Assembly (NCBI GenBank): GCA_947447265.1
Contig: CANFKC010000005.1
Span: 62,001-126,000, forward strand
Length of the DNA stretch: 64,000 nucleotides
Source: Chitinophagaceae bacterium
Lineage (GTDB): Bacteria; Bacteroidota; Bacteroidia; Chitinophagales; Chitinophagaceae
Direction: 5' to 3'
The notes beneath the pieces were generated by a model. It was not told where the DNA came from. It ran no database searches and worked only from the letters and a program-made list of their open reading frames with translations. Positions 1-64,000 of this stretch are shown here, piece after piece (the first letter of the stretch is position 1; every line of letters begins with the position of its first letter). A program made the translations under genes and the position numbers.

Positions 1-76
1 ACTCACTACATTATATGACTAAAGGCGCACAACAGCACGCCTCTAGTAGTAAGTATTTTTAAATCAGTTGTTTAGC

Positions 77-565
77 TTACCAAGGCTGAACCGGTATCAT
101 GATGTTGCTGTGATCCCAAGAAATCAACAAACCATCTTTTACTGCTTCAATAGTAAATTGGTCAACACCTTTATCAGAGTGACCTACCATTTCATTGCTA
201 TAAAGCATATTCTCACCCCTTAATTTACCCAGGTCAAGATCAGCTTCAGTTGGGTTCATTTTGTTAGTCAGATAAATTATCCACTCACCTTTATAAGGTA
301 CAGTAATAAGGCTGTAAGTACCTGGGTTTATCTGCCTGCCCGCAAACATACATCCCTTAGGTAAAGTAACGATAGCTGGCTCATCAACGCTGGTTAACCA
401 AGGCTTGGCATCAACAATAGTAAGTGCTTGCTTCTTTGAAGGTTGGCCGTAAGTAACGGTTACGTTGTCACCTTTCACGGTAACATGTTTACTCATTCGG
501 TCTTTTGCAAAAGAGCTACCGAAGGCGAAAAGCATAACTAAAGCTAAGGATGTAATTTGTTTCAT
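77..565 (-). CDS. DUF2911 family secreted protein
   Basis: Predicted exported protein of 162 residues. I start it at the ATG at 565 rather than the GTG at 658, because the protein then opens with a clean signal peptide (MKQITSLALVMLFAFGSSFA). The mature part has the features of DUF2911: a beta strand with TVTYGQPSKK near residue 38, then GRQINPGTYSLITVP and an EWIIYLT strand around residues 75-95. The molecular function of DUF2911 is not known; in Bacteroidota it usually appears as a stand-alone periplasmic or outer-membrane-associated beta protein, and this copy has no obvious partner. It is the first gene of the window and reads leftwards. A short GC-rich dyad (AGGCG/CGCCT, 23-42) lies downstream but is too weak to call a terminator. 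Confidence 0.8.
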   Translation of the reverse strand: MKQITSLALVMLFAFGSSFAKDRMSKHVTVKGDNVTVTYGQPSKKQALTIVDAKPWLTSVDEPAIVTLPKGCMFAGRQINPGTYSLITVPYKGEWIIYLTNKMNPTEADLDLGKLRGENMLYSNEMVGHSDKGVDQFTIEAVKDGLLISWDHSNIMIPVQPW

Positions 566-800
566 AATTAAACTATTTAAGTGCAAGATAATATTTTTTC
601 TAACTTTAAAGACAGTCCCAACTTTATATTGGTTGGGTTTTTTAAAAGAATTTGTCACAAAGTAAAGAAAGATTCTACAAATACAAAATACAATTTATGT
701 ATGTAGCGCAATTTATAATAGCCCAACACCATCAACGTAATAAATATTGCAGAAAATGCGCAAAATGCGATAATAGGACTTCCTGAAAAAAATATTAGAA

Positions 801-837
801 ATAATTGCCTGCTAAACAAGTAATACCTTAACTTTAG
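801..837 (+). promoter_or_regulatory. Possible promoter for the SAM hydrolase-like gene
   Basis: TAACTTTA at 829-836 matches the Bacteroidota -7 consensus TAnnTTTG except at the last base, and a TTG at 805-807 lies 21 bases upstream. Transcription would begin near 843, ahead of the ATG at 901. The -33 match is partial, so this is a tentative call. Confidence 0.3.
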
Positions 838-900
838 TTCGCGGATGGTATGCTGAATGCCATTCCACGCAATCCCTCTATAATATATAGTCTTTTGTCC

Positions 901-1701
901 ATGAGTATCATTACAATTCTATCCGATCTGCAAACGGCCGACATCGGTGTGTGCACGCTTAAAGCTGCCCTGATTCAGCTACCGGCAAAAAATAACATTA
1001 TAGATATTACACATGCAATAAGCAAAACAGATATACAGCAGGCCGCGTATTTATCAGCCTCTTCTTATATCCATTTTCCCGAAGGGACTATTCATTTGCT
1101 TTTAGTAGATATTTTTCAGCGCAACAGGCAAAAGCTAATACTGGCAGTACATAATGGTCATTACTTCCTGGCGCCTGACAATGGTATTCTTTCCCTGATA
1201 ACAGGGGATGACGAAACGACATCAATTTATCTTTGCCGGGAATTTCAGGGTTTCCCCGCACTTGCCAGCTGGATAGATGCTGTTACTGATACTATAAATA
1301 TGCTACAGAGCGGTGGCAAACCGGAAGTAGTACTTTCGCTATATACACCGGAGCGCAACTATAAATTGCCCCAGCCAACAATATTTAATAGCCGGGTCGA
1401 TTGCAGTATTCTGCATATTGACCGCTATGGAAATATGATTTTAAACCTGAACCGCAACCAGTTCGAAGAAATTATCGGCGATAAGAAATTCGGGATAAAA
1501 ATATTAGGCGTACGGGAAGAAATAAACCAGGTAAGCCAGCATTACAATGATGTGGAAGAAGGCAAGTTTTTATGCCGGTTCAACAGCTCCGGCTATCTTG
1601 AAATAGCCATTAACCGCTCACCTGCAGATAGTTTTGAACCTAAACCACTACCCTCCCGTACCATTAGTTACGATAAAATAAGCATTAACATACATTCGTA
1701 A
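901..1701 (+). CDS. SAM hydrolase / SAM hydroxide adenosyltransferase-like (DUF62)
   Basis: 266-residue member of the DUF62 family, whose characterised members attack S-adenosylmethionine with water (or halide in the fluorinases) to release adenosine and methionine. Visible family blocks are ITILSDLQTADIG at the N-terminus, IIDITHAISKTDIQQAAYL, FPEGTIHLLLVD, FLAPDNGILSL, and a C-terminal domain with SILHIDRYGNMILN. I start at the ATG at 901 because family members begin directly at the ITI strand; an in-frame ATG at 850 would add 17 unconserved residues. The usual DFG after the first strand is replaced by SDLQ, so the substrate pocket may differ from the canonical one. Flanking genes read in the opposite direction, so it is a single-gene unit. 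Confidence 0.8.
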   Translation: MSIITILSDLQTADIGVCTLKAALIQLPAKNNIIDITHAISKTDIQQAAYLSASSYIHFPEGTIHLLLVDIFQRNRQKLILAVHNGHYFLAPDNGILSLITGDDETTSIYLCREFQGFPALASWIDAVTDTINMLQSGGKPEVVLSLYTPERNYKLPQPTIFNSRVDCSILHIDRYGNMILNLNRNQFEEIIGDKKFGIKILGVREEINQVSQHYNDVEEGKFLCRFNSSGYLEIAINRSPADSFEPKPLPSRTISYDKISINIHS

Positions 1702-1738
1702 AAAACAGATTTCGACGAGCTTACAAGAGTACTAGCTA

Positions 1739-3262
1739 TCAGTGCTTTATACCTCCGCCTACCATTAGCGCAATAGCTTTGGCATCGGTTATAATGCTGG
1801 CACGGTATTGTGGCAAAAGCAACCATTTATTTTCCGGTGCGTTCCATTGTTCTGGTATAGCGCTCCACAGCACCTGCTTATTGCGGTTTACAATAGAAAT
1901 ATTCGCATACGGGCTGCATAAGGAAATGAACATTTCGCCACCCGGCAACTCATAGGCACTACCTCCGGTGGTTACATTATCCCTCATCTGGTGGTTACGA
2001 TTGGCCTCGTTCATAAAGCAACTGTATTCCCAAACCTTCTTAATTGTGTCTTTTCGTGATGCCGGCTCTTTGAATAGCAACACCTTTGGCCCTTCTTCGC
2101 TATTGCAGGCGTTATTATTAAAAAGATAGAGGTAGCCCTTCTCCGACTTTCTTACAGCGTGCTGGCTGCAAAAAAGCGTATCGTTATTTTTCGCACCGGT
2201 AGTGTCGTATGGGGTGCCGTATATACCCACCACATCGCCCTGCGGATACTTTATTTTTATAATTATACCATAGTTTTTACTGCTCAGGTACAACATTTTT
2301 GCACGCTCATCAAAGTAAAATGAGTTAATGTGCATTTCATACTCGTTCCTACCCTGCAGCTTTGCAAATTGGTCGAAATGACTTTTATTGAAGTGATCCC
2401 ATAGTTTCCAGCTCCAGATTATTTTACCGGCGCTATCATATTCTATGACGCTCGAAAACTCTATCCGGCGGTAGTCTTTCCCACTGCTGTCGGGCCTCAC
2501 TTTTAAGGTAGTAGGCTGCGGCAGCTCGCCGCTTTTTGCCGGCATCCTGCACCACATAGTTTTATTGCCCAATAGCATATACCTGCCATTACCGAGCCTG
2601 GTAAATTCATGGTGATAACGCTCGGTTTTTTCGCCATTTACTTTACCATCGTTTGGCGCCTGCCACAGTATTTTGCCATTGTAATTTATTTCGAAAGCAC
2701 GGGTTTCTGACAAAAACGAAATAGTACCGCGCGGCGTCATCTTCATATCGCGCACGACCATGTTTTCATTCTGCCCTTCAAGCGTTGGCATGAACCACAC
2801 CAGCGCTCCATTCATATCATAAAGTGCGCGGTTATGGTCTAAAAACATCAGCGCATCTTTGTATACCCCATCATTATGCGTTACAGTGAGGCGCATGCTA
2901 CCCACACCGGGATTCGGCAGCACCTTTACACTGAAATGATTCAGTGCACCCTGCTTCACGGCAACACCCTTTATATACATGGTTACCCGCCAGGTATAGC
3001 CGCTACCAAAAGAAGGTAGTGTAATTATTGAACTGTTTGTTTTGGCTTTTGCACTTGCTACTATATTCACCGCAAATGAATCATTAGTATTGTAGATGCC
3101 ATTTGCGACGGTAACAACATAGCTATCTGCTTTTGCCATACCCACAAATGAGAATGGAACCAGGCGGTAGTGCAGGGAATCGCCTTCTGCGGGGTGTAAC
3201 TGCGCATTTGCCGGCAATGCGGACAACAACAGCAACAAGACTATGTACAATCTGATCATCAA
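1739..3262 (-). CDS. Secreted arylsulfotransferase-fold protein, paralog 1
   Basis: 507-residue exported protein with a signal peptide ending at NAQ (about residue 21). The remainder resembles the arylsulfate sulfotransferase (ASST) beta-propeller family: an N-terminal beta domain starting with HPAEGDSLHYRL, then propeller blades carrying YHHEFTRLGNGRYMLLGN, HINSFYFDERAKMLYLSSKN and QHAVRKSEKGYLYLFNNN. These contain His residues at the places where ASST enzymes have catalytic or substrate-binding His. Known ASSTs move sulfuryl groups between phenols in the periplasm; whether this divergent copy is catalytic is not shown. A second paralog lies 41 to 48 bases upstream on the same strand and a third at 43649-45082. 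A TATCTTTA -7-like box (3281-3288, minus strand) could give it its own promoter. Confidence 0.75.
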   Translation of the reverse strand: MMIRLYIVLLLLLSALPANAQLHPAEGDSLHYRLVPFSFVGMAKADSYVVTVANGIYNTNDSFAVNIVASAKAKTNSSIITLPSFGSGYTWRVTMYIKGVAVKQGALNHFSVKVLPNPGVGSMRLTVTHNDGVYKDALMFLDHNRALYDMNGALVWFMPTLEGQNENMVVRDMKMTPRGTISFLSETRAFEINYNGKILWQAPNDGKVNGEKTERYHHEFTRLGNGRYMLLGNKTMWCRMPAKSGELPQPTTLKVRPDSSGKDYRRIEFSSVIEYDSAGKIIWSWKLWDHFNKSHFDQFAKLQGRNEYEMHINSFYFDERAKMLYLSSKNYGIIIKIKYPQGDVVGIYGTPYDTTGAKNNDTLFCSQHAVRKSEKGYLYLFNNNACNSEEGPKVLLFKEPASRKDTIKKVWEYSCFMNEANRNHQMRDNVTTGGSAYELPGGEMFISLCSPYANISIVNRNKQVLWSAIPEQWNAPENKWLLLPQYRASIITDAKAIALMVGGGIKH

Positions 3263-3310
3263 TGGTGAGGTAGGGAGGTATAAAGATACAATCCCTGCGA
3301 TTAAAAACGC

Positions 3311-4804
3311 TTACTGCGCTTTGGCGGCGCTCCGCACCAGCTGTTCCAGCTTTTTACGATCAGTGATTATACTGGCCCTGTATTGTTCCTGTGGTATCCA
3401 TCTGGCTTTTTCAATATCCCATTTTTCGAGGTCTGCATTCCATAACTTCTGCTTATTGGCATTGACTATGAACATGTTACCATAGGGGCTGCATAACGAA
3501 ACAAACAAGGCATCGCCGGGCATTTCGCACACATTCCCACCGGTAGTAGCGGCGGGGTGAACGAAATTTTCAGCCGATATCGGGCATTTATACTCCCATA
3601 TTTTTTTTATCTTATCTTTTTGGGTAACGGGTTCTTTTAGCTTAATAACGGTAGGGAGCGAGTCCGGATTGCAGAAATTATTATTAAAAAGGTATACGTA
3701 GCCTTTAGCCGATTTTTTACAAGCATGTTGCTGGCAGAACAAACCGGTAATGGTCGCTGCTTCCAAACCATTATACACCTGCGTTACTTGCCCCTGCGGA
3801 TAACTGATTTTCAGCACCTGGTTGGCATTTTTGAAACTTAAGTAAACGTAACCTGCTTTTTCATCGAAGTAAAAAGCATTTTCATGGCTGTCCAGTTCCC
3901 TGCGATCCTTTATGGCACTATACTGCTGCGTTTTAATAAAGTAGTTGAAGTATTTCCAGCTCCAAATCAGCTGCCCGCTTGCATTATACTCCAGTACCGT
4001 GCCAAACGGCATAGAGAAGTGGCTCCCCCCGTTAGTTGGCTGGGGCAGGCCATTCACCCTGCTAATTGTAAGCGCACTGTCGTTTATCCCCGTTTTTTGC
4101 CACGTACAGGATAACATTTCATGTCCGAGTGTCATATAATGCCCATTACTTAACCGGGTAAACTCGTGGTGGTAATGCTCTGTTTTTTCGCCGCTTACAG
4201 CTCCTGTATTGGGCGCCCGCCAGAGTATTTTGCCGCTAAAATCAATCTCATAAGCCATGGTCATGGTCATGAATGTAATGGTACCAGCAGGCGAAAGTTT
4301 AAGATCTCTGATAACAGTAGTGGCAGAAACAATGCCCTCCATATCCGGCAACACCCATACTGCATTTCCCTTCATATCGTAAAGTACGCGGTTGGCATCG
4401 CAGAAAACAAAAGCATCGCTATATTGCGTAGCAGGCTGTGACACTTTAAGCCTGTACTTTGCAACATCAGTAAATGGCAGATTAAGGGTGCTGAAATGAT
4501 GCAGGCCTTCCAGCGGCTTTTTACCGGTTACCAGCCGCCAGGTGTATGCGGCACCCCAGTCTGGCACCTCAGCGATGACCATGCCGGAATTTAATTTTTG
4601 GGTGACTTTTACGATATTCTTCTCAAATGAATCTAAGTTGTTGATGTTTCCTTTCGCAATTTCGATTGTGCATATACCGACTTTTACCGGAACCCTAAAG
4701 GCAATAATCCGGTAATGGAGATGGCTCCCTTCGGCAGGAAAATATTGCCCATAGCCATTAAACCACAGCAATAACAACAAAAAAGCAAGTAGACATCTGT
4801 TCAT
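3311..4804 (-). CDS. Secreted arylsulfotransferase-fold protein, paralog 2
   Basis: About 497 residues, with a signal peptide ending in GYGQ and then the same YFPAEGSHLHYRI start as paralog 1. Shared blocks are YHHEFTRLSNGHYMTLGHE, HENAFYFDEKAGYVYLSFKN, QQHACKKSAKGYVYLFNNN and a C-terminal WIPQEQYRASIITD. I prefer the ATG at 4804 over the one at 4813: a perfect -7 box TACTTTTG (4819-4826 on the minus strand) puts the transcript start near 4812, which would exclude the upstream codon. The gene is first of a two-gene tandem with paralog 1. Function is inferred only from the ASST fold; a sulfuryl-transfer or carbohydrate/phenol-binding role in the periplasm is possible. Confidence 0.75.
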   Translation of the reverse strand: MNRCLLAFLLLLLWFNGYGQYFPAEGSHLHYRIIAFRVPVKVGICTIEIAKGNINNLDSFEKNIVKVTQKLNSGMVIAEVPDWGAAYTWRLVTGKKPLEGLHHFSTLNLPFTDVAKYRLKVSQPATQYSDAFVFCDANRVLYDMKGNAVWVLPDMEGIVSATTVIRDLKLSPAGTITFMTMTMAYEIDFSGKILWRAPNTGAVSGEKTEHYHHEFTRLSNGHYMTLGHEMLSCTWQKTGINDSALTISRVNGLPQPTNGGSHFSMPFGTVLEYNASGQLIWSWKYFNYFIKTQQYSAIKDRRELDSHENAFYFDEKAGYVYLSFKNANQVLKISYPQGQVTQVYNGLEAATITGLFCQQHACKKSAKGYVYLFNNNFCNPDSLPTVIKLKEPVTQKDKIKKIWEYKCPISAENFVHPAATTGGNVCEMPGDALFVSLCSPYGNMFIVNANKQKLWNADLEKWDIEKARWIPQEQYRASIITDRKKLEQLVRSAAKAQ

Positions 4805-4818
4805 AAAATACATTCACC

Positions 4819-4826
4819 CAAAAGTA
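4819..4826 (-). promoter_or_regulatory. -7 promoter box before sulfotransferase-like paralog 2
   Basis: The minus strand reads TACTTTTG, an exact TAnnTTTG match, just upstream of the start codon. No clear TTTG is seen 19-21 bases further upstream. The leader would be only a few bases long. Confidence 0.45.
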
Positions 4827-4918
4827 AAAAAGCGGCAGACTTATTTGTAGTCGGTGCCAATAGACCATGCTTTAAACGATGAAGTTAGCAAATGTTAGTA
4901 ATGGGGACGGGGACGAAT

Positions 4919-4948
4919 AAAAAAAAGGTCGCCTATGAATAGACAACC
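4919..4948 (-). terminator. Intrinsic terminator-like hairpin, copy A
   Basis: On the minus strand a 9-bp stem with two mismatches (4948-4927) and a 3-base loop is followed by eight T. It is the degenerate counterpart of the perfect hairpin at 5351-5373. Confidence 0.5.
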
Positions 4949-5126
4949 AGGGGAAAAATGAAAATGAAAGTGGGGGTATATTTTTTCCGTTATCTTTTCA
5001 ATACTGGTTACAGCACTGTAATTTTTTTATTGCTGGTTTTAGATGTTAGTTAGTAATGTTTGAGTTATTGGCGCTCTGCCCTTAATTGTCAATGCAATAT
5101 AGCGCCGTAGGCAACGAAATAAATAC

Positions 5127-5195
5127 GCTATCCATCGAAATGCACGTTTTGGGGTGTGAAATGCAGGTTTCGTCCATCGAACGGTAAAAATAACG
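5127..5195 (-). promoter_or_regulatory. 69-base repeated element A with 21-base phased boxes
   Basis: This element matches the one at 5556-5624 at 67 of 69 positions. On the plus strand it carries GAAATGCACGTTT at 5137, GAAATGCAGGTTT at 5158 and GAACGGTAAAAAT at 5179, exactly 21 bases apart, that is two helical turns. TCCATCGA occurs at 5131 and 5173, 42 bases apart. On the minus strand the boxes read ACCGTTCGA, ACCTGCATT and ACGTGCATT. LytTR-type response regulators bind 9-bp direct repeats with about this period, and the first minus-strand box fits 8 of 9 positions of the published LytTR pattern. Binding by such a regulator is an inference; the gene for it is not in this window. Confidence 0.45.
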
Positions 5196-5343
5196 GGCCG
5201 GAATTAAGCAAAAATGAAAATAACGAGCAATAAAAAACATCAATATATCACTGATTTTTATTGCCTTATATCATTTTGACATTGAAGTTTCGGCAAACAT
5301 TAGGGGATTGCCCGAAGTCGAAATGTTGCTATGAGCGGGGCAT

Positions 5344-5373
5344 AAAAAAAGGTTGTCAGTATTAGTGACAACC
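5344..5373 (-). terminator. Intrinsic terminator, copy B
   Basis: GGTTGTCA (5351-5358) and TGACAACC (5366-5373) form a perfect 8-bp stem with a 7-base loop. On the minus strand it is followed by seven T. It could end transcription from copy B and from the MscS gene. Confidence 0.7.
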
Positions 5374-5555
5374 CGGGTAAATGGAAATGAAATTGGTATA
5401 TTTTTTCCAATATTGTTAGTTCGCGGCTGTTAATGATTATTGCCTGCCGTAAATTTTTGTTTTGCTTTTTGAGGTTTTGGCTTGGCAGAAACTGATTGCT
5501 TCGGTATCAATTGCCTTGCAGGTGCAAGGTACTATTACCGTTTTAAAAAAAACGA

Positions 5556-5624
5556 GCTATCCATCGAAATGCACGTTTTGGGGTGTGAAATGCAGGTTTC
5601 ATCCATCGAACGGTAAAAATGACG
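5556..5624 (-). promoter_or_regulatory. 69-base repeated element B with 21-base phased boxes
   Basis: This is the near-identical partner of 5127-5195, offset by 429 bases. The phased boxes start at 5566, 5587 and 5608. The two mismatches to copy A are a G/A before the second TCCATCGA and an A/G near the right end. Confidence 0.45.
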
Positions 5625-5694
5625 CCTCCTCAAGAGTGTAAAAGACACCCAATTGCAGATTAAATAAATAATATATAAAGTGATTTTGAGTAAA

Positions 5695-6807
5695 CTAACT
5701 GGTTCCGGGCAGGGTGCCTAACTGGGCCTTATCTGAGATCATGCCGAAAATTTTCAGGTTGATCTCGTGCTTGACCGCCAATAAATTTACACCCTGCGGC
5801 AATGGATGGGCAAGATGATAGGAAATGACCAGCTGAAAGGTCTCTTTATCAAAATTCTCTAAAATTGCGGTGACGGGCTCCTGCACATTAGGCATACCCC
5901 TCAGTTCCGTTTTAATTTCCTCTATCAGATTGGTGAGTACTGCATGACTAACACCATATTTTATGTTGGCCACTATCTTCATGCCTCTGGTGGTGCGGCT
6001 GGATAGATTAATGATGCTGCGGCTTACCAGGTTCTGGTTAGGGATGATGTTGGCCTCACCGTTGGCATTTCTTACCATGGTACTCCTGAAGCCAATACGC
6101 TCAACGGTGCCCTCAATTTCGCCCAGTTTAATAATGTCACCAGTCTGAAAAGGCTTGTCGGACAATATTGTAAAGGCAGCAAAGAAGTTTTCTACCGTTT
6201 CTTTACCTGCCAGCGCTATAGCTACGCCACCAATACCTAAACCGGTAATAAGTGCCGGCACATTAACATGAAACACACTGCCGAGCGCCCAAAAAGTACC
6301 CAATATCCAGGCCAGCAGCTTCGACATTTCTTTTATCAGCGGCAGCATTTGCTCACGGGCGGCATTTTTTTCTTCCTGCGCCTTGCCCATGCGTATGTAA
6401 TATATAAAATCAATAAAATGCGTAACCAGCTGTGTAACGTAAACGATGAACAACAAAAGGAAAATATGATCGGTAATATCGCCCAGATTGATGCGCATGC
6501 CGTTTTTTGCGGTAAAACCCCGCTTAAACACCACACTATCCAGTATGTGCGCCAATTGTTCTGTAGCAACAAAATAAAGCACCACCTGCAGCAAATGCTC
6601 TATCGGTTTAAAGAGCAGTTCACGAATGGTTTCTTTATGGTTCATGTAACTGTACTTCACCGCCAGCCCGCTGCTAATGCGGGTAAGCAGCGATGCTAAT
6701 GGCTTTTTTACCAGCTGTGTAGCCAATATGATGCCTACAAACAAAAGGTAGTCAGATACCTTCTGGTTGTAATAAACCCTGTCAAAAAAGCTCCAGTCAA
6801 AAGTCAT
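5695..6807 (-). CDS. MscS-family mechanosensitive channel protein
   Basis: 370-residue inner-membrane protein of the small-conductance mechanosensitive channel family. Several N-terminal hydrophobic segments (about 18-36, 72-90, 112-130, 160-180) precede the pore helix region, where ALITGLGIGGVAIALAGKE shows the Gly/Ala-rich packing typical of MscS TM3. The beta domain follows, with PFQTGDIIKLGEIEGTVERIGFRST and VIPNQN-like IIPNQNLVSRSIINLS. Such channels open under membrane tension to release solutes. The C-terminus is a short alpha/beta domain. It is longer than E. coli MscS (286 residues) because of extra N-terminal segments. Nothing nearby suggests a special role. Confidence 0.9.
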   Translation of the reverse strand: MTFDWSFFDRVYYNQKVSDYLLFVGIILATQLVKKPLASLLTRISSGLAVKYSYMNHKETIRELLFKPIEHLLQVVLYFVATEQLAHILDSVVFKRGFTAKNGMRINLGDITDHIFLLLFIVYVTQLVTHFIDFIYYIRMGKAQEEKNAAREQMLPLIKEMSKLLAWILGTFWALGSVFHVNVPALITGLGIGGVAIALAGKETVENFFAAFTILSDKPFQTGDIIKLGEIEGTVERIGFRSTMVRNANGEANIIPNQNLVSRSIINLSSRTTRGMKIVANIKYGVSHAVLTNLIEEIKTELRGMPNVQEPVTAILENFDKETFQLVISYHLAHPLPQGVNLLAVKHEINLKIFGMISDKAQLGTLPGTS

Positions 6808-6837
6808 AGAAACTTGTCGTAAGTCTTAGGTAGAAAG

Positions 6838-7041
6838 TAGTTAGTATAAAGTAGAAAGCTGTTATTTGTAGTAAGTCGCGAGCAGAAAGTTTTTTTAAGT
6901 CGTTAGCAGTAAGTAAAAAGCTGATATAACTGATCTATAATAGCTGGACCTATCTCCATGAATAATTGCAAAAAGCGCTTACTAAAGCTTTCTACTCACG
7001 ACTATCTACTATGTACTAACTACTATCTACTATCTACTAAA
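6838..7041. repeat. Simple intergenic repeats of TAGTAGAAAGTAG type, inverted
   Basis: The gap between the MscS gene and dapD contains repeated GTAGAAAG / AGTCGTTAG words at 6838-6920 and their inverse (CTTTCTAC, ACTATCTACTA) at 6985-7038. The two arms could fold into a long imperfect hairpin. A related copy with AGTCGTTAGTAGAAAG lies at 14030-14060. Such low-complexity intergenic repeats are common in Bacteroidota; no gene is seen here. Confidence 0.7.
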
Positions 7042-7042
7042 A

Positions 7043-7861
7043 TTAAACCGCTACATTAAACTCGCGCAAGGCATCATTAAGACTTGTTTTCAGGTCGGTA
7101 GATGGTTTGCGGGTGCCGATGATGAGTGCGCAGCTTACCTGGTAGTCGCCTGCCGGGAATTTCTTGGTATAACTGCCAGGTATAACCACGCTACGCGCAG
7201 GTACACGGCCCTTGTATTCAATCGGCGTTGCGCCGCTTACATCAATTATCTTGGTCGATTGTGTGAGCACTACATTAGCGCCTAAAACCGCTTCTTTTTC
7301 TACAATTACACCTTCCACAACTATACAACGCGACCCTATGAAGGCACCGTCTTCAATAATAACGGGAGAAGCCTGCAATGGTTCCAGTACTCCGCCAATA
7401 CCCACGCCACCACTCAGGTGCACACCCTTACCAATTTGTGCGCATGAACCTACCGTAGCCCAGGTATCAACCATAGTACCTTCATCAACGTATGCACCAA
7501 TATTTACATAGCTGGGCATCAGCACTACATTTTTGGCTAAATATGCGCCGTAGCGGGCAACAGCATGCGGAACCGCCCTTACACCCAGATCGGCATAATC
7601 TTTCTTCAGCAGCATTTTGTCGTAGAACTCAAAAGGCTCTATGGTCCATGTTTGCATCGGTTGTATACCGAAATAGAGCAGAATAGCCTTTTTCACCCAT
7701 TCGTTCACCTGCCAGCCATTTTCTGTCGGCATGGCAACCCGTAACCTGCCTTTATCTACTTCCTCAATAACTTCCCGGATGTAGTTTTTATAATTTTCAT
7801 CTTTTAATAACTCGCGGTTGCCGAATACTTCTTCTATATGGTGCGCTAACTGATTATTCAT
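7043..7861 (-). CDS. dapD: 2,3,4,5-tetrahydropyridine-2,6-dicarboxylate N-succinyltransferase
   Basis: 272-residue DapD, which uses succinyl-CoA to succinylate tetrahydrodipicolinate in the succinylase branch of the lysine/diaminopimelate pathway. The N-terminal helical domain is followed by a left-handed beta-helix of hexapeptide repeats, seen from about residue 100 on (VLMPSYVNIGAYVDEGTMVD, VGSCAQIGKGVHLSGGVGIG, VIIEDGAFIGSRCIVVEGV). Length and motifs match E. coli DapD (274 residues) closely. It is transcribed alone, divergent from gcvH, and two exact -7 boxes lie upstream on its strand. Confidence 0.95.
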   Translation of the reverse strand: MNNQLAHHIEEVFGNRELLKDENYKNYIREVIEEVDKGRLRVAMPTENGWQVNEWVKKAILLYFGIQPMQTWTIEPFEFYDKMLLKKDYADLGVRAVPHAVARYGAYLAKNVVLMPSYVNIGAYVDEGTMVDTWATVGSCAQIGKGVHLSGGVGIGGVLEPLQASPVIIEDGAFIGSRCIVVEGVIVEKEAVLGANVVLTQSTKIIDVSGATPIEYKGRVPARSVVIPGSYTKKFPAGDYQVSCALIIGTRKPSTDLKTSLNDALREFNVAV

Positions 7862-7891
7862 GTTATGGTCTGTATTGTATGGTTATCCAGG

Positions 7892-7918
7892 CAAAAGTAA
7901 GGCTTGCAGGCAAAACTA
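7892..7918 (-). promoter_or_regulatory. Candidate dapD promoter boxes
   Basis: The minus strand reads TACTTTTG at 7892-7899 and TAGTTTTG at 7911-7918, both exact TAnnTTTG matches. Starts near 7885 or 7904 would give leaders of about 25-45 nt. No well-spaced TTTG is evident, so which box is used is unclear. Confidence 0.4.
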
Positions 7919-8024
7919 TTTTTACCCTGCCAATAAGTTGTGAAAATGTTACATCAGAAATATAGTAACCGTTATCATTTCGTACTGCAAACTATTTTGC
8001 TATTTTTACCCCAAAATTATAAAA

Positions 8025-8402
8025 ATGGAATTCCCAAGCAATTTACGTTATACCAAAGACCACGAGTGGATAAGCCTGGATGGCACCACTGCTACTATCG
8101 GCATTACAGAGTTCGCACAGCATGAACTGGGTGATATTGTGTATGTAGATGTACCAACCCTTGACAAGCACCTGGCTGCAAATGAAATTTTTGGAACTGT
8201 AGAAGCAGTTAAAACTGTATCAGACCTGTTTTTACCTGTAGGTGGCACTGTTACCGAAGTAAACGCAGACCTGGAAAAAGCGCCTGAAAGCGTGAACAGC
8301 GACCCATATGGCAAAGGCTGGATGATAAAGATGGATGTTGATAATGTAGCTGATATTGAAGCTTTACTTGATGCCGCTGCTTACAAAGCATTGGTAGGGT
8401 AA
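8025..8402 (+). CDS. gcvH: Glycine cleavage system H protein
   Basis: 125-residue lipoyl carrier protein of the glycine cleavage system, shuttling the aminomethyl group between the P, T and L proteins in the cytoplasm. The lipoyl lysine is K63 in [10 protein letters not shown], within the conserved [13 protein letters not shown]. The N-terminal YTKDHEWI and the C-terminal GWMIKM are also family hallmarks, and the length is typical. The other gcv genes are not in the window. The VanZ-like gene starts 4 bases after its stop, so the two are probably co-transcribed. A TATTTTTA box at 8001-8008 is a one-mismatch -7 candidate. Confidence 0.96.
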
Positions 8403-8406
8403 TTAA

Positions 8407-8790
8407 ATGTCTTTATTCCAACAAAATTCTGGTTATAAAAAATGGGCAAGGTTCCTGGCTATGCTATGGACCTTGCTCATTTTAATTGGATGCCTGATGC
8501 CAGCACGCAACGTTCCCCATGTTGCAGTACCTCTTATAGACAAATGGGTACATTTTATTTTCTTTGGCGGTTTTAGTTTTTTATGGCTTTGCAGTAACCC
8601 TACCAGGAAAATGGTGCGGCTGGTGCTTATGCTGGCCATTTCCGTTGCATTTGGCTGTATTATAGAAATATTGCAGGGAGCATTCCCGGGCCTGGGCAGA
8701 TCATCAGAAGTAATGGATGTAGTTGCAGATGCAATTGGCGGAGCAATTGGTGTGACACTCTTTTCAATAGGTGCGTGGCGGTCAAAATAA
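8407..8790 (+). CDS. VanZ-like family membrane protein
   Basis: 127-residue integral membrane protein with four hydrophobic segments (about 14-31, 45-61, 68-87, 106-121). VanZ-like features are DKWVHFIFFGGFSFL and EILQGAFPGLGRSSEVMDVVADAIGG, the second being the family's E-Q...GR...D..AD..G block. VanZ itself gives low-level teicoplanin resistance, but most family members have no assigned role and this one should not be read as a resistance gene. It follows gcvH by 4 bases, an arrangement that implies co-transcription. Confidence 0.85.
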   Translation: MSLFQQNSGYKKWARFLAMLWTLLILIGCLMPARNVPHVAVPLIDKWVHFIFFGGFSFLWLCSNPTRKMVRLVLMLAISVAFGCIIEILQGAFPGLGRSSEVMDVVADAIGGAIGVTLFSIGAWRSK

Positions 8791-8855
8791 AATTTTGCAT
8801 TTTTAAAACAACAGTGCCCATTTTAATTTTTTACTTTTAGTGCTCAATTCTTTAC

Positions 8856-9575
8856 ATGGCGAAGCTTTCGGTTAACATCAATAAAATTGCCACGCTACGT
8901 AACAGCCGTGGCGGCGACAACCCAAATGTATTACAGGTTGCTATTGACTGCCAGAAGTTTGGCGCCGACGGCATTACCGTGCACCCACGCCCCGATGAAC
9001 GCCACATACGCTACAGCGATGTAAGGGAAATAAATAAAATAATAACTACCGAATTCAATATAGAAGGTAACCCGCTGGAGGATAAGTTTGTTGCGTTGGT
9101 ACTGGAAACAAAACCGGCACAGGTAACCCTCGTGCCAGATGACCCTAACCAGCTCACCAGCAACCACGGATGGGACACCATAAAAGAAAAAGAATACTTA
9201 TCGCAGATAATTAGTGTCTTCAAAAAAGCAGGTATTAGGGTATCAATTTTCGTAGACCCTGTAGAAGAACTTGTTGCGGCGGCGGCGGCTACCGGCACCG
9301 ACCGTGTGGAACTCTACACGGAAGATTATGCAAAGCATTATACTGATAATAAAGATGCCGCAATTGCCGCCTACATTAAGGCTGCTTCAGTGGCCTTCAC
9401 CCACAATTTAGGTGTAAATGCCGGGCACGACCTTGACCGGTTTAATCTGGGCTTTTTCAGTAAGTCAATCCCGAACTTGCTGGAAGTTTCCATAGGACAT
9501 GCCTTGGTGGCTGACGCCCTATATTACGGGCTTGAAAATACGATACAGATGTATAAGAGGGCGCTGAACGGATAG
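8856..9575 (+). CDS. pdxJ: Pyridoxine 5'-phosphate synthase
   Basis: 239-residue PdxJ, which condenses 1-deoxyxylulose 5-phosphate with 3-amino-2-oxopropyl phosphate to make pyridoxine 5'-phosphate in de novo vitamin B6 synthesis. It is a TIM-barrel enzyme; the catalytic residues can be placed at H43 (TVHPRPDERHI), E70 (FNIEGNP) and H191 (VNAGHDL), and the phosphate-binding end at SIGHALVADAL. Length matches E. coli PdxJ. A TACTTTTA box at 8832-8839 is a one-mismatch -7 candidate. It converges with the ADP-ribosylglycohydrolase gene, leaving only 3 bases between the stops. Confidence 0.96.
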   Translation: MAKLSVNINKIATLRNSRGGDNPNVLQVAIDCQKFGADGITVHPRPDERHIRYSDVREINKIITTEFNIEGNPLEDKFVALVLETKPAQVTLVPDDPNQLTSNHGWDTIKEKEYLSQIISVFKKAGIRVSIFVDPVEELVAAAAATGTDRVELYTEDYAKHYTDNKDAAIAAYIKAASVAFTHNLGVNAGHDLDRFNLGFFSKSIPNLLEVSIGHALVADALYYGLENTIQMYKRALNG

Positions 9576-9578
9576 GGG

Positions 9579-10475
9579 CTACCGCATAGCTGTTACCACC
9601 TCAATAAACTCATCAACCAACCTGACCAAAACAGCTGCATCTTTTATAGTATCAAGCTTCGCTTTGTAGGGCGCTGGCAACTGTTCAAAACCTAAATATG
9701 CGCCTGCTATATTACCGGTTATGGCACAAATGGTATCTGTGTCTCCTCCAGAAACAATTATCTCTTTGAAAATTTCTGCAAGGGAACAACCGTTAACCTG
9801 TTGTGCTGCATAAATAGCGAGAGGAACTGTATCAACAACAAAGCCACTGTTACCGTACTTCCTCCCTACTTCCGAAACAGAACCCGCTTCACTATTGAAT
9901 AAAACCAAGCGGTCACGCAGTTGGGTATCAGGCAATGTTTCCAGCAGCAGGGGAATCAATTTTGATTCAACAGTCCATCTTTCGCTTATCGCAGCCTTGA
10001 TGCTTTCTACCACGGCAAATGCACCTGCATAGGCTTCATCATTCCTGTGTGTTATCCTGGCTACATCTGCTATGGTTTGCCTGTCGGGGTTTAAAAATGC
10101 CAATGGAGCCATGCGCATCGCGGCACCGTTACCCGCTGCAAACTCTCCCTGCCGCCCGGCTAAAGCCCAATGACTGCCAACCTGCAATGCCTTTAATGCG
10201 CCCAATGTACTGCTGCCAATTCCGGTTATCTTGTTTTGGTTAAACCAATGCAGCATCTGGCTGGCAATCTTTGCCGGCTCAATTCCCTTTGCCGCAATAA
10301 TAGCTTCGCAGGTAGCAAGCGTAAGTTGCGTATCATCAGAAATTTGCCAGGGGAACCCTAGAAAATCACGATAACTATTGGCATTGTTTTCAAAATATCC
10401 GCCAATGCAGTCGCCTATTGCGCCTGCATATAAACTACCTTTTATCCTGTCTTTTAATTCCATAGACAATGCCAA
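9579..10475 (-). CDS. ADP-ribosylglycohydrolase family protein
   Basis: About 294-298 residues; the start may be the ATG at 10475 or the in-frame ATG at 10463 (MELKDRIKGSLYAGAIGD), where family members usually begin. Metal-binding motifs of the ARH family are visible: GDCIGG early, SDDTQL near residue 45, GAAMRMAPLA mid-protein and SGGDTDTICAITGNIAGA near the C-terminus. The family removes ADP-ribose from proteins (as DraG does) or hydrolyses related ADP-ribose conjugates. No nitrogenase or ADP-ribosyltransferase gene is nearby, so the substrate is unknown. Confidence 0.88.
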   Translation of the reverse strand: MALSMELKDRIKGSLYAGAIGDCIGGYFENNANSYRDFLGFPWQISDDTQLTLATCEAIIAAKGIEPAKIASQMLHWFNQNKITGIGSSTLGALKALQVGSHWALAGRQGEFAAGNGAAMRMAPLAFLNPDRQTIADVARITHRNDEAYAGAFAVVESIKAAISERWTVESKLIPLLLETLPDTQLRDRLVLFNSEAGSVSEVGRKYGNSGFVVDTVPLAIYAAQQVNGCSLAEIFKEIIVSGGDTDTICAITGNIAGAYLGFEQLPAPYKAKLDTIKDAAVLVRLVDEFIEVVTAMR

Positions 10476-10552
10476 AATATATCAGTTGCAATATTAAGCC
10501 AAACCATATTGATTATAATTTGACTGGAGCATTTATATTGGTTTGGGAAGCA

Positions 10553-10560
10553 TAGCTTTG
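10553..10560 (+). promoter_or_regulatory. -7 promoter box before the DUF1003 gene
   Basis: TAGCTTTG is an exact TAnnTTTG match, 25 bases before the ATG at 10586. A well-spaced -33 TTTG is not seen. Confidence 0.45.
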
Positions 10561-10585
10561 TGCTGGTCAATACCAAACTCAAAAA

Positions 10586-11014
10586 ATGGAAAAGCAAAAA
10601 ACATGGCATGAAAAAGATGCTGAAGAACGTACCTTAGGGCACAGAGTGGCGGATGCCGTTGCCAGCGGCATGGGTTCCTGGACCTTCATTATCATTCAGT
10701 CGGTAATAGTGCTGATATGGATGGGACTGAATGTTTTCGGGTTCTGTTATCACTGGGATGTGTACCCGTTTATTCTGCTCAACCTTTTATTTTCAACACA
10801 GGCTGCTTATGCAGCGCCCATCATCATGATGTCGCAAAACAGGCAGGGCGAACGCGACCGCGCACAGGCAGAAGCCGATTACCAAACCAACCGTGATGCG
10901 AAGGACGAAATAGAAGCACTACAAAAAAAGCTGAACAGTATCGAGGTAGAGAAACTAGACAAACTGATCACTATGTTTGAAGAATTGAAGAAGGAAATTA
11001 AAGCCAAACAATAA
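10586..11014 (+). CDS. DUF1003 family membrane protein
   Basis: 142 residues with two membrane segments (about 32-52 and 60-80) and a charged C-terminal helix. The DUF1003 signature is clear: GSWTFIIIQS, LNLLFSTQAAYAAPIIMMSQNRQ, then DRAQAEADYQTNRDAKDEI. The last 50 residues are a likely coiled coil (EIEALQKKL...EELKKEIK). The family is widespread and uncharacterised. It stands alone between two minus-strand genes. Confidence 0.88.
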   Translation: MEKQKTWHEKDAEERTLGHRVADAVASGMGSWTFIIIQSVIVLIWMGLNVFGFCYHWDVYPFILLNLLFSTQAAYAAPIIMMSQNRQGERDRAQAEADYQTNRDAKDEIEALQKKLNSIEVEKLDKLITMFEELKKEIKAKQ

Positions 11015-11085
11015 TTAATAAGCCTGTAGATTTTAAGATAACCGGACTTCGGAATTTGTGTTTTATTATTTCAAAATTTGCTCCC

Positions 11086-12096
11086 CTAGGTCAGGCTCTT
11101 AAAGACAGTATATCTCAGCAATAACTCTAACGATAAAAATATAATGGCGAGCATCGCAAATGGGAAGAACAGCTCAGCATAACGCTTGAAGGAAGTTACC
11201 TCTATACTCGTTTTCTCCATCCTGTCAATCTCGTCATAAATGGTTTTGAGCGAATTGTTGCTAGTGGCACGGAAGTATTTGCCGCCGGTCTGTGCAGCTA
11301 TTTGCTTCAGCAATGGCTCATCAATATTCACCGGCATCATTTGCTTTACCGTACCCATTGGGGTCTGCATAGGTATCAGCGCCTGGCCTTCTGTGCCCAC
11401 ACCAATGGTGTATACTTTTAGCTTGTAAACTTTGGCAATTTCAAGGGCTGTTAATGGCGATATTTTACCACAGTTGTTTTCACCGTCCGTCATTAAAATA
11501 ATCACCTTACTTTTTGCTTTTGAGTACCGTAATTTATCTACAGATGTAGCTAATCCGTCGCCTATGGCAGTACCATCTGTTACCATGCCGCTTTTCAGGC
11601 TCATGATCTGCTCTTTCAGCACCTGGTGATCAATTGTAATAGGGCACATGGTAAAACTCTCACCCGAAAATATAACCAGACCAATACGGTCGGAAGGGCG
11701 CTTATCAACAAACTCAAGGGCAACTTTTTTTGCCGCTTCCATGCGGTTAGGCTTAAAATCTTCAGCAAGCATACTGCCGGATATATCCACACCCATTACC
11801 AGATCAATACCATCGGTATCGCTGTTGAGTGTGGTATTGGTGCTTTGAGGACGCGCCAGCGCTATTATCAGCATTATCAGCGCCACTATCCTCAACACAA
11901 ATAAAACAGGCCGGAAACGCGCTTTAAACCCGGGAGGCAACGATTTAATACCACCAAGTGTTGTAACGCGCAGAACTGGCTGGCTATTTTTACGGCCACG
12001 CAATTGCCACCATATCATAAAAGGGATAAGGAGCAGCAACGCGAAAAAATACGGATGCGCAAATGTGATGTGTTTCCAATCCAGAAATGCTTTCAT
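11086..12096 (-). CDS. batA: BatA-type von Willebrand factor A membrane protein
   Basis: 336-residue membrane protein with two N-terminal hydrophobic segments (about 14-30 and 64-81), a vWA domain with the MIDAS motif DISGS at 104-108 and conserved LMTDGENNCG, and a C-terminal membrane helix (about 313-331). This matches BatA of the Bacteroidota Bat operon, which in Bacteroides is linked to aerotolerance and probably acts as a periplasmic or membrane chaperone complex. The upstream gene stops 2 bases before this ATG, which implies translational coupling. BatB-E are not found downstream, where a DUF1003 gene reads the other way. Confidence 0.9.
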   Translation of the reverse strand: MKAFLDWKHITFAHPYFFALLLLIPFMIWWQLRGRKNSQPVLRVTTLGGIKSLPPGFKARFRPVLFVLRIVALIMLIIALARPQSTNTTLNSDTDGIDLVMGVDISGSMLAEDFKPNRMEAAKKVALEFVDKRPSDRIGLVIFSGESFTMCPITIDHQVLKEQIMSLKSGMVTDGTAIGDGLATSVDKLRYSKAKSKVIILMTDGENNCGKISPLTALEIAKVYKLKVYTIGVGTEGQALIPMQTPMGTVKQMMPVNIDEPLLKQIAAQTGGKYFRATSNNSLKTIYDEIDRMEKTSIEVTSFKRYAELFFPFAMLAIIFLSLELLLRYTVFKSLT

Positions 12097-12098
12097 AC

Positions 12099-13049
12099 TT
12101 AGTTTTCCGTTGGGGTTTGATTAGTTACAGGTCTTGAAGAGTCAACAAATTTCTTAGCATTATCCATCGCATCAAAATGCTCCTGTGGCATTGGCTGCGA
12201 CTTTGCGAATTTAGCAAGATCGGCTGTTTGCAGAATAACAGTGAGCACGCTCACGTATTGCTGCAGTTCTTTATGCAGTCGTGCTTTGTATAACAACTCG
12301 TCGGTCGTTAATTCCATAGCATGTGTCTTGAAACGTTCTTCAATATAGCTCCTGACAATATCGGTGAGTTCAATGTAATATTCTTTAACCTGGTTCTTTT
12401 GCCACAGCTGTCTGGCATCCAGTTCTGCCAGCTTTGCGAGCACCTGGTCTTGCAGCGGCACCTTTGGTTGCTTCGGTTCTTTTACCACAGGCTTCTTATG
12501 CTTCATGTAATATACTACACCAATTATAGTTAGCACCACCAGCGCTATACCACCAATAATATACCACAAATAATCGAGCCAGGTGGCATCTACGAACATG
12601 ATACTTTTAATAGGCTTGAACGCCTTGTTGGTGTCAACAGCTACCGTTTGTACCAGCAACTGGAATGAATCGGTTGTAAGTACAGAAGCCGTACCACTGG
12701 TTGGGATAACTGCAAACTGAAATGGCGGAATCTGGAATAAACCTGAATCGAACCCCGTTACCAGGAGCTTTTGTTTGTAGGTTATGTATCCACCCTGCTT
12801 TATGGTGTCTATTTTACCCTTTTCCACCACCTCCAGCTTATTAAAAGAATCGAGGATAGTTGGCCACTGAATTTTTACTGAAGAAGGATTGTGCCTTACT
12901 TCTAAAAATAATTTTGCCTGGTCACCCACCAATATCTGCCTTACATCCAGGCGGGCGGTTGCAGTAGCATCGCCCTGGGCCACGGCGTATTGCGAAACAA
13001 AAATTAAAACCGTAAATAAAACCAACCTCTTAATTACGCTTGTGTTCAT
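12099..13049 (-). CDS. Bat-operon membrane protein with periplasmic beta domain
   Basis: 316 residues: signal peptide to about residue 25 (QYAVAQ), a periplasmic beta-rich region (about 30-150, with VRQILVGDQAKLFLEV), one membrane helix (about 161-183), and a cytoplasmic helical region (about 200-316) that resembles the DUF4381-type tails found in Bat/MoxR operons. In Bacteroidota a protein of this layout regularly lies between the DUF58 protein and BatA. Its role is unknown; it probably forms part of the same membrane complex. It lies 105 bases after the DUF58 gene and 2 bases before batA. Confidence 0.7.
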   Translation of the reverse strand: MNTSVIKRLVLFTVLIFVSQYAVAQGDATATARLDVRQILVGDQAKLFLEVRHNPSSVKIQWPTILDSFNKLEVVEKGKIDTIKQGGYITYKQKLLVTGFDSGLFQIPPFQFAVIPTSGTASVLTTDSFQLLVQTVAVDTNKAFKPIKSIMFVDATWLDYLWYIIGGIALVVLTIIGVVYYMKHKKPVVKEPKQPKVPLQDQVLAKLAELDARQLWQKNQVKEYYIELTDIVRSYIEERFKTHAMELTTDELLYKARLHKELQQYVSVLTVILQTADLAKFAKSQPMPQEHFDAMDNAKKFVDSSRPVTNQTPTEN

Positions 13050-13154
13050 CTGAGTTTAACGTTATTAATATTCTGCTTTTTATTGCAACAACATTTATGA
13101 ATCCCTGACCAATCCATTGCCGAATTGTCAAATTACCAAATTGTCGAATTAAAT

Positions 13155-14021
13155 TTACCTCCGCTTAAAGTAACCCTGCAATACCTTCACATAATCTTCT
13201 TCGGTGCGAATGTTGAGTAAAGATGCGCCACTTTTTCTGAAAGCCTGGTTGCAATATTTATTTTTGGTTTCGAAAGCAGCTGCATAGTGGTTCCTTATCC
13301 CCCTGTCGTCAGTATCTACCCACTTCAGCTCTCCCGTTTCTGAATCAACTAACTGAATAAGGCCGGCTGGGGGCAATTCTTTATCGTACTTATCATAAAC
13401 GTGAATGCCAACAAGGTCGTGTCTCCGTGCGGCAAGTTGCAAGGGTTGCTCATAAGGCTTACTTACAAAATCGCTCAGCAGAAAGGCAATGGTTTTTTTC
13501 TTAATAACATTGTTGAGGAATTCCAACGCCACACCTACATTGGTATCGGAAGTATTGGTTGGTTCCAGCGCAATCAATTCACGGATGATGCGTAAAATAT
13601 GGCCCTTACCCTTTTTAGGTGGTATGTATTTTTCAATTCTATCGCTGAAGAATATAACACCTACCTTATCGTTATTCGTCGTTGCTGAAAACGATAATAC
13701 CGCTCCCAACTCCGTTATCAGTTCGCGCTTGGTGCGTTGCTGCGTGCCAAACAACGAACTGCTGCTGATGTCCACCAGCAGCATCACTATCAATTCCCGC
13801 TCTTCTTCAAAAACCTTTACGAATGGGGTATTAAAGCGCGCGGTAACATTCCAGTCAATGAATTTAACATCATCGCCCGGAGTATATTCCCGCACTTCGC
13901 TGAACGACATACCCCTACCCTTAAAAGTAGAATGGTATTCGCCAGCAAATATGTGGTTACTGAGTCCTTTTGTTTTAATTTCTATTCTCCGGACCTTTTT
14001 GAGTATTTCTGCTGTTGTCAT
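13155..14021 (-). CDS. DUF58 (vWA-like) domain protein of the Bat operon
   Basis: 288-residue soluble protein of the DUF58 family. The hallmark N-terminal block (GEYHSTFKGRGMSFSEVREYTPGDDVKFIDWNVT is the region 28-60, with G..F.E.R.Y..GD......W) is intact, and a degenerate MIDAS (DISSS, 84-88) starts the vWA-like domain. DUF58 proteins almost always accompany a MoxR AAA+ ATPase; here the gene upstream is a DegT aminotransferase instead, so MoxR must be encoded elsewhere. It is probably the first gene of a three-gene operon with the next two. Confidence 0.9.
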   Translation of the reverse strand: MTTAEILKKVRRIEIKTKGLSNHIFAGEYHSTFKGRGMSFSEVREYTPGDDVKFIDWNVTARFNTPFVKVFEEERELIVMLLVDISSSSLFGTQQRTKRELITELGAVLSFSATTNNDKVGVIFFSDRIEKYIPPKKGKGHILRIIRELIALEPTNTSDTNVGVALEFLNNVIKKKTIAFLLSDFVSKPYEQPLQLAARRHDLVGIHVYDKYDKELPPAGLIQLVDSETGELKWVDTDDRGIRNHYAAAFETKNKYCNQAFRKSGASLLNIRTEEDYVKVLQGYFKRR

Positions 14022-14077
14022 TATAGTCTAAAGTCGTTAGTAGAAAGTAGAAAGCTGTTCGTTTTTTTTGTTGAACC

Positions 14078-15292
14078 TTATGCTGTAGTTGCAGCCTTAG
14101 CGATGACGCGGGTCAATATAGCAGCCATTCTGTCTGCGCGTTCCTGTGCCTGTTCTTCTGTCCATAGCAAGCTGGTAAGCGATGAAATACAGCGGCTGAT
14201 AATGGCATCGCTAGCCGGGAAAGCCTGGTTAGCGTAATGCAATACCTGCTTTTTCTGTTCTTCATAAAATTTATTCATCCAGCTTCCGCTCTGCAGGTGT
14301 TGCCATTTGCGGATATAGTGCCAGTTATTATCGTACCAATAGAAATTACCTCCGATGCCTGTTGCGCCCATTTCGGCAACCGCTTCCCGAGCCATTTCTT
14401 CCGTTGGCAGGAAGAACGACAGGAAAGAACCGGTATTGCCAGCGGGGTCAGGAATTACCCTGAAGGTAAGGCCTTCAACATTTTTCAGCGTATTGTAAAC
14501 TATGTCGTGGTTGCGCCTCTGTATGGCAAGGAACTCGCCAAGCCTGCGCACCTGCGCCAAACCAACGGCTGCATGCAGTTCAGAAATACGATAGTTATAA
14601 CCGAGGTATGGATGCAGGTCAGCGCCGCGGTCTTTACCCATGTGGTCATGCCCGTGATCGCTGTATTGGTCGCACTTTTCAAAAATTTCTTTATTATTGG
14701 TAAGCACTGCGCCGCCTTCAGCACACGTTATTATCTTAACAAAATCAAGCGAGAAGGTACCGGCATCGCCTATAGTACCCAGGCGTTTGCCTTTATAGGT
14801 TGCACCAATTGCCTGGCAGGCATCTTCCAGCAAAAATAATTTATACTTTTCGCAGATAGCTTTTAATTCATCCATCTGCGCCATGCTGCCGCACATGTGC
14901 ACGGGCATTATAGCTTTTGTTTTGGGCGTTATAGCGCGTTCAACCGCTTCCGGGTCAAGCGTGAGCGTTTCATCAATATCTACAGGTACCGGTATTGCAC
15001 CTACTGAAAGTACCGCTTCGAAACTAGCCACGAAAGTAAAAGTTGGCATAATTATCTCGTCGCCGGCGCCAATGCCCAGGGCCGCCATAGCAGTTGTAAG
15101 GGCCGCGGTTCCGCTGCTTACCAGCTGCGCGTAGCCACTACCAAAAGTATTGCAGATCTCTTGCTCCAGTTCTTTAGCTTTCCATATTCCTTTACGCGGA
15201 CCATCAAAACCATAGCGCATAAGGATGCCCGTTTCCAGTACATCATTTACTTCCTTGCGCTCCTGCGCGCCAAATAATTCATAGCCTGGCAT
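14078..15292 (-). CDS. DegT/DnrJ/EryC1/StrS-family PLP aminotransferase
   Basis: 404-residue sugar aminotransferase-type protein. The PLP-binding lysine is K186 in FSLDFVKIITCAEGGAV, and the family motifs SSGTAALTTAM (59-70), PTFTFVAS and LLEDACQAIGA are present. Members usually transfer an amino group to a keto-sugar nucleotide for surface polysaccharides or antibiotics. No other sugar-nucleotide gene is nearby, so substrate and pathway are unknown. An exact -7 box TACATTTG (15313-15320, minus strand) lies 21 bases upstream. Confidence 0.9.
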   Translation of the reverse strand: MPGYELFGAQERKEVNDVLETGILMRYGFDGPRKGIWKAKELEQEICNTFGSGYAQLVSSGTAALTTAMAALGIGAGDEIIMPTFTFVASFEAVLSVGAIPVPVDIDETLTLDPEAVERAITPKTKAIMPVHMCGSMAQMDELKAICEKYKLFLLEDACQAIGATYKGKRLGTIGDAGTFSLDFVKIITCAEGGAVLTNNKEIFEKCDQYSDHGHDHMGKDRGADLHPYLGYNYRISELHAAVGLAQVRRLGEFLAIQRRNHDIVYNTLKNVEGLTFRVIPDPAGNTGSFLSFFLPTEEMAREAVAEMGATGIGGNFYWYDNNWHYIRKWQHLQSGSWMNKFYEEQKKQVLHYANQAFPASDAIISRCISSLTSLLWTEEQAQERADRMAAILTRVIAKAATTA

Positions 15293-15312
15293 AGTACAAA
15301 TATTAATTTGGA

Positions 15313-15320
15313 CAAATGTA
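15313..15320 (-). promoter_or_regulatory. -7 promoter box before the aminotransferase gene
   Basis: The minus strand reads TACATTTG, an exact TAnnTTTG match. The start would fall near 15306, about 14 bases before the ATG. No clear -33 box. Confidence 0.45.
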
Positions 15321-15420
15321 GCGGTTAACTACCTTAAAAGGGAATGTTGAATACTTAAAATTTTCTGAAAAAAGGGGTATTTCCGCTTACAATGACCCCG
15401 CGTTTGTCGGGCAAAGTATC

Positions 15421-15428
15421 TAAATTTG
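15421..15428 (+). promoter_or_regulatory. -7 promoter box before the 15455 gene
   Basis: TAAATTTG is an exact -7 match, 26 bases before the ATG. A TTTG at 15403-15406 is only 14 bases upstream, closer than the usual 19-21. Confidence 0.45.
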
Positions 15429-15454
15429 AATAATAAACAATAGGTCCCATCATT

Positions 15455-16129
15455 ATGAAACACCTGCGTACTTTAAATGTAGCGCTTAACGCTGCCTTCT
15501 GGATCGGTTTTGCGCTCTGCATAGCAGGAGTTTATTTCACTGTTTTACATTGGCCTTATGGGAGTTATATTCGCAGCACAGGCTATATAATTATGGCGCT
15601 CACCGGTGCTATCTGCCCTTTTGTATTGCGATTCCAACCCAAACTTGCAAAAATTCAACTCACCTTGTTGTATTGGGGTATGGCCCTGTTATTTCCTGTA
15701 ATGAATTTCAAGCATGCACTATTGCAGAACGGGTTTTCGAAAACAACCTACTACGGCCTGGTGCAACTTACACTCCTTATGCTCTTATCGTCGGCGGGTA
15801 TTTACCTTTACCGGTTATTTACAGGCGAGATGAAAAACGGCATACCACGCAAATTCGCCAAGATGGAACCCATCGAGCTAACGGGTGTTGAATTAGCTAA
15901 TTATGCCGGCACCTACGTAAATACTCAATTGCCCCTCGAAATAACCATCACCAGCTGTGATAGTGAACTTATTGCACAGGCCACCGAACAGAAGCCCTTT
16001 CCGCTGCAAGCAATAGGTAGCGATACTTTCAGATACGATAAGGCAAAAATTGCCGTAGCATTCCATTCTAATGGCCAGGGCCTTACGCTGCACCAGCATG
16101 GCGGGGAGTTTTTGTTTAAGAAGGTGTAA
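15455..16129 (+). CDS. Membrane protein with C-terminal beta domain, unknown function
   Basis: 224 residues. Four hydrophobic segments fill the first 125 residues (about 11-30, 40-58, 68-84, 104-122). A soluble tail of about 90 residues follows, starting with ELTGVELANYAGTYVNTQ and containing PFPLQAIGSDTFRYD. That tail pattern (L..Y.G.Y...., then F.....) resembles the small beta domain that follows serine beta-lactamase-like domains in many Bacteroidota proteins, but no hydrolase domain is present here. I do not recognise the protein and assign no function. It is a single-gene unit with a promoter box upstream. Confidence 0.7.
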   Translation: MKHLRTLNVALNAAFWIGFALCIAGVYFTVLHWPYGSYIRSTGYIIMALTGAICPFVLRFQPKLAKIQLTLLYWGMALLFPVMNFKHALLQNGFSKTTYYGLVQLTLLMLLSSAGIYLYRLFTGEMKNGIPRKFAKMEPIELTGVELANYAGTYVNTQLPLEITITSCDSELIAQATEQKPFPLQAIGSDTFRYDKAKIAVAFHSNGQGLTLHQHGGEFLFKKV

Positions 16130-16131
16130 TT

Positions 16132-16265
16132 GTCTGAACTATGATTTTTAGGATTTAAAGATCCGGCATCCGGAAGCCAGTCAAAAGCAGACCTCCTAGC
16201 AGGAAAACAGAACGTTACACTCAGCGGATCTTATAATCCTGAAATCATAAAATCATAATTCAGAC
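16132..16265. repeat. Long imperfect inverted repeat in intergenic region
   Basis: A left arm (16132-16166, GTCTGAACTATGATTTTT... GATCCGG) and a right arm (16225-16265, CGGATCTTATAATCCTG...TTCAGAC) are imperfect complements. They could form a stem of about 35 bp closing a loop of about 58 bases. It lies between two plus-strand genes. It may act as a terminator or be a dispersed intergenic repeat. Confidence 0.7.
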
Positions 16266-16312
16266 AAATTTTACTCACAGCAAATTATTTACGCCCCTAT
16301 AGCTATAAGTGC

Positions 16313-16320
16313 TATTTTTG
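16313..16320 (+). promoter_or_regulatory. -7 promoter box before the 16338 lipoprotein gene
   Basis: TATTTTTG is an exact TAnnTTTG match 17 bases before the ATG; TTTA at 16288-16291 lies 21 bases upstream as a partial -33 box. Confidence 0.5.
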
Positions 16321-16337
16321 CAGCAAATATTCATATC

Positions 16338-17195
16338 ATGAAAAATTTAGTGAAATTATCAGTTGTTGCCGCTGTTTCGGCAATGGGCTTTGCATCATGT
16401 AATAATGCAGCTACTGAAGGCAATAAAGGTACTACCGATACCATGCAGAAAGCGGTTCCACGCCAGCCGGTAGCTATTGCTAAGGTTGTTCCTTCTCCTG
16501 AATTTCCTAAAGCCAGCCTTAAAATGGGCGCTGTAAAGGCTGAAAAAGTTGGCAAAGACTCGACAAAAGTAACTTTCAATTTTGATGTGAAAGATTATGA
16601 GCTTAAGGCACAAACGCCTGATGCCGCTGCCAAAAATTGTAACAATTCTGATAAAGGTCAGCACATACACTTTATAATGGATTACACCCCATATAAAGCA
16701 TTGTATGAGGCTAAAAATGAAATTACCCTCCCTAATGATGGTAAAGAACATTACCTCATGTGCTTCCTGAGCCGCTCTTACCATGAGTCTATCAAGAGCC
16801 CGGGTGCTGCTGTAGTTTATCATTTTAAAATTGATGAAAAAGGCAACCTTAAAAAGTTGGATGAACCTAAAACCCCAATGCTGTTCTATAGCCGCCCGAA
16901 AGGCGATTATATTGGCAAAGACACTGCTAATGTGTTGCTGGATTTCTACGTTTGGAACGCATCGCTTGCCGCTGATGCATACAAGGTAAAAGCTGACATA
17001 AGTAATGATAATATTCCAAGCCAGACTTTAAGCACAGTTGTAGACAAATGGGAATCGAACTTCATTCAAAACCTGGGTACAGGTAAGTGCAAAGTGGTTC
17101 TTACACTGGTTGACAAAGACGGTAAGAATGTAGATGGCCCTATGACAAACGCAACCCGCGAATTCAATATGGCTGCAGCTGAGCCAATGAAATAA
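16338..17195 (+). CDS. Putative lipoprotein, unknown function
   Basis: 285 residues with a lipoprotein signal peptide whose acylated cysteine is probably C21 (GFASC). The mature protein starts with a Thr/Gln-rich linker and then a beta-rich domain; visible blocks are GQHIHFIMDYTPYKALYE near residue 110 and EHYLMCFLSRSYHESIKSP near 140, which include several His that could bind a metal. I do not recognise a characterised family. An exact promoter -7 box precedes it and a strong terminator hairpin follows, so it is an isolated and probably well expressed unit. Confidence 0.75.
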   Translation: MKNLVKLSVVAAVSAMGFASCNNAATEGNKGTTDTMQKAVPRQPVAIAKVVPSPEFPKASLKMGAVKAEKVGKDSTKVTFNFDVKDYELKAQTPDAAAKNCNNSDKGQHIHFIMDYTPYKALYEAKNEITLPNDGKEHYLMCFLSRSYHESIKSPGAAVVYHFKIDEKGNLKKLDEPKTPMLFYSRPKGDYIGKDTANVLLDFYVWNASLAADAYKVKADISNDNIPSQTLSTVVDKWESNFIQNLGTGKCKVVLTLVDKDGKNVDGPMTNATREFNMAAAEPMK

Positions 17196-17207
17196 TTATT
17201 ATTCTTT

Positions 17208-17250
17208 GTTACCCCTGCATAGCCATGCTGTGCAGGGGTAACTCTTTTAA
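17208..17250 (+). terminator. Intrinsic terminator after the lipoprotein gene
   Basis: GTTACCCCTGCA (17208-17219) and TGCAGGGGTAAC (17231-17242) form a perfect 12-bp stem with an 11-base loop, followed by TCTTTT. It starts 12 bases after the stop codon. Confidence 0.85.
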
Positions 17251-17288
17251 ACACTTACCTGCCGGCAGCCGGCAAACTCCATTTTGTT

Positions 17289-17390
17289 ATGCAGAACAGA
17301 TCTCCGCAACAACTCAGAAAAATGATTGCCTTTCTTGCCCTGGCGGTTGCCTTCTTCATGGCGGCTGTTTATGTATTGTTGTACCTCTGA
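17289..17390 (+). CDS. Small single-pass membrane protein (33 residues)
   Basis: An ATG-to-TGA ORF of 33 codons in the gap between the lipoprotein terminator and the next gene. The peptide has a short basic and polar N-terminus (MQNRSPQQLRK) and then about 22 nearly uninterrupted hydrophobic residues (MIAFLALAVAFFMAAVYVLLYL split over 12-33), an ideal single membrane helix with positive-inside orientation. The chance of such a layout at random is low, but no homolog can be checked here. It could be a regulator or accessory subunit of a membrane complex; function unknown. Confidence 0.5.
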   Translation: MQNRSPQQLRKMIAFLALAVAFFMAAVYVLLYL

Positions 17391-17436
17391 TGCAATTAAG
17401 AGATAAATGTTTGGTTCGCAATAACGCCCATGCAAA

Positions 17437-17874
17437 ATGAATAAATCGCTACGGTTGGTCATCTTGAAACTGGCTTTTTTGCTACTATTGAGCGCTAATA
17501 GCTTCGGGCAATTCTCTATGTTCGATAAGCACTACTTTTCAGAATCGCCCAAAATAGTGCATCGCGACGGGAGGTGTTTTGTGCGATATAAATACGGAAC
17601 TTTCCCTGACAATTTTTCTTTCTTCTTTGCCACCTGCTCTAAGATAAAAGACGACAAGCTTGTATTTTCTTTACCCTGCACGGCTAGTTCCGGCCACCGG
17701 ACAGAGGGACAGCTACAATTCGAAGAAATTAAGAATCATGAGAAGATACAACTCATTAAGGAAGGCGTCGCTTTTTGGTTAGAACCTGACAAAACCCTTA
17801 CCGCTCTAAGCGTTGATAGCCTCGCAGACGATGCGGAGTGGCTTAAGGCGAGAGCAACCACATTGAAACACTGA
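17437..17874 (+). CDS. Secreted protein, unknown function
   Basis: 145 residues with a signal peptide ending near NSFGQ (residue 25). The mature part is a small alpha/beta protein containing CFVRYKYGTFPDNFSFFFATCSK, so it has at least two Cys that could pair in the periplasm, and a third Cys in SLPCTAS. No family is recognised. It lies downstream of the 33-residue membrane protein by 46 bases and converges with the SGNH-like gene, with 3 bases between stops. Confidence 0.6.
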   Translation: MNKSLRLVILKLAFLLLLSANSFGQFSMFDKHYFSESPKIVHRDGRCFVRYKYGTFPDNFSFFFATCSKIKDDKLVFSLPCTASSGHRTEGQLQFEEIKNHEKIQLIKEGVAFWLEPDKTLTALSVDSLADDAEWLKARATTLKH

Positions 17875-17877
17875 GCA

Positions 17878-18834
17878 TCATTTTGTAACAATGCCACTTA
17901 GCTTCGCAGCCAGCTTTCTGCTGAATATTTCAGCTCCCGTTTTATTCAGATGTTGCGAATTATAGAACATGTGCTTATCTGCGCACAGTTCATCATCAAG
18001 AAAATTCAGGAAGGGGAAATTATATTTTGCTGCAGCACTTTCAAACAAACTCAGGATAGCCTGCCGGTTCCGGAATACCGGGATGAATTCGCTGTAAATG
18101 GGCGGGAACACCAATATAACCTTAATATTTTCGCGACTACATAATGCCAGAAATTCATTAAATTTTGTCAGCGACTGGCTATCTATAACCTGGTCATAGG
18201 GGCTCATTCCGGGGCCATTGCTGTTGGCCGCGGCAAAGGCAGCATCCCAAGGCTTTAGTTGCCCTTCATAGCCTTTATATTTCGGGCCGGTTGCGCTATG
18301 GCCCAGGAAACTCTTTAATCCCTCTACTACCAAAGCGTTCTGGTTATTGTATTTGAACATGGGGAAATAGTATTCACCAAAACCAAATTTCCCTTTATAC
18401 TTTTCGGTCATCTGCCTTATATCGGGGTCTGACAAATACGGGAGAAATTGCTGGTAAGCATACAGTTCATAGTTTTCGGCCAGCATCGAAAAATCGAGTG
18501 TTTGTACAACGTAACGCGGCTTCTTATTGTGTTGCAGGTAAATTTTAAACCTGTCGTACTGCATCAGGAATTTGGTTCCGTTCATGCCCAGGTTATAGGT
18601 GTTCAAGCCTAAAGCAGAATCCAGTATTTTTGGTGATACATGCACATAGGCGCGCGATGACCCTGTAATAACCAGGTCAGCATTTACAGCTCCATGAAAA
18701 ATATCATTCCACTCGGAATAATAGTAGCTGTTCGATCTCCGCAATCCCATATCAACTATATAGCTGAACGCATACAGCAGGGGCAGCGGCAGAAGGCAAA
18801 ACAATAATAAACGCAACACAAACCTTTTCATCAA
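17878..18834 (-). CDS. SGNH-hydrolase-like partner of the MBOAT acyltransferase
   Basis: 318 residues, with one N-terminal membrane anchor (about 7-27) and a periplasmic domain with SGNH-type blocks: VITGSSRAYVHVSP (Ser near 59-60), YNLGMNG (80-86) and a C-terminal SQHLNKTGAEIFS. The last block normally reads DxxH; here N292 takes the Asp position before H295. Such proteins work with MBOAT proteins in O-acylation of polysaccharides (compare AlgI with AlgJ/AlgX and DltB with DltD). The MBOAT gene lies 6 bases upstream on the same strand, which supports that pairing. Confidence 0.75.
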   Translation of the reverse strand: MMKRFVLRLLLFCLLPLPLLYAFSYIVDMGLRRSNSYYYSEWNDIFHGAVNADLVITGSSRAYVHVSPKILDSALGLNTYNLGMNGTKFLMQYDRFKIYLQHNKKPRYVVQTLDFSMLAENYELYAYQQFLPYLSDPDIRQMTEKYKGKFGFGEYYFPMFKYNNQNALVVEGLKSFLGHSATGPKYKGYEGQLKPWDAAFAAANSNGPGMSPYDQVIDSQSLTKFNEFLALCSRENIKVILVFPPIYSEFIPVFRNRQAILSLFESAAAKYNFPFLNFLDDELCADKHMFYNSQHLNKTGAEIFSRKLAAKLSGIVTK

Positions 18835-18840
18835 TAGTCT

Positions 18841-20307
18841 TTAAAACTGGAAGTATATGAATTGCCTTTTTTCAAAAATGCCAAAATATAAAATAGCCAG
18901 CACGCACCCGTAATATACCAGCCAGCGCAGGTATACGGGTTTGCGTTGCAGTACCGTATTCCAGCTGGCTTTTCCTTGTGTATAATGCACAAGCTCCAAT
19001 ATTGCTATTACCAACAGGCAAGCACCCAAAGTGTTTAGCGGAACACCAAATTTTAACTGGTGCGGCCGGTGCGCCAGAGTGGTAATTGATTCGCCAATGA
19101 CACCAGGCAGGCGACTAACAATATAAAAAGCATCTTTATAATTATTGGCCCGGAAAAATACCCAGGCCACAGTAACTAACAGGAATGTTATAAGGCGCTG
19201 GATGTTGGTATTCAGCCACACCATTTTTGTAAGCCCAACAGCTTTCGACATTTGCGCCCGGATAGCGGCTGTAAGGTTGCCGAAAACAGAGTAAAAGCCA
19301 TGTAACGCCCCCCATATAATAAATGTCCAGTTTGCACCATGCCAGAAACCGCTTATCAGGAACACTATAAATAAATTTAAATAGGCGCGTGGCACGGCTA
19401 CTCTATTGCCGCCAAGCGGAATATACAGATAGTCTTTAAACCATGTAGAAAGCGAGATATGCCATCTGCGCCAGAAATCGCCGATAGAAGTAGCGTTATA
19501 TGGCCGGTTGAAATTCTGCATCAGCTTTATGCCCATTACTCTGGCGCTACCGATTGCAATATCAGAATAGCCCGAAAAATCGCAGTAGATCTGGAAAGAA
19601 AAGAATACGGCGGCAAAAAAAAGCGATGTGGCGGTCTGGTGGTGCGGGTCGTTGAAAACGGGGTCAGTAAACAATGCCAGCCTGTCCGCAATAACCACCT
19701 TTTTAAACATACCCCAGGCCATGAGGCGCAAACCGGTAACAGCATTATCGTAACTAAAAAAGTGCTCTTTGTGAAGTTGTGGCAATATGTTTTGCGGCCG
19801 CTCTATGGGGCCAGCCACCAATTGCGGGTAAAACATTACATAGAGCGAATAAATACCGAAATGCCGTTCCGCCTTCTGTTTGCCCCGGTATACCTCAATG
19901 GTATAACTCATTGCCTGGAAAGTATGGAAGCTGAGGCCTATAGGCAATGCCATTTTAAGGAATGGCATATTATTATTGAAGCCAAAATGGTGCGCGAGTG
20001 CCGAAACATTGGCGTTGAAGAAATTGAAATATTTAAATACCGCCAGCACACCTATATTGGCTACCAGACTCATGATAAGGTATTTCTTGCGCTGCACCTT
20101 ATCCCGGGCGTCTTCCAGTAAAATACCGGCAAAAAAATCAACTACTATAGTAAAACCGAGAATAAGGATGTATTCCGGCTTAAAGAACATGTAAAAAAAA
20201 CACGATGCCGTCAGAAGCAGTACCCACCGCTGCCTGAAGGGCAACAGGAAGCATAACAAGGTAACTACCGGAAAAAATACGGCAAATGGCAGCGAGTTAA
20301 ATAGCAT
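18841..20307 (-). CDS. MBOAT-family O-acyltransferase (AlgI/DltB-like)
   Basis: 488-residue polytopic membrane protein that probably passes acyl groups across the inner membrane onto an exported glycan. Conserved family features are VAGPIERPQNILPQ (164-177), FSFQIYCDFSGYSDIAIG (236-253), DFWRRWHISLSTWFKDYLYIPLGG with H283, and SGFWHGANWTFIIWG with the invariant H323. I chose the ATG at 20307 rather than 20448 because family members begin with this FNSLPFAVFFP helix and an exact -7 box (20343-20350) lies between the two. Co-transcribed with the SGNH-like gene. Confidence 0.9.
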   Translation of the reverse strand: MLFNSLPFAVFFPVVTLLCFLLPFRQRWVLLLTASCFFYMFFKPEYILILGFTIVVDFFAGILLEDARDKVQRKKYLIMSLVANIGVLAVFKYFNFFNANVSALAHHFGFNNNMPFLKMALPIGLSFHTFQAMSYTIEVYRGKQKAERHFGIYSLYVMFYPQLVAGPIERPQNILPQLHKEHFFSYDNAVTGLRLMAWGMFKKVVIADRLALFTDPVFNDPHHQTATSLFFAAVFFSFQIYCDFSGYSDIAIGSARVMGIKLMQNFNRPYNATSIGDFWRRWHISLSTWFKDYLYIPLGGNRVAVPRAYLNLFIVFLISGFWHGANWTFIIWGALHGFYSVFGNLTAAIRAQMSKAVGLTKMVWLNTNIQRLITFLLVTVAWVFFRANNYKDAFYIVSRLPGVIGESITTLAHRPHQLKFGVPLNTLGACLLVIAILELVHYTQGKASWNTVLQRKPVYLRWLVYYGCVLAILYFGIFEKRQFIYFQF

Positions 20308-20342
20308 TACGCTTTTATTTATCGAGTATTGCCGGCAAGATA

Positions 20343-20350
20343 CAAAGATA
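20343..20350 (-). promoter_or_regulatory. -7 promoter box of the MBOAT/SGNH operon
   Basis: The minus strand reads TATCTTTG, an exact -7 match. A start near 20336 gives a leader of about 29 nt for the ATG at 20307 and excludes the longer ORF start at 20448. Confidence 0.5.
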
Positions 20351-20581
20351 TTTGTGCATCTTTCATTGGTAAAGAAAGGCCATTCAATTGAGCCCATCAG
20401 CGAACTAGTTATGTTGTCACTTAACCAAAGGGCAAAATAAATACGCAATATAAAAGAACTTCATTTCGTCAGTGTTCTTTTAGCGGGAATTTGCCCGGGC
20501 AATAACACTTTTTATTAATTATTTTAATGTTTTGATAACAGCATTTACAAATAAGGTATGCGTTTTATTACATTATTTCCG

Positions 20582-20589
20582 TACTTTTG
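20582..20589 (+). promoter_or_regulatory. -7 promoter box of typA/bipA
   Basis: TACTTTTG is an exact TAnnTTTG match; the transcript would start near 20596 with a leader of about 105 nt containing the hairpin at 20607-20634. No TTTG at the expected -33 position. Confidence 0.5.
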
Positions 20590-20606
20590 CACCCTGAAAT
20601 ATAAGG

Positions 20607-20642
20607 CCCTTCCTGATTTCTCTGACAGGAAGGGTTATTTTT
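20607..20642 (+). terminator. Terminator-like hairpin in the typA/bipA leader
   Basis: CCCTTCCTG (20607-20615) and CAGGAAGGG (20626-20634) form a perfect 9-bp stem with a 10-base loop, followed by TTATTTTT. It lies between the predicted start and the typA ATG, so it could attenuate the gene; it could also be a plain terminator for transcription entering from the left. Confidence 0.55.
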
Positions 20643-20700
20643 AGGAGAAAAATTAAAAAAAATCGCACCCAAAACAGGGGGCGATCCAGAAGAGTTTTTT

Positions 20701-22509
20701 ATGGATATTCGTAACATCGCCATCATTGCGCACGTTGACCACGGTAAGACGACATTGGTCGATAAAATTTTACACACAACCAACGTTTTTCGTGACAACC
20801 AGGAAACAGGTGAGTTGATAATGGACAGTAATGACCTGGAACGTGAAAGGGGTATTACCATTTTAGCTAAAAACGTATCAGTTACTTATAAAGGCGTAAA
20901 AATCAACGTAATTGACACACCAGGTCACGCCGACTTTGGTGGAGAAGTAGAACGTGTATTGAAAATGGCCGATGGCGTATTGCTGTTGGTGGATGCATTT
21001 GAAGGCCCGATGCCACAAACACGTTTCGTGTTGCAAAAGGCATTGAACCTGCACCTGCACCCTATTGTAGTTATTAACAAAGTTGATAAAGAAAACTGCC
21101 GTCCTGACGAAGTGCATGATGCCGTTTTTGAATTGTTCTTCCAGCTTGATGCTACCGAAGATCAGTTGAACTTCCCTACATTATATGGCTCATCAAAACA
21201 AGGTTGGTTCAATACATCATTGACACCTGCTGCTGACATTACAGCTGTTTTAGATACCATTCTTGAAAAAGTACCAGCCCCTACGGTTGTAGATGGTCCG
21301 GTACAATTGCAGATTACATCACTTGACTATTCTTCATTCCTTGGCCGTATAGCTATTGGTAAAATAACACGCGGTGTACTGAAAGAAGGCCAGCCTGTTA
21401 TGTTATGCAAAATAGATGGTACCATGCAGCGCAGCCGTGTTAAAGAACTATATGTGTTCGTTGACATGGGTAAGAAGCGTGTTACTGAAGTACAGTGCGG
21501 TGATATTTGTGCTGTTGTAGGTATTGAAGGCTTCCAAATTGGTGAAACAATAGCTGATATTGATAATCCTGAAGCGGTTACCATCATCCCTATTGATGAG
21601 CCAACAATGAACATGCAGTTCAGTATTAACAACTCACCTTTCTTTGGTAAAGAAGGTAAATTCGTAACCAGCCGCCACATCCGCGACAGGTTAATGAAGG
21701 AGCTGGAAAAGAACCTTGCACTGCGCGTACAGGAAACTGACGATGCTGATAAATTCCTGGTTTATGGCCGTGGTATCCTTCACTTAAGCGTATTGGTGGA
21801 AACTATGCGTCGCGAAGGTTATGAGTTGACTGTAGGTCAGCCACAGGTTATTACTAAAGAAATTGATGGCCGTAAATGCGAGCCTTATGAAGTACTGGTT
21901 GTTGACGTTCCTGCTGAATTCAGCGGTAAGGTAATTGACCTGGTTACACAACGTAAGGGCGAAATGCTCATCATGGAAACCAAGGGCTCTATGCAGCACC
22001 TGGAGTTCGATATTCCTTCACGTGGTTTGATAGGCCTGCGTTCGCAGATGCTTACCGGCACACAGGGTGAAGCGGTTATGGCACACAGGTTTGCTGAATA
22101 CAAACCATGGAAAGGCTTTATACCTGGCCGTAACAACGGCGTTTTGCTTGCAAAAACTGCTGGTAAAGCAACTGGTTACTCTATTGATAAACTTCAGGAC
22201 AGGGGCGCATTCTTCATTGACCCTATGCAGGAGCTTTATGAAGGCCAGATCATTGGAGAGCACATTAAGCCAGGAGACCTTGTGGTAAATGTTGCGGAAA
22301 CAAAGAAACTGACCAACATGCGTTCAAGCGGTACTGATGATTCAGTAAGGATTACACCTAAGATACTGATGACTCTTGAAGAGTGTATGGAATACATTCA
22401 GCAGGATGAGTGCATTGAAGTAACTCCATTGAATATCCGTCTTCGTAAGATCATGCTTAACGAAGAAGACAGGAAGAAATTCTCTAAAATGATGAAAGCT
22501 GACGCATAG
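20701..22509 (+). CDS. typA: Ribosome-associated GTPase TypA/BipA
   Basis: 602-residue translational GTPase that binds the ribosome and helps large-subunit assembly and stress or cold growth. G motifs are complete: AHVDHGKTT (G1, residues 10-18), RGIT (G3 switch I), DTPGHADFGGEV, and NKVD (G4). EF-G-like domains follow, and the C-terminal BipA-specific domain contains RGLIGLRSQMLTGTQGEA and GNNGVLLAK-like RNNGVLLAKTAGKATGYS. Length matches the family. It is a single gene with its own promoter and terminator. Confidence 0.97.
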   Translation: MDIRNIAIIAHVDHGKTTLVDKILHTTNVFRDNQETGELIMDSNDLERERGITILAKNVSVTYKGVKINVIDTPGHADFGGEVERVLKMADGVLLLVDAFEGPMPQTRFVLQKALNLHLHPIVVINKVDKENCRPDEVHDAVFELFFQLDATEDQLNFPTLYGSSKQGWFNTSLTPAADITAVLDTILEKVPAPTVVDGPVQLQITSLDYSSFLGRIAIGKITRGVLKEGQPVMLCKIDGTMQRSRVKELYVFVDMGKKRVTEVQCGDICAVVGIEGFQIGETIADIDNPEAVTIIPIDEPTMNMQFSINNSPFFGKEGKFVTSRHIRDRLMKELEKNLALRVQETDDADKFLVYGRGILHLSVLVETMRREGYELTVGQPQVITKEIDGRKCEPYEVLVVDVPAEFSGKVIDLVTQRKGEMLIMETKGSMQHLEFDIPSRGLIGLRSQMLTGTQGEAVMAHRFAEYKPWKGFIPGRNNGVLLAKTAGKATGYSIDKLQDRGAFFIDPMQELYEGQIIGEHIKPGDLVVNVAETKKLTNMRSSGTDDSVRITPKILMTLEECMEYIQQDECIEVTPLNIRLRKIMLNEEDRKKFSKMMKADA

Positions 22510-22540
22510 TCAAAATAAAAAGTAAAATATTAAAAGTAAA

Positions 22541-22570
22541 AAAGCTGCCACAATGTGGTGGCTTTTTTGT
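22541..22570 (+). terminator. Intrinsic terminator of typA
   Basis: A stem AAAGCTGCCAC / GTGGTGGCTTT with a 3-base loop (AAT) contains two G-U type pairs and is followed by TTTTTTG. It starts about 30 bases after the stop codon. Confidence 0.75.
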
Positions 22571-23213
22571 TTTTGTGCTACCAGATATTGATGAACACCG
22601 CCTGCGGTGGATAATAGATAACCCACTAAAGATAGGAGCAGTATTGCCTATTTTCCACTGGTTTCCACAAAATAGCAAACGTTGACATATATATGACCGC
22701 CTTCAGGATTCTCCTGTCTTTTTAGATATTCCCGCGATTATGCCATCCCATCGGTATTGTGTGCCCTGACTGACTTTTGTACCGATTTATCACTTCCTCG
22801 CCGAATCAAGAAAGGTACCGGCAAGCATACCAGTGTTTTTTCATTAGCGGTACGAGGTCAAGGCTACATAAGCACCAAAAACAGGCACTTCCAGGCTAAT
22901 ACGGCCCGTTTTCGCCGAGCGACTGAGTATTCGCTGGGGACAGACATATCTTCTTTCGTTCAAAAGCTGACGCAACTTCTACAATATTATATCAATTCAA
23001 CATCAAAGCACAGCACCGATATGAGGTTCAACCTTTTCAGGGTTGGCACTGCAATATCCAGAGGGTTTTCACCCATACTATGTGTATTTAAGTCCTTCTG
23101 ACTGTGCCGATTTTTTGATAGTTAAGGGGGGGGGGGTATTATCCGAGCCCCCCGGAACCGAGGGAAATGTAAAAATTATGAACAGATAACACAAACTATG
23201 GCTCAAACCACCC
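22571..23213. other. Gene-poor region with an unassigned 114-codon ORF and a G11 tract
   Basis: Between the typA terminator and the adhesin terminator I see no recognisable gene. An ORF at 22757-23101 (plus strand, 114 codons) has an unusual composition rich in Ser, Thr, Phe and Arg, no signal peptide, and no family I recognise; the opposite strand is also partly open but broken by stops. A short dyad CAGGA-TTC-TCCTG followed by TCTTTTTAG lies at 22704-22723. A run of eleven G is at 23126-23136. The region may be a decayed element or a dispersed intergenic repeat. Confidence 0.3.
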
Positions 23214-23253
23214 TAAAAAAACAAAGCCATTCCTTTTAAGGGGAATGGCTTTG
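23214..23253 (-). terminator. Intrinsic terminator of the giant adhesin gene
   Basis: CAAAGCCATTCC (23222-23233) and GGAATGGCTTTG (23242-23253) form a perfect 12-bp stem. On the minus strand it is followed by a run of T and lies 35 bases after the adhesin stop codon. Confidence 0.85.
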
Positions 23254-23287
23254 AGTATTGGAGAGAGAAAAATCCAGTTATTAAGAC

Positions 23288-26200
23288 TTACTCTTTAATT
23301 AACCTTTGAACAACCTTCTGGTTACCTGAAGTAAGTTCTACCATGTAGACACCAGATGCGAAGTTGCCTAACTGAACAGTAACACTACCGTTTTGTTTAG
23401 TACCAAGGTTCTGGTTGTAAATGCTTACACCTGACAGATCAAGTACTCTAACATTTACTTCTTCAGCTTTACCATTAGTGAAACCGATAGTTACTTCTTC
23501 AGTAGCAGGGTTAGGAGTGAGCGCAACCTGTAAACCCTTGTTAGAATTAACCTGAGTAGGAGCCATGCTTAATTCAAACCTTGCCTCGCCCTGAGTTTGT
23601 TTGTCTTCAGAAATTGAGAACCTGTATTCAGTACCCTGTTGCAGCAATACATATTGTTTCAACAGTTTATCATGCAGATACAAGCTACCACCTTCAGGAA
23701 CAACGATGTTGTCAGTTTTAATAATGAAGTCCTGAGCAACTGAACTCTGTATACCCAGTGGTATGATACCATCAGCTTTGTAAGGACGGCCATCGATAGC
23801 TAACTTCTGGTTGTCAGCTGACAAGCTATAGAAGTTAAGATCTGCCGGACTTGTTGGCTTACCAGCATCAAACCTGCTGTCGTCGTTATTAGTTGCATCA
23901 TCGTTGAACTTGATGTTCAACATATCCCATGCATGGTAGTTTGCGTCATAGATGGTCAATGCTACAAATTCAGGATTAACTTTCAACAAGTTAGTATTTG
24001 CAGTTGCACCCTTGTTGCTTTCAGCAAATGTAAGCTGATCGCCGTTGTGCGCTGCACGAACCTGGAAGCAAGTATTAGCTTGCAAGTAGTAAGGCGTTAC
24101 GCTTGAGATTACTACCGCCTGGAACTGACCAGCAGAACCAAGGAACGGATTCCAAACATAGAAGCCAGTACCGGTAATGTAACCTGCAAGGTTCGCATTG
24201 TAAACAACGCTACCGATATCAACAGGAGACGCGTAAGGGTTACCCACCATGTTGTAGTCCTGGCCTGAAGATGAACCTTTAGCCATAGTAACCGTTTGAG
24301 TTCCCTGATTCAAAGTACCCCACTGTGCAACTGTTACAGAAGAAGGAGTGTATGGTAAATAACCTAAACCTTCGCCCTTAGCACCGCGGAAATATAAACG
24401 GATACCCTGATATTGATGAATCCTGTTACTATCAGTAGTAGTGTATGCACTTGCAAACTGCTTCCAACCTGGGTCAGATGGTACTGCTGAATTACCAACC
24501 AGCGGATTGTACCTGAATGCAGAAGGAGCATTAGATGCAGTGGTAGTGAAACCATTTGTTGCACCACCAGGGCCTGTAACATCAATGTAGTTCTGAACTT
24601 GCTCCAAACCGATGTTGCTGGTGAACGGATGTGACCAGAAACGGTAAGCGCGACGACCACCTGGTATCCACTGCATTACTTTAGTAGTACCTGTTATTGC
24701 AGCACCCGAACCTGGTAATGATGCAACACGTGCAGTACCCAGAGAATCAGAATAAAGCACAAGGCTGTCACCAGTAGCAAGCGTACCAGAAGAAACAGCA
24801 AGTACACCTTTCACGAATACCTTAGCAGCAGTAGCAATTGTCGCGCCAGCGCTGTTATTCAATGTAAGGTTCTTAACACTACCGATACCGGTAATTATCT
24901 GAGCAGTTGTACCATTAAGTGTTGTAGTACCTGCACCCAGTATAGAACCGGAGTTGTTCAGGCCACCCTTAACATTAAGTGTACCACCTGTGCCGATTGT
25001 TACAGTAGCACCAGAAGCAATTGTGATATTACGTGTAGTACCAGAAGCACTCAGGCCGATAACAGGGCTGTAAGTAGTACCTGAAGGAATGATCGCGTCA
25101 TCTGTAACACCCGGAACGAATCCGCAAGCCCAGTTGGTTGAAGTATTCCAATCGCTTTCAGAACCTGTAGTACCACCTACCCACTGCATTGGCGTTGGAG
25201 TGATAACTGTATCCCTGTTGATAGAATCAGAGCATACCGGGTTATGAACATCATACAATGTATACGTAGTAGGTGCAGTAATAGCGCCGGTTGTAAGGGT
25301 GTAAGTACCACCTGTTAACGTGCCGGTTAATATTGAACCGTGGTTTATCTGGTATGCAACTGTTGCACCCGGAGTACCAGTGAATACAATGCTGGTTGAG
25401 TAACCCATACAAGGAACAACCGCTGAAGTGATGCTGCCTGCAGGTGTAGCATATACCGTAAGCGTGAAGCTGTAAGTATTGCTGGTACAGAAACCATTTG
25501 ATACTGTTATTGAACCTGTATATACACCAGATACTGATGTAGAAGGAACTGCAAGAGCAATAGTACCACCTGATAATGTGCCTCCTGTAACGTTGCTGAA
25601 ACCATCAGCAAGAGCTGTAGATCCCCATGTAAGATTGTACGTTGTAGGAGAAGCTGTAGCACCTGAGTATGATATTGAAGATGAAGTTAACGGCTGACAA
25701 ACACTTGGGTTAGCGCCAAGGGTAATTGTAGGGGTAGTAGAAATAGTATCAATACCATTCATTTGTGTAGTACAGCTACCAGGACCAGTTGCTAAAACAG
25801 TATAGTAACCGGCAACACACTGTGTACCGAAAGTAACACCAACACCGGTAGAACCAGATGCAGGAGAACCTATGGCAGTAGCGCCCCTGTATAACTGGTA
25901 AGTAGCAGATGATTGAGAGTTTGATGTACCTATTGTGATACAAGAAGCCGTACAACCGTTACCACCTGTTACTGTATAAGCCGCAGGATTTGTGTAGATG
26001 ATAGTGCTACCTGTCATAGTTGCCTGGCAACCACCGGTTGCGCTTGTAGCAACAACTGTGTAAGTACCAGCTGCAGTTTGTGTACCGAAGCATATTGCAG
26101 AACCTGTACCTGTTACCGGAGTACCTACTGATGAAGCACCATTAAATAACTGGTAGCTTACACCGCTGGTAGAACCTGACTGGCAAATATTAACACCTGT

Positions 26201-29200
26201 TGAAGTACAACCGTTGCCGCTTGTAATTGTGAACGTAGAAGGAGTAGTGTTAACTATGCAACTGTCCGTCATAATTGTCTGGCAACCACCAGTGAGTAAA
26301 GAACCGATGATTTTGTAGGTACCTGCTGTAGTAACAGAAGGGAACGTAACCGGAGAGCCTGAAGTACCAGTTATTGCACTACCAACTGCCGTAGCGCCGC
26401 GGTACAACTGGTAGCTCACACCGCTTTCGCTGTTTGGTATACCTATAGTAGTACCAATTGTGCAACCAGTTGCAGGAGTAACTGTGTAAGCTGCAGGCAG
26501 GTTGTAAACGTTAACCGTACCAACCGCTGTGTTTGCAGCAGTACAACCGTTGTATGCGTCAGTTACAGTAGCAGTATAAGTAGTAGTAGTAGTTAAAGTA
26601 GCTACAGGGCTAACAGATGTTGTGCTGCTTAAGCCTGTTGCAGGTGTCCATGCATATGAATATGAAGGACGGGCGAAGCGCCATGCAGTACCAGCTACTG
26701 AGTTGTTAATTGAGTAGTTCACGTTATTCTGACCAGGAACGGTTACAGCAACAGTACCTGAAGGGTTCTGTATACCGCAAACGCCATTGTATGTACCGGT
26801 AGAGTTAGCTTTAGAAATGAACATATCAATGATGTTGCTTGTTTCAAAAAGCACGATCTGTGCAGTATTCTGGCCACCACCTGCGTAATCAGCAACGGCA
26901 TTATACCTTACTACGAACTTCCTGTTAGGTGCAGTACCCAGTGTGGTATACTGTATGCTACCGGTAGCAGCATTCATGTAGTGCCAGAACGGAGCGATCA
27001 TACCCAATGGAGCAGATGCAGAAGGAAGGCTAACAACAGCATAGCTGTAAGTAGGCGTTCCGAAGTTGATATAACCCTGTGTGTTGATAGTTACTGTAGA
27101 GTATGAAGTACCATAGTAGTTAAAGCTGAATGGTAATGATACTGTAGAGTATGCAACACCGCTAGGACCTGCAGTAACCGATGTAAGTGTAAGCGGAGCG
27201 TAAGGGATGGCTGTAAGTGCATAAGCACCAGTAACCGGAGATGATATCGCATCGGTAACAGTACTTGAAGAACCTGGGCAAATGCTTGCAGGACTCGCGA
27301 CTACGGTAGCCTGAATTGAAGTATCGACCCTTACCCAATATGAAGTAGATGAAGTACAACCTGCCTGTGTTGCTGCTACACTATAGATACCTGAAGCAGT
27401 GGTAGGCGCACTAGATATGCTTGGCGTTGCCGAAGCAGATGTGAAGCCTAAAGGACCACTCCATGAGTAAGTGTAAGTACCGGCACCAGTAGAAGCAGTA
27501 AGGTTAAGTGTGCTCTGGCTGCAGGTTGTTGCTGCACTGATTGTTACCGGAGAACCATTAACTGTATAACCTGTAGTAGCATCAGAACCGCAACCTGTAC
27601 TGTAAGTAATTGTCGCAGTACCTGAAGAAACACCGGTTACCAAACCACTAGATGGGTTTACTGTAGCAATTGATGGGGCAGAACTGCTCCATGCACCACC
27701 AGAAGTTGCGTTGGTAAGTGTAGTAGCTGAGCCGAAGCAAGTTGTTGTTGTACCTGAAATAGAACCAGGGCTTGTAATACCCACAGTTGCAGTTCCGGTA
27801 ATACTACAGTAACCTATTGTGTAAGTAAGTGTAGATGTACCAGCGGTAGAAGATGCAGAGAACACACCGGTTGTAGCATCAATAGTACCGAAAGTAGTAG
27901 GAGAGTTGCTCCATGTACCACCTGAAACAGAATCGGTAAATGTACCTGTAGATAATGTACAGATAGATGATGGGCCTACTATTGCTGATGGAGAAACGTT
28001 AGTTGTCCATGAAGTAGTAGCCGCAGTACCGCAACCGTTGCTGTAAGTAATGGTTGTAGTACCGGCAGCAACTGCAGTAGTAACACCAGTTGAAGGATCA
28101 ACAGTAGCAACTGAACTGCTTGCGCTGCTCCAGGTACCACCTGTTGTAGCATCATGCAGCGTAGTAGAACCACCAACGCAGATGCTGGTGAAACCAGTAA
28201 TTGCAGCAGGTGAAGTATTTACTGTGAAGCTTGATGTAGCCGGAGAGCAACCAGATGTAGTGTAAGATATTACAGCAGAACCTGCTGCCACACCATATAC
28301 TGAACCGGTAGAAGGGTTAACAGAAGCAACAGATGTTGCAGATGATGACCATGTGCCGCCGGTAAGTGTATTGGTAAGTGTAGTGCTTGAACCTATACAA
28401 ACAACTGGTGTTCCGCCAATAGCGCTTGGTGCCGGTGTTGCTGTAATAGACCTTACAGAAGATACAGACGTGCCAGCAGATGAAGTACAAACGATAGTAC
28501 ACCTGTAGTAAGTAGTATTCGGAGTTGTAGTAGCAGTAGAAGATGAGTTGTAAGTTGGGTCAGTTGCACCACTGATGTTGCTCCATGAAGAACCATTAGG
28601 TGAAGTTTCCCACTGGTAAGTCAAACCACTTACACCCGCTGTACTTGGCAATGATAAAGTAGAAGATACCGGTGTGCAACCTGATGTAGCCGTAGCTGTA
28701 ACAGAACCCGCAGTTGGTGTGCCCGCGCAAGTGCTTGGGTTAACCAAAACAACAGTATAGTCACGAACCTCACCATAGTAGAATGTACCTGTTCCGTTAG
28801 GGCAAGGGTCCATTGTAGGATAAGTGTGGTAGTTATACTCGTTTTCAACACGCATTCTTAATGTGCCTATGCCTACACCGCTTGGAATAGTTAGTGTAAC
28901 GCTGTGGCCAGTACCGGTCCATGCATTGTTACCACCAACAATTTCAGAACCTTCGAAAGTACCATTGCTGTTAAAGTCTATCCATACCTGTGTATTCACG
29001 TTGTATGAAGATGCAGCAGTATTGGTAGAAATTGTAGCCACATATGTAGCACCGGTTAACAAGGTAGTCGATAATGAAGTCCTGTTAAGGTAACCTGTAT
29101 TGTCACAAGCTGATGCATCATGTATAGAACCTATAATACCAACCAGATCATAAGTACCAATACTCATGGTATAGCTGCTACATGCATTGGTTGCATATAT

Positions 29201-32200
29201 CCAACTTGGCGTACAAGCCGTAGGCATTACCCATGTAACCTTAGCACCATTAGACGTTGAAGACAAACCAGAAGCCGAGCAACCAACTATACACCTGTAG
29301 TAAGTATTAGTTGTTAAACCAGAGAATACATAAGTAGTATTTGTAGCGCCGGTAATTGAAGACCAGCTAGAGCTATCACTAGATGACTGCCACTGGTAAG
29401 TTAAACCTGCAACTACTGATGTACCTGACAGACTCATAGTTACTGTAGTAGCGCCTGAAGCTGTAGCAGGACTTGCAGAACATGTACCAGCAGTTGGGGT
29501 ACCTGTACACATATTTGCACCAGTACCTGTAACGTTAAGCGAAACGATACCCAAGCCACCACCAGTAATAACAATAGTACCGCTGTAAGTTGATGCAGCA
29601 GGAGGGTTAAACCTTGCCTGTATAGTTGTTGCAGCAACTGTATAGCCAGTGTAAGCAATTGTATAGCTGCTCACCCATGTACCTGAAGTAGTATTGTATA
29701 CCTGGAAGTTTGTAGGAGCGCTTACCGTAAGGGTGCCGATTGAAGGCGACAGGTACGAACCAGTAAACGTTGAAGACAACGCAGCTGAACTTGAACCAAC
29801 TAAAGTAGTTGGGAACGATATAGTAGTAGGAGACAATGAATATACCGGAGGTACGTTCACCGTTACAGAGTAGTCACGAACCTCACCATAGTAGAATGAA
29901 GATGCAGACGATCCGTTAGGACAAGGAGAAAGGTAAGGATATGCGTGGTAGTTATATTCTGCTTCAGCCCGCATACGATAAGTACCAGGAGCAATGCCTC
30001 CGCCACCCGCAGGTAACGTAATGCTGAACGTACGAACCGCACCAGATGCTGCAGCACCGCCACCAACGCTCTCACTTGATTCAAACGAGCCGTTGTTGTT
30101 GAAGTCGATCCAAACCTGAGTTGACAGAGCATAGGAACCTGAGTTACCGGTTGTTACGGTATACGTAGAACCTGCCTGCAGGGTAACACCCATAGAAGCT
30201 GCCTGATCAATATAGCCGGTAGTAACACAAGCCGTACCGTCGTTGATGTTGGTACCAGATAAACCATTGATCTTAAAGTGATTAGCGGTTGTAGCCAACA
30301 CCATACCGTTAGAGCACATTGTTGTGTAGTACCATGCCGGTGTACAACCTGATGGTGGTATGAATGCAATAACTACAGGAGATGTAGTGCTTGTTGTACT
30401 TGAATAGCTACAAGTAACCAGACACCTATAATATGTGCTTGCGCTGATACCTGTAAAGTTATAAGTAGATGTTGTTGCACCTGTGATATTTGTCCATGAG
30501 CTGGCATCAGGAGATGACTGCCATTGGAACGTAATACCACCTGTTGCTGATGCACCAGACAATGACAATGTAAATGCTGTAGAAGTACCACCGAATGTAG
30601 GACTGGTAGCTGCAGTACCTGCAGTTGGCGTACCAGAGCAAGCAGCAGAACCGTTACCAGTCATCGGGATATTAAGTGTAGTTAAACCACCACCTGTAAC
30701 AGTTACAGTACCAGTGTAAGCAGCAACTGCTGTTGGCGTAAACTGACCGGTAATAGTGTAAGGCGATGATGTAGAACCTGTATAACTGTATGTATAGCTT
30801 GATACGTATGAAGAACTACCAGGATCTAATACCTTGAAGATAGCAGGGTTGGTAGAAGTTACCGTTAAGATACCTGATGAAGGAGTGAGATACAGTGCAC
30901 TAAGCGTAGTGTTTGCAGTAGAGCTGGTGCTCACAACGGTTGGAGAGAATGCCAATGTTGAAGGCGTAGCTGAAGCTGTAGGAGGAACATTGATAGTGAT
31001 CTTGTAATCACGAACCTCACCGTAATACTGAGACAGTGAACTGCTGCCTGAAGGGCAAACATACAGACTAGGGTAACTGTGATAGTTATATTCACCTTCA
31101 ACACGCATGCGGCATAAACCTGGGCTCACACCTGCTGTTGCTGATGGTATGTTAACAGTGAATGTATGCGTAGCGGCTGCAGAACCAGCAACACCACCTA
31201 CACTTTCAGTAGATTCAAATGTACCATTCCTGTTGAAATCGATCCAAACCTGGAAGGACATAGAATAAGACGCAGAACTACCCGTAGTAAATGTATAAGC
31301 AGTGCCCGCATTTAAGGTACAGGTCATGGTAGTCGCAGACTGGTCAATATAACCAGCGGCAACGCAAGACGAAGCATCACTTATTGAGCCAGAAGCACCA
31401 GTTACCATGAATGGAAGACTTGGGTTACCTATTGTCATACCATTTGTACAGCCTGTAGTATAGTACCAAGCTGGCGTACAAGTTGAAGGAGGATAGAAAC
31501 CAACAAATATTGATGCAGTGTTAGCAGACAATGTAGATGCGCTACATGTTACCACACAACGGTAATAAGTGCTTGCACTGATACCCGTGAAGGCATAAGT
31601 TGATAAAGTAGCACCTGACACGTTTGACCATGTTGAGTTGTCAGCTGATGACTGCCACTGGAACTGAAGGCCACCTGCAACGGTATAACCGGTAACAGAT
31701 AATGTGAATGCAGTTGCAGTACCACCCATTGATGGACTTATACTTGCAGTACCCGCTGTAGGCGTGCCTGAGCAAACACCAGCACCTGTACCTGTTACCA
31801 CTATAGGATAAGCAGATGCAAGGCTACCACCGGTAATATTGATGTTAGCGCTATAAGAAGTAGCCGCAGCAGGGTTAAACTGAACCTGAACAGAAGCTGC
31901 AGTAACTGTGCGCGAAGTATAACCGATAGTATAGCTTGGCTGGTAAGATGAAGAACCCGCATCCCAAACCAGGAAGTTGGTAGGGTCACTTGAAGTTACA
32001 GTAATTGTACCTGTTGTAGGCAACAGATAGCTAGCATTCAATACAGCAGTAGAAACTGTTGGCGTACCACCTACAACTGTAGGAGGGAACGGTATTGGGT
32101 TAGGCGTTGCAACCGCTGTAGGAGGTACGTTAATAGTAACCTTATAGTCACGATAGTCACCATAATAGAAACTGTTGGTAGTAGTACCATCCGGGCAAGG

Positions 32201-35200
32201 ATTCATTAAACCATAGTTATGGTAGTTATACTCAGCACCGGCCCTCATACGGTAAGTACCAGGTACAACACCTGCTGCACCAGAAGGGATAGTAATTGTG
32301 TATGTTTTAGGAGATACTGTAGATAACGCTGAACCACCTACTGACTCTGACGCTTCGAAAGCACCATTATTGTTGAAGTCGATCCAGATAGTGTTTGCCA
32401 TAGTGTATGACGCAGAACCCGCTGAAGTAACATTATAAGTAGTACCGGCATTCAGCGTACAAGTCATTGTCGTAGAGCTGTTATCCAGGTAACCATAGGT
32501 ACTGGTTGAACCAGCGCTGCTTGGACCATTCGCATCAATTAATGTACTTGAAGCACCTGCTATCTGGAATGGATAAGTAGATGTTGCCAGTGGCATCGGA
32601 TAAGTAGAAGCGTTATAATAGAAACCTGGCGTACAACTTGAAGCCGGGTACCAACCGATATTCGTAATTGCTGAAGTAGCGCTCAGACCTGAAGCCGAAC
32701 AAGTAACAACACATTGGTAGTAGGTAGTTGCTGAAATACCTGTAAATGTGTAACTGCTGTTAGTAGCACCGGTTATGTTAGAATATGTACCACCAGAACT
32801 AGAAGCAGACTGCCACTGGAAGGTTAAGCCTCCGGCCGTAGTGTAACCAGAAACAGTTAGTGTAAATACTGTTGTAGTATTACCAGCACCAGGACTTGCT
32901 GCTGCAGAACCTGCACTTGGAGTACCAGAGCACAAAGGACCGCCAGTACCATTAACCGGAATGTTAAGTGTGGTTAAGCCACCACCAGTTACGGTAATGT
33001 TGCCGGTTGATGTAGCAACTGCTGTGGGCTGGAATACAGCCTGGATAGTAGCGGTTGATGCAGCACCAGTATATGCATAAGAATAGCTGCTTACATAAGA
33101 GCTTGAACCAGCGTCATAAACCTTGAAGTCAGTAGGCGCTGTAACGGTAATGTTACCGCTTGCAGGCACCAGGTAACCAGCTACAAGAGCGGTAGTTAAT
33201 GGCGAAGATGTTGTAGTTATTGTTGTAACAGGGAAGCTTAATGAAGCCGGAGTTGCAACCGCAACCGGTGGCACATTGATCGTTACCTTGTAGTCACGAC
33301 CTTCACCGTAGTACCATGAACCAGCGGTTGTTCCCGGAGGGCATGGGTTAAGACCCGGATAAGAGTGGTAGTAGTATTCACCAATTACCCTCATACGGTA
33401 AACGCCCGGACTAACACCTGCAGAACCTGATGGAATTGCGACGCTAAACGTACGGTTAAGGCCAGTAGAACCGCCAACACCACCAATGCTTTCTGAGCTC
33501 TGGAAGGTTGCGTCATTATTAAAGTCTATCCATATCTGGTAAGACATTGCGTATGATGCAGAACCCGCACAGGTAGCATTATACGTTGTACCTGCGTTTA
33601 AAGTAACGTTAGTTGTTGCATAATTATCAACAAATGCAATTGAGTTACATGCAGTACCATCAATAATAGAATCGGTTGCACTCACCAGTTTGAAAGGATT
33701 ACCAGAAGTTGCAACAACCATTGGATAACCGCAAACACTTGATGCATAGTACCAAAGCGGTGTGCAATATACATTCACCTGAGTAATAGAAGAGGTAGTA
33801 CTGATACCTGAATATCCGCACGTAAGAACGCACTGGAAGAAGGTAGCGCCAGTAAGGCCGGTAGCACCATAGGTTGCATTGGTAGCACCAGTAATATCAC
33901 TGAATGTACCTGCACTACCTGAAGTTGATGACTGCCACTGATAAAGAACGCCTAGCGCTGAAGTAGCACCAGAAAGTGACAATGTAAATGTAGTACCAGA
34001 AACACCGGCTGTAGGCGTTGATGAAGCTGTACCCGCAGCAGGAGTACCTGTACATGCGTTAGCAGCAATAGCAGTTACCGGAACGTTAAGTGTAGATATA
34101 CCGCCACCTGTAAGCGTAACGTTACCTGAGTAAGTACCTGCGGTACCTGGTGCCGGGAACCTTACGTAAACGCTGGAGTTGGTTACAGTTGCGCCAGTGT
34201 AGGCAATTGTATAAGAGCTCGCAAACGAACCACCCGCTGTGCTCGCTACCAGGTAAGGACTAGGTGCCGTTACCGTGACATTGTCGCTTGAAGGAGTAAG
34301 GAAGTATGCATTAGCGATGATAGCTGTTGATGTAGTAGTTGTACCTGTACCTACAACACCGAAGCTATAAGAAGTAGGAGCTGTAGTAGCAAAAGGAGCC
34401 GGGTTAACAATGGTAACCGTGTAGTCACGACCCTCTCCATAAGAGTAGCTGGTCATACAAGGGCTCATACCAGGGCCTGAGTGGCCAGAACTGTTGTAAT
34501 CGCAAACACCCCTCATCCTGAATCTACCAGATGGTGCGGTAGGAGGAATTGTAAGGGTAACAACGCCGCTTGTGAAGGCAGTAGAGTTGTAACCTACTGA
34601 TTCAGTCGTTTCAAAAGTACCGTTACTGTTAAAGTCTATCCACCATTGGCTGTAGCAGGCGTAAGAGCTCGCACCACCACCAAAGGTTAAGGAAAGGTTG
34701 TAAGAAGTTGCCTGGTTAAGTGTCACAGACAATGCAGTCCTGTCATAATAACCGGTTGAGTTACATGCAAGCACGTCATTAATTGAAGTACTTGAAGCAC
34801 CATTCAAACGAACGCTACCAGAACTTGCACCAACAAAACTCATGGTATAAGAAGTACATGCATAAGAAGCACTGGTTGGTGCAGGTGTACATGGTGTTGC
34901 TGTTGATAATACAAATGTAGCAGTACCAAATGCCGATGTAGCAGATGATCCTGAAGCGGTACAGGTAACTACGCACTTGTAGTAGGTAGTAGCGGTAAGA
35001 CCAGTGAAGGTATAAGTAGCATTGGTAGCACCGGTGATGTTAGTATAAGTACCACCAGAAGTTGACGCTGACTGCCACTGATAAGTTAAGCCAGAACTTG
35101 TTGATGCACCTGAAAGACTTAATGTGATTGACGTTCCGCTACCTGCAGTTGCCGGAGTTGCTACAGCAGTGCCTGCTGTAGGCGTGCCAGAGCAGGCAGA

Positions 35201-38200
35201 AGAACCTGTACCGTTAAGCGCTACGTTTACGGTAGTTAAACCACCGCCAGTAATAGTTAAGTTACCAGAGAACGAACCTACACTCGGAGGTGTGAAGTTT
35301 ACCTGAATTGTAGTAAGCGCCACGGTTGAAGCGGAATATGATATAGTATAGCTCGACACGAACGAAGAACCATTCCAAACTGCAAAGTTAGTTGGAGCAG
35401 TTACTGTAAGCGCACCAGATGAAGGTGTAAGATAACTTGCTATAATAGTAGTATTGATAGCAGATGCCGATGTTGTAGGCAAAGTTGCCGGGAAGGTAAT
35501 AGCCGTAGGGCTTGCAACACCGGTAGGTGGCACCTGTATAGTTACCTTGTAATCACGCACATCACCATAGTACCATGAACCTGCGGTAGTACCCGGAGGG
35601 CAAGGGTTAAGTGATGGGTAAGTATGGTAGTAGTATTCAGAAATTGCACGCATACGGTATGTACCCGGTGCAATACCAGCTGATGCTGAAGGAATAGTAA
35701 TAGTAAAGTTATGCGGAGATGTATAGCCAAGGCCAGACGCACCACCTACTGATTCAGATGATTGGAAAGTACCATCACTGTTGAAGTCTATCCAGATCTG
35801 TTCAGACTGTGTATAGCCGGTGCTGCCTGAAGTACTTACACTATAAGTAGTACCTGCATTCATTGTACAAGTGATACTTGTTGCGGTCCTGTCCTGGTAG
35901 CCATAAGCACCGGTAGTACCTGATGTAGAAGCAGCAGTAGCGTCAAGAAGTGTACCTGAAGCGCCCACAATCCTGAATGGATATGTTGCAGTTGCAAGGC
36001 TTGCAATAGTTGACGGAGAGTAGTAGTATGCAGGTGTGCAACTTGAAGCTGGGAACCAGTTAGCTGCCGTATAAGCAGTAGTAGCGCTTAAGCTGGAGAA
36101 GCTACAGCTTACCACGCATTGGTAGTAAGTAGTTGCAGAAATACCTGTGAATGAATATGTAGAGTTAGTTGCACCAGATATATTAGTATAGGTACCGCCC
36201 GAAGTAGAGCATGACTGCCACTGGAAGGTGATGCCACCAGATACAGAATAACCTGTGCAGGTAAGCGTGAATGCAGTAGAACCGTTACCAGCGCCTGGGC
36301 TACAAGCCGCAGTACCAGCTGTTGGTGTGCCTGAACAAGCTGCAGCGCCGTTACCTGTAACAGCAATGTTAACTGTAGTAATACCGCCACCTGTAACAGT
36401 AACGTTGCCTGAGTATGCGGTTACAGCAGTAGGGCTGAAACGTACCTGGATACCATGGGTAATTGCACCACCGGTATAAGCTACGGTGTAACTGTTGGTC
36501 CATGAAGATGAACCCGGATCGAATACATCGAAATTGGCTGGAGCAGTAACTGTAATGCTGCTCGCAGTTGGGGTCATGAATAAACCGGTAAATGTAGAAG
36601 TCATTGCTGCTGATGAAGTACCTGTAGTAGTAGGCGCAAAAGCAAGCGTAGAAGGGGTTGCACTACCTGTAGGTGGCACGTTGATAGTTACCTTGTAGTC
36701 GCGGATATCACCATAGTAATAAGAGCTGGCTGTTGATCCGTTAGGACATGGGTTAATACCAGGGTAAGTATGGTAGTAGTATTCTGCAATTGCACGCATA
36801 CGGAAAGTACCCGGAGTAATACCTGCAGAACCTGCCGGTATTGTAATATTGAATGAATGCGGAGCTGTATAACCTAAAGCCGCACCACCAACTGATTCAG
36901 AAGACTGGAACGTACCATCATTATTAAAGTCAATCCACACTTGCTCTGACATCGTATAACTTGCAGAACCAGCTGTTGTAACAGCATAAGTGGTACCTGC
37001 ATTCATGGTACAAGTCATTGTGGTAGCCGTATTATCTACATAACCATAAGCACCGGTAGAGCCCGCACTTGAAGGTCCGGCAGCATCAACAAGTGTAGTA
37101 ACACCTGCAATTCTGAACGGAGTTGTTGTGGTAGCCAATGGCATTGGGTAAGTAGATGCATTATAGTAGTAGCCCGGAGTACAACTTGATGGCGGGAAGA
37201 AATTAGCCGTACATGTTGCACTGGTAGCGGTAGATGAAGATGCGCTACAAGTAACATTACACCTGTAATATGTAGTTGCAGATATACCCGTAAAGTAGTA
37301 GATGTAATTTGTTGCACCTGAAACATTGGTCCATGAAGAACCATCAGGAGAACTCTGCCACTGGAAACTGATACCACCCGAAGCCGTAAAGCCGGAGCAG
37401 GTAGCAGTGAATATCGTGGAAGCATTACCAGTAGTTGGAGACATAGAAGTAGTACCTGCCGTTGGTGTACCAGAACAAATTGCGGCACCGTTACCGGAAA
37501 CAGCAACAGTAGAAGTAGTGAAGCCACCACCTGCAATACTGATAGTACCAGAGTAGCTGGTTGCTGCAGCAGGTGAGAACCTTACGTTTACTGAAGTAAG
37601 CGCAACAGTACCGGCTGTGTAAGCAATAGTGTAGCTGCCTACGTACGATGAAGAACCCGGATCAAACACCTGGAAGTCAGACGGATTTGAAGAACTGATA
37701 GTCAAAGAGCCAGCCGAAGGTGTTAAGTAAAAACACTGCATATAAAACTGCATTGGCGAAGAACTGGTTCCCGTTGTTGTTGTAGGGAATACAATACTTG
37801 TTGGTGCATAGTTTAACGTTGGCGGAACGTTAAGGTTAACTGTGTAGTCACGCACCTCTCCATAATATTGAGAAAGTGCAGTGTTAGCAGTTGGGCAAGA
37901 ATACAATGCAGGATAAGAATGGTAGCTATACTCACCTTCCACCCTCATACGATACGTACCAGGGGCTATTGCAGCGCTACCTGCAGGTATTGCAACTGTA
38001 AACGTACGAACGCCGCCAGTAGCAAGGCCAATACCACCAACGCTTTCTGTAGCGTCGAAGGCACCATCACTGTTAAAGTCGATCCACACCTGATAACTTG
38101 TTGTATAAGAACCAGAGTTACCGGCAGTAAATGTATAGGTTGTAGCAGCATTCAGCGTAACGCTGTAGCTGGAAGTCTGGTCTTTAAAACCTGAACCATT

Positions 38201-41200
38201 ACACAATGTACCATCGTCAATTGACGTTCCTGATGCACCATTTACTTTAAAGTGATTAGCTGCGGTAGCCACCGTAGCGTAACCACTAGAGCAAGATGTT
38301 GCATTATAGTAGAAGGTTGGTGTGCAATATAAAACTATCTGCTTAACTGATGAATAGGAAATACTGCCCGAAGCCGCGCAATAAACCAGGCAATAGTAGT
38401 ATGTAGTTGCAGATAAGCCTGTTACTGTTGTTGTAGGGTTTGTTTCACCAGTGATGTTTGTCCAGCCACCGGTACCGGTTGATGACTGCATCCATTGGTA
38501 CTGCAAGCCACCTGCAACAGTACCGCCGGTAAGGCTCAGCACAATTGATGATGATGCAGTAGCAGATGCTGGCGTTGCAACAGTAGTACCGGCTGTAATT
38601 GTACCGGAGCAATTTGCTGCAGAAGTACCATTGACAGCTATATTATAAGTACTAGGTACAATGCCGCCACCTGTAATAGTTATGTTACCGGTTGATGTGC
38701 CGGCAGATGCTGGCGCATTGTAACGTGCATAAATTGAGGTTGCTGCTAAAGTACTGCCTGTTACCGAAATGCTGAATGTATTTGACCAGGTTGTGCCATC
38801 AGGCGATACCTGAAAATCAGTAGGCGCAGTAACGGTAAGCGATGTTGACGCTACCATTGAACTACCCGTAAGTACTGAAGTAAGGTAAGTTGATGTAGTG
38901 CCCGATGTAACCACACCAAAATTTAAAGAAGTTGGTGTTGCTACCACTACAGGCGGCTGGTTAGTAATTATTACGGTATAATCACGCGCCTCTCCGTAAG
39001 TATAACCCGTCATACATGGGTTAACTGCAGGTGGTACGTAAGATGTGTATGGTGTTACCGCCCTCATCCTGTAGGTTCCGGATGCAACACCGGCTGGAAT
39101 GGTAAGGGCAACAACGCCACTTGAAAATGATGTTGAGTTGTAACCAACAGTTTCGGTAGATTCGAACGTACCGTTACTGTTAAAGTCAATCCACCATTGG
39201 CTGTATACACTATATACTGATGCACCACCACCGAAAGTGATACTCACGTTATAGCTGTTACCTTTATACATGGTAACACTCAGCGCTGTTCTGTCGCGAT
39301 AACCGGTTGAGTTACAAGCCACGTTATCTGTAACGGTACCTGTAGCACCACCAATGGCAACACCTCCAACTGTAGTTGCACCACAGAACGACATTGCGTA
39401 TGTAGTACAAGATGCAGCGCCACTTGTTGGGCCTGTAGCTATTGACGGTGTGCAAGATGCCGACGGCAATACAAAGGTGAGTAATTGTGAAGCAGAAGTT
39501 GCTGACCCATAGGTAGGGCAGGTAACTATGCAATGATAATAAGTATTGGCCGTCATACCAGAGAACGAATAAGCGATATTCGTTGCGCCGCTTATTGCCG
39601 TCCAGGTTGTGTTATCAGGAGATGATTCCCACTGGTAAGTTAAACCACCCGCAGCTGTTGCGCCGGTAAGTGACAGGTTGAATGTTGTAAGGTTAGAACC
39701 GCTTGTAGGCGTACTGGTTGCACTGCCTGCTGATGGGGTTGCCGAACAAGCTGCCGCACCATTACCTGTAACCGGGATATTTAAAGCGGAGGCTAGGCCA
39801 CCGCCGGTTATGGTGATGTTACCGCTGTAAGTACTTGCAGCCGGCGGTGAAAATTTTACATAAATACTGTTAGCCGTAATAGTTGCTGAAGAGTAGCTTA
39901 TGGTATAAGTACTTGAGTAAGTACCACCAGCAGTGCTGCAAACTGTATAGTTAGTTGGGGCAGTTACCGTAACCGTACCAGAAGTTGGTAAAAGGAAGGC
40001 ACCTGAAAGTACAGTAACTAAGGCTGCAGAAGTTGTACCTGTAGTAGTTGGTGAAAAGGTAAGTGATGTAGGAGATGCAGTAGCGCTTGGTGGTGGGTCA
40101 ATTACATTGATCAGGTAATCCCTGGTTTCACCATAATAGAAAGTTGCACCGGTAGTGCCGGTAGGACATGGGTAATTGAATGGATAGGTCTGGTAACTTG
40201 AATAACCCAAAACAACCCTCATTCTTTTATAGCCGCTGCTAACAGTTCCCGGTATTGCCGAAAGCGAAATATTGGAAGCGGCATTTGCAGTAATGCCACC
40301 GCCACCAATTGATTCTGAGTTCTGGAAGGTACCATCATTATTATAGTCTATCCATACCTGAGAAACCATGCTTCCGAATGAACCCGGACGCATAGTGATT
40401 GTGTGCGTATATGTTTTGTACAAAGTTACATCCTGAAGATTGATATCCGCAGTTCTGTCAGTGTAAGAAGTTGGAGAACCAAAAGAAGAGTCTCTCAGGG
40501 TATTGATATCGCCAGCCATAGTTATTGGAGCAAACGAAGTGTAGCCCGACATTTGAACTGGTGTTGAACTCGCATAGTTAACATAGTACTGATAGTAGTG
40601 GTAAGGAGTACATGATGATGTAGCAAAAGTAGTTATGGAGTCAACTGATGAAGTTGCTGATGAACTTGACGCACTGCATGTTACCACACATTTATAGTAA
40701 GTTTTGCTAGAAATGCTGGTAAAAGAGTAGGTACGGTTGGTTGCACCTGATATATTGGAAAAACCAGCGGTTGCGCTGGTAGTTGACGATTGCCATTGAT
40801 ACGTAATACTTGCATTTTTAGTAGCGCCTGCAACATCAAGCGTTATACCGGTAGTAGAGTTACCGGCATGTGTACTGGCAACTGCCGCACCTGCACTTGG
40901 TGTACCTGAGCAGGTAGAAGGCGCTGTGTAGTTAATAGTAAGGTAAGGCGCATGACTTGCAGTGGTTGTTGAAGTCGTGTTTCCCGTTTCACCTATAATA
41001 GTATATATCTTAGGTGTGGTTGCTGTACTCTGCGACACATGGTTCATACAGATGGTAACCTTGGTACCTATATTATCCGTAAAGAAGCGGTTAGCCAATG
41101 TTTGGGTAACGTTACCTACCGCTGTACCATATCCGGTAGCTGCGGCAGTTACTGCCAGTTGGTATTTTACACTACCACCTGTAGTACCTGCGAGCAGCGG

Positions 41201-41623
41201 CCCAACAGTATCGGACTTACTTACGTTAGCCCACAACGAATGTACGTTGGTGTATTTAGAAAGGTCTCCCGGAAAACCATAGGTATAATAAAAACCCGAT
41301 GCTGTACCTGCTGTATACGCCGAAACGTACCAACCGTAGGTAACAGAGGTAATAGTAGAACCTTGTGGTATGCTGCTGAGATCGAACACTGCATAACCTC
41401 TGGCTGTAAGGTTAGTCGTAGCGACTGTGGTGGTGCGCCCGTGCTGCACTGCAATGTTACCAGTGGACCTGGTCAGCGAATTTGCAGCGTTGGTTAACGG
41501 GTAACCAGAAATATACCCGGTATTGCCGGTTCCTGATGAACCTGTAGAGTATACCGTCACAACCGTACCGAACGCAGCAATATGGAGGCAACACAGCAGG
41601 AGAAACAAATAGATCTTCTTCAT
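23288..41623 (-). CDS. Giant T9SS-secreted surface protein with GEVED and Ig-like repeats
   Basis: About 6,111 residues, by far the largest gene here. I start at the ATG at 41623 (MKKIYLFLLLCCLHIAAFG, a clean signal peptide) instead of the upstream ATG at 41677. Domains in order: a beta-sandwich domain (about 20-235); twelve Ig-like modules each opening with a C-S-G-T-P-type motif; eleven GEVED modules (WIDFN.DG.F..SE.VGG... YRMR ... YYGE.RDY); and ten further beta-rich modules (TP.S..FP.T..G...). These form ten repeat units of about 380 residues. Four Big2-like repeats (about 4380-4690), a globular beta domain (about 4780-5010), three Ig-like repeats with YQLYRGA motifs, and a T9SS type A sorting domain (last 75-80 residues, NPATEEVTIGF) follow. 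The protein is probably exported by T9SS and attached to the cell surface or released, acting in adhesion or gliding. Codon and amino-acid use is skewed to Ser, Thr, Gly and Ala. Confidence 0.9.
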   Translation of the reverse strand: MKKIYLFLLLCCLHIAAFGTVVTVYSTGSSGTGNTGYISGYPLTNAANSLTRSTGNIAVQHGRTTTVATTNLTARGYAVFDLSSIPQGSTITSVTYGWYVSAYTAGTASGFYYTYGFPGDLSKYTNVHSLWANVSKSDTVGPLLAGTTGGSVKYQLAVTAAATGYGTAVGNVTQTLANRFFTDNIGTKVTICMNHVSQSTATTPKIYTIIGETGNTTSTTTASHAPYLTINYTAPSTCSGTPSAGAAVASTHAGNSTTGITLDVAGATKNASITYQWQSSTTSATAGFSNISGATNRTYSFTSISSKTYYKCVVTCSASSSSATSSVDSITTFATSSCTPYHYYQYYVNYASSTPVQMSGYTSFAPITMAGDINTLRDSSFGSPTSYTDRTADINLQDVTLYKTYTHTITMRPGSFGSMVSQVWIDYNNDGTFQNSESIGGGGITANAASNISLSAIPGTVSSGYKRMRVVLGYSSYQTYPFNYPCPTGTTGATFYYGETRDYLINVIDPPPSATASPTSLTFSPTTTGTTSAALVTVLSGAFLLPTSGTVTVTAPTNYTVCSTAGGTYSSTYTISYSSATITANSIYVKFSPPAASTYSGNITITGGGLASALNIPVTGNGAAACSATPSAGSATSTPTSGSNLTTFNLSLTGATAAGGLTYQWESSPDNTTWTAISGATNIAYSFSGMTANTYYHCIVTCPTYGSATSASQLLTFVLPSASCTPSIATGPTSGAASCTTYAMSFCGATTVGGVAIGGATGTVTDNVACNSTGYRDRTALSVTMYKGNSYNVSITFGGGASVYSVYSQWWIDFNSNGTFESTETVGYNSTSFSSGVVALTIPAGVASGTYRMRAVTPYTSYVPPAVNPCMTGYTYGEARDYTVIITNQPPVVVATPTSLNFGVVTSGTTSTYLTSVLTGSSMVASTSLTVTAPTDFQVSPDGTTWSNTFSISVTGSTLAATSIYARYNAPASAGTSTGNITITGGGIVPSTYNIAVNGTSAANCSGTITAGTTVATPASATASSSIVLSLTGGTVAGGLQYQWMQSSTGTGGWTNITGETNPTTTVTGLSATTYYYCLVYCAASGSISYSSVKQIVLYCTPTFYYNATSCSSGYATVATAANHFKVNGASGTSIDDGTLCNGSGFKDQTSSYSVTLNAATTYTFTAGNSGSYTTSYQVWIDFNSDGAFDATESVGGIGLATGGVRTFTVAIPAGSAAIAPGTYRMRVEGEYSYHSYPALYSCPTANTALSQYYGEVRDYTVNLNVPPTLNYAPTSIVFPTTTTGTSSSPMQFYMQCFYLTPSAGSLTISSSNPSDFQVFDPGSSSYVGSYTIAYTAGTVALTSVNVRFSPAAATSYSGTISIAGGGFTTSTVAVSGNGAAICSGTPTAGTTSMSPTTGNASTIFTATCSGFTASGGISFQWQSSPDGSSWTNVSGATNYIYYFTGISATTYYRCNVTCSASSSTATSATCTANFFPPSSCTPGYYYNASTYPMPLATTTTPFRIAGVTTLVDAAGPSSAGSTGAYGYVDNTATTMTCTMNAGTTYAVTTAGSASYTMSEQVWIDFNNDGTFQSSESVGGAALGYTAPHSFNITIPAGSAGITPGTFRMRAIAEYYYHTYPGINPCPNGSTASSYYYGDIRDYKVTINVPPTGSATPSTLAFAPTTTGTSSAAMTSTFTGLFMTPTASSITVTAPANFDVFDPGSSSWTNSYTVAYTGGAITHGIQVRFSPTAVTAYSGNVTVTGGGITTVNIAVTGNGAAACSGTPTAGTAACSPGAGNGSTAFTLTCTGYSVSGGITFQWQSCSTSGGTYTNISGATNSTYSFTGISATTYYQCVVSCSFSSLSATTAYTAANWFPASSCTPAYYYSPSTIASLATATYPFRIVGASGTLLDATAASTSGTTGAYGYQDRTATSITCTMNAGTTYSVSTSGSTGYTQSEQIWIDFNSDGTFQSSESVGGASGLGYTSPHNFTITIPSASAGIAPGTYRMRAISEYYYHTYPSLNPCPPGTTAGSWYYGDVRDYKVTIQVPPTGVASPTAITFPATLPTTSASAINTTIIASYLTPSSGALTVTAPTNFAVWNGSSFVSSYTISYSASTVALTTIQVNFTPPSVGSFSGNLTITGGGLTTVNVALNGTGSSACSGTPTAGTAVATPATAGSGTSITLSLSGASTSSGLTYQWQSASTSGGTYTNITGATNATYTFTGLTATTYYKCVVTCTASGSSATSAFGTATFVLSTATPCTPAPTSASYACTSYTMSFVGASSGSVRLNGASSTSINDVLACNSTGYYDRTALSVTLNQATSYNLSLTFGGGASSYACYSQWWIDFNSNGTFETTESVGYNSTAFTSGVVTLTIPPTAPSGRFRMRGVCDYNSSGHSGPGMSPCMTSYSYGEGRDYTVTIVNPAPFATTAPTSYSFGVVGTGTTTTSTAIIANAYFLTPSSDNVTVTAPSPYLVASTAGGSFASSYTIAYTGATVTNSSVYVRFPAPGTAGTYSGNVTLTGGGISTLNVPVTAIAANACTGTPAAGTASSTPTAGVSGTTFTLSLSGATSALGVLYQWQSSTSGSAGTFSDITGATNATYGATGLTGATFFQCVLTCGYSGISTTSSITQVNVYCTPLWYYASSVCGYPMVVATSGNPFKLVSATDSIIDGTACNSIAFVDNYATTNVTLNAGTTYNATCAGSASYAMSYQIWIDFNNDATFQSSESIGGVGGSTGLNRTFSVAIPSGSAGVSPGVYRMRVIGEYYYHSYPGLNPCPPGTTAGSWYYGEGRDYKVTINVPPVAVATPASLSFPVTTITTTSSPLTTALVAGYLVPASGNITVTAPTDFKVYDAGSSSYVSSYSYAYTGAASTATIQAVFQPTAVATSTGNITVTGGGLTTLNIPVNGTGGPLCSGTPSAGSAAASPGAGNTTTVFTLTVSGYTTAGGLTFQWQSASSSGGTYSNITGATNSSYTFTGISATTYYQCVVTCSASGLSATSAITNIGWYPASSCTPGFYYNASTYPMPLATSTYPFQIAGASSTLIDANGPSSAGSTSTYGYLDNSSTTMTCTLNAGTTYNVTSAGSASYTMANTIWIDFNNNGAFEASESVGGSALSTVSPKTYTITIPSGAAGVVPGTYRMRAGAEYNYHNYGLMNPCPDGTTTNSFYYGDYRDYKVTINVPPTAVATPNPIPFPPTVVGGTPTVSTAVLNASYLLPTTGTITVTSSDPTNFLVWDAGSSSYQPSYTIGYTSRTVTAASVQVQFNPAAATSYSANINITGGSLASAYPIVVTGTGAGVCSGTPTAGTASISPSMGGTATAFTLSVTGYTVAGGLQFQWQSSADNSTWSNVSGATLSTYAFTGISASTYYRCVVTCSASTLSANTASIFVGFYPPSTCTPAWYYTTGCTNGMTIGNPSLPFMVTGASGSISDASSCVAAGYIDQSATTMTCTLNAGTAYTFTTGSSASYSMSFQVWIDFNRNGTFESTESVGGVAGSAAATHTFTVNIPSATAGVSPGLCRMRVEGEYNYHSYPSLYVCPSGSSSLSQYYGEVRDYKITINVPPTASATPSTLAFSPTVVSTSSTANTTLSALYLTPSSGILTVTSTNPAIFKVLDPGSSSYVSSYTYSYTGSTSSPYTITGQFTPTAVAAYTGTVTVTGGGLTTLNIPMTGNGSAACSGTPTAGTAATSPTFGGTSTAFTLSLSGASATGGITFQWQSSPDASSWTNITGATTSTYNFTGISASTYYRCLVTCSYSSTTSTTSPVVIAFIPPSGCTPAWYYTTMCSNGMVLATTANHFKINGLSGTNINDGTACVTTGYIDQAASMGVTLQAGSTYTVTTGNSGSYALSTQVWIDFNNNGSFESSESVGGGAAASGAVRTFSITLPAGGGGIAPGTYRMRAEAEYNYHAYPYLSPCPNGSSASSFYYGEVRDYSVTVNVPPVYSLSPTTISFPTTLVGSSSAALSSTFTGSYLSPSIGTLTVSAPTNFQVYNTTSGTWVSSYTIAYTGYTVAATTIQARFNPPAASTYSGTIVITGGGLGIVSLNVTGTGANMCTGTPTAGTCSASPATASGATTVTMSLSGTSVVAGLTYQWQSSSDSSSWSSITGATNTTYVFSGLTTNTYYRCIVGCSASGLSSTSNGAKVTWVMPTACTPSWIYATNACSSYTMSIGTYDLVGIIGSIHDASACDNTGYLNRTSLSTTLLTGATYVATISTNTAASSYNVNTQVWIDFNSNGTFEGSEIVGGNNAWTGTGHSVTLTIPSGVGIGTLRMRVENEYNYHTYPTMDPCPNGTGTFYYGEVRDYTVVLVNPSTCAGTPTAGSVTATATSGCTPVSSTLSLPSTAGVSGLTYQWETSPNGSSWSNISGATDPTYNSSSTATTTPNTTYYRCTIVCTSSAGTSVSSVRSITATPAPSAIGGTPVVCIGSSTTLTNTLTGGTWSSSATSVASVNPSTGSVYGVAAGSAVISYTTSGCSPATSSFTVNTSPAAITGFTSICVGGSTTLHDATTGGTWSSASSSVATVDPSTGVTTAVAAGTTTITYSNGCGTAATTSWTTNVSPSAIVGPSSICTLSTGTFTDSVSGGTWSNSPTTFGTIDATTGVFSASSTAGTSTLTYTIGYCSITGTATVGITSPGSISGTTTTCFGSATTLTNATSGGAWSSSAPSIATVNPSSGLVTGVSSGTATITYSTGCGSDATTGYTVNGSPVTISAATTCSQSTLNLTASTGAGTYTYSWSGPLGFTSASATPSISSAPTTASGIYSVAATQAGCTSSTSYWVRVDTSIQATVVASPASICPGSSSTVTDAISSPVTGAYALTAIPYAPLTLTSVTAGPSGVAYSTVSLPFSFNYYGTSYSTVTINTQGYINFGTPTYSYAVVSLPSASAPLGMIAPFWHYMNAATGSIQYTTLGTAPNRKFVVRYNAVADYAGGGQNTAQIVLFETSNIIDMFISKANSTGTYNGVCGIQNPSGTVAVTVPGQNNVNYSINNSVAGTAWRFARPSYSYAWTPATGLSSTTSVSPVATLTTTTTYTATVTDAYNGCTAANTAVGTVNVYNLPAAYTVTPATGCTIGTTIGIPNSESGVSYQLYRGATAVGSAITGTSGSPVTFPSVTTAGTYKIIGSLLTGGCQTIMTDSCIVNTTPSTFTITSGNGCTSTGVNICQSGSTSGVSYQLFNGASSVGTPVTGTGSAICFGTQTAAGTYTVVATSATGGCQATMTGSTIIYTNPAAYTVTGGNGCTASCITIGTSNSQSSATYQLYRGATAIGSPASGSTGVGVTFGTQCVAGYYTVLATGPGSCTTQMNGIDTISTTPTITLGANPSVCQPLTSSSISYSGATASPTTYNLTWGSTALADGFSNVTGGTLSGGTIALAVPSTSVSGVYTGSITVSNGFCTSNTYSFTLTVYATPAGSITSAVVPCMGYSTSIVFTGTPGATVAYQINHGSILTGTLTGGTYTLTTGAITAPTTYTLYDVHNPVCSDSINRDTVITPTPMQWVGGTTGSESDWNTSTNWACGFVPGVTDDAIIPSGTTYSPVIGLSASGTTRNITIASGATVTIGTGGTLNVKGGLNNSGSILGAGTTTLNGTTAQIITGIGSVKNLTLNNSAGATIATAAKVFVKGVLAVSSGTLATGDSLVLYSDSLGTARVASLPGSGAAITGTTKVMQWIPGGRRAYRFWSHPFTSNIGLEQVQNYIDVTGPGGATNGFTTTASNAPSAFRYNPLVGNSAVPSDPGWKQFASAYTTTDSNRIHQYQGIRLYFRGAKGEGLGYLPYTPSSVTVAQWGTLNQGTQTVTMAKGSSSGQDYNMVGNPYASPVDIGSVVYNANLAGYITGTGFYVWNPFLGSAGQFQAVVISSVTPYYLQANTCFQVRAAHNGDQLTFAESNKGATANTNLLKVNPEFVALTIYDANYHAWDMLNIKFNDDATNNDDSRFDAGKPTSPADLNFYSLSADNQKLAIDGRPYKADGIIPLGIQSSVAQDFIIKTDNIVVPEGGSLYLHDKLLKQYVLLQQGTEYRFSISEDKQTQGEARFELSMAPTQVNSNKGLQVALTPNPATEEVTIGFTNGKAEEVNVRVLDLSGVSIYNQNLGTKQNGSVTVQLGNFASGVYMVELTSGNQKVVQRLIKE
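28727..40912 (-). repeat. Ten tandem 1.12-1.16 kb coding repeats in the giant adhesin
   Basis: The cysteine codon that opens each Ig-like module lies at 40910, 39746, 38609, 37475, 36335, 35192, 34052, 32930, 31772, 30638, 29507 and 28727. The steps are 1164, 1137, 1134, 1140, 1143, 1140, 1122, 1158, 1134, 1131 and finally 780 bases. The last unit lacks the third module, which explains its shorter length. Units are diverged but keep stretches of near-identical DNA, such as around 33314-33380 and 35573-35640, so recombination could change copy number. Confidence 0.9.
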
Positions 41624-42511
41624 ACGCACAATGTTTACTAGTTTAATTATAATTTTTAATTTTTTCAGAGATTGCAATAAAAAACGATTATCACTCTTGC
41701 CAATTGAGCAAGAATGACCGTGTTTTCAAGGTATTACGAGGTTGGTGATTATTTTAAATGCTACAAGTATGTCTGACATTTCCTGTAACAGCAATATTTT
41801 CTTTTGTTCGCCAGGCCATAAACCAGACGTTGTTTGCAATTATGGTGAGTAAGAGGGTGCTTTAAGCCGCAAACAAGGAAAACATGTTTCAAAGTAAGCA
41901 GATACTACCGGGCAGTTACCAAAAAGCGGCAGCTGGCGATTGTTTTCACGGTATTCAGGAGAGATGGTGATGTAATTTGAGCCTGAAGCATTGCTGCTTT
42001 TTAACCCAGTAAAATAGTTTTCAAGAGACGGGTGTTATTTTTCAAACAATCTAAGCGCAAAAAAAACTGTGTTTTCGAAAAAAAAATCGGGTCAAAAAAA
42101 ATTGGCACTCCTTTTATATATTGACGAACTATAATTTTCTGCTTTTTGGTGGCTTTCATCGCCACTTTCCTGCTATTTTACTTAACTAAAACAGGCATTA
42201 TTACCTGCTAACAACACAAACGTTATTAAAACATTAACTTTTGATTGCTGCTCCAAACTTACCAAATATTTTTTGTTGCAGCAAAATAAATTTTCTTCAT
42301 TAACAAGTTGTTAACAATTGAGAGTTCGCCTAAAAACGCATGTTATTACATCTAAAAATTGATACACTTGCATTTAATATGCCCGCGAAAGGCTTGAATA
42401 CTAGGCTTTTCGGCCATTTTTGTAAAGTGAATTAATATTTATTTAATTATTTTCAGATAAGATTAATTTTGCATGTTATTTAGTTGCATTTTTATTTTTG
42501 TCGTATTTAAT
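41624..42511. other. Long non-coding leader region of the giant adhesin gene
   Basis: No ORF is supported in these 888 bases. The AT-rich sequence contains the promoter at 42254-42285, a dyad TCTTGC-(7)-GCAAGA at 41695-41713, and a 15-base direct repeat TGTTTTCAMGGTATT at 41721 and 41941, exactly 220 bases apart, within longer weak similarity. The leader predicted from the promoter is about 620 nt, unusually long. Confidence 0.5.
42254..42285 (-). promoter_or_regulatory. Canonical Bacteroidota promoter upstream of the giant adhesin
   Basis: On the minus strand TTTG (42285-42282) is followed after 20 bases by TAAGTTTG (42261-42254). Both boxes match the Bacteroidota consensus exactly at the usual spacing. 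The start would be near 42247. Confidence 0.65.
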
Positions 42512-43576
42512 CTATTTATCTGCAATAATCAACAAATCAACCCCATTTTCCGCGGAGAACCCTGTTTTCGCCACAGAAATGATTCCGGCATGAAATTTCG
42601 ACAACTTTAATCGCCTGAAAGTGGCGTCCAGAGCGGCTTTATCCTTACAATATTCTTTTGGTCCGCTAAAATGATGTACATCGTTGTCATTCAAATGAAT
42701 ACCGTCACAATTTTTACATAACATAGCAATGACCAGCATCTTTTTTGGAATAACCGGAACCACTGTTAACCGCGATGCCAGCGATGTTTTATCCATTTTA
42801 TTGCAATGCGCTGCACCTGCAAAAAGTAGGAATGATGTCATTTTGCTTCGCGATACCTGTTTCTGCACTTCTGCATACATGTTTTCATTACGGGCCTTGT
42901 AGGCTTCATAGGTATTTTCATTAGCCATTATCTCGTCCGCTATACTGAAATCGTCGCCATAATAACTGCTAAAATCGCCCTTAAACAATTGAAACTGGTG
43001 CCGAGTGCGTGCGTAGCTATTAACGAGGTTATGCCCGTTTACACGAGCAATATTGATGGTATCCAGGTAATGAACAACAGCCTTTAACTGATCGGGCACG
43101 TTTTTACCTGCCGGCTTTAACAGCCGCAGCACTTTAACGAACTCCATACGCTCAAAATCAAACCCATGTATAGCTATAGCGAATCCTGTAGTGCTATTGT
43201 ATTCATACAACCGTTTCCAGAAACTCATTCCATCAGCATTTGATGCATACACCAATGATGGATGTGTAATAAAAGCGGTATCTCCTGTATTTAAATAGCT
43301 ATTGTAAAGGTAGGCTGCAGCATGGCCTACTTCCATAAACACGTCGTTTACACCCTTGCGTTCATGCAGGTACTTAATGAAGGCCAGCTTAATTTCAGGC
43401 GTAATCCGGGCATCATGCAGCTCACCAACAATATAGCAACCGGCATTGTCAAACAGACTGTTAGCGTCTAAATTGAGCCCGGTACTATCACTCCTGAAAT
43501 AAGCAGGCTCCTGGCAATACGCTGTGTGATGCGCAAGCCCCAACAAAAACAGAAAGTAAAACAAGTACTTAGTCAT
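42512..43576 (-). CDS. Secreted erythromycin esterase / TraB-like protein
   Basis: 354 residues with a signal peptide ending at AYCQ (about residue 22). The core has the EreA/ChaN/TraB-type pattern: CYIVGELHDARITPEIKLAFIKYL (47-70), VFMEVGHAAAYLYNSYL (79-95), AIHGFDFERMEF and LFAGAAHCNKM. The GE.H and E.G.. residues correspond to the catalytic Glu/His region of this superfamily. Erythromycin esterases hydrolyse macrolide lactones, but relatives act on other substrates or bind haem, and a periplasmic location argues against calling it a resistance gene. It may be co-transcribed with the sulfotransferase-like paralog 3, 72 bases upstream. Confidence 0.65.
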   Translation of the reverse strand: MTKYLFYFLFLLGLAHHTAYCQEPAYFRSDSTGLNLDANSLFDNAGCYIVGELHDARITPEIKLAFIKYLHERKGVNDVFMEVGHAAAYLYNSYLNTGDTAFITHPSLVYASNADGMSFWKRLYEYNSTTGFAIAIHGFDFERMEFVKVLRLLKPAGKNVPDQLKAVVHYLDTINIARVNGHNLVNSYARTRHQFQLFKGDFSSYYGDDFSIADEIMANENTYEAYKARNENMYAEVQKQVSRSKMTSFLLFAGAAHCNKMDKTSLASRLTVVPVIPKKMLVIAMLCKNCDGIHLNDNDVHHFSGPKEYCKDKAALDATFRRLKLSKFHAGIISVAKTGFSAENGVDLLIIADK

Positions 43577-43648
43577 AGCTTAAAGCCCCCTGCTATATTA
43601 TAAGTGGAATTATTTGATGCTATTTTAAAAAATTGCTACGCTCAACCC

Positions 43649-45082
43649 TTACCTGTTAAAGATCACTTTTTCCAGCTCACCGGAGCGTTCAATAAAACTG
43701 GCCCTGTACTGTGGCAGCGCAAACCAGCGTTGCTCTTTTTCGTCCCATTGCTGCGGAGCTGCGTACCAGGTTATTTTCTTTGCTCGGGTCACAATAAATA
43801 TATCAGCATAGGGGGCACAATTTGAAGCAAAAATGGAATTATCTGACAGTTCACAAATACTGCCGCCATTGGTAATTTTAGGCTTCATGCCCTTATGTAT
43901 GTTGGTGGCCAGTATCGGGCAGTCGAATGACCAGATTTTTTTACCGGGGCCTTTTCCGCTTGCCGGCTCGCTAAAAAGCGTTAATTTAGGTATGGGTTCC
44001 TCCGCACAAGAGTTATTATCGTATATCATCATATACCCTTTTGCTGATTTGCGACAGTTATGTTGCAGGCAAAACAATGGCCGGGTAAATGTATTGGCAA
44101 TAGTGCCTGCCGGGTAGTTCACCTTCACCACCTGGTCAATATTCTTAAAACTTACATACACTGCCTTCTGTCGCTCATCAAAGCAGAACGCATTTTCATG
44201 TATATCAAATTCACTACCCGCAGGCCTCTCGTAAGGAATATTTGCATGCTGGTAGAAGGTAGAAGATTTCCACGACCAGGTTACATTTCCTGCCTTGTCG
44301 TATTCTATAACCGTTCCGAAAGTTATTTTCTTGTCGGTTACCGGGGTGGCAGGGTCTACCGGGGTAGCGGGTGCCCAGACTCTTTTTTCACTACCCAGCA
44401 CCATATACCTGCCGCTGTTAAGCCGGGTAAACTCATGGTGATAATATTCAATACTGTCTCCGCTCACCTTGCCGTTATCCGGTCCTTTCCACAATACGTT
44501 GCAGTCATAGTCAATTTCGTAGGGCACATCATTCATAATAAGCGTAATGGTATGCTGCGGCGTAAGTTTCAGGTCCCGAACTACCATGCGGTCAAATTCA
44601 GCCCCGGCAAATGGCCGCAGGTACCAGAGCGGCGCCCCGTTAATATCGTATAGTATCTTATTGAAATCCAGAAACAAGTAGCCGTCTTTCCGCAACTTGT
44701 CTTTTGTTGTTACATGCAGGCGAACATGGTTGGTATCGACCATACTAATAGCATCGGTGCTGAAATGCTGCAGGTGCACTACCGCTTGCTTGTCAGCACC
44801 CACAATCCGCCAGGTATACTGCATGCCAAATGCAGGCAGTCGCAACACCGCACGGCCATTCCTTCCTGCGCCAGCAGCTACAATATTCCTTCGAAAGGAA
44901 TCGAGATTATTATAATATCCTTTCGCGACCTCGAATTTAAAGCTAGCGCCATTTTTGGGTACATCAGCCGAAAAACCAACCAGCACATAATTCAAAACAG
45001 CACCTTCAGCAGGGAAAACGCGCGCATAATGGACTGCCGGTATACACAGTATGGCAATAAGAGTAACTAAATATCTATACAT
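43649..45082 (-). CDS. Secreted arylsulfotransferase-fold protein, paralog 3
   Basis: 477 residues. The open frame extends upstream to 45490, but that part overlaps priA on the other strand and has no signal; the ATG at 45082 gives MYRYLVTLIAILCIPAVHYA, a signal peptide, followed by the family start RVFPAEGAVLNYVL. Blocks shared with paralogs 1 and 2 are YYHHEFTRLNSGRYMVLGSEK, DIHENAFCFDERQKAVYVSFKN, LQHNCRKSAKGYMMIYDNN and LPQYRASFIE near the end. His residues of the ASST core are conserved. It is divergent from priA, with 51 bases between the start codons. Confidence 0.75.
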   Translation of the reverse strand: MYRYLVTLIAILCIPAVHYARVFPAEGAVLNYVLVGFSADVPKNGASFKFEVAKGYYNNLDSFRRNIVAAGAGRNGRAVLRLPAFGMQYTWRIVGADKQAVVHLQHFSTDAISMVDTNHVRLHVTTKDKLRKDGYLFLDFNKILYDINGAPLWYLRPFAGAEFDRMVVRDLKLTPQHTITLIMNDVPYEIDYDCNVLWKGPDNGKVSGDSIEYYHHEFTRLNSGRYMVLGSEKRVWAPATPVDPATPVTDKKITFGTVIEYDKAGNVTWSWKSSTFYQHANIPYERPAGSEFDIHENAFCFDERQKAVYVSFKNIDQVVKVNYPAGTIANTFTRPLFCLQHNCRKSAKGYMMIYDNNSCAEEPIPKLTLFSEPASGKGPGKKIWSFDCPILATNIHKGMKPKITNGGSICELSDNSIFASNCAPYADIFIVTRAKKITWYAAPQQWDEKEQRWFALPQYRASFIERSGELEKVIFNR

Positions 45083-45133
45083 AAACAGGAAAACAAAAAC
45101 GCCCTTAAATATACTATTAATTAACTTGCGGCA

Positions 45134-47602
45134 ATGTTTGCCGACATCATACTTCCACTTAACCTGCCTCAGCTGCTCACCTATGGTGTTCCGCTGGAGA
45201 TGCAGGACCTTATTATGCCCGGTATGAGGGTGGAAGTAACCTTGGGCAAAAACAAGCAATATTCTGGCGTAGTAGAGCGGTTGCACAACTTTAAACCAGA
45301 GGCTTACCAGGTGAAACCCATCAAGAGTATAATTGATGATGTACCGATAGTTAATGAACAACAGCTCCGCTTCTGGCGCTGGATATGCGCCTACTATATT
45401 GCCGCACCCGGCGAAGTAATGCAGGCAGCCTTGCCCGCCCACCTTAAGCTGATGGGCGAAACCCGTCTGCAATGGATAGCCGACGACCATACCGTATATA
45501 AATGGAGCGGGCCGGCCAATATGATTGTGGATGCCCTGCTTTTAAAGAAAGAAATTACCATTTCAGAAATGCGCAACCTTGTTGGGGTGCGCTACTTTGC
45601 TACTGTACTGAATGAACTGCTGGAACAAGAGGCTATCTGTATTGTCGATTCGCTGGAGCCAACGTATCGTACCCGGAAAGAAAAAGTAGTATTACTGGCA
45701 GAAACTTACCATGAGGAGCCCGCACTGATAGCCCTGTTCGACCAATTGCAACGCGCGCCAAAACAACTGGAACTACTGATGGCGCATACCGAACTTTCTA
45801 TGAAGCGGGGCGTTGTAAAACAAACTGACCTTATAGAAAGAACCGGCGCAAGCAGCGCACAGGTAAAGGCATTGGTTGACAAGGGCGTTTTCGTAATAGA
45901 AGAAAAAGATGTTGACCGCATACCTGCACGCCTGAAGCAAAGCGAAAAGCAGGTGGTTTTCAGCCAACACCAGCAGGAAGCTTACGATGAACTGAATAAG
46001 GGCCTGCAGGAAAAAAGCGTTACGCTCTTGCACGGCGTTACCGGAAGTGGGAAAACACTGCTCTACATCCGTAAAATAAATGAGTACCTGGCCGAAGGCA
46101 AGCAGGCGTTATTCCTGTTACCGGAAATAGCCCTCACCACGCAGTTAGTGGGCAGGCTGCTCGCCTACTTCGGCGATAGCCTGGGCGTATACCACTCGCA
46201 CTTTAGTAATAATGAACGGGTAGAGATATGGGAGAAAGTGCGCAAAGGCCAGTACAAAATTGTGGTTGGGCCACGATCGGCATTATGGCTGCCCTACAGC
46301 AATCTGGGTATTATTATTGTTGATGAAGAGCATGATGGCTCCTACAAACAAAAAGACCCTGCACCCCGCTTTCACGCGCGCGATGCCGCTATTTATCTCG
46401 CCTCGCTTTTTGATGCCAAAGTAATATTAGGCTCTGCCACGCCATCGCTGGAAAGCCTTTATAATGTGCAACAGAACAAATATGGTTATGCGCCCTTAAA
46501 GCACCGCTACCTGGGCGTGAAAATGCCTGCCATAGAGGTAGTCAATGCCAAATCATTGGAGACCGTTAAGAAGCAGGGCAATAAAATGATAACGCCTGAA
46601 CTGGCACTCGCAATTGCAGAAGCGATGGGCAACCACAAGCAAACCATTTTATTTCAGAACAGGAGGGGTTATGCGCCCTTTCAGATATGCCTTACCTGTG
46701 GGTGGGTGCCACAATGCAAAAACTGTGCAGTATCGCTTACCTACCACAAAAGCACTGACAAAATGCATTGCCATTATTGCGGACTTAAAGCCGCAGTGCC
46801 GAGCGCTTGCCCGCAATGCGGGGGCACCAGCCTGGTAAGTAAAAGTTATGGTACTGAAAAAATTGAAGAAGAGGCACAGCTACTCTTCCCCACCGCACGA
46901 ATAGCGCGCATGGATGTGGACAGTATGCGCGGCAAGAACAGCATGGCTACCCTGCTGGAACTGCTGGACAAAAATAAAATAGACATACTGGTAGGCACGC
47001 AAATGGTGGTTAAGGGACTCGACTTTGCCTCTGTATCGCTGGTAGGGGTGCTGAGCGCTGACAGCCTGCTGAGTTTCCCGGATTTCAGGGTGAATGAGCG
47101 GGCGTTTCAGCTGATGGAGCAGGTGAGCGGCAGGGCAGGCAGAGCTGACGGCGAAGGCAAGGTAATTATACAGGCATATAACACCCAGCACCCTGTTTTA
47201 CAATGGGTGAAAGACCATGATGTAGCCACCTTTTATCGTAACGAGATCAAGTACCGTGAACATTTTGCATACCCACCTTACAGCCGGTTGATAAAAATCA
47301 TTTTCAAGCACGAAAATGAGGCCAAAGTGCTTGCAGCAGCCAACCATATGGCAGCAGCTATTTCGGTGTTCTCCACTTCAAAGCTTAACGACCAGGCCGT
47401 AAATATTGTAATGCAGGGCCCTGCCCCCGCGCTGGTATCGCGCATACGCAACCAATACATACAAGAGATATGGCTAAAGTGCCCACGCGACAACAAGATA
47501 CTAGACACCATAAAAACCTGGCTCAGAGCCCAAAAACAACATACGCTTGCCATTAAAACCCACAGCAGCGTACAGCTTATTTTTGATGTAGACCCTGTTT
47601 AA
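45134..47602 (+). CDS. priA: Primosomal protein N' (replication restart helicase PriA)
   Basis: 822-residue superfamily 2 helicase that rebuilds the replisome at stalled forks. The N-terminal 3'-end-binding domain starts at FADIILPLNLPQLLTYGVP. Helicase motif I is GVTGSGKT (301-308) and motif II is DEEHD (399-403). The zinc-binding region has the eight cysteines of the family (CLTCGW, CKNC, CHYCG, CPQCGG, about 520-560). MVVKGLDFASV and QVSGRAGR form motifs V and VI. The length is near the Bacteroidota norm, longer than E. coli PriA (732). Confidence 0.96.
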   Translation: MFADIILPLNLPQLLTYGVPLEMQDLIMPGMRVEVTLGKNKQYSGVVERLHNFKPEAYQVKPIKSIIDDVPIVNEQQLRFWRWICAYYIAAPGEVMQAALPAHLKLMGETRLQWIADDHTVYKWSGPANMIVDALLLKKEITISEMRNLVGVRYFATVLNELLEQEAICIVDSLEPTYRTRKEKVVLLAETYHEEPALIALFDQLQRAPKQLELLMAHTELSMKRGVVKQTDLIERTGASSAQVKALVDKGVFVIEEKDVDRIPARLKQSEKQVVFSQHQQEAYDELNKGLQEKSVTLLHGVTGSGKTLLYIRKINEYLAEGKQALFLLPEIALTTQLVGRLLAYFGDSLGVYHSHFSNNERVEIWEKVRKGQYKIVVGPRSALWLPYSNLGIIIVDEEHDGSYKQKDPAPRFHARDAAIYLASLFDAKVILGSATPSLESLYNVQQNKYGYAPLKHRYLGVKMPAIEVVNAKSLETVKKQGNKMITPELALAIAEAMGNHKQTILFQNRRGYAPFQICLTCGWVPQCKNCAVSLTYHKSTDKMHCHYCGLKAAVPSACPQCGGTSLVSKSYGTEKIEEEAQLLFPTARIARMDVDSMRGKNSMATLLELLDKNKIDILVGTQMVVKGLDFASVSLVGVLSADSLLSFPDFRVNERAFQLMEQVSGRAGRADGEGKVIIQAYNTQHPVLQWVKDHDVATFYRNEIKYREHFAYPPYSRLIKIIFKHENEAKVLAAANHMAAAISVFSTSKLNDQAVNIVMQGPAPALVSRIRNQYIQEIWLKCPRDNKILDTIKTWLRAQKQHTLAIKTHSSVQLIFDVDPV

Positions 47603-47779
47603 ATAATGGTGAATTCTAAATGGTGAATGGTGAATTGGCGCTTAGTGCAAAGTGGGTGGGGATTTGTTGGATTAATTGAAAAGTTACATTTTACTGAATG
47701 TTCTTACAAAGTAGGTAAACCTAGGGCGAACAAGTGTTTGTGACGAAAATCTTATTTATCCGTAATTTCACTAACAGAT

Positions 47780-49102
47780 ATGCGCAAACCTACCCGGCTT
47801 ATACTTGCACTTGTTCTAATTTTGTTGCACCCATTTTGCTCCATGGGGCAATTCGAACATCCTGCGCCGATCTGCAGATACCTGGATATACCTGTTTCGC
47901 TGGTAACCGGCCAGCCTTACATATTTAAGAACGACGATGAGGCTACTATAAAAGCGCAGCACATAAAAAATATCAAGGTCATGCTGCCCAGGCAGGCCGA
48001 TATGCCCGATTCGCTTCCCAGCTTTACGGCAGGCATTGTGCGCTGTACCAAAGATGGAGAAAAACTGGTTTTCTGGTCCGATCATTACAGGTTAAAAGAT
48101 CCCGATAGTATTGAGTATGATGCCAATGGGCACTTAATTTACTATGAGTACATCAATAAATTTGAGGTAGGCTGCGGAAATACTGCCCATACCAGTTTCA
48201 TAAGTTCGGGTATTACAAACTCATATAAAAGCGACAAACTACAGCAGTCTGTGATAACGTCTACCCGGGACGAGATAACTCATAACAAGGCTGCAGGTAT
48301 AGCACCGCTGGCGCGACCACGTACGGTACAAAATTACTATTATGACAACCGGGGTTTGAAGATACTAGAGAAATCTTTTTCTGTAAATGCTATGTTCACT
48401 GATTCATTCCAGCAGCATAGCTCTATACAGTACGCCTACGACGCTGCAGGAAGAATCAGGTGGCAGCTCATTTTGAATGAAGGAGATGATAGCATTCCTG
48501 CGGCCACGCTGAAGAGAGCCGGAGAACGGATAGATGGCATGTATCTGCGCTATAGTATGTATGACTATACCGATTCGTTCCTGGCGCTAGATCGTGCAAA
48601 AATGCCTAAAACAGCAAGTGTGCGCCAAAGGCAACAATTGCAACAAACGATAGACAGCAACACAAAGAAAGAGCAAAGTATACTGGATAGTATTCAAACA
48701 CATGCATCAGACTGGGTATTCTGCAGTTACAATAAAGCCGGAAAAATCATTAAACGTGCCCGCATCCTTAAGTACAGCATTCCCCAAACTGTGGAGATAG
48801 ATTCCTTCATTTACGATAAACAAAACAGGCTGGTTTGCTGGCGGACCTCTAACCTTTTGGAGCACCTGAAAGAATGGCGGTTTACCTACAATACCAAAGC
48901 ACAGGTAGTCCGCTGCGCATTTACCGAATTCAACGGTAATGGCTTCTTCAAGCCCGTAAAAGGCATTTTACATAGGCAGGACAGGATGTATACACTGACT
49001 TATTCAGCAGAAAACAGGGTAAGTTCCGTAGTGGACGCAACGCCTTATAATAATCATGTCCCTGCCAGTAAGCCGTATATGGTGCAATATGATTTATATT
49101 AA
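47780..49102 (+). CDS. Secreted protein with YD-repeat-like segments
   Basis: 440 residues, signal peptide ending near CSMGQ (residue 24). The body contains several tyrosine-rich repeats like those of RHS/YD proteins: YYYDNRGLKILE, YAYDAAGRIRWQ, YNKAGKIIKRA, IYDKQNRLVCW, TYNTKAQVVRC and TYSAENRVSSV. There is no RHS core shell, toxin domain or T9SS sorting domain, so this is probably a periplasmic or outer-membrane-associated beta protein. I do not recognise a named family. The upstream gap holds short repeats of AATGGTGAATTGG type. Confidence 0.6.
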   Translation: MRKPTRLILALVLILLHPFCSMGQFEHPAPICRYLDIPVSLVTGQPYIFKNDDEATIKAQHIKNIKVMLPRQADMPDSLPSFTAGIVRCTKDGEKLVFWSDHYRLKDPDSIEYDANGHLIYYEYINKFEVGCGNTAHTSFISSGITNSYKSDKLQQSVITSTRDEITHNKAAGIAPLARPRTVQNYYYDNRGLKILEKSFSVNAMFTDSFQQHSSIQYAYDAAGRIRWQLILNEGDDSIPAATLKRAGERIDGMYLRYSMYDYTDSFLALDRAKMPKTASVRQRQQLQQTIDSNTKKEQSILDSIQTHASDWVFCSYNKAGKIIKRARILKYSIPQTVEIDSFIYDKQNRLVCWRTSNLLEHLKEWRFTYNTKAQVVRCAFTEFNGNGFFKPVKGILHRQDRMYTLTYSAENRVSSVVDATPYNNHVPASKPYMVQYDLY

Positions 49103-49147
49103 GCGAGCCCTAACACAATAATACCGGGCAGCTACCGTTATATGTTA

Positions 49148-49155
49148 TATTTTTG
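49148..49155 (+). promoter_or_regulatory. -7 promoter box before the NHL-repeat gene
   Basis: TATTTTTG is an exact TAnnTTTG match; a start near 49162 gives a leader of about 43 nt before the ATG at 49205. Confidence 0.45.
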
Positions 49156-49204
49156 TCTCCATAGCAGATAGCCCCGCCTGCTCAGTCATCTTAAAACTTT
49201 TGGT

Positions 49205-50560
49205 ATGAAGGTTCTAACAAAGCATTTACTATTGCTCGCTATGGCATCGTCAGCATTTACGCTGCAGGCGCAAACTATAAGCACATTTGCGGGCAGTATG
49301 GCGAAAGGTGCCGGGTATAATGGCGATGGCGGACAAGCAAATGCCGCACAGCTCAATAAGCCGTCATCTATAGCGCTTGATAAAGCTGGCAATGTTTACA
49401 TCACCGATTTTCAGAATAATGTAGTGCGAAAGGTTAATGCGGAAGGTGTAATTACCACTATTGCCGGTAATGGTACCGAAGGTTATAGCGGAGATGGTTA
49501 TAAAGCCACTGCGGCGCAATTGCACGGCCCATGGGGCATAGCGGTTGATGAAGCAGGGAATGTATATTTTTCTGACAAAGAGAACCATGCCATACGCAAG
49601 GTAAACACAGCCGGCATCATTACTACAATTGCCGGAAAAGGAAAGGCGGGCTATAGCGGCGATAAAGGCCTCGCTACTGCTGCGATGCTCGATCATCCGC
49701 TGGGCCTGGCTATTGATAAAGCAGGCAATATTTATATCGCTGACAATTCCAACACAGCAGTGCGTAAAATAAATACTGCGGGTATCATTACCACTTTTGC
49801 TGGCAGCTTTTCGACAGGCTACTCGGGTGATGGCGGCCTCGCAACCAACGCCAAATTTAAGAACATACGTTATGTGGCCTGCGATGGCATTGGCAATGTG
49901 TATATAAGCGATACCTGGAACTCCGTAATACGCAAAGTGGATGCCGCAGGGTATATAAGCACCGTTGCCGGAAACCATACTTCCAAATACTCGGGAGACG
50001 GTGGCGCTGCCACCAATGCAGGCATTTACTTCCCGGTAGGTATTACAGCAACCGATGACGGCACTTTATTTATTGCCGACAATCATAATCACGTTATTCG
50101 GAAAGTTGATAAAGACGGCATTATTACAACGGTTGCCGGCAATGGAACAAAGGGATACAGTGGTGATAACGGACCTGCTACAACGGCGCAGCTAACCAAC
50201 CCTACCAGCATAGTTGCAGCCCCCGATGGCCGGCTGCTGATTGCGGAATTCGCACACAATATTATCAGGCAGGTGAACGTACCGGCACAGGTTAAAAGCA
50301 TGAGCGAAGCGGATGGCACCCGGTTAAATGTATACCCGAATCCTTCTCACGGGGCCTTCAGCGTGCAGTTACCCGAGTATAAAACCCCAGCCAGCATAAG
50401 TGTGGCCGACATAACCGGCCGCGTTATTGAAACACGCATGATGGAAAAGAACAGCACACAGGTTGTTTCATTCAACCTCATAAACGTTGCTGCCGGCAAC
50501 TATATTGTTAAGGTGGTAGTAGATGGCAATACTAATACTGCAAAAGTGGTTATTGAATAG
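49205..50560 (+). CDS. NHL-repeat protein with T9SS sorting domain
   Basis: 451 residues: signal peptide to about residue 22 (TLQAQ), then six NHL-type repeats of about 55 residues, each with the pattern GYSGDGG.AT.A.L..P.GIA.D..GN.YI.D..N..IRKV, forming a six-bladed propeller (about 25-365). A C-terminal type A sorting domain (LNVYPNPSHGAFSVQLP, then AAGNYIVKV) marks export through T9SS. Such propellers bind proteins or glycans; the partner is unknown. It has its own promoter box and a bidirectional terminator shared with the convergent regulator gene. Confidence 0.88.
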   Translation: MKVLTKHLLLLAMASSAFTLQAQTISTFAGSMAKGAGYNGDGGQANAAQLNKPSSIALDKAGNVYITDFQNNVVRKVNAEGVITTIAGNGTEGYSGDGYKATAAQLHGPWGIAVDEAGNVYFSDKENHAIRKVNTAGIITTIAGKGKAGYSGDKGLATAAMLDHPLGLAIDKAGNIYIADNSNTAVRKINTAGIITTFAGSFSTGYSGDGGLATNAKFKNIRYVACDGIGNVYISDTWNSVIRKVDAAGYISTVAGNHTSKYSGDGGAATNAGIYFPVGITATDDGTLFIADNHNHVIRKVDKDGIITTVAGNGTKGYSGDNGPATTAQLTNPTSIVAAPDGRLLIAEFAHNIIRQVNVPAQVKSMSEADGTRLNVYPNPSHGAFSVQLPEYKTPASISVADITGRVIETRMMEKNSTQVVSFNLINVAAGNYIVKVVVDGNTNTAKVVIE

Positions 50561-50609
50561 GATTGTACTCCCGCAATTTTATCAAACGAACAAAAACCTA
50601 TTGAATAAT

Positions 50610-50646
50610 AAAATCCCCTTCTGGTGCTTAACCAAAAGGGGATTTT
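50610..50646. terminator. Bidirectional intrinsic terminator
   Basis: AAAATCCCCTT.TGGT (50610-50625) and ACCA.AAGGGGATTTT (50631-50646) form a 16-bp stem with one mismatch and a 5-base loop. It sits between the convergent NHL gene and the NtrC-like gene and has A/T flanks suited to both. Confidence 0.85.
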
Positions 50647-50671
50647 CTATTACTATCGATTTCAAAAATGG

Positions 50672-51835
50672 TTATCGCATAACAATGTAGGTTTCTACAT
50701 CCTTCCGGGTAATTGATTTGCCAGACAGAATGATGAGGCGCTCTACTACGTTGCGCAATTCTCGAATGTTACCGGTCCAGTTATATTCCTGCAGGGCGTT
50801 TATGGCGTCTTGCTCTATTTCTTTTTCGGGCTGCTTGTAATCTTCTGAAAGTTCTTTTAAGAAGTGTTGTATCAGTAGCGGAATATCGTCCCTGCGGTTA
50901 TTGAGCGATGGTACCTGTATCAGTATAACGCTCAGGCGGTGATATAAATCGAGCCTGAATTTTTTGGCTTCCACTTCTTCCAGCAAATTTTTGTTGGTAG
51001 CTGCAATAACCCTTACATCTACTTTTATTTCTTTTTCGCCACCTACGCGCGTAATTTTTCCTTCCTGCAATGCACGCAACATTTTAGCCTGTGCATCGTG
51101 GCTCATGTCACCTATTTCATCGAGAAACAATGTGCCGCCACTGGCTTGTTCAAACTTACCCAGCCTTTGTTTTATGGCCGATGTAAAAGAGCCCTTTTCA
51201 TGGCCGAATAATTCACTTTCTATAAGTTCTGATGGTATTGCTGCGCAGTTCACTTCAATCATTGGGCCTGCGGCACGTGCGCTGAGCTCATGTATGCGCC
51301 TTGCCACCAGTTCTTTACCTACGCCATTCTCTCCGGTAATCAGTACACGGGCATCGGTAGGCGCTACCTTTTCAATAGTTTCCTTAATACGCGCCATGCC
51401 TTCGCTCTCGCCTATCATCTCGCTACCCTTAGATATTTTTTTGCGAAGTTGCTTTGTTTCTGCCACCAGCGATTTCTTATCCATTGCATTGCGCAATGTT
51501 ATGAGCAAGCGGTTAAGATCGGGCGGCTTCGAAATGTAGTCGAAAGCACCCTTCCTTACTGCATCAACAGCCGTTTCAATATTACCATGACCAGATATCA
51601 CTATGAAAGGGGTATCAGGCTTTTCGCTCCTGGCAAATTGCAATACTTCAATACCATCTTTTTTAGGCATTTTAATATCGCACAGTATGCAATCGTAATT
51701 ATTGTCTTTTATCTTTTTTATACCTTCTTCACCATCTGCTGCTTCATCAACAACAAAGCCTTCGAAAGTGAGTATTTCGCTCAGTGCTTTCCTAATCGCC
51801 CTTTCATCGTCTATAACAAGTATGTTCTGCGCCAT
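50672..51835 (-). CDS. NtrC-like response regulator lacking the C-terminal DNA-binding domain
   Basis: 387 residues: receiver domain (1-115, phospho-acceptor D53 in CDIKMP), linker, and AAA+ sigma-54-activator-type domain with Walker A GENGVGKE (168-175) and Walker B LFLDEIGD (236-243). Two things differ from classic NtrC. The sigma-54 contact loop GAFTGA reads GSFTSA (215-220), and the protein ends soon after the AAA+ lid (VETYIVMR) with no Fis-type helix-turn-helix. It may therefore act without its own DNA binding or through another partner. No kinase gene is adjacent. A 22-base palindrome lies 47 bases upstream. Confidence 0.88.
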   Translation of the reverse strand: MAQNILVIDDERAIRKALSEILTFEGFVVDEAADGEEGIKKIKDNNYDCILCDIKMPKKDGIEVLQFARSEKPDTPFIVISGHGNIETAVDAVRKGAFDYISKPPDLNRLLITLRNAMDKKSLVAETKQLRKKISKGSEMIGESEGMARIKETIEKVAPTDARVLITGENGVGKELVARRIHELSARAAGPMIEVNCAAIPSELIESELFGHEKGSFTSAIKQRLGKFEQASGGTLFLDEIGDMSHDAQAKMLRALQEGKITRVGGEKEIKVDVRVIAATNKNLLEEVEAKKFRLDLYHRLSVILIQVPSLNNRRDDIPLLIQHFLKELSEDYKQPEKEIEQDAINALQEYNWTGNIRELRNVVERLIILSGKSITRKDVETYIVMR

Positions 51836-51881
51836 ATGATCTCAGATAGTTTGTTTTTCCGGCCATTACTTAATAACCGCT

Positions 51882-51903
51882 ATGCTATATAGTACTATAG
51901 CAT
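51882..51903. promoter_or_regulatory. Palindrome upstream of the NtrC-like gene
   Basis: ATGCTATA (51882-51889) and TATAGCAT (51896-51903) are perfect inverted repeats around TAGTAC. The position, 47 bases upstream of the regulator start, suits an operator, though it could be chance in an AT-rich gap. Confidence 0.35.
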
Positions 51904-52038
51904 TTTCTGTGCCGAAATTAGTGATTTATTATTTTCAGGAAAGGAAAAAGAAAATTACAAGAATGGAAACCGGACAAACATTACAGGCAGCAAAGCCTTA
52001 TCCATCTGCTGTAATAAAGCTATGCTTACTTACAAATA

Positions 52039-52066
52039 CACCCAACATACCTGGGTATGTTGGGTG
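52039..52066 (-). terminator. Hairpin downstream of the single-domain response regulator
   Basis: CACCCAACATAC (52039-52050) and GTATGTTGGGTG (52055-52066) form a perfect 12-bp stem with a CTGG tetraloop, 25 bases after the stop codon of the minus-strand gene. The T-run after it on that strand is weak (TATTTGT). Confidence 0.6.
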
Positions 52067-52091
52067 CAGTAGTTATAGACAAAAAAATATC

Positions 52092-52544
52092 TTATTTAGG
52101 ATTGGTAAGCACCAAAATAGTTTCCTTGGTAATAGGCTTAGCCAGATAATTAACGATGTTTTTGTTAGAATGCGCCTTTTCAATATCCCTGTCATCAACC
52201 GATGAAGAAAGTATGTAAACTTTGATGGCACTTTTAACGGAGTTATTCAGGCATTCGTATTTTTCCAGGAATTCCCAGCCATTCATTATAGGCATATTGA
52301 TATCGAGGAAAAGCACGGTTTCCTTTTCATCACCAGCAAGTTTTGAATACTGCTCATCGATGAACTGCAATCCCTGTTGAGGATCAGTGAAAGTCATCAC
52401 TTGCACTGTTCCCAATGCCTTTTTGATAGTTAGCCGACAAATCGTATTGTTCAGCGGATCATCGTCAATCACTATAAAACGGGCGGAACTATCCATATCT
52501 TTTACACTCAATGAGTTTTCTAGTTTTGTTAATAGCTGGTTCAA
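52092..52544 (-). CDS. Single-domain response regulator (CheY-like)
   Basis: 150 residues, only a receiver domain with an N-terminal extension of about 20 residues; an ATG at 52496 (MDSSARFIVIDDD) would give a shorter form. Key residues: acidic IDDD at the first strand (26-29), phospho-acceptor Asp in LFLDINMP, the Ser in ILSSS and Lys in LAKP. Without an output domain it probably relays phosphate or acts by protein contact, as in CheY/Spo0F types. A promoter with both -33 and -7 boxes lies 93-125 bases upstream. Confidence 0.88.
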   Translation of the reverse strand: MNQLLTKLENSLSVKDMDSSARFIVIDDDPLNNTICRLTIKKALGTVQVMTFTDPQQGLQFIDEQYSKLAGDEKETVLFLDINMPIMNGWEFLEKYECLNNSVKSAIKVYILSSSVDDRDIEKAHSNKNIVNYLAKPITKETILVLTNPK

Positions 52545-52636
52545 AGCGAATAATTATAAAATTAAGGTACAAATTCCGAAAAATTAAGGTACCATCCAAA
52601 TGAATCTTGTATAAAAATATTTACAATTATAAAGCA

Positions 52637-52669
52637 CAAATATAATACAATTTCACGCAAAACAACAAA
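52637..52669 (-). promoter_or_regulatory. Canonical promoter of the response-regulator gene
   Basis: On the minus strand TTTG (52669-52666) is followed after 21 bases by TATATTTG (52644-52637), both exact matches. A start near 52630 gives a leader of about 86 nt. Confidence 0.6.
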
Positions 52670-52696
52670 CTACTTTTCATTAACACATATCGTCAT

Positions 52697-53674
52697 TCAC
52701 AAATTAAGAAAGTAATTCAGCTCGTTTTTCAAATCAAGGTGGGGGTGGCTTTTCATGATTTGCTGCGCCTTTTCCGCATTACTTTTCATGAAATTTTTGT
52801 GAGCTTCCGTTTGCGGAAAGCGCGGCCTGTGGCGATGTGCAGTAGCTATCTCGTTTACCTGTTCCATCGTTTTGTAACTATCCGGATGTATGCACGCTTC
52901 TGAAAACTGCTCCCATACATAGCTTGTGGCCAAGAAGTTAGGGTGCACAAAATCAATATCGTAAAACCGATAATCCCGTAAAATATCAATGAGAACTTCA
53001 TAAGCCGGGAAATAATGTACCTGGTCAAAATGGCAACACAATTGGTGCACAGCTTCAATAAGACGTGCTTTGCTGCGGTTATTTTCTACTACACCATCGC
53101 GTATATGCCGCACCGGGCTTATGGTAAATAGTACCTTTGCCGCCGGGTTAATCGCATTTAATTTACCAATAGTATTTCGAAGTGCGTCCAGTATGGCATC
53201 AATTGAGAGTAAGCGTTTTTCAAACCACTGTGATGGTGCCCTGTGGTTATTCGCGACGGGCTTGCCACTGTCTTTCAGATAGTACTGAAATGCTGACCCC
53301 AGTGTAACAATAACCCATTTGGCTTCCTTTATGCTCGCAGCCGCCCTGCGCTGCGATTCGTTTATCTTCTCAAGTGCCGCATCGGCGTCAATATCTGAAA
53401 AGCGGGTGTGATGGTCCCAGCTATTCCATAGCTCATTCAGGTAAAACAGGTCATCTTTATCATATTCGCGGCCTTCCATATAGCTATCAAGGCTATCGGC
53501 CACACTCAACGGATTAAATAAAATGCCGTTGGGATTTGATACAACATTAAACTTGAACTGTTGCAACCTATCGGAAATATGCTCAGTAAAACACGACCCG
53601 GTAAGCAGCAATTTATCTTGGTAAGTTATGGGCTGCTTAAGCGGTGGAATATCTAGTTTTAATGATAACTGCAT
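52697..53674 (-). CDS. GSCFA domain protein
   Basis: 325 residues. The family-naming motif is present as TGSCFTEHISDRL (26-38), followed by NPNGILFNPLSVADSLDSY and WDHHTRFSD (about 90-98). A C-terminal VHPNFLATSYVWEQF supports an SGNH/GDSL-type alpha/beta fold; GSCFA proteins are thought to be related to such esterases but lack an assigned substrate. No signal peptide is visible, so it is probably cytoplasmic. An exact -7 box (53679-53686, minus strand) abuts the start codon, so the transcript may have almost no leader. Confidence 0.9.
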   Translation of the reverse strand: MQLSLKLDIPPLKQPITYQDKLLLTGSCFTEHISDRLQQFKFNVVSNPNGILFNPLSVADSLDSYMEGREYDKDDLFYLNELWNSWDHHTRFSDIDADAALEKINESQRRAAASIKEAKWVIVTLGSAFQYYLKDSGKPVANNHRAPSQWFEKRLLSIDAILDALRNTIGKLNAINPAAKVLFTISPVRHIRDGVVENNRSKARLIEAVHQLCCHFDQVHYFPAYEVLIDILRDYRFYDIDFVHPNFLATSYVWEQFSEACIHPDSYKTMEQVNEIATAHRHRPRFPQTEAHKNFMKSNAEKAQQIMKSHPHLDLKNELNYFLNL

Positions 53675-53734
53675 GCCACAAAGATAATTAGCGCAGTGCA
53701 GAAAGCGTGCAGTGCTGTAAGCAGGCCACTAGCC

Positions 53735-54169
53735 TTACCTGCCCTCTTTCCTAAACCGGTTTACAAAAACGAACCCGGCAGTCCAGGCCAGGCAGGCAAA
53801 CACCAGGATGAGCATTATACTTACGGGGAACCAAAACTCAGACACTGAATACAATTTCGCTTTTGCAACATTCGCCGGGTCGTAGGCGACCTGAACAGGC
53901 ATACCCCTCGTATAAATGCTAAACGACATTACTTCTTCCTGCGCAAGCGTATGCAGGCTACCTGTATCCCCTTCATGCACAGCATCTCGAAAAGTAATTA
54001 CGGGATAGCTGATAGTGTTGGTCAGTGGGCCTTTGGGCGTGTTGATAACCTCTTCTTTAGTAGCAATGGACTCTACAATACCCGGTACAATTGTAAGGGG
54101 TAGAAACATAAAGCACTTTACCAGGAAGTAAATGCCGAAAATAGCGATGTTGCCTAAAAATATTCGCAT
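53735..54169 (-). CDS. DUF3592-like membrane protein
   Basis: 144 residues with two membrane helices (about 8-30 and 115-135) around a beta-rich loop containing ISYPVITFRDA and PVQVAYDPANVAKAKLYS, the pattern of DUF3592 proteins. Function unknown. The cyclase gene stops 1 base before its start region, so the two form an operon. Confidence 0.7.
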   Translation of the reverse strand: MRIFLGNIAIFGIYFLVKCFMFLPLTIVPGIVESIATKEEVINTPKGPLTNTISYPVITFRDAVHEGDTGSLHTLAQEEVMSFSIYTRGMPVQVAYDPANVAKAKLYSVSEFWFPVSIMLILVFACLAWTAGFVFVNRFRKEGR

Positions 54170-54170
54170 A

Positions 54171-56048
54171 CTAAGAAATTAACCAGGTTTGCATTTGCCC
54201 CTTCCCTTTCACTTCAACCATACCACGGCTTGCAAATGTAATTGATAATTTTTCCTGGTTTTCTGATTGTTCTACCTCAACCTTAAAATTGTCTGTACAG
54301 TGTATCTCGCCTTCCACACCTGTCATTTCCATGCGGCTTGCGGTATTTACGGCATCGCCCCACAAGTCATAAATAAACTTCTTTTTGCCGATAACACCAG
54401 CCACTACCGGCCCGCAATCGAGCCCTATCCTGAAATGTATAAGTGTGCCATCTTTTGTCTTATAACCTTTCATGGTCTTCCTTATTTCCTGCGCCATCTT
54501 AACTGCCGCCATCGCGTGCTGCGCATTTACCTGGGGCAGCCCTGAAACTGCCATATAACAATCACCAATAGTTTTAATTTTTTCGAGGCCATGCTTTTCA
54601 GCCAGGGTATCAAAATGGGTAAATATTTCATTAAGCACCCTTACTGTATCTTTAGGATGCCGGGTCTCGGCAAATTCTGTAAAACCCGCCATATCTATGA
54701 ACATGATGGTTACATTCTTATAGTGGTCGGCTATGGGATGCTCCTTCATTTTAAGTCGCGCCGCAATTTCTTTAGGCAGTATATTCAGCAGCAGCACTTC
54801 GGTCTTCTTTCGTTCTTTAATAATGAACATAAGCATAACAAGGAGTATAACCATGCCACCCATAAAAATGTACATATTCTGCTGCTTCACTTCAGCATCG
54901 CGCCTGGAGCGGAGTATTTCGGCATCCTTCACTTCTTTATCGTGCTTGTTTTCGAGTATTTTTATCAACTTACTGTTATCGCTGGAAAATATGGAATCGT
55001 GAACATTTACATACTGCTGAAAGGCCGCCAGCGAGCGCTTCGATTCTTCCAGCGCTTGCTTGTAGTCACCTAAAACCCGCTTCCCGTCTGATGATAAAGC
55101 ATAGGCGCGGGAGAGCGTTTTGCTGAATTTCATAACCCCTTTCAAAAAACCGATTTCGCGGCTCGCTTCCACTGAACTATTGAGATAGGATATGGCAAGC
55201 CGGAGATCTTCCCTCCTGTCTGCCGAAATAAGACTATCGGGCTTTACTACACCATCAGGGCGGCGCGCGATTGCATAGTAGTTCTCGCCGATATTACCCA
55301 GCGTTAGTGCACTGCCACTCTTATTATCCGTCTCCGTAAATACGCCCAAAGCTTTAAAGTCATAGGCCAACGCCTGGCCAAAATCGTTCAGCGAAGCATA
55401 GTTGGCGCCAATATTTGCCAGCGATGTAGCCACGTCATTTTTATTACCCAATTCGGTGTTTATCGCTAATGCCTGCTGCAGGTATTCGAGCGCCTGCTTA
55501 AAATTGTTCTCCTGTTCAAAAAGGTTGCTCAGGTTTTCCAGATTGTTGGCTATTCCCTTTTTATAGTTGACCTTCCGGTTAATTTCCAACGCCTTTTCCA
55601 GGTTTTCCTTTGCCTTCGGTATATCATTCCGGTTCTGGTATACGGTTCCAATATTGGCCAGGTTGCCCGCAACACCTTTCGGATTTTTCAATTGCTCATT
55701 TATTGCGAGCGCTTCCATATAGTAACGCAGCGCTGTCGGGTAGTCAGACTTAGCCTTGCAATTGATACCCAGGTTATTGTCAGACATCGCTTCGCCAGGC
55801 AGCCACTTTATTTTCCTTGCCAATATCAGGCCCTGGTTGGCATAACTTATACCTTCATCAGGGTCAATACTATAAAGGGCATAAGAGAGGCTGTTTAATA
55901 AAATTACTTTTGATGAATCTTCCCGCTCCCCCGTGATGGCAGCCTTCAATGAATCAATGCGCTCCGTTCCCTGCTTTTGCGCCAATACGGCATGAGCACA
56001 TAACAAGATGATTAGTAGGGCAGTATACTTTGTTTTACTGAAGAGCAT
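54171..56048 (-). CDS. TPR-containing class III adenylate cyclase
   Basis: 625 residues if started at the ATG at 56048, which gives a signal peptide (KYTALLIILLCAHAVLAQ); an ATG at 56090 would add 14 residues. Six or more TPR repeats fill the periplasmic part (about 45-345), then a coiled coil, one membrane helix (about 392-410) and a cytoplasmic class III cyclase domain. Catalytic residues are complete: metal ligands D452 (FIDMAGF) and D496 (TIGDCYM), adenine-specifying K490 and D561 (YDLWGD), and transition-state N568 and R572. This predicts ATP as substrate. The topology suggests an external signal read by TPRs controls cAMP synthesis. Co-transcribed with the DUF3592-like gene. Confidence 0.9.
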   Translation of the reverse strand: MLFSKTKYTALLIILLCAHAVLAQKQGTERIDSLKAAITGEREDSSKVILLNSLSYALYSIDPDEGISYANQGLILARKIKWLPGEAMSDNNLGINCKAKSDYPTALRYYMEALAINEQLKNPKGVAGNLANIGTVYQNRNDIPKAKENLEKALEINRKVNYKKGIANNLENLSNLFEQENNFKQALEYLQQALAINTELGNKNDVATSLANIGANYASLNDFGQALAYDFKALGVFTETDNKSGSALTLGNIGENYYAIARRPDGVVKPDSLISADRREDLRLAISYLNSSVEASREIGFLKGVMKFSKTLSRAYALSSDGKRVLGDYKQALEESKRSLAAFQQYVNVHDSIFSSDNSKLIKILENKHDKEVKDAEILRSRRDAEVKQQNMYIFMGGMVILLVMLMFIIKERKKTEVLLLNILPKEIAARLKMKEHPIADHYKNVTIMFIDMAGFTEFAETRHPKDTVRVLNEIFTHFDTLAEKHGLEKIKTIGDCYMAVSGLPQVNAQHAMAAVKMAQEIRKTMKGYKTKDGTLIHFRIGLDCGPVVAGVIGKKKFIYDLWGDAVNTASRMEMTGVEGEIHCTDNFKVEVEQSENQEKLSITFASRGMVEVKGKGQMQTWLIS

Positions 56049-56136
56049 GGTTATAAAGGCAGGGCTAATTACAACCCTGCTCTGTAACATACGTATTTAA
56101 ACCCCGGTTCGGTCTGCTTAAACCAGATTGACCGTT

Positions 56137-56161
56137 AAATTAAATTTTCCAAATTTAATTT
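56137..56161. promoter_or_regulatory. 25-base AT-rich palindrome upstream of blaI-like gene
   Basis: AAATTAAATTT (56137-56147) and AAATTTAATTT (56151-56161) are perfect inverted repeats with 3 bases between. A related but imperfect stretch lies at 63435-63460, upstream of the outer-membrane protein gene at the far end of the cluster. Confidence 0.45.
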
Positions 56162-56194
56162 GGTTTTTCCGTTTTGTAACGTACATTTACGTTA
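56159..56194 (+). promoter_or_regulatory. Promoter and candidate BlaI operator of the M56 cluster
   Basis: TTTG (56159-56162) and TACATTTA (56182-56189, one mismatch to TAnnTTTG) are 19 bases apart. Overlapping the -7 box, TAACGTA-CATT-TACGTTA (56177-56194) is a perfect 7-bp-arm palindrome that ends on the A of the start codon. BlaI/MecI repressors bind TACA/TGTA-type dyads over their own promoters, so autoregulation is likely; this is an inference. Confidence 0.55.
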
Positions 56195-56577
56195 TGGAAC
56201 GCAATAAACAATTACAAACCCTTACTAAAGCCGAGGAAGAAGTAATGCAGATCATATGGCAACTGGACCGTTGCCTGGTAAAAGACATCATTGAAAAACT
56301 GGGCGACCCCGATATGCCGCACAGCACAATTTCATCGGTGGTAAGGATACTGGAGAAAAAGGGATTCGTAGACCATAAAGCGTACGGAAAAACTTACGAA
56401 TACTTCCCGGTAATAACTAAAGAAGCTTATGCGCAACACGGGGTTACCAGCCTTATGGAAAAATACTTCGGAGGGTCTCCCCGCAAACTCGTCAGCTTCC
56501 TGGTACAAAGCGAAGACATCAATTTAAAAGAACTGAATGATTTGATGAAAACACTGGATACTCCAAAAAAGAAATAA
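56194..56577 (+). CDS. BlaI/MecI/CopY-family transcriptional repressor
   Basis: 127 residues when started at the ATG at 56194 (MERNKQLQTLTKAEEEVMQIIW), the usual start point of the family; the open frame extends 22 codons further without conservation. The winged-helix domain (about 8-80) includes LTKAEEEVMQIIWQL, DIIEKL and HSTISSVVRILEKKGFV, the recognition-helix region. The C-terminal dimerisation helix follows, with SFLVQSEDINLKELNDLM. In the bla/mec systems such repressors are cut when an M56 receptor senses its ligand. It lies 3 bases before the first M56 gene. Confidence 0.93.
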   Translation: MERNKQLQTLTKAEEEVMQIIWQLDRCLVKDIIEKLGDPDMPHSTISSVVRILEKKGFVDHKAYGKTYEYFPVITKEAYAQHGVTSLMEKYFGGSPRKLVSFLVQSEDINLKELNDLMKTLDTPKKK

Positions 56578-56580
56578 GCC

Positions 56581-58149
56581 ATGCTACAGCACCTTTTGAA
56601 TACCACGGCAATATGGTTGATAAGCCTCTTTCTATTTGATGTTTTCCTGCGCAGGGAAAGCTACCATGGTTATAACAGGTTTTACCTGATGTTTACCTTC
56701 TTACTCGGTGCTATACTTCCCTTGCTGCAATTCAATAAAGTAGAAAAGTTATATGGCGAACGCTTAAGCCAGCCATTAAACGAAATGATAAGGGTAAAGC
56801 AAACCATTGTAACAGCATCTGCACCCATTACCAATTCCATAAGCGGCGAAGAATGGTTACTGCTTTTATATATTATGGGCGCATTGGTAGTATTGACTAC
56901 GCTGGCAGCAGATATTTTTAAGGTTGTCAGTTATTATAGTAAGGGCAGGAAGACTAACGCTGATGGATGGACAATAGTCTGTACCGGCAAAGAACACGCA
57001 CCATTTTCAAAGCTTAATATACTATTTGTAAGCAGCAAAAAACAATACAGCCCTGCAGAATGGGATATGATACTGGTTCATGAAAAAAGACATGCCACAC
57101 TCTTGCATTTCATTGATCTGTTGCTGATGCAGTTGAGCCGAATACTGCTCTGGTTCCACCCGCTCGTATATGTATATAACAACCGGCTGCTGCTGGTGCA
57201 TGAATACCAGGCTGATACTGCATCAGCAGCACTACCAAAGGTGTATGGCACCTTCCTGGTAGAGCAGGCCATGCTGCGGGGCGCACCAATAATTACGCAT
57301 TCTTTAAATCGTTCACCCATAAAAAAACGTATACTCATGCTTACAAGAAAATCAAACAGCGCCGCAAGAACAAAAATGCTGGTATTTGTGCCATTGGCAA
57401 TGGTGTGTATTGTCTGCTTTACCAAAAACAGTACATCGAAAGAATTTAGAAAGAAGGGAGACAAGGTAACCTATAGAGGCAACACCATTGAACTTTCAAA
57501 ACCTGTAACTGATACCCTTAAAAAAGAAGATGTAACCAATAGCCTGACCATACAGCAAGTAATTGTTACGTCGCCGAAACCGGTAAAACTCAATGGAGAA
57601 GCCATACCGCAAAATGTAGATAAAGGCCCTGTATTTACCGGCAGCGAAGGGAACATACGAAATTACATTATTAAAAACGCAAGGGAACAACTCACAGCAC
57701 TTGAGGACGGTATGTACACCCTGGACATATCGAACATACTGATTGACGAAAAAGGAGAAGTGGCATACTTCAATTTTGAAGACGTAAAACGTAGCCGCAG
57801 GCAAGAAGAAATAATAACCATAAAACCCGCGCAAGTAGAGGTTTCGAAGAAACCGGACCCTGAAATCACCGTAACCATAACGAGTGGTCCACAGGCAGGA
57901 ACAACCGGGCGCCTATTAAGAAATACCGGTGAGAAGTATTTTGCTGAAATATCGCCTGAAAACCAGGAAGCTATCCATAGAAAGGTGAACGAGTTGATGA
58001 AAGATGCACCCAGGTTTACACCAGCAACTGTAAGTGGTAAAAAGGTTTCAGCTACTTATCAGTGCCCTCAATTCTGGAACCATTTTAAGGTGGAACAACA
58101 TAAACTATACGAACTCAGCGGAGTTGATAATTGGGTGGAAGTGAAATGA
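56581..58149 (+). CDS. M56 (BlaR1-like) metalloprotease receptor 1
   Basis: 522-residue membrane receptor. Membrane helices lie at about 8-24, 34-50, 92-115 and 266-281. The cytoplasmic zinc protease has HEKRH (167-171) and the third-ligand helix HEYQAD (207-212); WFHPLVYVYN is also family-typical. The C-terminal ectodomain (about 285-522) is not a penicillin-binding transpeptidase-like domain: no SxxK/KTG motifs are seen. It carries LNGEAIPQ, LTALEDGMYTLDI, DEKGEVAYF and GKKVS, matching the other cluster members. This copy has an extra 80 or so residues with ITVTITSGPQAG. It probably cleaves the adjacent BlaI-type repressor on sensing an unknown ligand. Confidence 0.9.
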   Translation: MLQHLLNTTAIWLISLFLFDVFLRRESYHGYNRFYLMFTFLLGAILPLLQFNKVEKLYGERLSQPLNEMIRVKQTIVTASAPITNSISGEEWLLLLYIMGALVVLTTLAADIFKVVSYYSKGRKTNADGWTIVCTGKEHAPFSKLNILFVSSKKQYSPAEWDMILVHEKRHATLLHFIDLLLMQLSRILLWFHPLVYVYNNRLLLVHEYQADTASAALPKVYGTFLVEQAMLRGAPIITHSLNRSPIKKRILMLTRKSNSAARTKMLVFVPLAMVCIVCFTKNSTSKEFRKKGDKVTYRGNTIELSKPVTDTLKKEDVTNSLTIQQVIVTSPKPVKLNGEAIPQNVDKGPVFTGSEGNIRNYIIKNAREQLTALEDGMYTLDISNILIDEKGEVAYFNFEDVKRSRRQEEIITIKPAQVEVSKKPDPEITVTITSGPQAGTTGRLLRNTGEKYFAEISPENQEAIHRKVNELMKDAPRFTPATVSGKKVSATYQCPQFWNHFKVEQHKLYELSGVDNWVEVK

Positions 58150-58191
58150 TTTTACATCAACAACATTAGAACAGTCTAAAAACACCAGGCC

Positions 58192-59673
58192 ATGATACAA
58201 TATCTTTTAAATGTTACAGCTATCTGGCTGATAAGCCTTGTGCTGTTCGATGTTTTCCTGCGCAAGGAAAGTTTTCATAGCTACAACAGGCTTTACCTGT
58301 TATCTACATTGGGTTTGGGTATAGCGTTCCCGATGTTTGATTGGGGTGCTACTTATGAATTAAGCCGAACAGCGATAGCGTTACCAGTAGCGCAGATAGC
58401 TGATACCCGCCAAACCGTCGCAACTGTATTTGCGGGGGCAACTTCAACCAGTGTAGCAACACAAATTAATTGGTGGATAGTTGCCTATCTGGCGGGCGCA
58501 GGCGTAGCGCTTACAAAAATTGCCATTCACCTATTAAAACTCGCCAGACTTTACAATAAAGGATGCAAATTGAAAGAAAACGGTTATACCATTATAGAAA
58601 CAGGTGAAGCACACACACCTTTCTCCTTCCTGAACCTGGTGTTTGTAGGCGAACGAAATGCATACACTACTGTTGAATGGAAGACCGTAATAGCACACGA
58701 ATTACAGCATGCAACTCAACTGCACATTATTGATGTCTGCATCATGCAACTGGCAAGGGTTGTATTCTGGTTCCATCCGCTGGTTTACGCTTACAATAGC
58801 AGGTTGCTGACCGTACATGAATATCAGGCTGACAGGGTCGCGACGACTAAACACACACAATATGGCCGCTTTCTGGTTGAACAAGCCTTGTTAAATGCCG
58901 CGCCCTCCATTACACATTCATTGAATCACTCCCCTATAAAAAAACGGATACTTATGCTTACCAAGAGATCGACCGCCATAGCACAATTGAAAACGCTTAT
59001 TTTCATACCATTAGTGCTGATATCATTCCTTTGCTTTTCGCAAAACTCCAACAGTAAAATTTACAAACCTAATGAATACGGTACCATTATATTTGGAGAC
59101 AACAAGCCGGAATACAGCAGCACAAAATTTGATGAAATTGCCGCAGGTGCAGGTGTTGCCGAATGGAGCGATCATTTTTCAAAGGCAGTAGCTACCCGGA
59201 AAACAACATCGGTGCCACACATGGTAAAAATGAATGGCAAAACCATTCAGCGGGAAAGTTACTGGAGCAACGAAAATGACTGGGTAATGCCGGCCATGTA
59301 TAAAAAACTGAAAACAGAACTACTAGCGCTGGAAGATGGCTATTACTACCTCGGTATTAAAGACCTTATTGTTGATGAAAATGGCAATATCTGTGCCTTC
59401 ACTTATGAGCGAATACTCGGCCTGAAGACCATACCCAACAGCAGCCCGATTGAAGAACGCCCATTTATACCGGTAAATGCAATGGTGGAACAAAAGATAT
59501 TCAACAAGATATGCGCGGAACTTGCTGGGTTCCCTAAGTTAGCACCCACTGTTATCGGCAATAAAAAAGTAGTGAGCGTTAACAGCCTGTTTGGCGATTG
59601 GTGCGCATATTCGCTAAAAGTGCAAAATCACAAATTATACTGTGCCACTAAAGAAGCGTGGGTAGAAATATAA
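58192..59673 (+). CDS. M56 (BlaR1-like) metalloprotease receptor 2
   Basis: 493 residues, start MIQYLLNVTAIWLISLVLFD aligned with copies 1 and 3. Four membrane helices (about 8-24, 34-50, 92-115, 267-283). The protease motif is HELQH (169-173), with HEYQAD (209-214) as third ligand. The segment SPIKKRILMLTKRS precedes the last membrane helix. The ectodomain has MNGKTIQ, LALEDGYYYLGIKDLIVDENG and the closing QNHKLY...AWVEI. It begins 42 bases after copy 1, so co-transcription is likely. Confidence 0.9.
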   Translation: MIQYLLNVTAIWLISLVLFDVFLRKESFHSYNRLYLLSTLGLGIAFPMFDWGATYELSRTAIALPVAQIADTRQTVATVFAGATSTSVATQINWWIVAYLAGAGVALTKIAIHLLKLARLYNKGCKLKENGYTIIETGEAHTPFSFLNLVFVGERNAYTTVEWKTVIAHELQHATQLHIIDVCIMQLARVVFWFHPLVYAYNSRLLTVHEYQADRVATTKHTQYGRFLVEQALLNAAPSITHSLNHSPIKKRILMLTKRSTAIAQLKTLIFIPLVLISFLCFSQNSNSKIYKPNEYGTIIFGDNKPEYSSTKFDEIAAGAGVAEWSDHFSKAVATRKTTSVPHMVKMNGKTIQRESYWSNENDWVMPAMYKKLKTELLALEDGYYYLGIKDLIVDENGNICAFTYERILGLKTIPNSSPIEERPFIPVNAMVEQKIFNKICAELAGFPKLAPTVIGNKKVVSVNSLFGDWCAYSLKVQNHKLYCATKEAWVEI

Positions 59674-59714
59674 CGACAGTAAAATAATTGTTCCACCTTT
59701 TAACCAACGAAGCC

Positions 59715-61166
59715 ATGTTACAATACATCTTAAACTCCACCGCCATCTGGTTGGTAAGCCTTGTACTGTTCGATGTTTTTCTGCGCAGGGAAAGTTATCA
59801 TAGCTACAACAGGCTATATCTTTTATGCACCTTCATTTTAGGCATCGTATTACCGCTCGATATCTGGCATGGGGCAGCGTCAACATACAATTTACCCGAT
59901 GTGGCGCCGGTTCAGCGAATCAATATTGCACGGCAAGCCATTGTTGAAACAGCAACAGCATATTCGCCTGACTCTATTATTAACTGGTGGTGGGTAGCTT
60001 ATGGTATTGGCTTCACGATAGCACTGGCAATACTGGGGAACGATATTTTTAAGCTGGCAAAAATGTTCCGTAACAGCACCCGATCTTACCAGGATGGTTT
60101 AACCGTTATGGAAACAGGCGTAAGCCATACCCCTTTCTCTTTCCGGAAAACTGTATTTGTAGAAAGTCGCGAAAAGTATAACACTGCAGAGTGGCAAACT
60201 GTAATAACACACGAAGGCCACCACGCCAGGCTCAACCACTTTGCTGATGTATTGCTGATGCAGTTGGCTAGACTGTTTTTCTGGTTTCATCCGCTGGTGT
60301 ATGTATACAATAACAGATTACTTACAGTGCATGAATACCAGGCAGATAAGCAGCCCGGCATTAACCTGCAGCACTATGGCCGCTTTTTAATTGAGCAGGC
60401 ATTATTGCAAAGGGCACCGGCCATAACACATTCCTTCAATCATTCACCCATAAAAAAGAGAATACTCATGCTTACCCGTAAATCAGGAGCTATAGCTCAC
60501 CTAAAAATGCTAGTATTTGTACCATTGGTGCTTATATCTGTGATCTGTTTTTCACAAAAAGTGATTGCCAGAACTTTTAAAGCAGATGCATTTGGTTTTG
60601 TAAAACTTGGCGAGAACAAATTCGAGACTTATGCCGCAAAACCTGATACCATTGAAATGGAAGAGGAAAACGGTTCAATGGTTACAAAAATAACAAAGAA
60701 CGACCCCCATGTCATAAAAATGGACGGCAAAAATATTGAACATTCAAATCCCGCGTTCAAAGACAATGCCTCGCCTTCAGGCTACCTGTTTGGTAAAATG
60801 AAAAGAGAATTAAGTCTGCTTGAAGACGGCTATTACAATATAGGCATCGGAGATGTGATAGTTGATGAAAAAGGGAAAACGCGCGCCTTTTATTACCAGC
60901 ATATATGGGGAGGAAAAAAAGAAAATTCCAGCTTGTCAAACTTGAAAGACGATAAGATAGTTGTGAATAAAGAAACGGAGCAGCGCATCTTCAACAGCCT
61001 TTGTAAAGAACTATCTGATTTGCCTACCTGGCAACCTCCGATGATAAACCATAAAAAGACCGTTAGTGCCAATAATATGTTTGGCGAATATTGGGGCAAG
61101 CCTGCAATAAAGGTCCTCAACCATAAGGTATATTTTAAGGAGCAGGACACTTGGATTGCATTGTAG
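59715..61166 (+). CDS. M56 (BlaR1-like) metalloprotease receptor 3
   Basis: 483 residues from the ATG at 59715 (MLQYILNSTAIWLVSLVLFD), which aligns with the starts of copies 1 and 2; an ATG at 59688 would add 9 unmatched residues. Protease motif HEGHH (166-170) and HEYQAD (206-211) are intact. The ectodomain has IKMDGKNIEHS, LSLLEDGYYNIGIGDVIVDEKGK, LPTWQPPMINHKKTV and LNHKVYFKEQDTWIAL. The P.W.P....K.V block is like the C-terminal domain of TonB proteins in Bacteroidota. Its ectodomain is the closest match to the stand-alone protein encoded next. Confidence 0.9.
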   Translation: MLQYILNSTAIWLVSLVLFDVFLRRESYHSYNRLYLLCTFILGIVLPLDIWHGAASTYNLPDVAPVQRINIARQAIVETATAYSPDSIINWWWVAYGIGFTIALAILGNDIFKLAKMFRNSTRSYQDGLTVMETGVSHTPFSFRKTVFVESREKYNTAEWQTVITHEGHHARLNHFADVLLMQLARLFFWFHPLVYVYNNRLLTVHEYQADKQPGINLQHYGRFLIEQALLQRAPAITHSFNHSPIKKRILMLTRKSGAIAHLKMLVFVPLVLISVICFSQKVIARTFKADAFGFVKLGENKFETYAAKPDTIEMEEENGSMVTKITKNDPHVIKMDGKNIEHSNPAFKDNASPSGYLFGKMKRELSLLEDGYYNIGIGDVIVDEKGKTRAFYYQHIWGGKKENSSLSNLKDDKIVVNKETEQRIFNSLCKELSDLPTWQPPMINHKKTVSANNMFGEYWGKPAIKVLNHKVYFKEQDTWIAL

Positions 61167-61178
61167 TAATTCTTATTA

Positions 61179-61195
61179 TTACATTAGAAATGTAA
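61179..61195 (+). promoter_or_regulatory. Dyad element before stand-alone sensor 1
   Basis: TTACATT-AGA-AATGTAA is a perfect 7-bp-arm palindrome. ATTACA starts exactly 22 bases before the ATG, as it does before the two next genes. The TACA...TGTA core resembles BlaI/MecI operators. Confidence 0.5.
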
Positions 61196-61199
61196 ACTT

Positions 61200-61901
61200 A
61201 TGGAAACAGGTAGCGTACTTGCGCGGAAACTGCTAACCATTTTAGCTGTGCTACCTATGCTACTTGTCAGCATTAGCGGCTCTTCGCAAAAAGTGATGAC
61301 CAAAACGTTCACGGCCGGCGAATATGGCTTTGTACAAGTTGGCAACAACACGTTTGAATTTTCCAGGGCTGCCCCTGACACTGTAGAGATAGAAGATGTG
61401 GACGGGACAATGGTAAAGAAAATTGTAATGACGGACCCTTATCCATTGAAAATGGACGGGAAAGATGTTTATGATGGCGATTACCTAATTTTTAAGGGCA
61501 GTATTACCCCGGCCCAATACCTTTCCCAAAAAATAAAAAAAGACATACGGTTGCTCGAAGATGGTTTCTACAATTTCAATGCGACCGACATTGTAGTTGA
61601 TACTAACGGAAAAATATGTGCACTCTATTATCACCCGATTTATGCGCGTAAGGGTGATTTGGCAAAAAACAATAGTGATAGAAAAAAGCCACTGGTCATA
61701 GAGAAAAAACTTGCGCAAAAACTGTTTAACGATATTTGTAACCAGCTCGCGAATTTCCCGAAATTAACCGCCCCTGTAGTGGAAGGGCAAAAAATTGTCA
61801 CCAGATGCAACCTTAGCGAGCAATCTTCCTATTATCAGTTGAAAGTTCAAAAACACAGGGCTTATTTCTACAATAAGGAAAGGTGGATCGAATTAAAATA
61901 A
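61200..61901 (+). CDS. Stand-alone M56-ectodomain-like protein 1
   Basis: 233 residues: a signal peptide or N-terminal membrane helix (about 9-28) and then the same ectodomain as the M56 receptors, with no protease part. Matching blocks: AGEYGFVQVGNNTFEF, PDTVEIEDVDGTMVKKIV, LKMDGKDVYDG, IRLLEDGFYNFNATDIVVDTNGK, FPKLTAP and KVQKHRAYFYNKERWIELK. The protein would sit in the periplasm or be anchored in the inner membrane. It could compete for or present the ligand of the receptors; that is inference. It has a perfect dyad just upstream and may be independently controlled. Confidence 0.85.
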   Translation: METGSVLARKLLTILAVLPMLLVSISGSSQKVMTKTFTAGEYGFVQVGNNTFEFSRAAPDTVEIEDVDGTMVKKIVMTDPYPLKMDGKDVYDGDYLIFKGSITPAQYLSQKIKKDIRLLEDGFYNFNATDIVVDTNGKICALYYHPIYARKGDLAKNNSDRKKPLVIEKKLAQKLFNDICNQLANFPKLTAPVVEGQKIVTRCNLSEQSSYYQLKVQKHRAYFYNKERWIELK

Positions 61902-61910
61902 GTTGTATAA

Positions 61911-61927
61911 TTACATTTAAAATTTAA
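61911..61927 (+). promoter_or_regulatory. Dyad-like element before stand-alone sensor 2
   Basis: TTACATT-TAA-AATTTAA is a one-mismatch version of the palindrome before sensor 1. ATTACA starts at 61910, 22 bases before the ATG at 61932. Confidence 0.4.
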
Positions 61928-61931
61928 GCTC

Positions 61932-62618
61932 ATGAAAGTTAAATGCCTTACACCTGCACTTCTAAGAACATTCATTGTTACCCCGCTGCTACTGGCAGGG
62001 ATTGTTGGCTTTGCACAAAAAAGCAGCACTAAAACCTATGTACCTGACCAATATGGTATGGTCAATCTCGGTGCTAAAATAGAGTATGATAACGGCAGAA
62101 CGGACACCATGGAAATGGAAGACCCTGCCACGAAAGAAATAATAAAACGAATAATAAAAAGTGACCCGCGCCCTGTAAAAGTTAACGGCAAAGAATTTAT
62201 TGTTGAAGGCGCTGAACCGGCAACTTTTAAAGGTAAAGGTACGGTGCAGGAATATGTGTTTACAAAAATGAAAGGCAACCTGGCTAAGCTCGACGATGGC
62301 TTTTATACTGTAAGTATTTTCAACATAATGGTTGATGAAAAGGGTAAAACATGGGCATTTTCTTACGAGCCAGTGAATGGAACAAAAACAGAAGCTCCCC
62401 AGCATAATGAGCCTGCAATAAATGTGGACCCTAAAACGGAGAAAGCAATATTTGAGAACGCCTGTAACGTAATGGCGAACTTGCCACTATGGAAGCCCTC
62501 TGAACAAAAGGGCAAAAAAGTAGTGGGCGAAGGCTATGGCAGCACCTACCGTGAAAAATTAAAAGTACAGGGCCATAAAGTATACCTGAAAATAAAAGAC
62601 AACTGGAAAGCGCTTTAA
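61932..62618 (+). CDS. Stand-alone M56-ectodomain-like protein 2
   Basis: 228 residues with a cleavable-looking signal peptide (TFIVTPLLLAGIVGFAQ) and the ectodomain blocks DQYGMVNLGAKIEYD, DTMEMEDPATKEIIKRI, VKVNGKEFIVEG, LAKLDDGFYTVSIFNIMVDEKGK, and LPLWKPSEQKGKKVV. The last block is the clearest TonB-C-like P.WKP....GK.V motif in the cluster. It ends with LKVQGHKVYLKIKDNWKAL, like the receptor tails. No protease domain. Confidence 0.85.
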   Translation: MKVKCLTPALLRTFIVTPLLLAGIVGFAQKSSTKTYVPDQYGMVNLGAKIEYDNGRTDTMEMEDPATKEIIKRIIKSDPRPVKVNGKEFIVEGAEPATFKGKGTVQEYVFTKMKGNLAKLDDGFYTVSIFNIMVDEKGKTWAFSYEPVNGTKTEAPQHNEPAINVDPKTEKAIFENACNVMANLPLWKPSEQKGKKVVGEGYGSTYREKLKVQGHKVYLKIKDNWKAL

Positions 62619-62670
62619 CCAATTTTCCTGCCCGGCCTGCTGTGTTATGCTTTGTAAAACTTTTGTATCA

Positions 62671-62687
62671 TTACAATTAAAATTGAT
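62671..62687 (+). promoter_or_regulatory. Dyad-like element before stand-alone sensor 3
   Basis: TTACAAT-TAA-AATTGAT is the weakest of the three. ATTACA begins at 62670, again 22 bases before the ATG at 62692, which also supports that start over the ATG at 62647. Confidence 0.35.
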
Positions 62688-62691
62688 TGTG

Positions 62692-63372
62692 ATGCTTACT
62701 AAGCCCAAACAAGTAACCGCACAAATAACGCTGACCGTTCTGTTTATACTACTTTCTGTACCCGGTTTTGCAATAAAAAAGAGTGCTAAAAAGTATGCAG
62801 TAAACCCATACGGTATTGTAACCCTCTATGACGACAAATTCATCTATTCCAAAGCAACAGTTGATACAATTGAGTCGGCGGAACCGGGTAGCGATGTCGA
62901 GATAAGAAAAATTATTAAAACCAAGGGCAGGCCCGTAAAAATGAATGGCAAAGTTATTCATGATGAATTACCTGTATTTAAGCAAAAACACAACCTGGAG
63001 GAACACTTACTGAATAAACTGCGTGGCGAATTAAACAGTTTGCCTAATGGTAAGTACACTCTGGAATTATACAATATGATTATTAATGAGGATGGAAAGG
63101 TTTGTGCGTTCTCTTATGAAGGTATATCAGCCTCAGAAGCTGAAGACGAACGCGGGAAAAGCGTTTTTGTTATTGATAAAATACAGGCGCAACACTTATT
63201 CCAGAAGATCTGTACTGAATTGACCAACCTTCCGCCATTTGAGGCGCCTCAACTAAAAGGCAAAAAAATTATAAGTGTTAGTAATCCTATTTATCCTAAT
63301 CAATTCTGGATACGGGACCATAAGATCCTCATAAAGCAAAAAGACCAATGGCGCGACTTGCCTGTATTTTAA
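62692..63372 (+). CDS. Stand-alone M56-ectodomain-like protein 3
   Basis: 226 residues from the ATG at 62692. An in-frame ATG at 62647 would add 15 residues, but the shorter form aligns with its neighbours and keeps the 22-base spacing to the ATTACA element. The start MLTKPKQVTAQITLTVLF matches the MLT(R/K) stretch that precedes the last membrane helix in the full receptors. Ectodomain blocks: VNPYGIVTLYDDKFIYS, VKMNGKVIHDELP, LNSLPNGKYTLELYNMIINEDGK (the usual LEDG is LPNG here), LPPFEAPQLKGKKII, and a WIRDHKILIKQKDQWRDL end. Confidence 0.85.
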   Translation: MLTKPKQVTAQITLTVLFILLSVPGFAIKKSAKKYAVNPYGIVTLYDDKFIYSKATVDTIESAEPGSDVEIRKIIKTKGRPVKMNGKVIHDELPVFKQKHNLEEHLLNKLRGELNSLPNGKYTLELYNMIINEDGKVCAFSYEGISASEAEDERGKSVFVIDKIQAQHLFQKICTELTNLPPFEAPQLKGKKIISVSNPIYPNQFWIRDHKILIKQKDQWRDLPVF

Positions 63373-63484
63373 TATTTGATATAGAATATAAGCTTTAAAA
63401 TTCGCCTCTATTAACAATACTTTATTACCGGAAAAAATTAAATTTTCGCATATTTAATGGATTTTTGTGCCTTAACATTCCTAA
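63373..63484 (+). promoter_or_regulatory. Intergenic region before the outer-membrane protein gene
   Basis: The AT-rich gap contains AAATTAAATTTTCGCATA (about 63437-63455), similar to the palindromic stretch upstream of the blaI-like gene (56137-56161), followed in both cases by GGTTTTT/GGATTTTT. It may mark shared regulation of the two ends of the cluster. Confidence 0.3.
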
Positions 63485-64000
63485 GTGAAGACATTAATTA
63501 ATTTTTTTATACTGGTTTTGCTTTTCAGCATTACCAATTCTTACGTATTTGCGCAGGCAGGAGGACCAGGTTCAGGTAGCAGTAGCGAAGCTAAACTGGG
63601 TAGTTTATCCGGCAAATTGATTGACGATAAAAATCAACCCATCTCCTATGCAACCGTTACTTTATTGCGTATAGATTCCGGTGTAGTCAATGGCGACCTT
63701 ACCAAAGATGATGGCACCTTCCGGATAGGGCCCGTAAGCATGGGTACTTTCCGTTTAAGGATAGAATCTATCGGTGTTACTACCAAGTACCTCACAGTAG
63801 CCATTACAGCTGATACGCCCGATAAAAACATGGGCAACATAAAAATAGCCGCCAGCGAAACCACCCTGAAAACAGTGAACATTGTGGGTGAAAAAACCGC
63901 CATGGAACTAAAGGTGGACAAAAAGGTATTCAATGTTGAAAAGAACATTACCAGTGCCGGCGGCAATGCAACTGATGTACTTCAAAATGTACCTTCCGTT
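63485..64000 (+). CDS. Outer-membrane beta-barrel (TonB-receptor-like) protein, N-terminal part
   Basis: Partial gene; 172 codons are visible before the window ends. It starts with GTG at 63485, directly after an in-frame TAA. The signal peptide is KTLINFFILVLLFSITNSYV with FAQ as likely cleavage end. A carboxypeptidase regulatory-like domain follows (about 37-125; LSGKLIDDKNQPISYATVTLL and DDGTFRIGPV). The visible end has LKVDKKVFNVEKNI and NATDVLQNVPSV, the plug-domain start typical of Bacteroidota outer-membrane receptor families. Its neighbourhood next to TonB-C-like sensors is suggestive of a functional link. Confidence 0.85.
   Translation, partial: MKTLINFFILVLLFSITNSYVFAQAGGPGSGSSSEAKLGSLSGKLIDDKNQPISYATVTLLRIDSGVVNGDLTKDDGTFRIGPVSMGTFRLRIESIGVTTKYLTVAITADTPDKNMGNIKIAASETTLKTVNIVGEKTAMELKVDKKVFNVEKNITSAGGNATDVLQNVPSV

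Follow-up and report, generated by a model that had tools for sequence, protein, structure and literature searches.

The window, a stretch of 64,000 nucleotides from a Chitinophagaceae bacterium, carries at its distal end a BlaI/M56 gene array. As judged from their sequences, the ectodomains of this array appear to combine a TonB_C-like half with a GldN-like hairpin, GldN being a component of the type IX secretion (T9SS)/gliding machine. Across genomes, the hairpin varies together with GldN, along the GldN phylogeny. This likeness to a part of the gliding/T9SS machine, and the joint change with it, suggest that the cluster watches that machine. We propose, with a probability of about one half (0.48), that the array is a self-regulated operon sensing GldM-GldN coupling, in which the secreted ectodomains are feedback competitors.

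Organisation of the gene array

The array contains one blaI, three intact M56 receptor genes, three genes encoding an ectodomain only and an outer-membrane receptor gene, all head to tail on the plus strand, as a preliminary description had stated; the position at which its range begins, 56137, is not the gene start, the blaI ATG being located at 56194. The blaI gene (56194–56577) encodes a BlaI/MecI-type repressor (PF03965, E 8e-30), the PDB matches of which are MecI and BlaI chains, and adjoins an M56 receptor gene, as in BlaI/BlaR1 signalling. Three BlaR1-like receptors follow, all above the Pfam cut-off for PF05569: M56-1 (56581–58149, with HEKRH), M56-2 (58192–59673, with HELQH) and M56-3 (59715–61166, with HEGHH), the last bearing the GldN-like hairpin and an HS-F motif. 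An alternative TTG start for M56-3 is possible at 59688.

Next come the stand-alone ectodomains E1 (61200–61901, with a signal or membrane segment in front), E2 (61932–62618, with a weak hairpin, hairpin HMM E 0.19) and E3 (62647–63372, a start at 62686 also being possible). They were assigned by homology to the other ectodomains, for E1 together with an AlphaFold2 model and for E3 with its position in the tree, and a Kyte-Doolittle scan gives a single hydrophobic helix for each. E1 matches the other five window ectodomains with E-values of 1.5e-48 to 7.5e-11. Receptor and stand-alone ectodomains are homologous by sequence; the preliminary description had named the lack of a shared fold as one finding that would speak against it.

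The first part of the outer-membrane receptor gene (OMP, recognised by OMP_b-brl_3 and Plug) occupies 63485–64000, also on the plus strand. The complete gene extends past the window to what would be position 66145 (7485–10145 in L006), encodes 886 amino acids, additionally contains a CarboxypepD_reg domain and is followed by a DUF4197 gene. An OMP relative is found at the same place in the related array L081.

Receptor protease and cleavage-type motifs

HExxH is present in 3/3 window receptors, alongside HEYQAD, and in 62/62 receptors with this ectodomain. An HS-[FL] motif is found in 55 of these 62 (F in 50, L in 5); in the window it reads HSL, HSL and HSF, in gene order. It resembles the BlaR1 autocleavage site, given as Ser283-Phe284 in one report (PMC9834060), and may likewise be cleaved. 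BlaI, the M56 domain and this cleavage-type motif would all be expected of a beta-lactam sensor like canonical bla/mec, an explanation that is nevertheless highly improbable here: neither Pfam nor NCBIfam places a penicillin-binding family in any window ectodomain, in agreement with the absence of transpeptidase motifs noted previously; such families are absent across 37 ectodomains among the families listed (25 of 31), and no operon protein matches a beta-lactamase or PBP.

A candidate operator at the blaI start codon

The exact palindrome TAACGTA-CATT-TACGTTA (56177–56194), a candidate BlaI operator, reaches one base into the blaI start codon. Its core, AACGTA-N4-TACGTT with at most two mismatches, is found upstream of 46/46 related blaI genes, versus 16/920 shuffled upstreams. 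In 905 kb of loci picked around these genes, allowing one mismatch gives 45 sites, every one at blaI, while the exact 18-mer is a single copy in the window's genome and no site is present in the stretch of that genome with gldN and gldM (L212). Since the palindrome accompanies every related blaI tested and has one exact copy in its own genome, BlaI, if it binds there, probably controls mainly its own operon, with the stand-alone ectodomains as outputs. The staphylococcal operator is of the TACA/TGTA type; a TACA-TGTA operator was considered and rejected, being found in only 2 of 90 upstreams, duplicates included.

Structure and relationships of the ectodomain

The ectodomain profile aligns with TonB_C at an hhalign probability of 96.5 (E 8.7e-10 over 56 columns), the control alignment of a GldM_C-like profile with TonB_C reaching only E 0.15. 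Weak alignments of this ectodomain profile are also obtained with the GldM_C-like family (E 1.9e-4) and, over 32 columns, with GldN-like domains (E 4.4e-5). Single-sequence searches of the ectodomains against Pfam and NCBIfam gave nothing meaningful, with no window protein above the curated score of PF03544 (TonB_C), and PDB sequence searches with the receptor and ectodomain profiles revealed no significant relative. In the AlphaFold2 model (pLDDT 89.3), the order of elements fits helix-strand-strand-helix-strand, the best TonB relative in Foldseek reaching just E 1.8; Foldseek gave no significant match for two models, the TonB homologue FusB appearing only at E 1.8 to 3.3.

A FecA-FecR-like arrangement, in which the downstream TonB-dependent receptor is sensed by the ectodomains through its plug or TonB box and the free forms are TonB-like adaptors for it, would make direct use of the TonB_C-like half and of the OMP gene in the same gene run of the window and L081; furthermore, other Bacteroidota have M56-TonB_C receptors with neighbouring TonB_C genes. 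We consider it rather unlikely, as the window and L081 are the only cases with a recognised OMP within three genes of the array, PF03544 is found in 0/37 ectodomains among the families listed, and the hairpin tracks GldN.

The hairpin of M56-3 (KPDTIEMEEENGSMVTKITKND, 60639–60704, plus strand) has a hairpin HMM E-value of 0.0076 and that of E1 (PDTVEIEDVDGTMVKKIVMTD, 61374–61436, plus strand) one of 0.0018; for both, the GldN of the same genome ranks first of 42 genomes, its matching stretch being PDTIEVEDVDGTMIKKIIKKD. In the AlphaFold2 model of E1, the hairpin is formed by strands E58–65 and E71–78. The HMM was built from 42 GldNs alone. It finds no window protein at E 1e-3, and M56-1, M56-2 and E3 are without any match; below this value are 27/64 receptors with this ectodomain and 7/45 free ectodomains, but 0/1165 other ORFs longer than 150 amino acids and 0/42 M56-TonB_C receptors. 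The whole GldN domain (PF19841) has no match in the window ectodomains, one hairpin being all they share with it. From the residue numbering, the hairpin would be placed at PorN loop 6; one paper reports that the D4 domain of PorM binds PorN loops 6 and 4 (PMC12421860).

Co-variation of hairpin and GldN

The co-variation tests were restricted to hairpin-bearing ectodomains, 48 of the 87 scored. The match to the GldN of the same genome shows an excess of 10.2, with a null standard deviation of 1.02 and 0/5000 permutations reaching it; when permutation is restricted to clusters of relatives, p is 0.0003 at four cut-offs (1 in 3001). The excess resides on the hairpin, at 16.8 versus -1.25 to 0.57 across 20 GldN windows elsewhere. 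If the hairpin filter is removed, the own GldN beats that of the nearest relative 47 to 34 with 6 ties (p 0.18), and 22 to 15 with 3 ties when counted per genome (p 0.32). Hairpin similarity rises with species relatedness (45/48 correlations positive) and the own GldN is no better than this trend predicts (median +1.6, mean -0.7, p 0.25), from which it follows that the hairpin tracks the GldN phylogeny, not the single genome. Codon counts do not support gene conversion as the source of the match: in the 24 best-matching ectodomains, 144/319 codons are the same, versus 132.8 expected.

The dependence on relatedness, with the own GldN not above the trend, is also what would be seen if the likeness were a by-product of ancestry or of repeated gldN copying, with no sensing of the machine and another ectodomain ligand, for instance peptidoglycan, a reported ligand of E. 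coli TonB. This explanation is unlikely. By argument, one ancient copy left to evolve on its own would stop tracking GldN along the species tree; recent copying should leave shared codons, of which there is no excess; and receptor ectodomains of GldN-like and GldM_C-like type are found repeatedly.

Related arrays and their evolution

The array recurs in relatives. Each of 45 related loci has one blaI; stand-alone domains are present in 29, at least two receptors in 14 and both in 11. A stand-alone ectodomain of the window's type is found in 24/45. This is contrary to the other outcome that the preliminary description had singled out as speaking against it, namely isolated duplications that no relative has. 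In the non-pathogenic relative Taibaiella soli (L059), blaI is accompanied by one receptor. Two same-genus genomes were sampled, one with a single receptor and no stand-alone form, the other without a match; a search across the class, covering 395 genomes and scoring no more than seven candidates in most of them, recovered just one member of the same family besides the own genome.

GldM_C-like and GldN-like domains occur in related arrays, fused to M56 or free. One M56 protein carries a GldN domain (PF19841, E 7e-36), other M56 receptors bear GldM_C-like domains, and the free forms cover three domain types. The GldM_C-like domains match the GldM of their own genome (0/5000 permutations, phylogeny uncorrected), with mixed ranks: the own GldM is first in 4/20 and 28th of 30 at worst. 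GldM_C-like proteins do not reach the Pfam cut-off (best E 0.004), GldM_4th does not match the L102 receptor, and a search of the window's own genome found no GldM_C-like protein.

Of the receptors in the array, M56-1 changes most slowly, sharing 86 percent identity with its counterpart in L081. Several other copies have strongly diverged from those of L081, E3 retaining 46 percent identity; in the tree, E3 groups with the stand-alone of L081 (SH-aLRT 89). Relative to L081, dN/dS is 0.023 for BlaI and 0.092 for M56-1; for M56-2, M56-3, the OMP and the free ectodomains, saturation of the synonymous sites makes it unusable. Switches between receptor and free form are frequent (17 changes on 99 rows). 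These switches, the distance of several copies from L081 and the same-genus genome with a single receptor would fit free ectodomains and extra receptors that are duplicates without a role, but this is quite improbable given their intact reading frames, their recurrence and the variety of free domain types.

Proposed mechanism

Building on the anatomy, the operator-like palindrome, recurrence, homology and the co-varying hairpin, we infer a ligand, a signal direction, cleavage, BlaI binding and a role for the free ectodomains as follows. BlaI, bound to the palindrome at its own start codon, would repress its own gene together with those for the receptors, the free ectodomains and the outer-membrane receptor. 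In each receptor, a zinc protease domain would face the cytoplasm, and the last membrane helix would be followed by a periplasmic domain with the TonB_C-like half, to which M56-3, E1 and, weakly, E2 add a hairpin copying a GldN loop. The ligand is probably the component of the type IX secretion/gliding machine that this GldN loop contacts, with the GldM C-terminal domain as the leading candidate. Once motor and ring lose their coupling or balance, this partner would bind the receptor, whose protease would clip itself at the HS-F/L motif and then clip BlaI, inducing the operon. The secreted ectodomains would compete for the same partner, giving negative feedback, or might act on the machine. 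The preliminary description read the array as multi-input sensing, with stand-alone domains as decoys or co-receptors, which is possible; domain make-up, operator and the gliding/T9SS link were not part of it.

More broadly, and tentatively, there may be a class of transmembrane anti-repressor receptors watching a secretion/motility motor by mimicry, through co-evolving copies of both motor-ring contact faces (GldN hairpin and GldM C-terminal domain, with a whole GldN-like domain in one locus) that are also freed as periplasmic modulators. If so, BlaR1-type receptors would be a general chassis that bacteria equip with copies of machine components, and a dedicated sensor of gliding/T9SS motor coupling would exist in some Bacteroidota. 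Monitoring of machine assembly or load would become testable, with the free ectodomains as soluble probes of the motor-ring contact.

Comparison with known systems

The array shares with staphylococcal BlaI-BlaR1 and MecI-MecR1 a BlaI-family repressor, an M56 protease with HExxH, an ectodomain after the last membrane helix, an HS-F/L motif and a palindrome at blaI. It differs in having several receptors per repressor and free ectodomains, in being without a penicillin-binding sensor or beta-lactamase gene, and in the palindrome itself. The BlaI-M56-TonB_C pairs of Flavobacteriia and Cytophagia (L121-L158) also combine BlaI and M56, their receptors bearing a TonB C-terminal domain, sometimes with a neighbouring TonB_C gene; however, the GldN hairpin is found in 0/42 of them, their palindrome is AACTAA-N4-TTAGTT (26/36) and the HS-[FL]xx[ST]PxK motif is present in just 2/41. 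When compared with GldN/PorN and GldM/PorM, relatives of the GldN hairpin and of the GldM C-terminal domain are reused in receptor ectodomains and free proteins, but the array copies are joined to a regulatory protease or have their genes next to that of such a protease.

Gene array in the window

Region 56137-64000 contains, all on the + strand, a blaI gene, three genes for BlaR1-like M56 receptors with intact HExxH motifs (M56-1, M56-2 and M56-3), three genes for ectodomain-only proteins (E1, E2 and E3) and the start of an outer-membrane receptor (OMP) gene, the content and single direction that the preliminary description had given. Each free protein consists of the last helix of the receptor followed by the ectodomain. 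The intergenic gaps measure 3 to 112 bases, so the array genes are likely to be on a single transcript. The OMP gene extends past the window, and the gene after it encodes a DUF4197 protein. The genome (5.06 Mb, 98 contigs) contains five M56 and three BlaI genes; in the two remaining BlaI/M56 pairs the receptor has an Amidase_3 ectodomain (L007 9289-10929, with a BlaI of its own) or a TonB_C ectodomain. Elsewhere in the window, 23288-41677 encodes a 6129-residue protein with GEVED domains, Ig-like domains and a type IX secretion sorting tail, identified by scanning its two 2000-residue ends; the product of 49205-50560 likewise has such a tail.

Structure of the ectodomain

Aligned with the TonB C-terminal domains encoded in this genome, the ectodomain reaches an hhalign probability of 96.5 (E 8.7e-10, 56 columns), while the control pair, GldM_C-like against TonB_C, gives E 0.15. 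The AlphaFold2 model, calculated with 79 sequences, has a mean pLDDT of 89.3 and the expected order helix-strand-strand-helix-strand. Foldseek found no significant match to the model in the PDB, so the TonB_C-like assignment of this half rests on profiles. A family of GldM_C-like proteins, related to the GldM C-terminal domain, is a weaker match of the ectodomain profile (E 1.9e-4).

The TonB_C-like half is preceded by a hairpin, with modelled strands at residues 58-65 and 71-78 of E1. A search of the genome with E1 yielded an extra match of 30 residues (57 percent identity, E 1.5e-4) to the type IX secretion protein GldN; the hairpin sequences are PDTVEIEDVDGTMVKKIVMTD in E1 and PDTIEVEDVDGTMIKKIIKKD in GldN. 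The ectodomains as a group match a GldN-like profile over 32 columns (E 4.4e-5). The genome, like several relatives, has two long GldM genes (contigs C1 and C48), and the GldN matched by E1 adjoins the C1 copy. By alignment and published numbering, the GldN hairpin corresponds to about residues 122-138 of PorN, shortly before the turning loop 156-162, and is therefore probably PorN loop 6. In P. gingivalis, loops 6 and 4 of PorN are reported to be bound by the D4 domain of PorM (PMC12421860), and the PorM tip has been modelled, with weak confidence, into the cleft between PorN subunits (PMC12635249).

Co-variation of the hairpin and GldN

When the GldN proteins of 42 genomes were compared with 87 ectodomains, the own-genome excess score was 10.2, against a permutation null with mean -0.2 and standard deviation 1.0 (0 of 5000 permutations). 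For 18 of the 87, namely 14 of the 50 receptors and 4 of the 37 free forms, the own GldN ranks best of 42; in the window it is first for M56-3 and E1 and lower for E2 and E3. In the 48 ectodomains that bear the hairpin, the effect is limited to it: excesses are 5.2, 16.8 and 10.5 in the three GldN segments on it and -1.25 to 0.57 in the 20 segments off it. If the own genome is left out when the hairpin-bearing set is defined, 47 ectodomains remain and the result is still 0 of 5000 permutations. When the profile is made from GldN hairpins alone, E falls below 1e-3 for 27 of the 64 receptors and for 7 of the 45 free ectodomains. Among 1165 other reading frames of over 150 residues, 82 BlaI, 14 Lon and 42 M56-TonB_C receptors, it does so for none. 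The window proteins all stay above this value, the best being E1 (0.0018), M56-3 (0.0076) and E2 (0.19).

Similarity between hairpin and GldN drops with species distance, correlating positively with relatedness in 45 of 48 cases. Some results limit the co-variation claim. Over all 87 ectodomains, the own GldN is preferred to that of the nearest relative in only 47 cases against 34 (6 ties, p 0.18); counted by genome, the figures are 22 against 15 (3 ties, p 0.32), and the own GldN does not exceed the value predicted by the relatedness trend (p 0.25). Among the 48 hairpin-bearing ectodomains, the own GldN leads by 31-15 (p 0.026), 35-13 (p 0.002), 33-15 (p 0.013) and 38-10 (p 0.00006) as the hairpin of the relative is required to be ever less similar, and permutation confined to close relatives yields p 0.0003 at each of four cut-offs. 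At identical residues of the 24 best matches, 144 of 319 codons are shared, with 132.8 expected. These comparisons indicate that hairpin and GldN diversify together along the species tree. An old copy of the GldN hairpin evolving independently should not track GldN in this way; the simplest reading is selection on both for a shared partner.

GldM- and GldN-like domains in related arrays

Related arrays also encode the GldM_C-like family, secreted proteins of about 140 residues. Its profile matches GldM-sized proteins adjoining GldN, with E between 4.4e-8 and 6.6e-4, in 10 of the 147 family genomes; taken singly, members do not reach the cut-off of Pfam GldM_4th (best E 0.004). The domain occurs free and on M56 receptors (L086, L087, L102, L113, L117 and L118), that of L102 being itself one row of the profile. 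Comparing 20 such proteins with 30 GldM gives an own-genome excess of 9.5 (null standard deviation 2.45, 0 of 5000), and the own GldM is first for 4 of 20 (worst rank 28th), both measures ignoring phylogeny. Free GldN domains are present in L082 and L090 (PF19841, E 4e-31 and 5e-30), with a second one in L090, and an M56 receptor in L085 carries a GldN domain (E 7e-36). Contig C30 of the own genome bears three tandem GldN-like genes with N-terminal extensions (L209 5928-9649); an M56 gene was not found on this contig.

Recurrence and divergence of the arrays

At E 0.001, a profile of the six window ectodomains matches 22 of 195 family genomes, the own among them, and 14 of 101 genera. Of the two other genomes from the genus, G089 has a single receptor without any free form, and G166 has no match to this profile. 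The scan of genome contigs gave 139 loci, of which the best 78 were sampled. The closest of these, L081 from a Flavipsychrobacter stenotrophus MAG, has the order blaI, M56, M56, ectodomain, OMP and is interrupted by a contig end. Identity with L081 is 94.5 percent for BlaI, 86 for M56-1, 72 for OMP (489 residues), 58 for M56-3 and 46 for E3.

The gene-order search showed that one-BlaI arrays recur: with duplicates left out, 45 loci have BlaI and a receptor of the window's type, each with exactly one BlaI. Counting same-strand proteins under 330 residues within 8 kb, 29 have at least one free domain (window-type ectodomain, GldM_C-like or GldN), and the window-type ectodomain occurs free in 24; two or more receptors are present in 14, accompanied by a free domain in 11. 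L102 repeats the window's numbers of receptors and free ectodomains, three of each, and additionally encodes two free GldM_C-like proteins.

In a quick tree with many long branches, built from 57 receptor and 42 free ectodomains (99 in all), the receptor or free state changes at least 17 times, at least 7 of these being forced by well-supported branches. M56-2, M56-3, E1, E2 and E3 group with two L081 proteins in a single clade, and M56-1 lies outside it.

A same-strand lon protease gene precedes blaI, directly or with genes between, in L052, L053, L059, L062, L063, L070, L096, L104-L107, L110, L111 and L119, identified by Pfam in three loci and otherwise by similarity; in L051 an ETF gene takes its place. 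In some arrays a DUF6624 gene separates blaI from the M56 gene (L062 8759-9730, L063 4891-5874).

Candidate operator

The palindrome AACGTA-N4-TACGTT, with up to two mismatches allowed, occurs upstream of all 46 related blaI genes, 37 of them with an exact copy; in simple shuffles it turns up in 16 of 920. Extended to TAACGTA-N4-TACGTTA with at most one mismatch, it has 45 sites in 905 kb of loci picked around array and gld-like genes, every one at blaI. The copy at 56177-56194 of the window, a candidate BlaI operator, is the sole exact one in the genome, which has one single-mismatch site besides, on C35; up to two mismatches, there are 18 sites against 46 for the reversed control pattern. 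With the sites in these loci confined to blaI and one exact genomic copy, the BlaI regulon is probably its own operon, whose outputs would then be the OMP and the free ectodomains. The Flavobacteriia-type BlaI/M56-TonB_C loci (L121-L158) differ in having another palindrome at blaI, AACTAA-N4-TTAGTT (26 of 36).

Proposed circuit and comparison with known systems

In a proposed circuit, the receptor would bind a free machine partner, and binding would trigger receptor autocleavage, leading to BlaI cleavage and operon induction, after which the free ectodomains would compete for the partner. The established part of this circuit comprises only anatomy, the palindrome and sequence relations. All 62 receptors with this ectodomain have HExxH, and 55 of them have an HS-[FL] motif (HSL, HSL and HSF in the window). 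The latter resembles the autocleavage site of BlaR1, which cuts itself between Ser283 and Phe284 (PMC9834060). The free proteins start some residues past the HS-[FL] point and thus resemble the fragment expected after a cut there. In an alignment with MecI, a Phe of BlaI lies at most one residue away from the position where the repressor is cleaved. Among the matches listed, the titles and abstract openings of open-licence papers linking BlaR1, BlaI or M56 with TonB, GldN, gliding, type IX secretion or Bacteroidota described no such receptors; PMC5294843 was the one paper to mention both BlaR1 and gliding motility. BlaI/M56 signalling as such is already known, and what appears to be new here is the sensor class and the way it is matched to parts of the machine.
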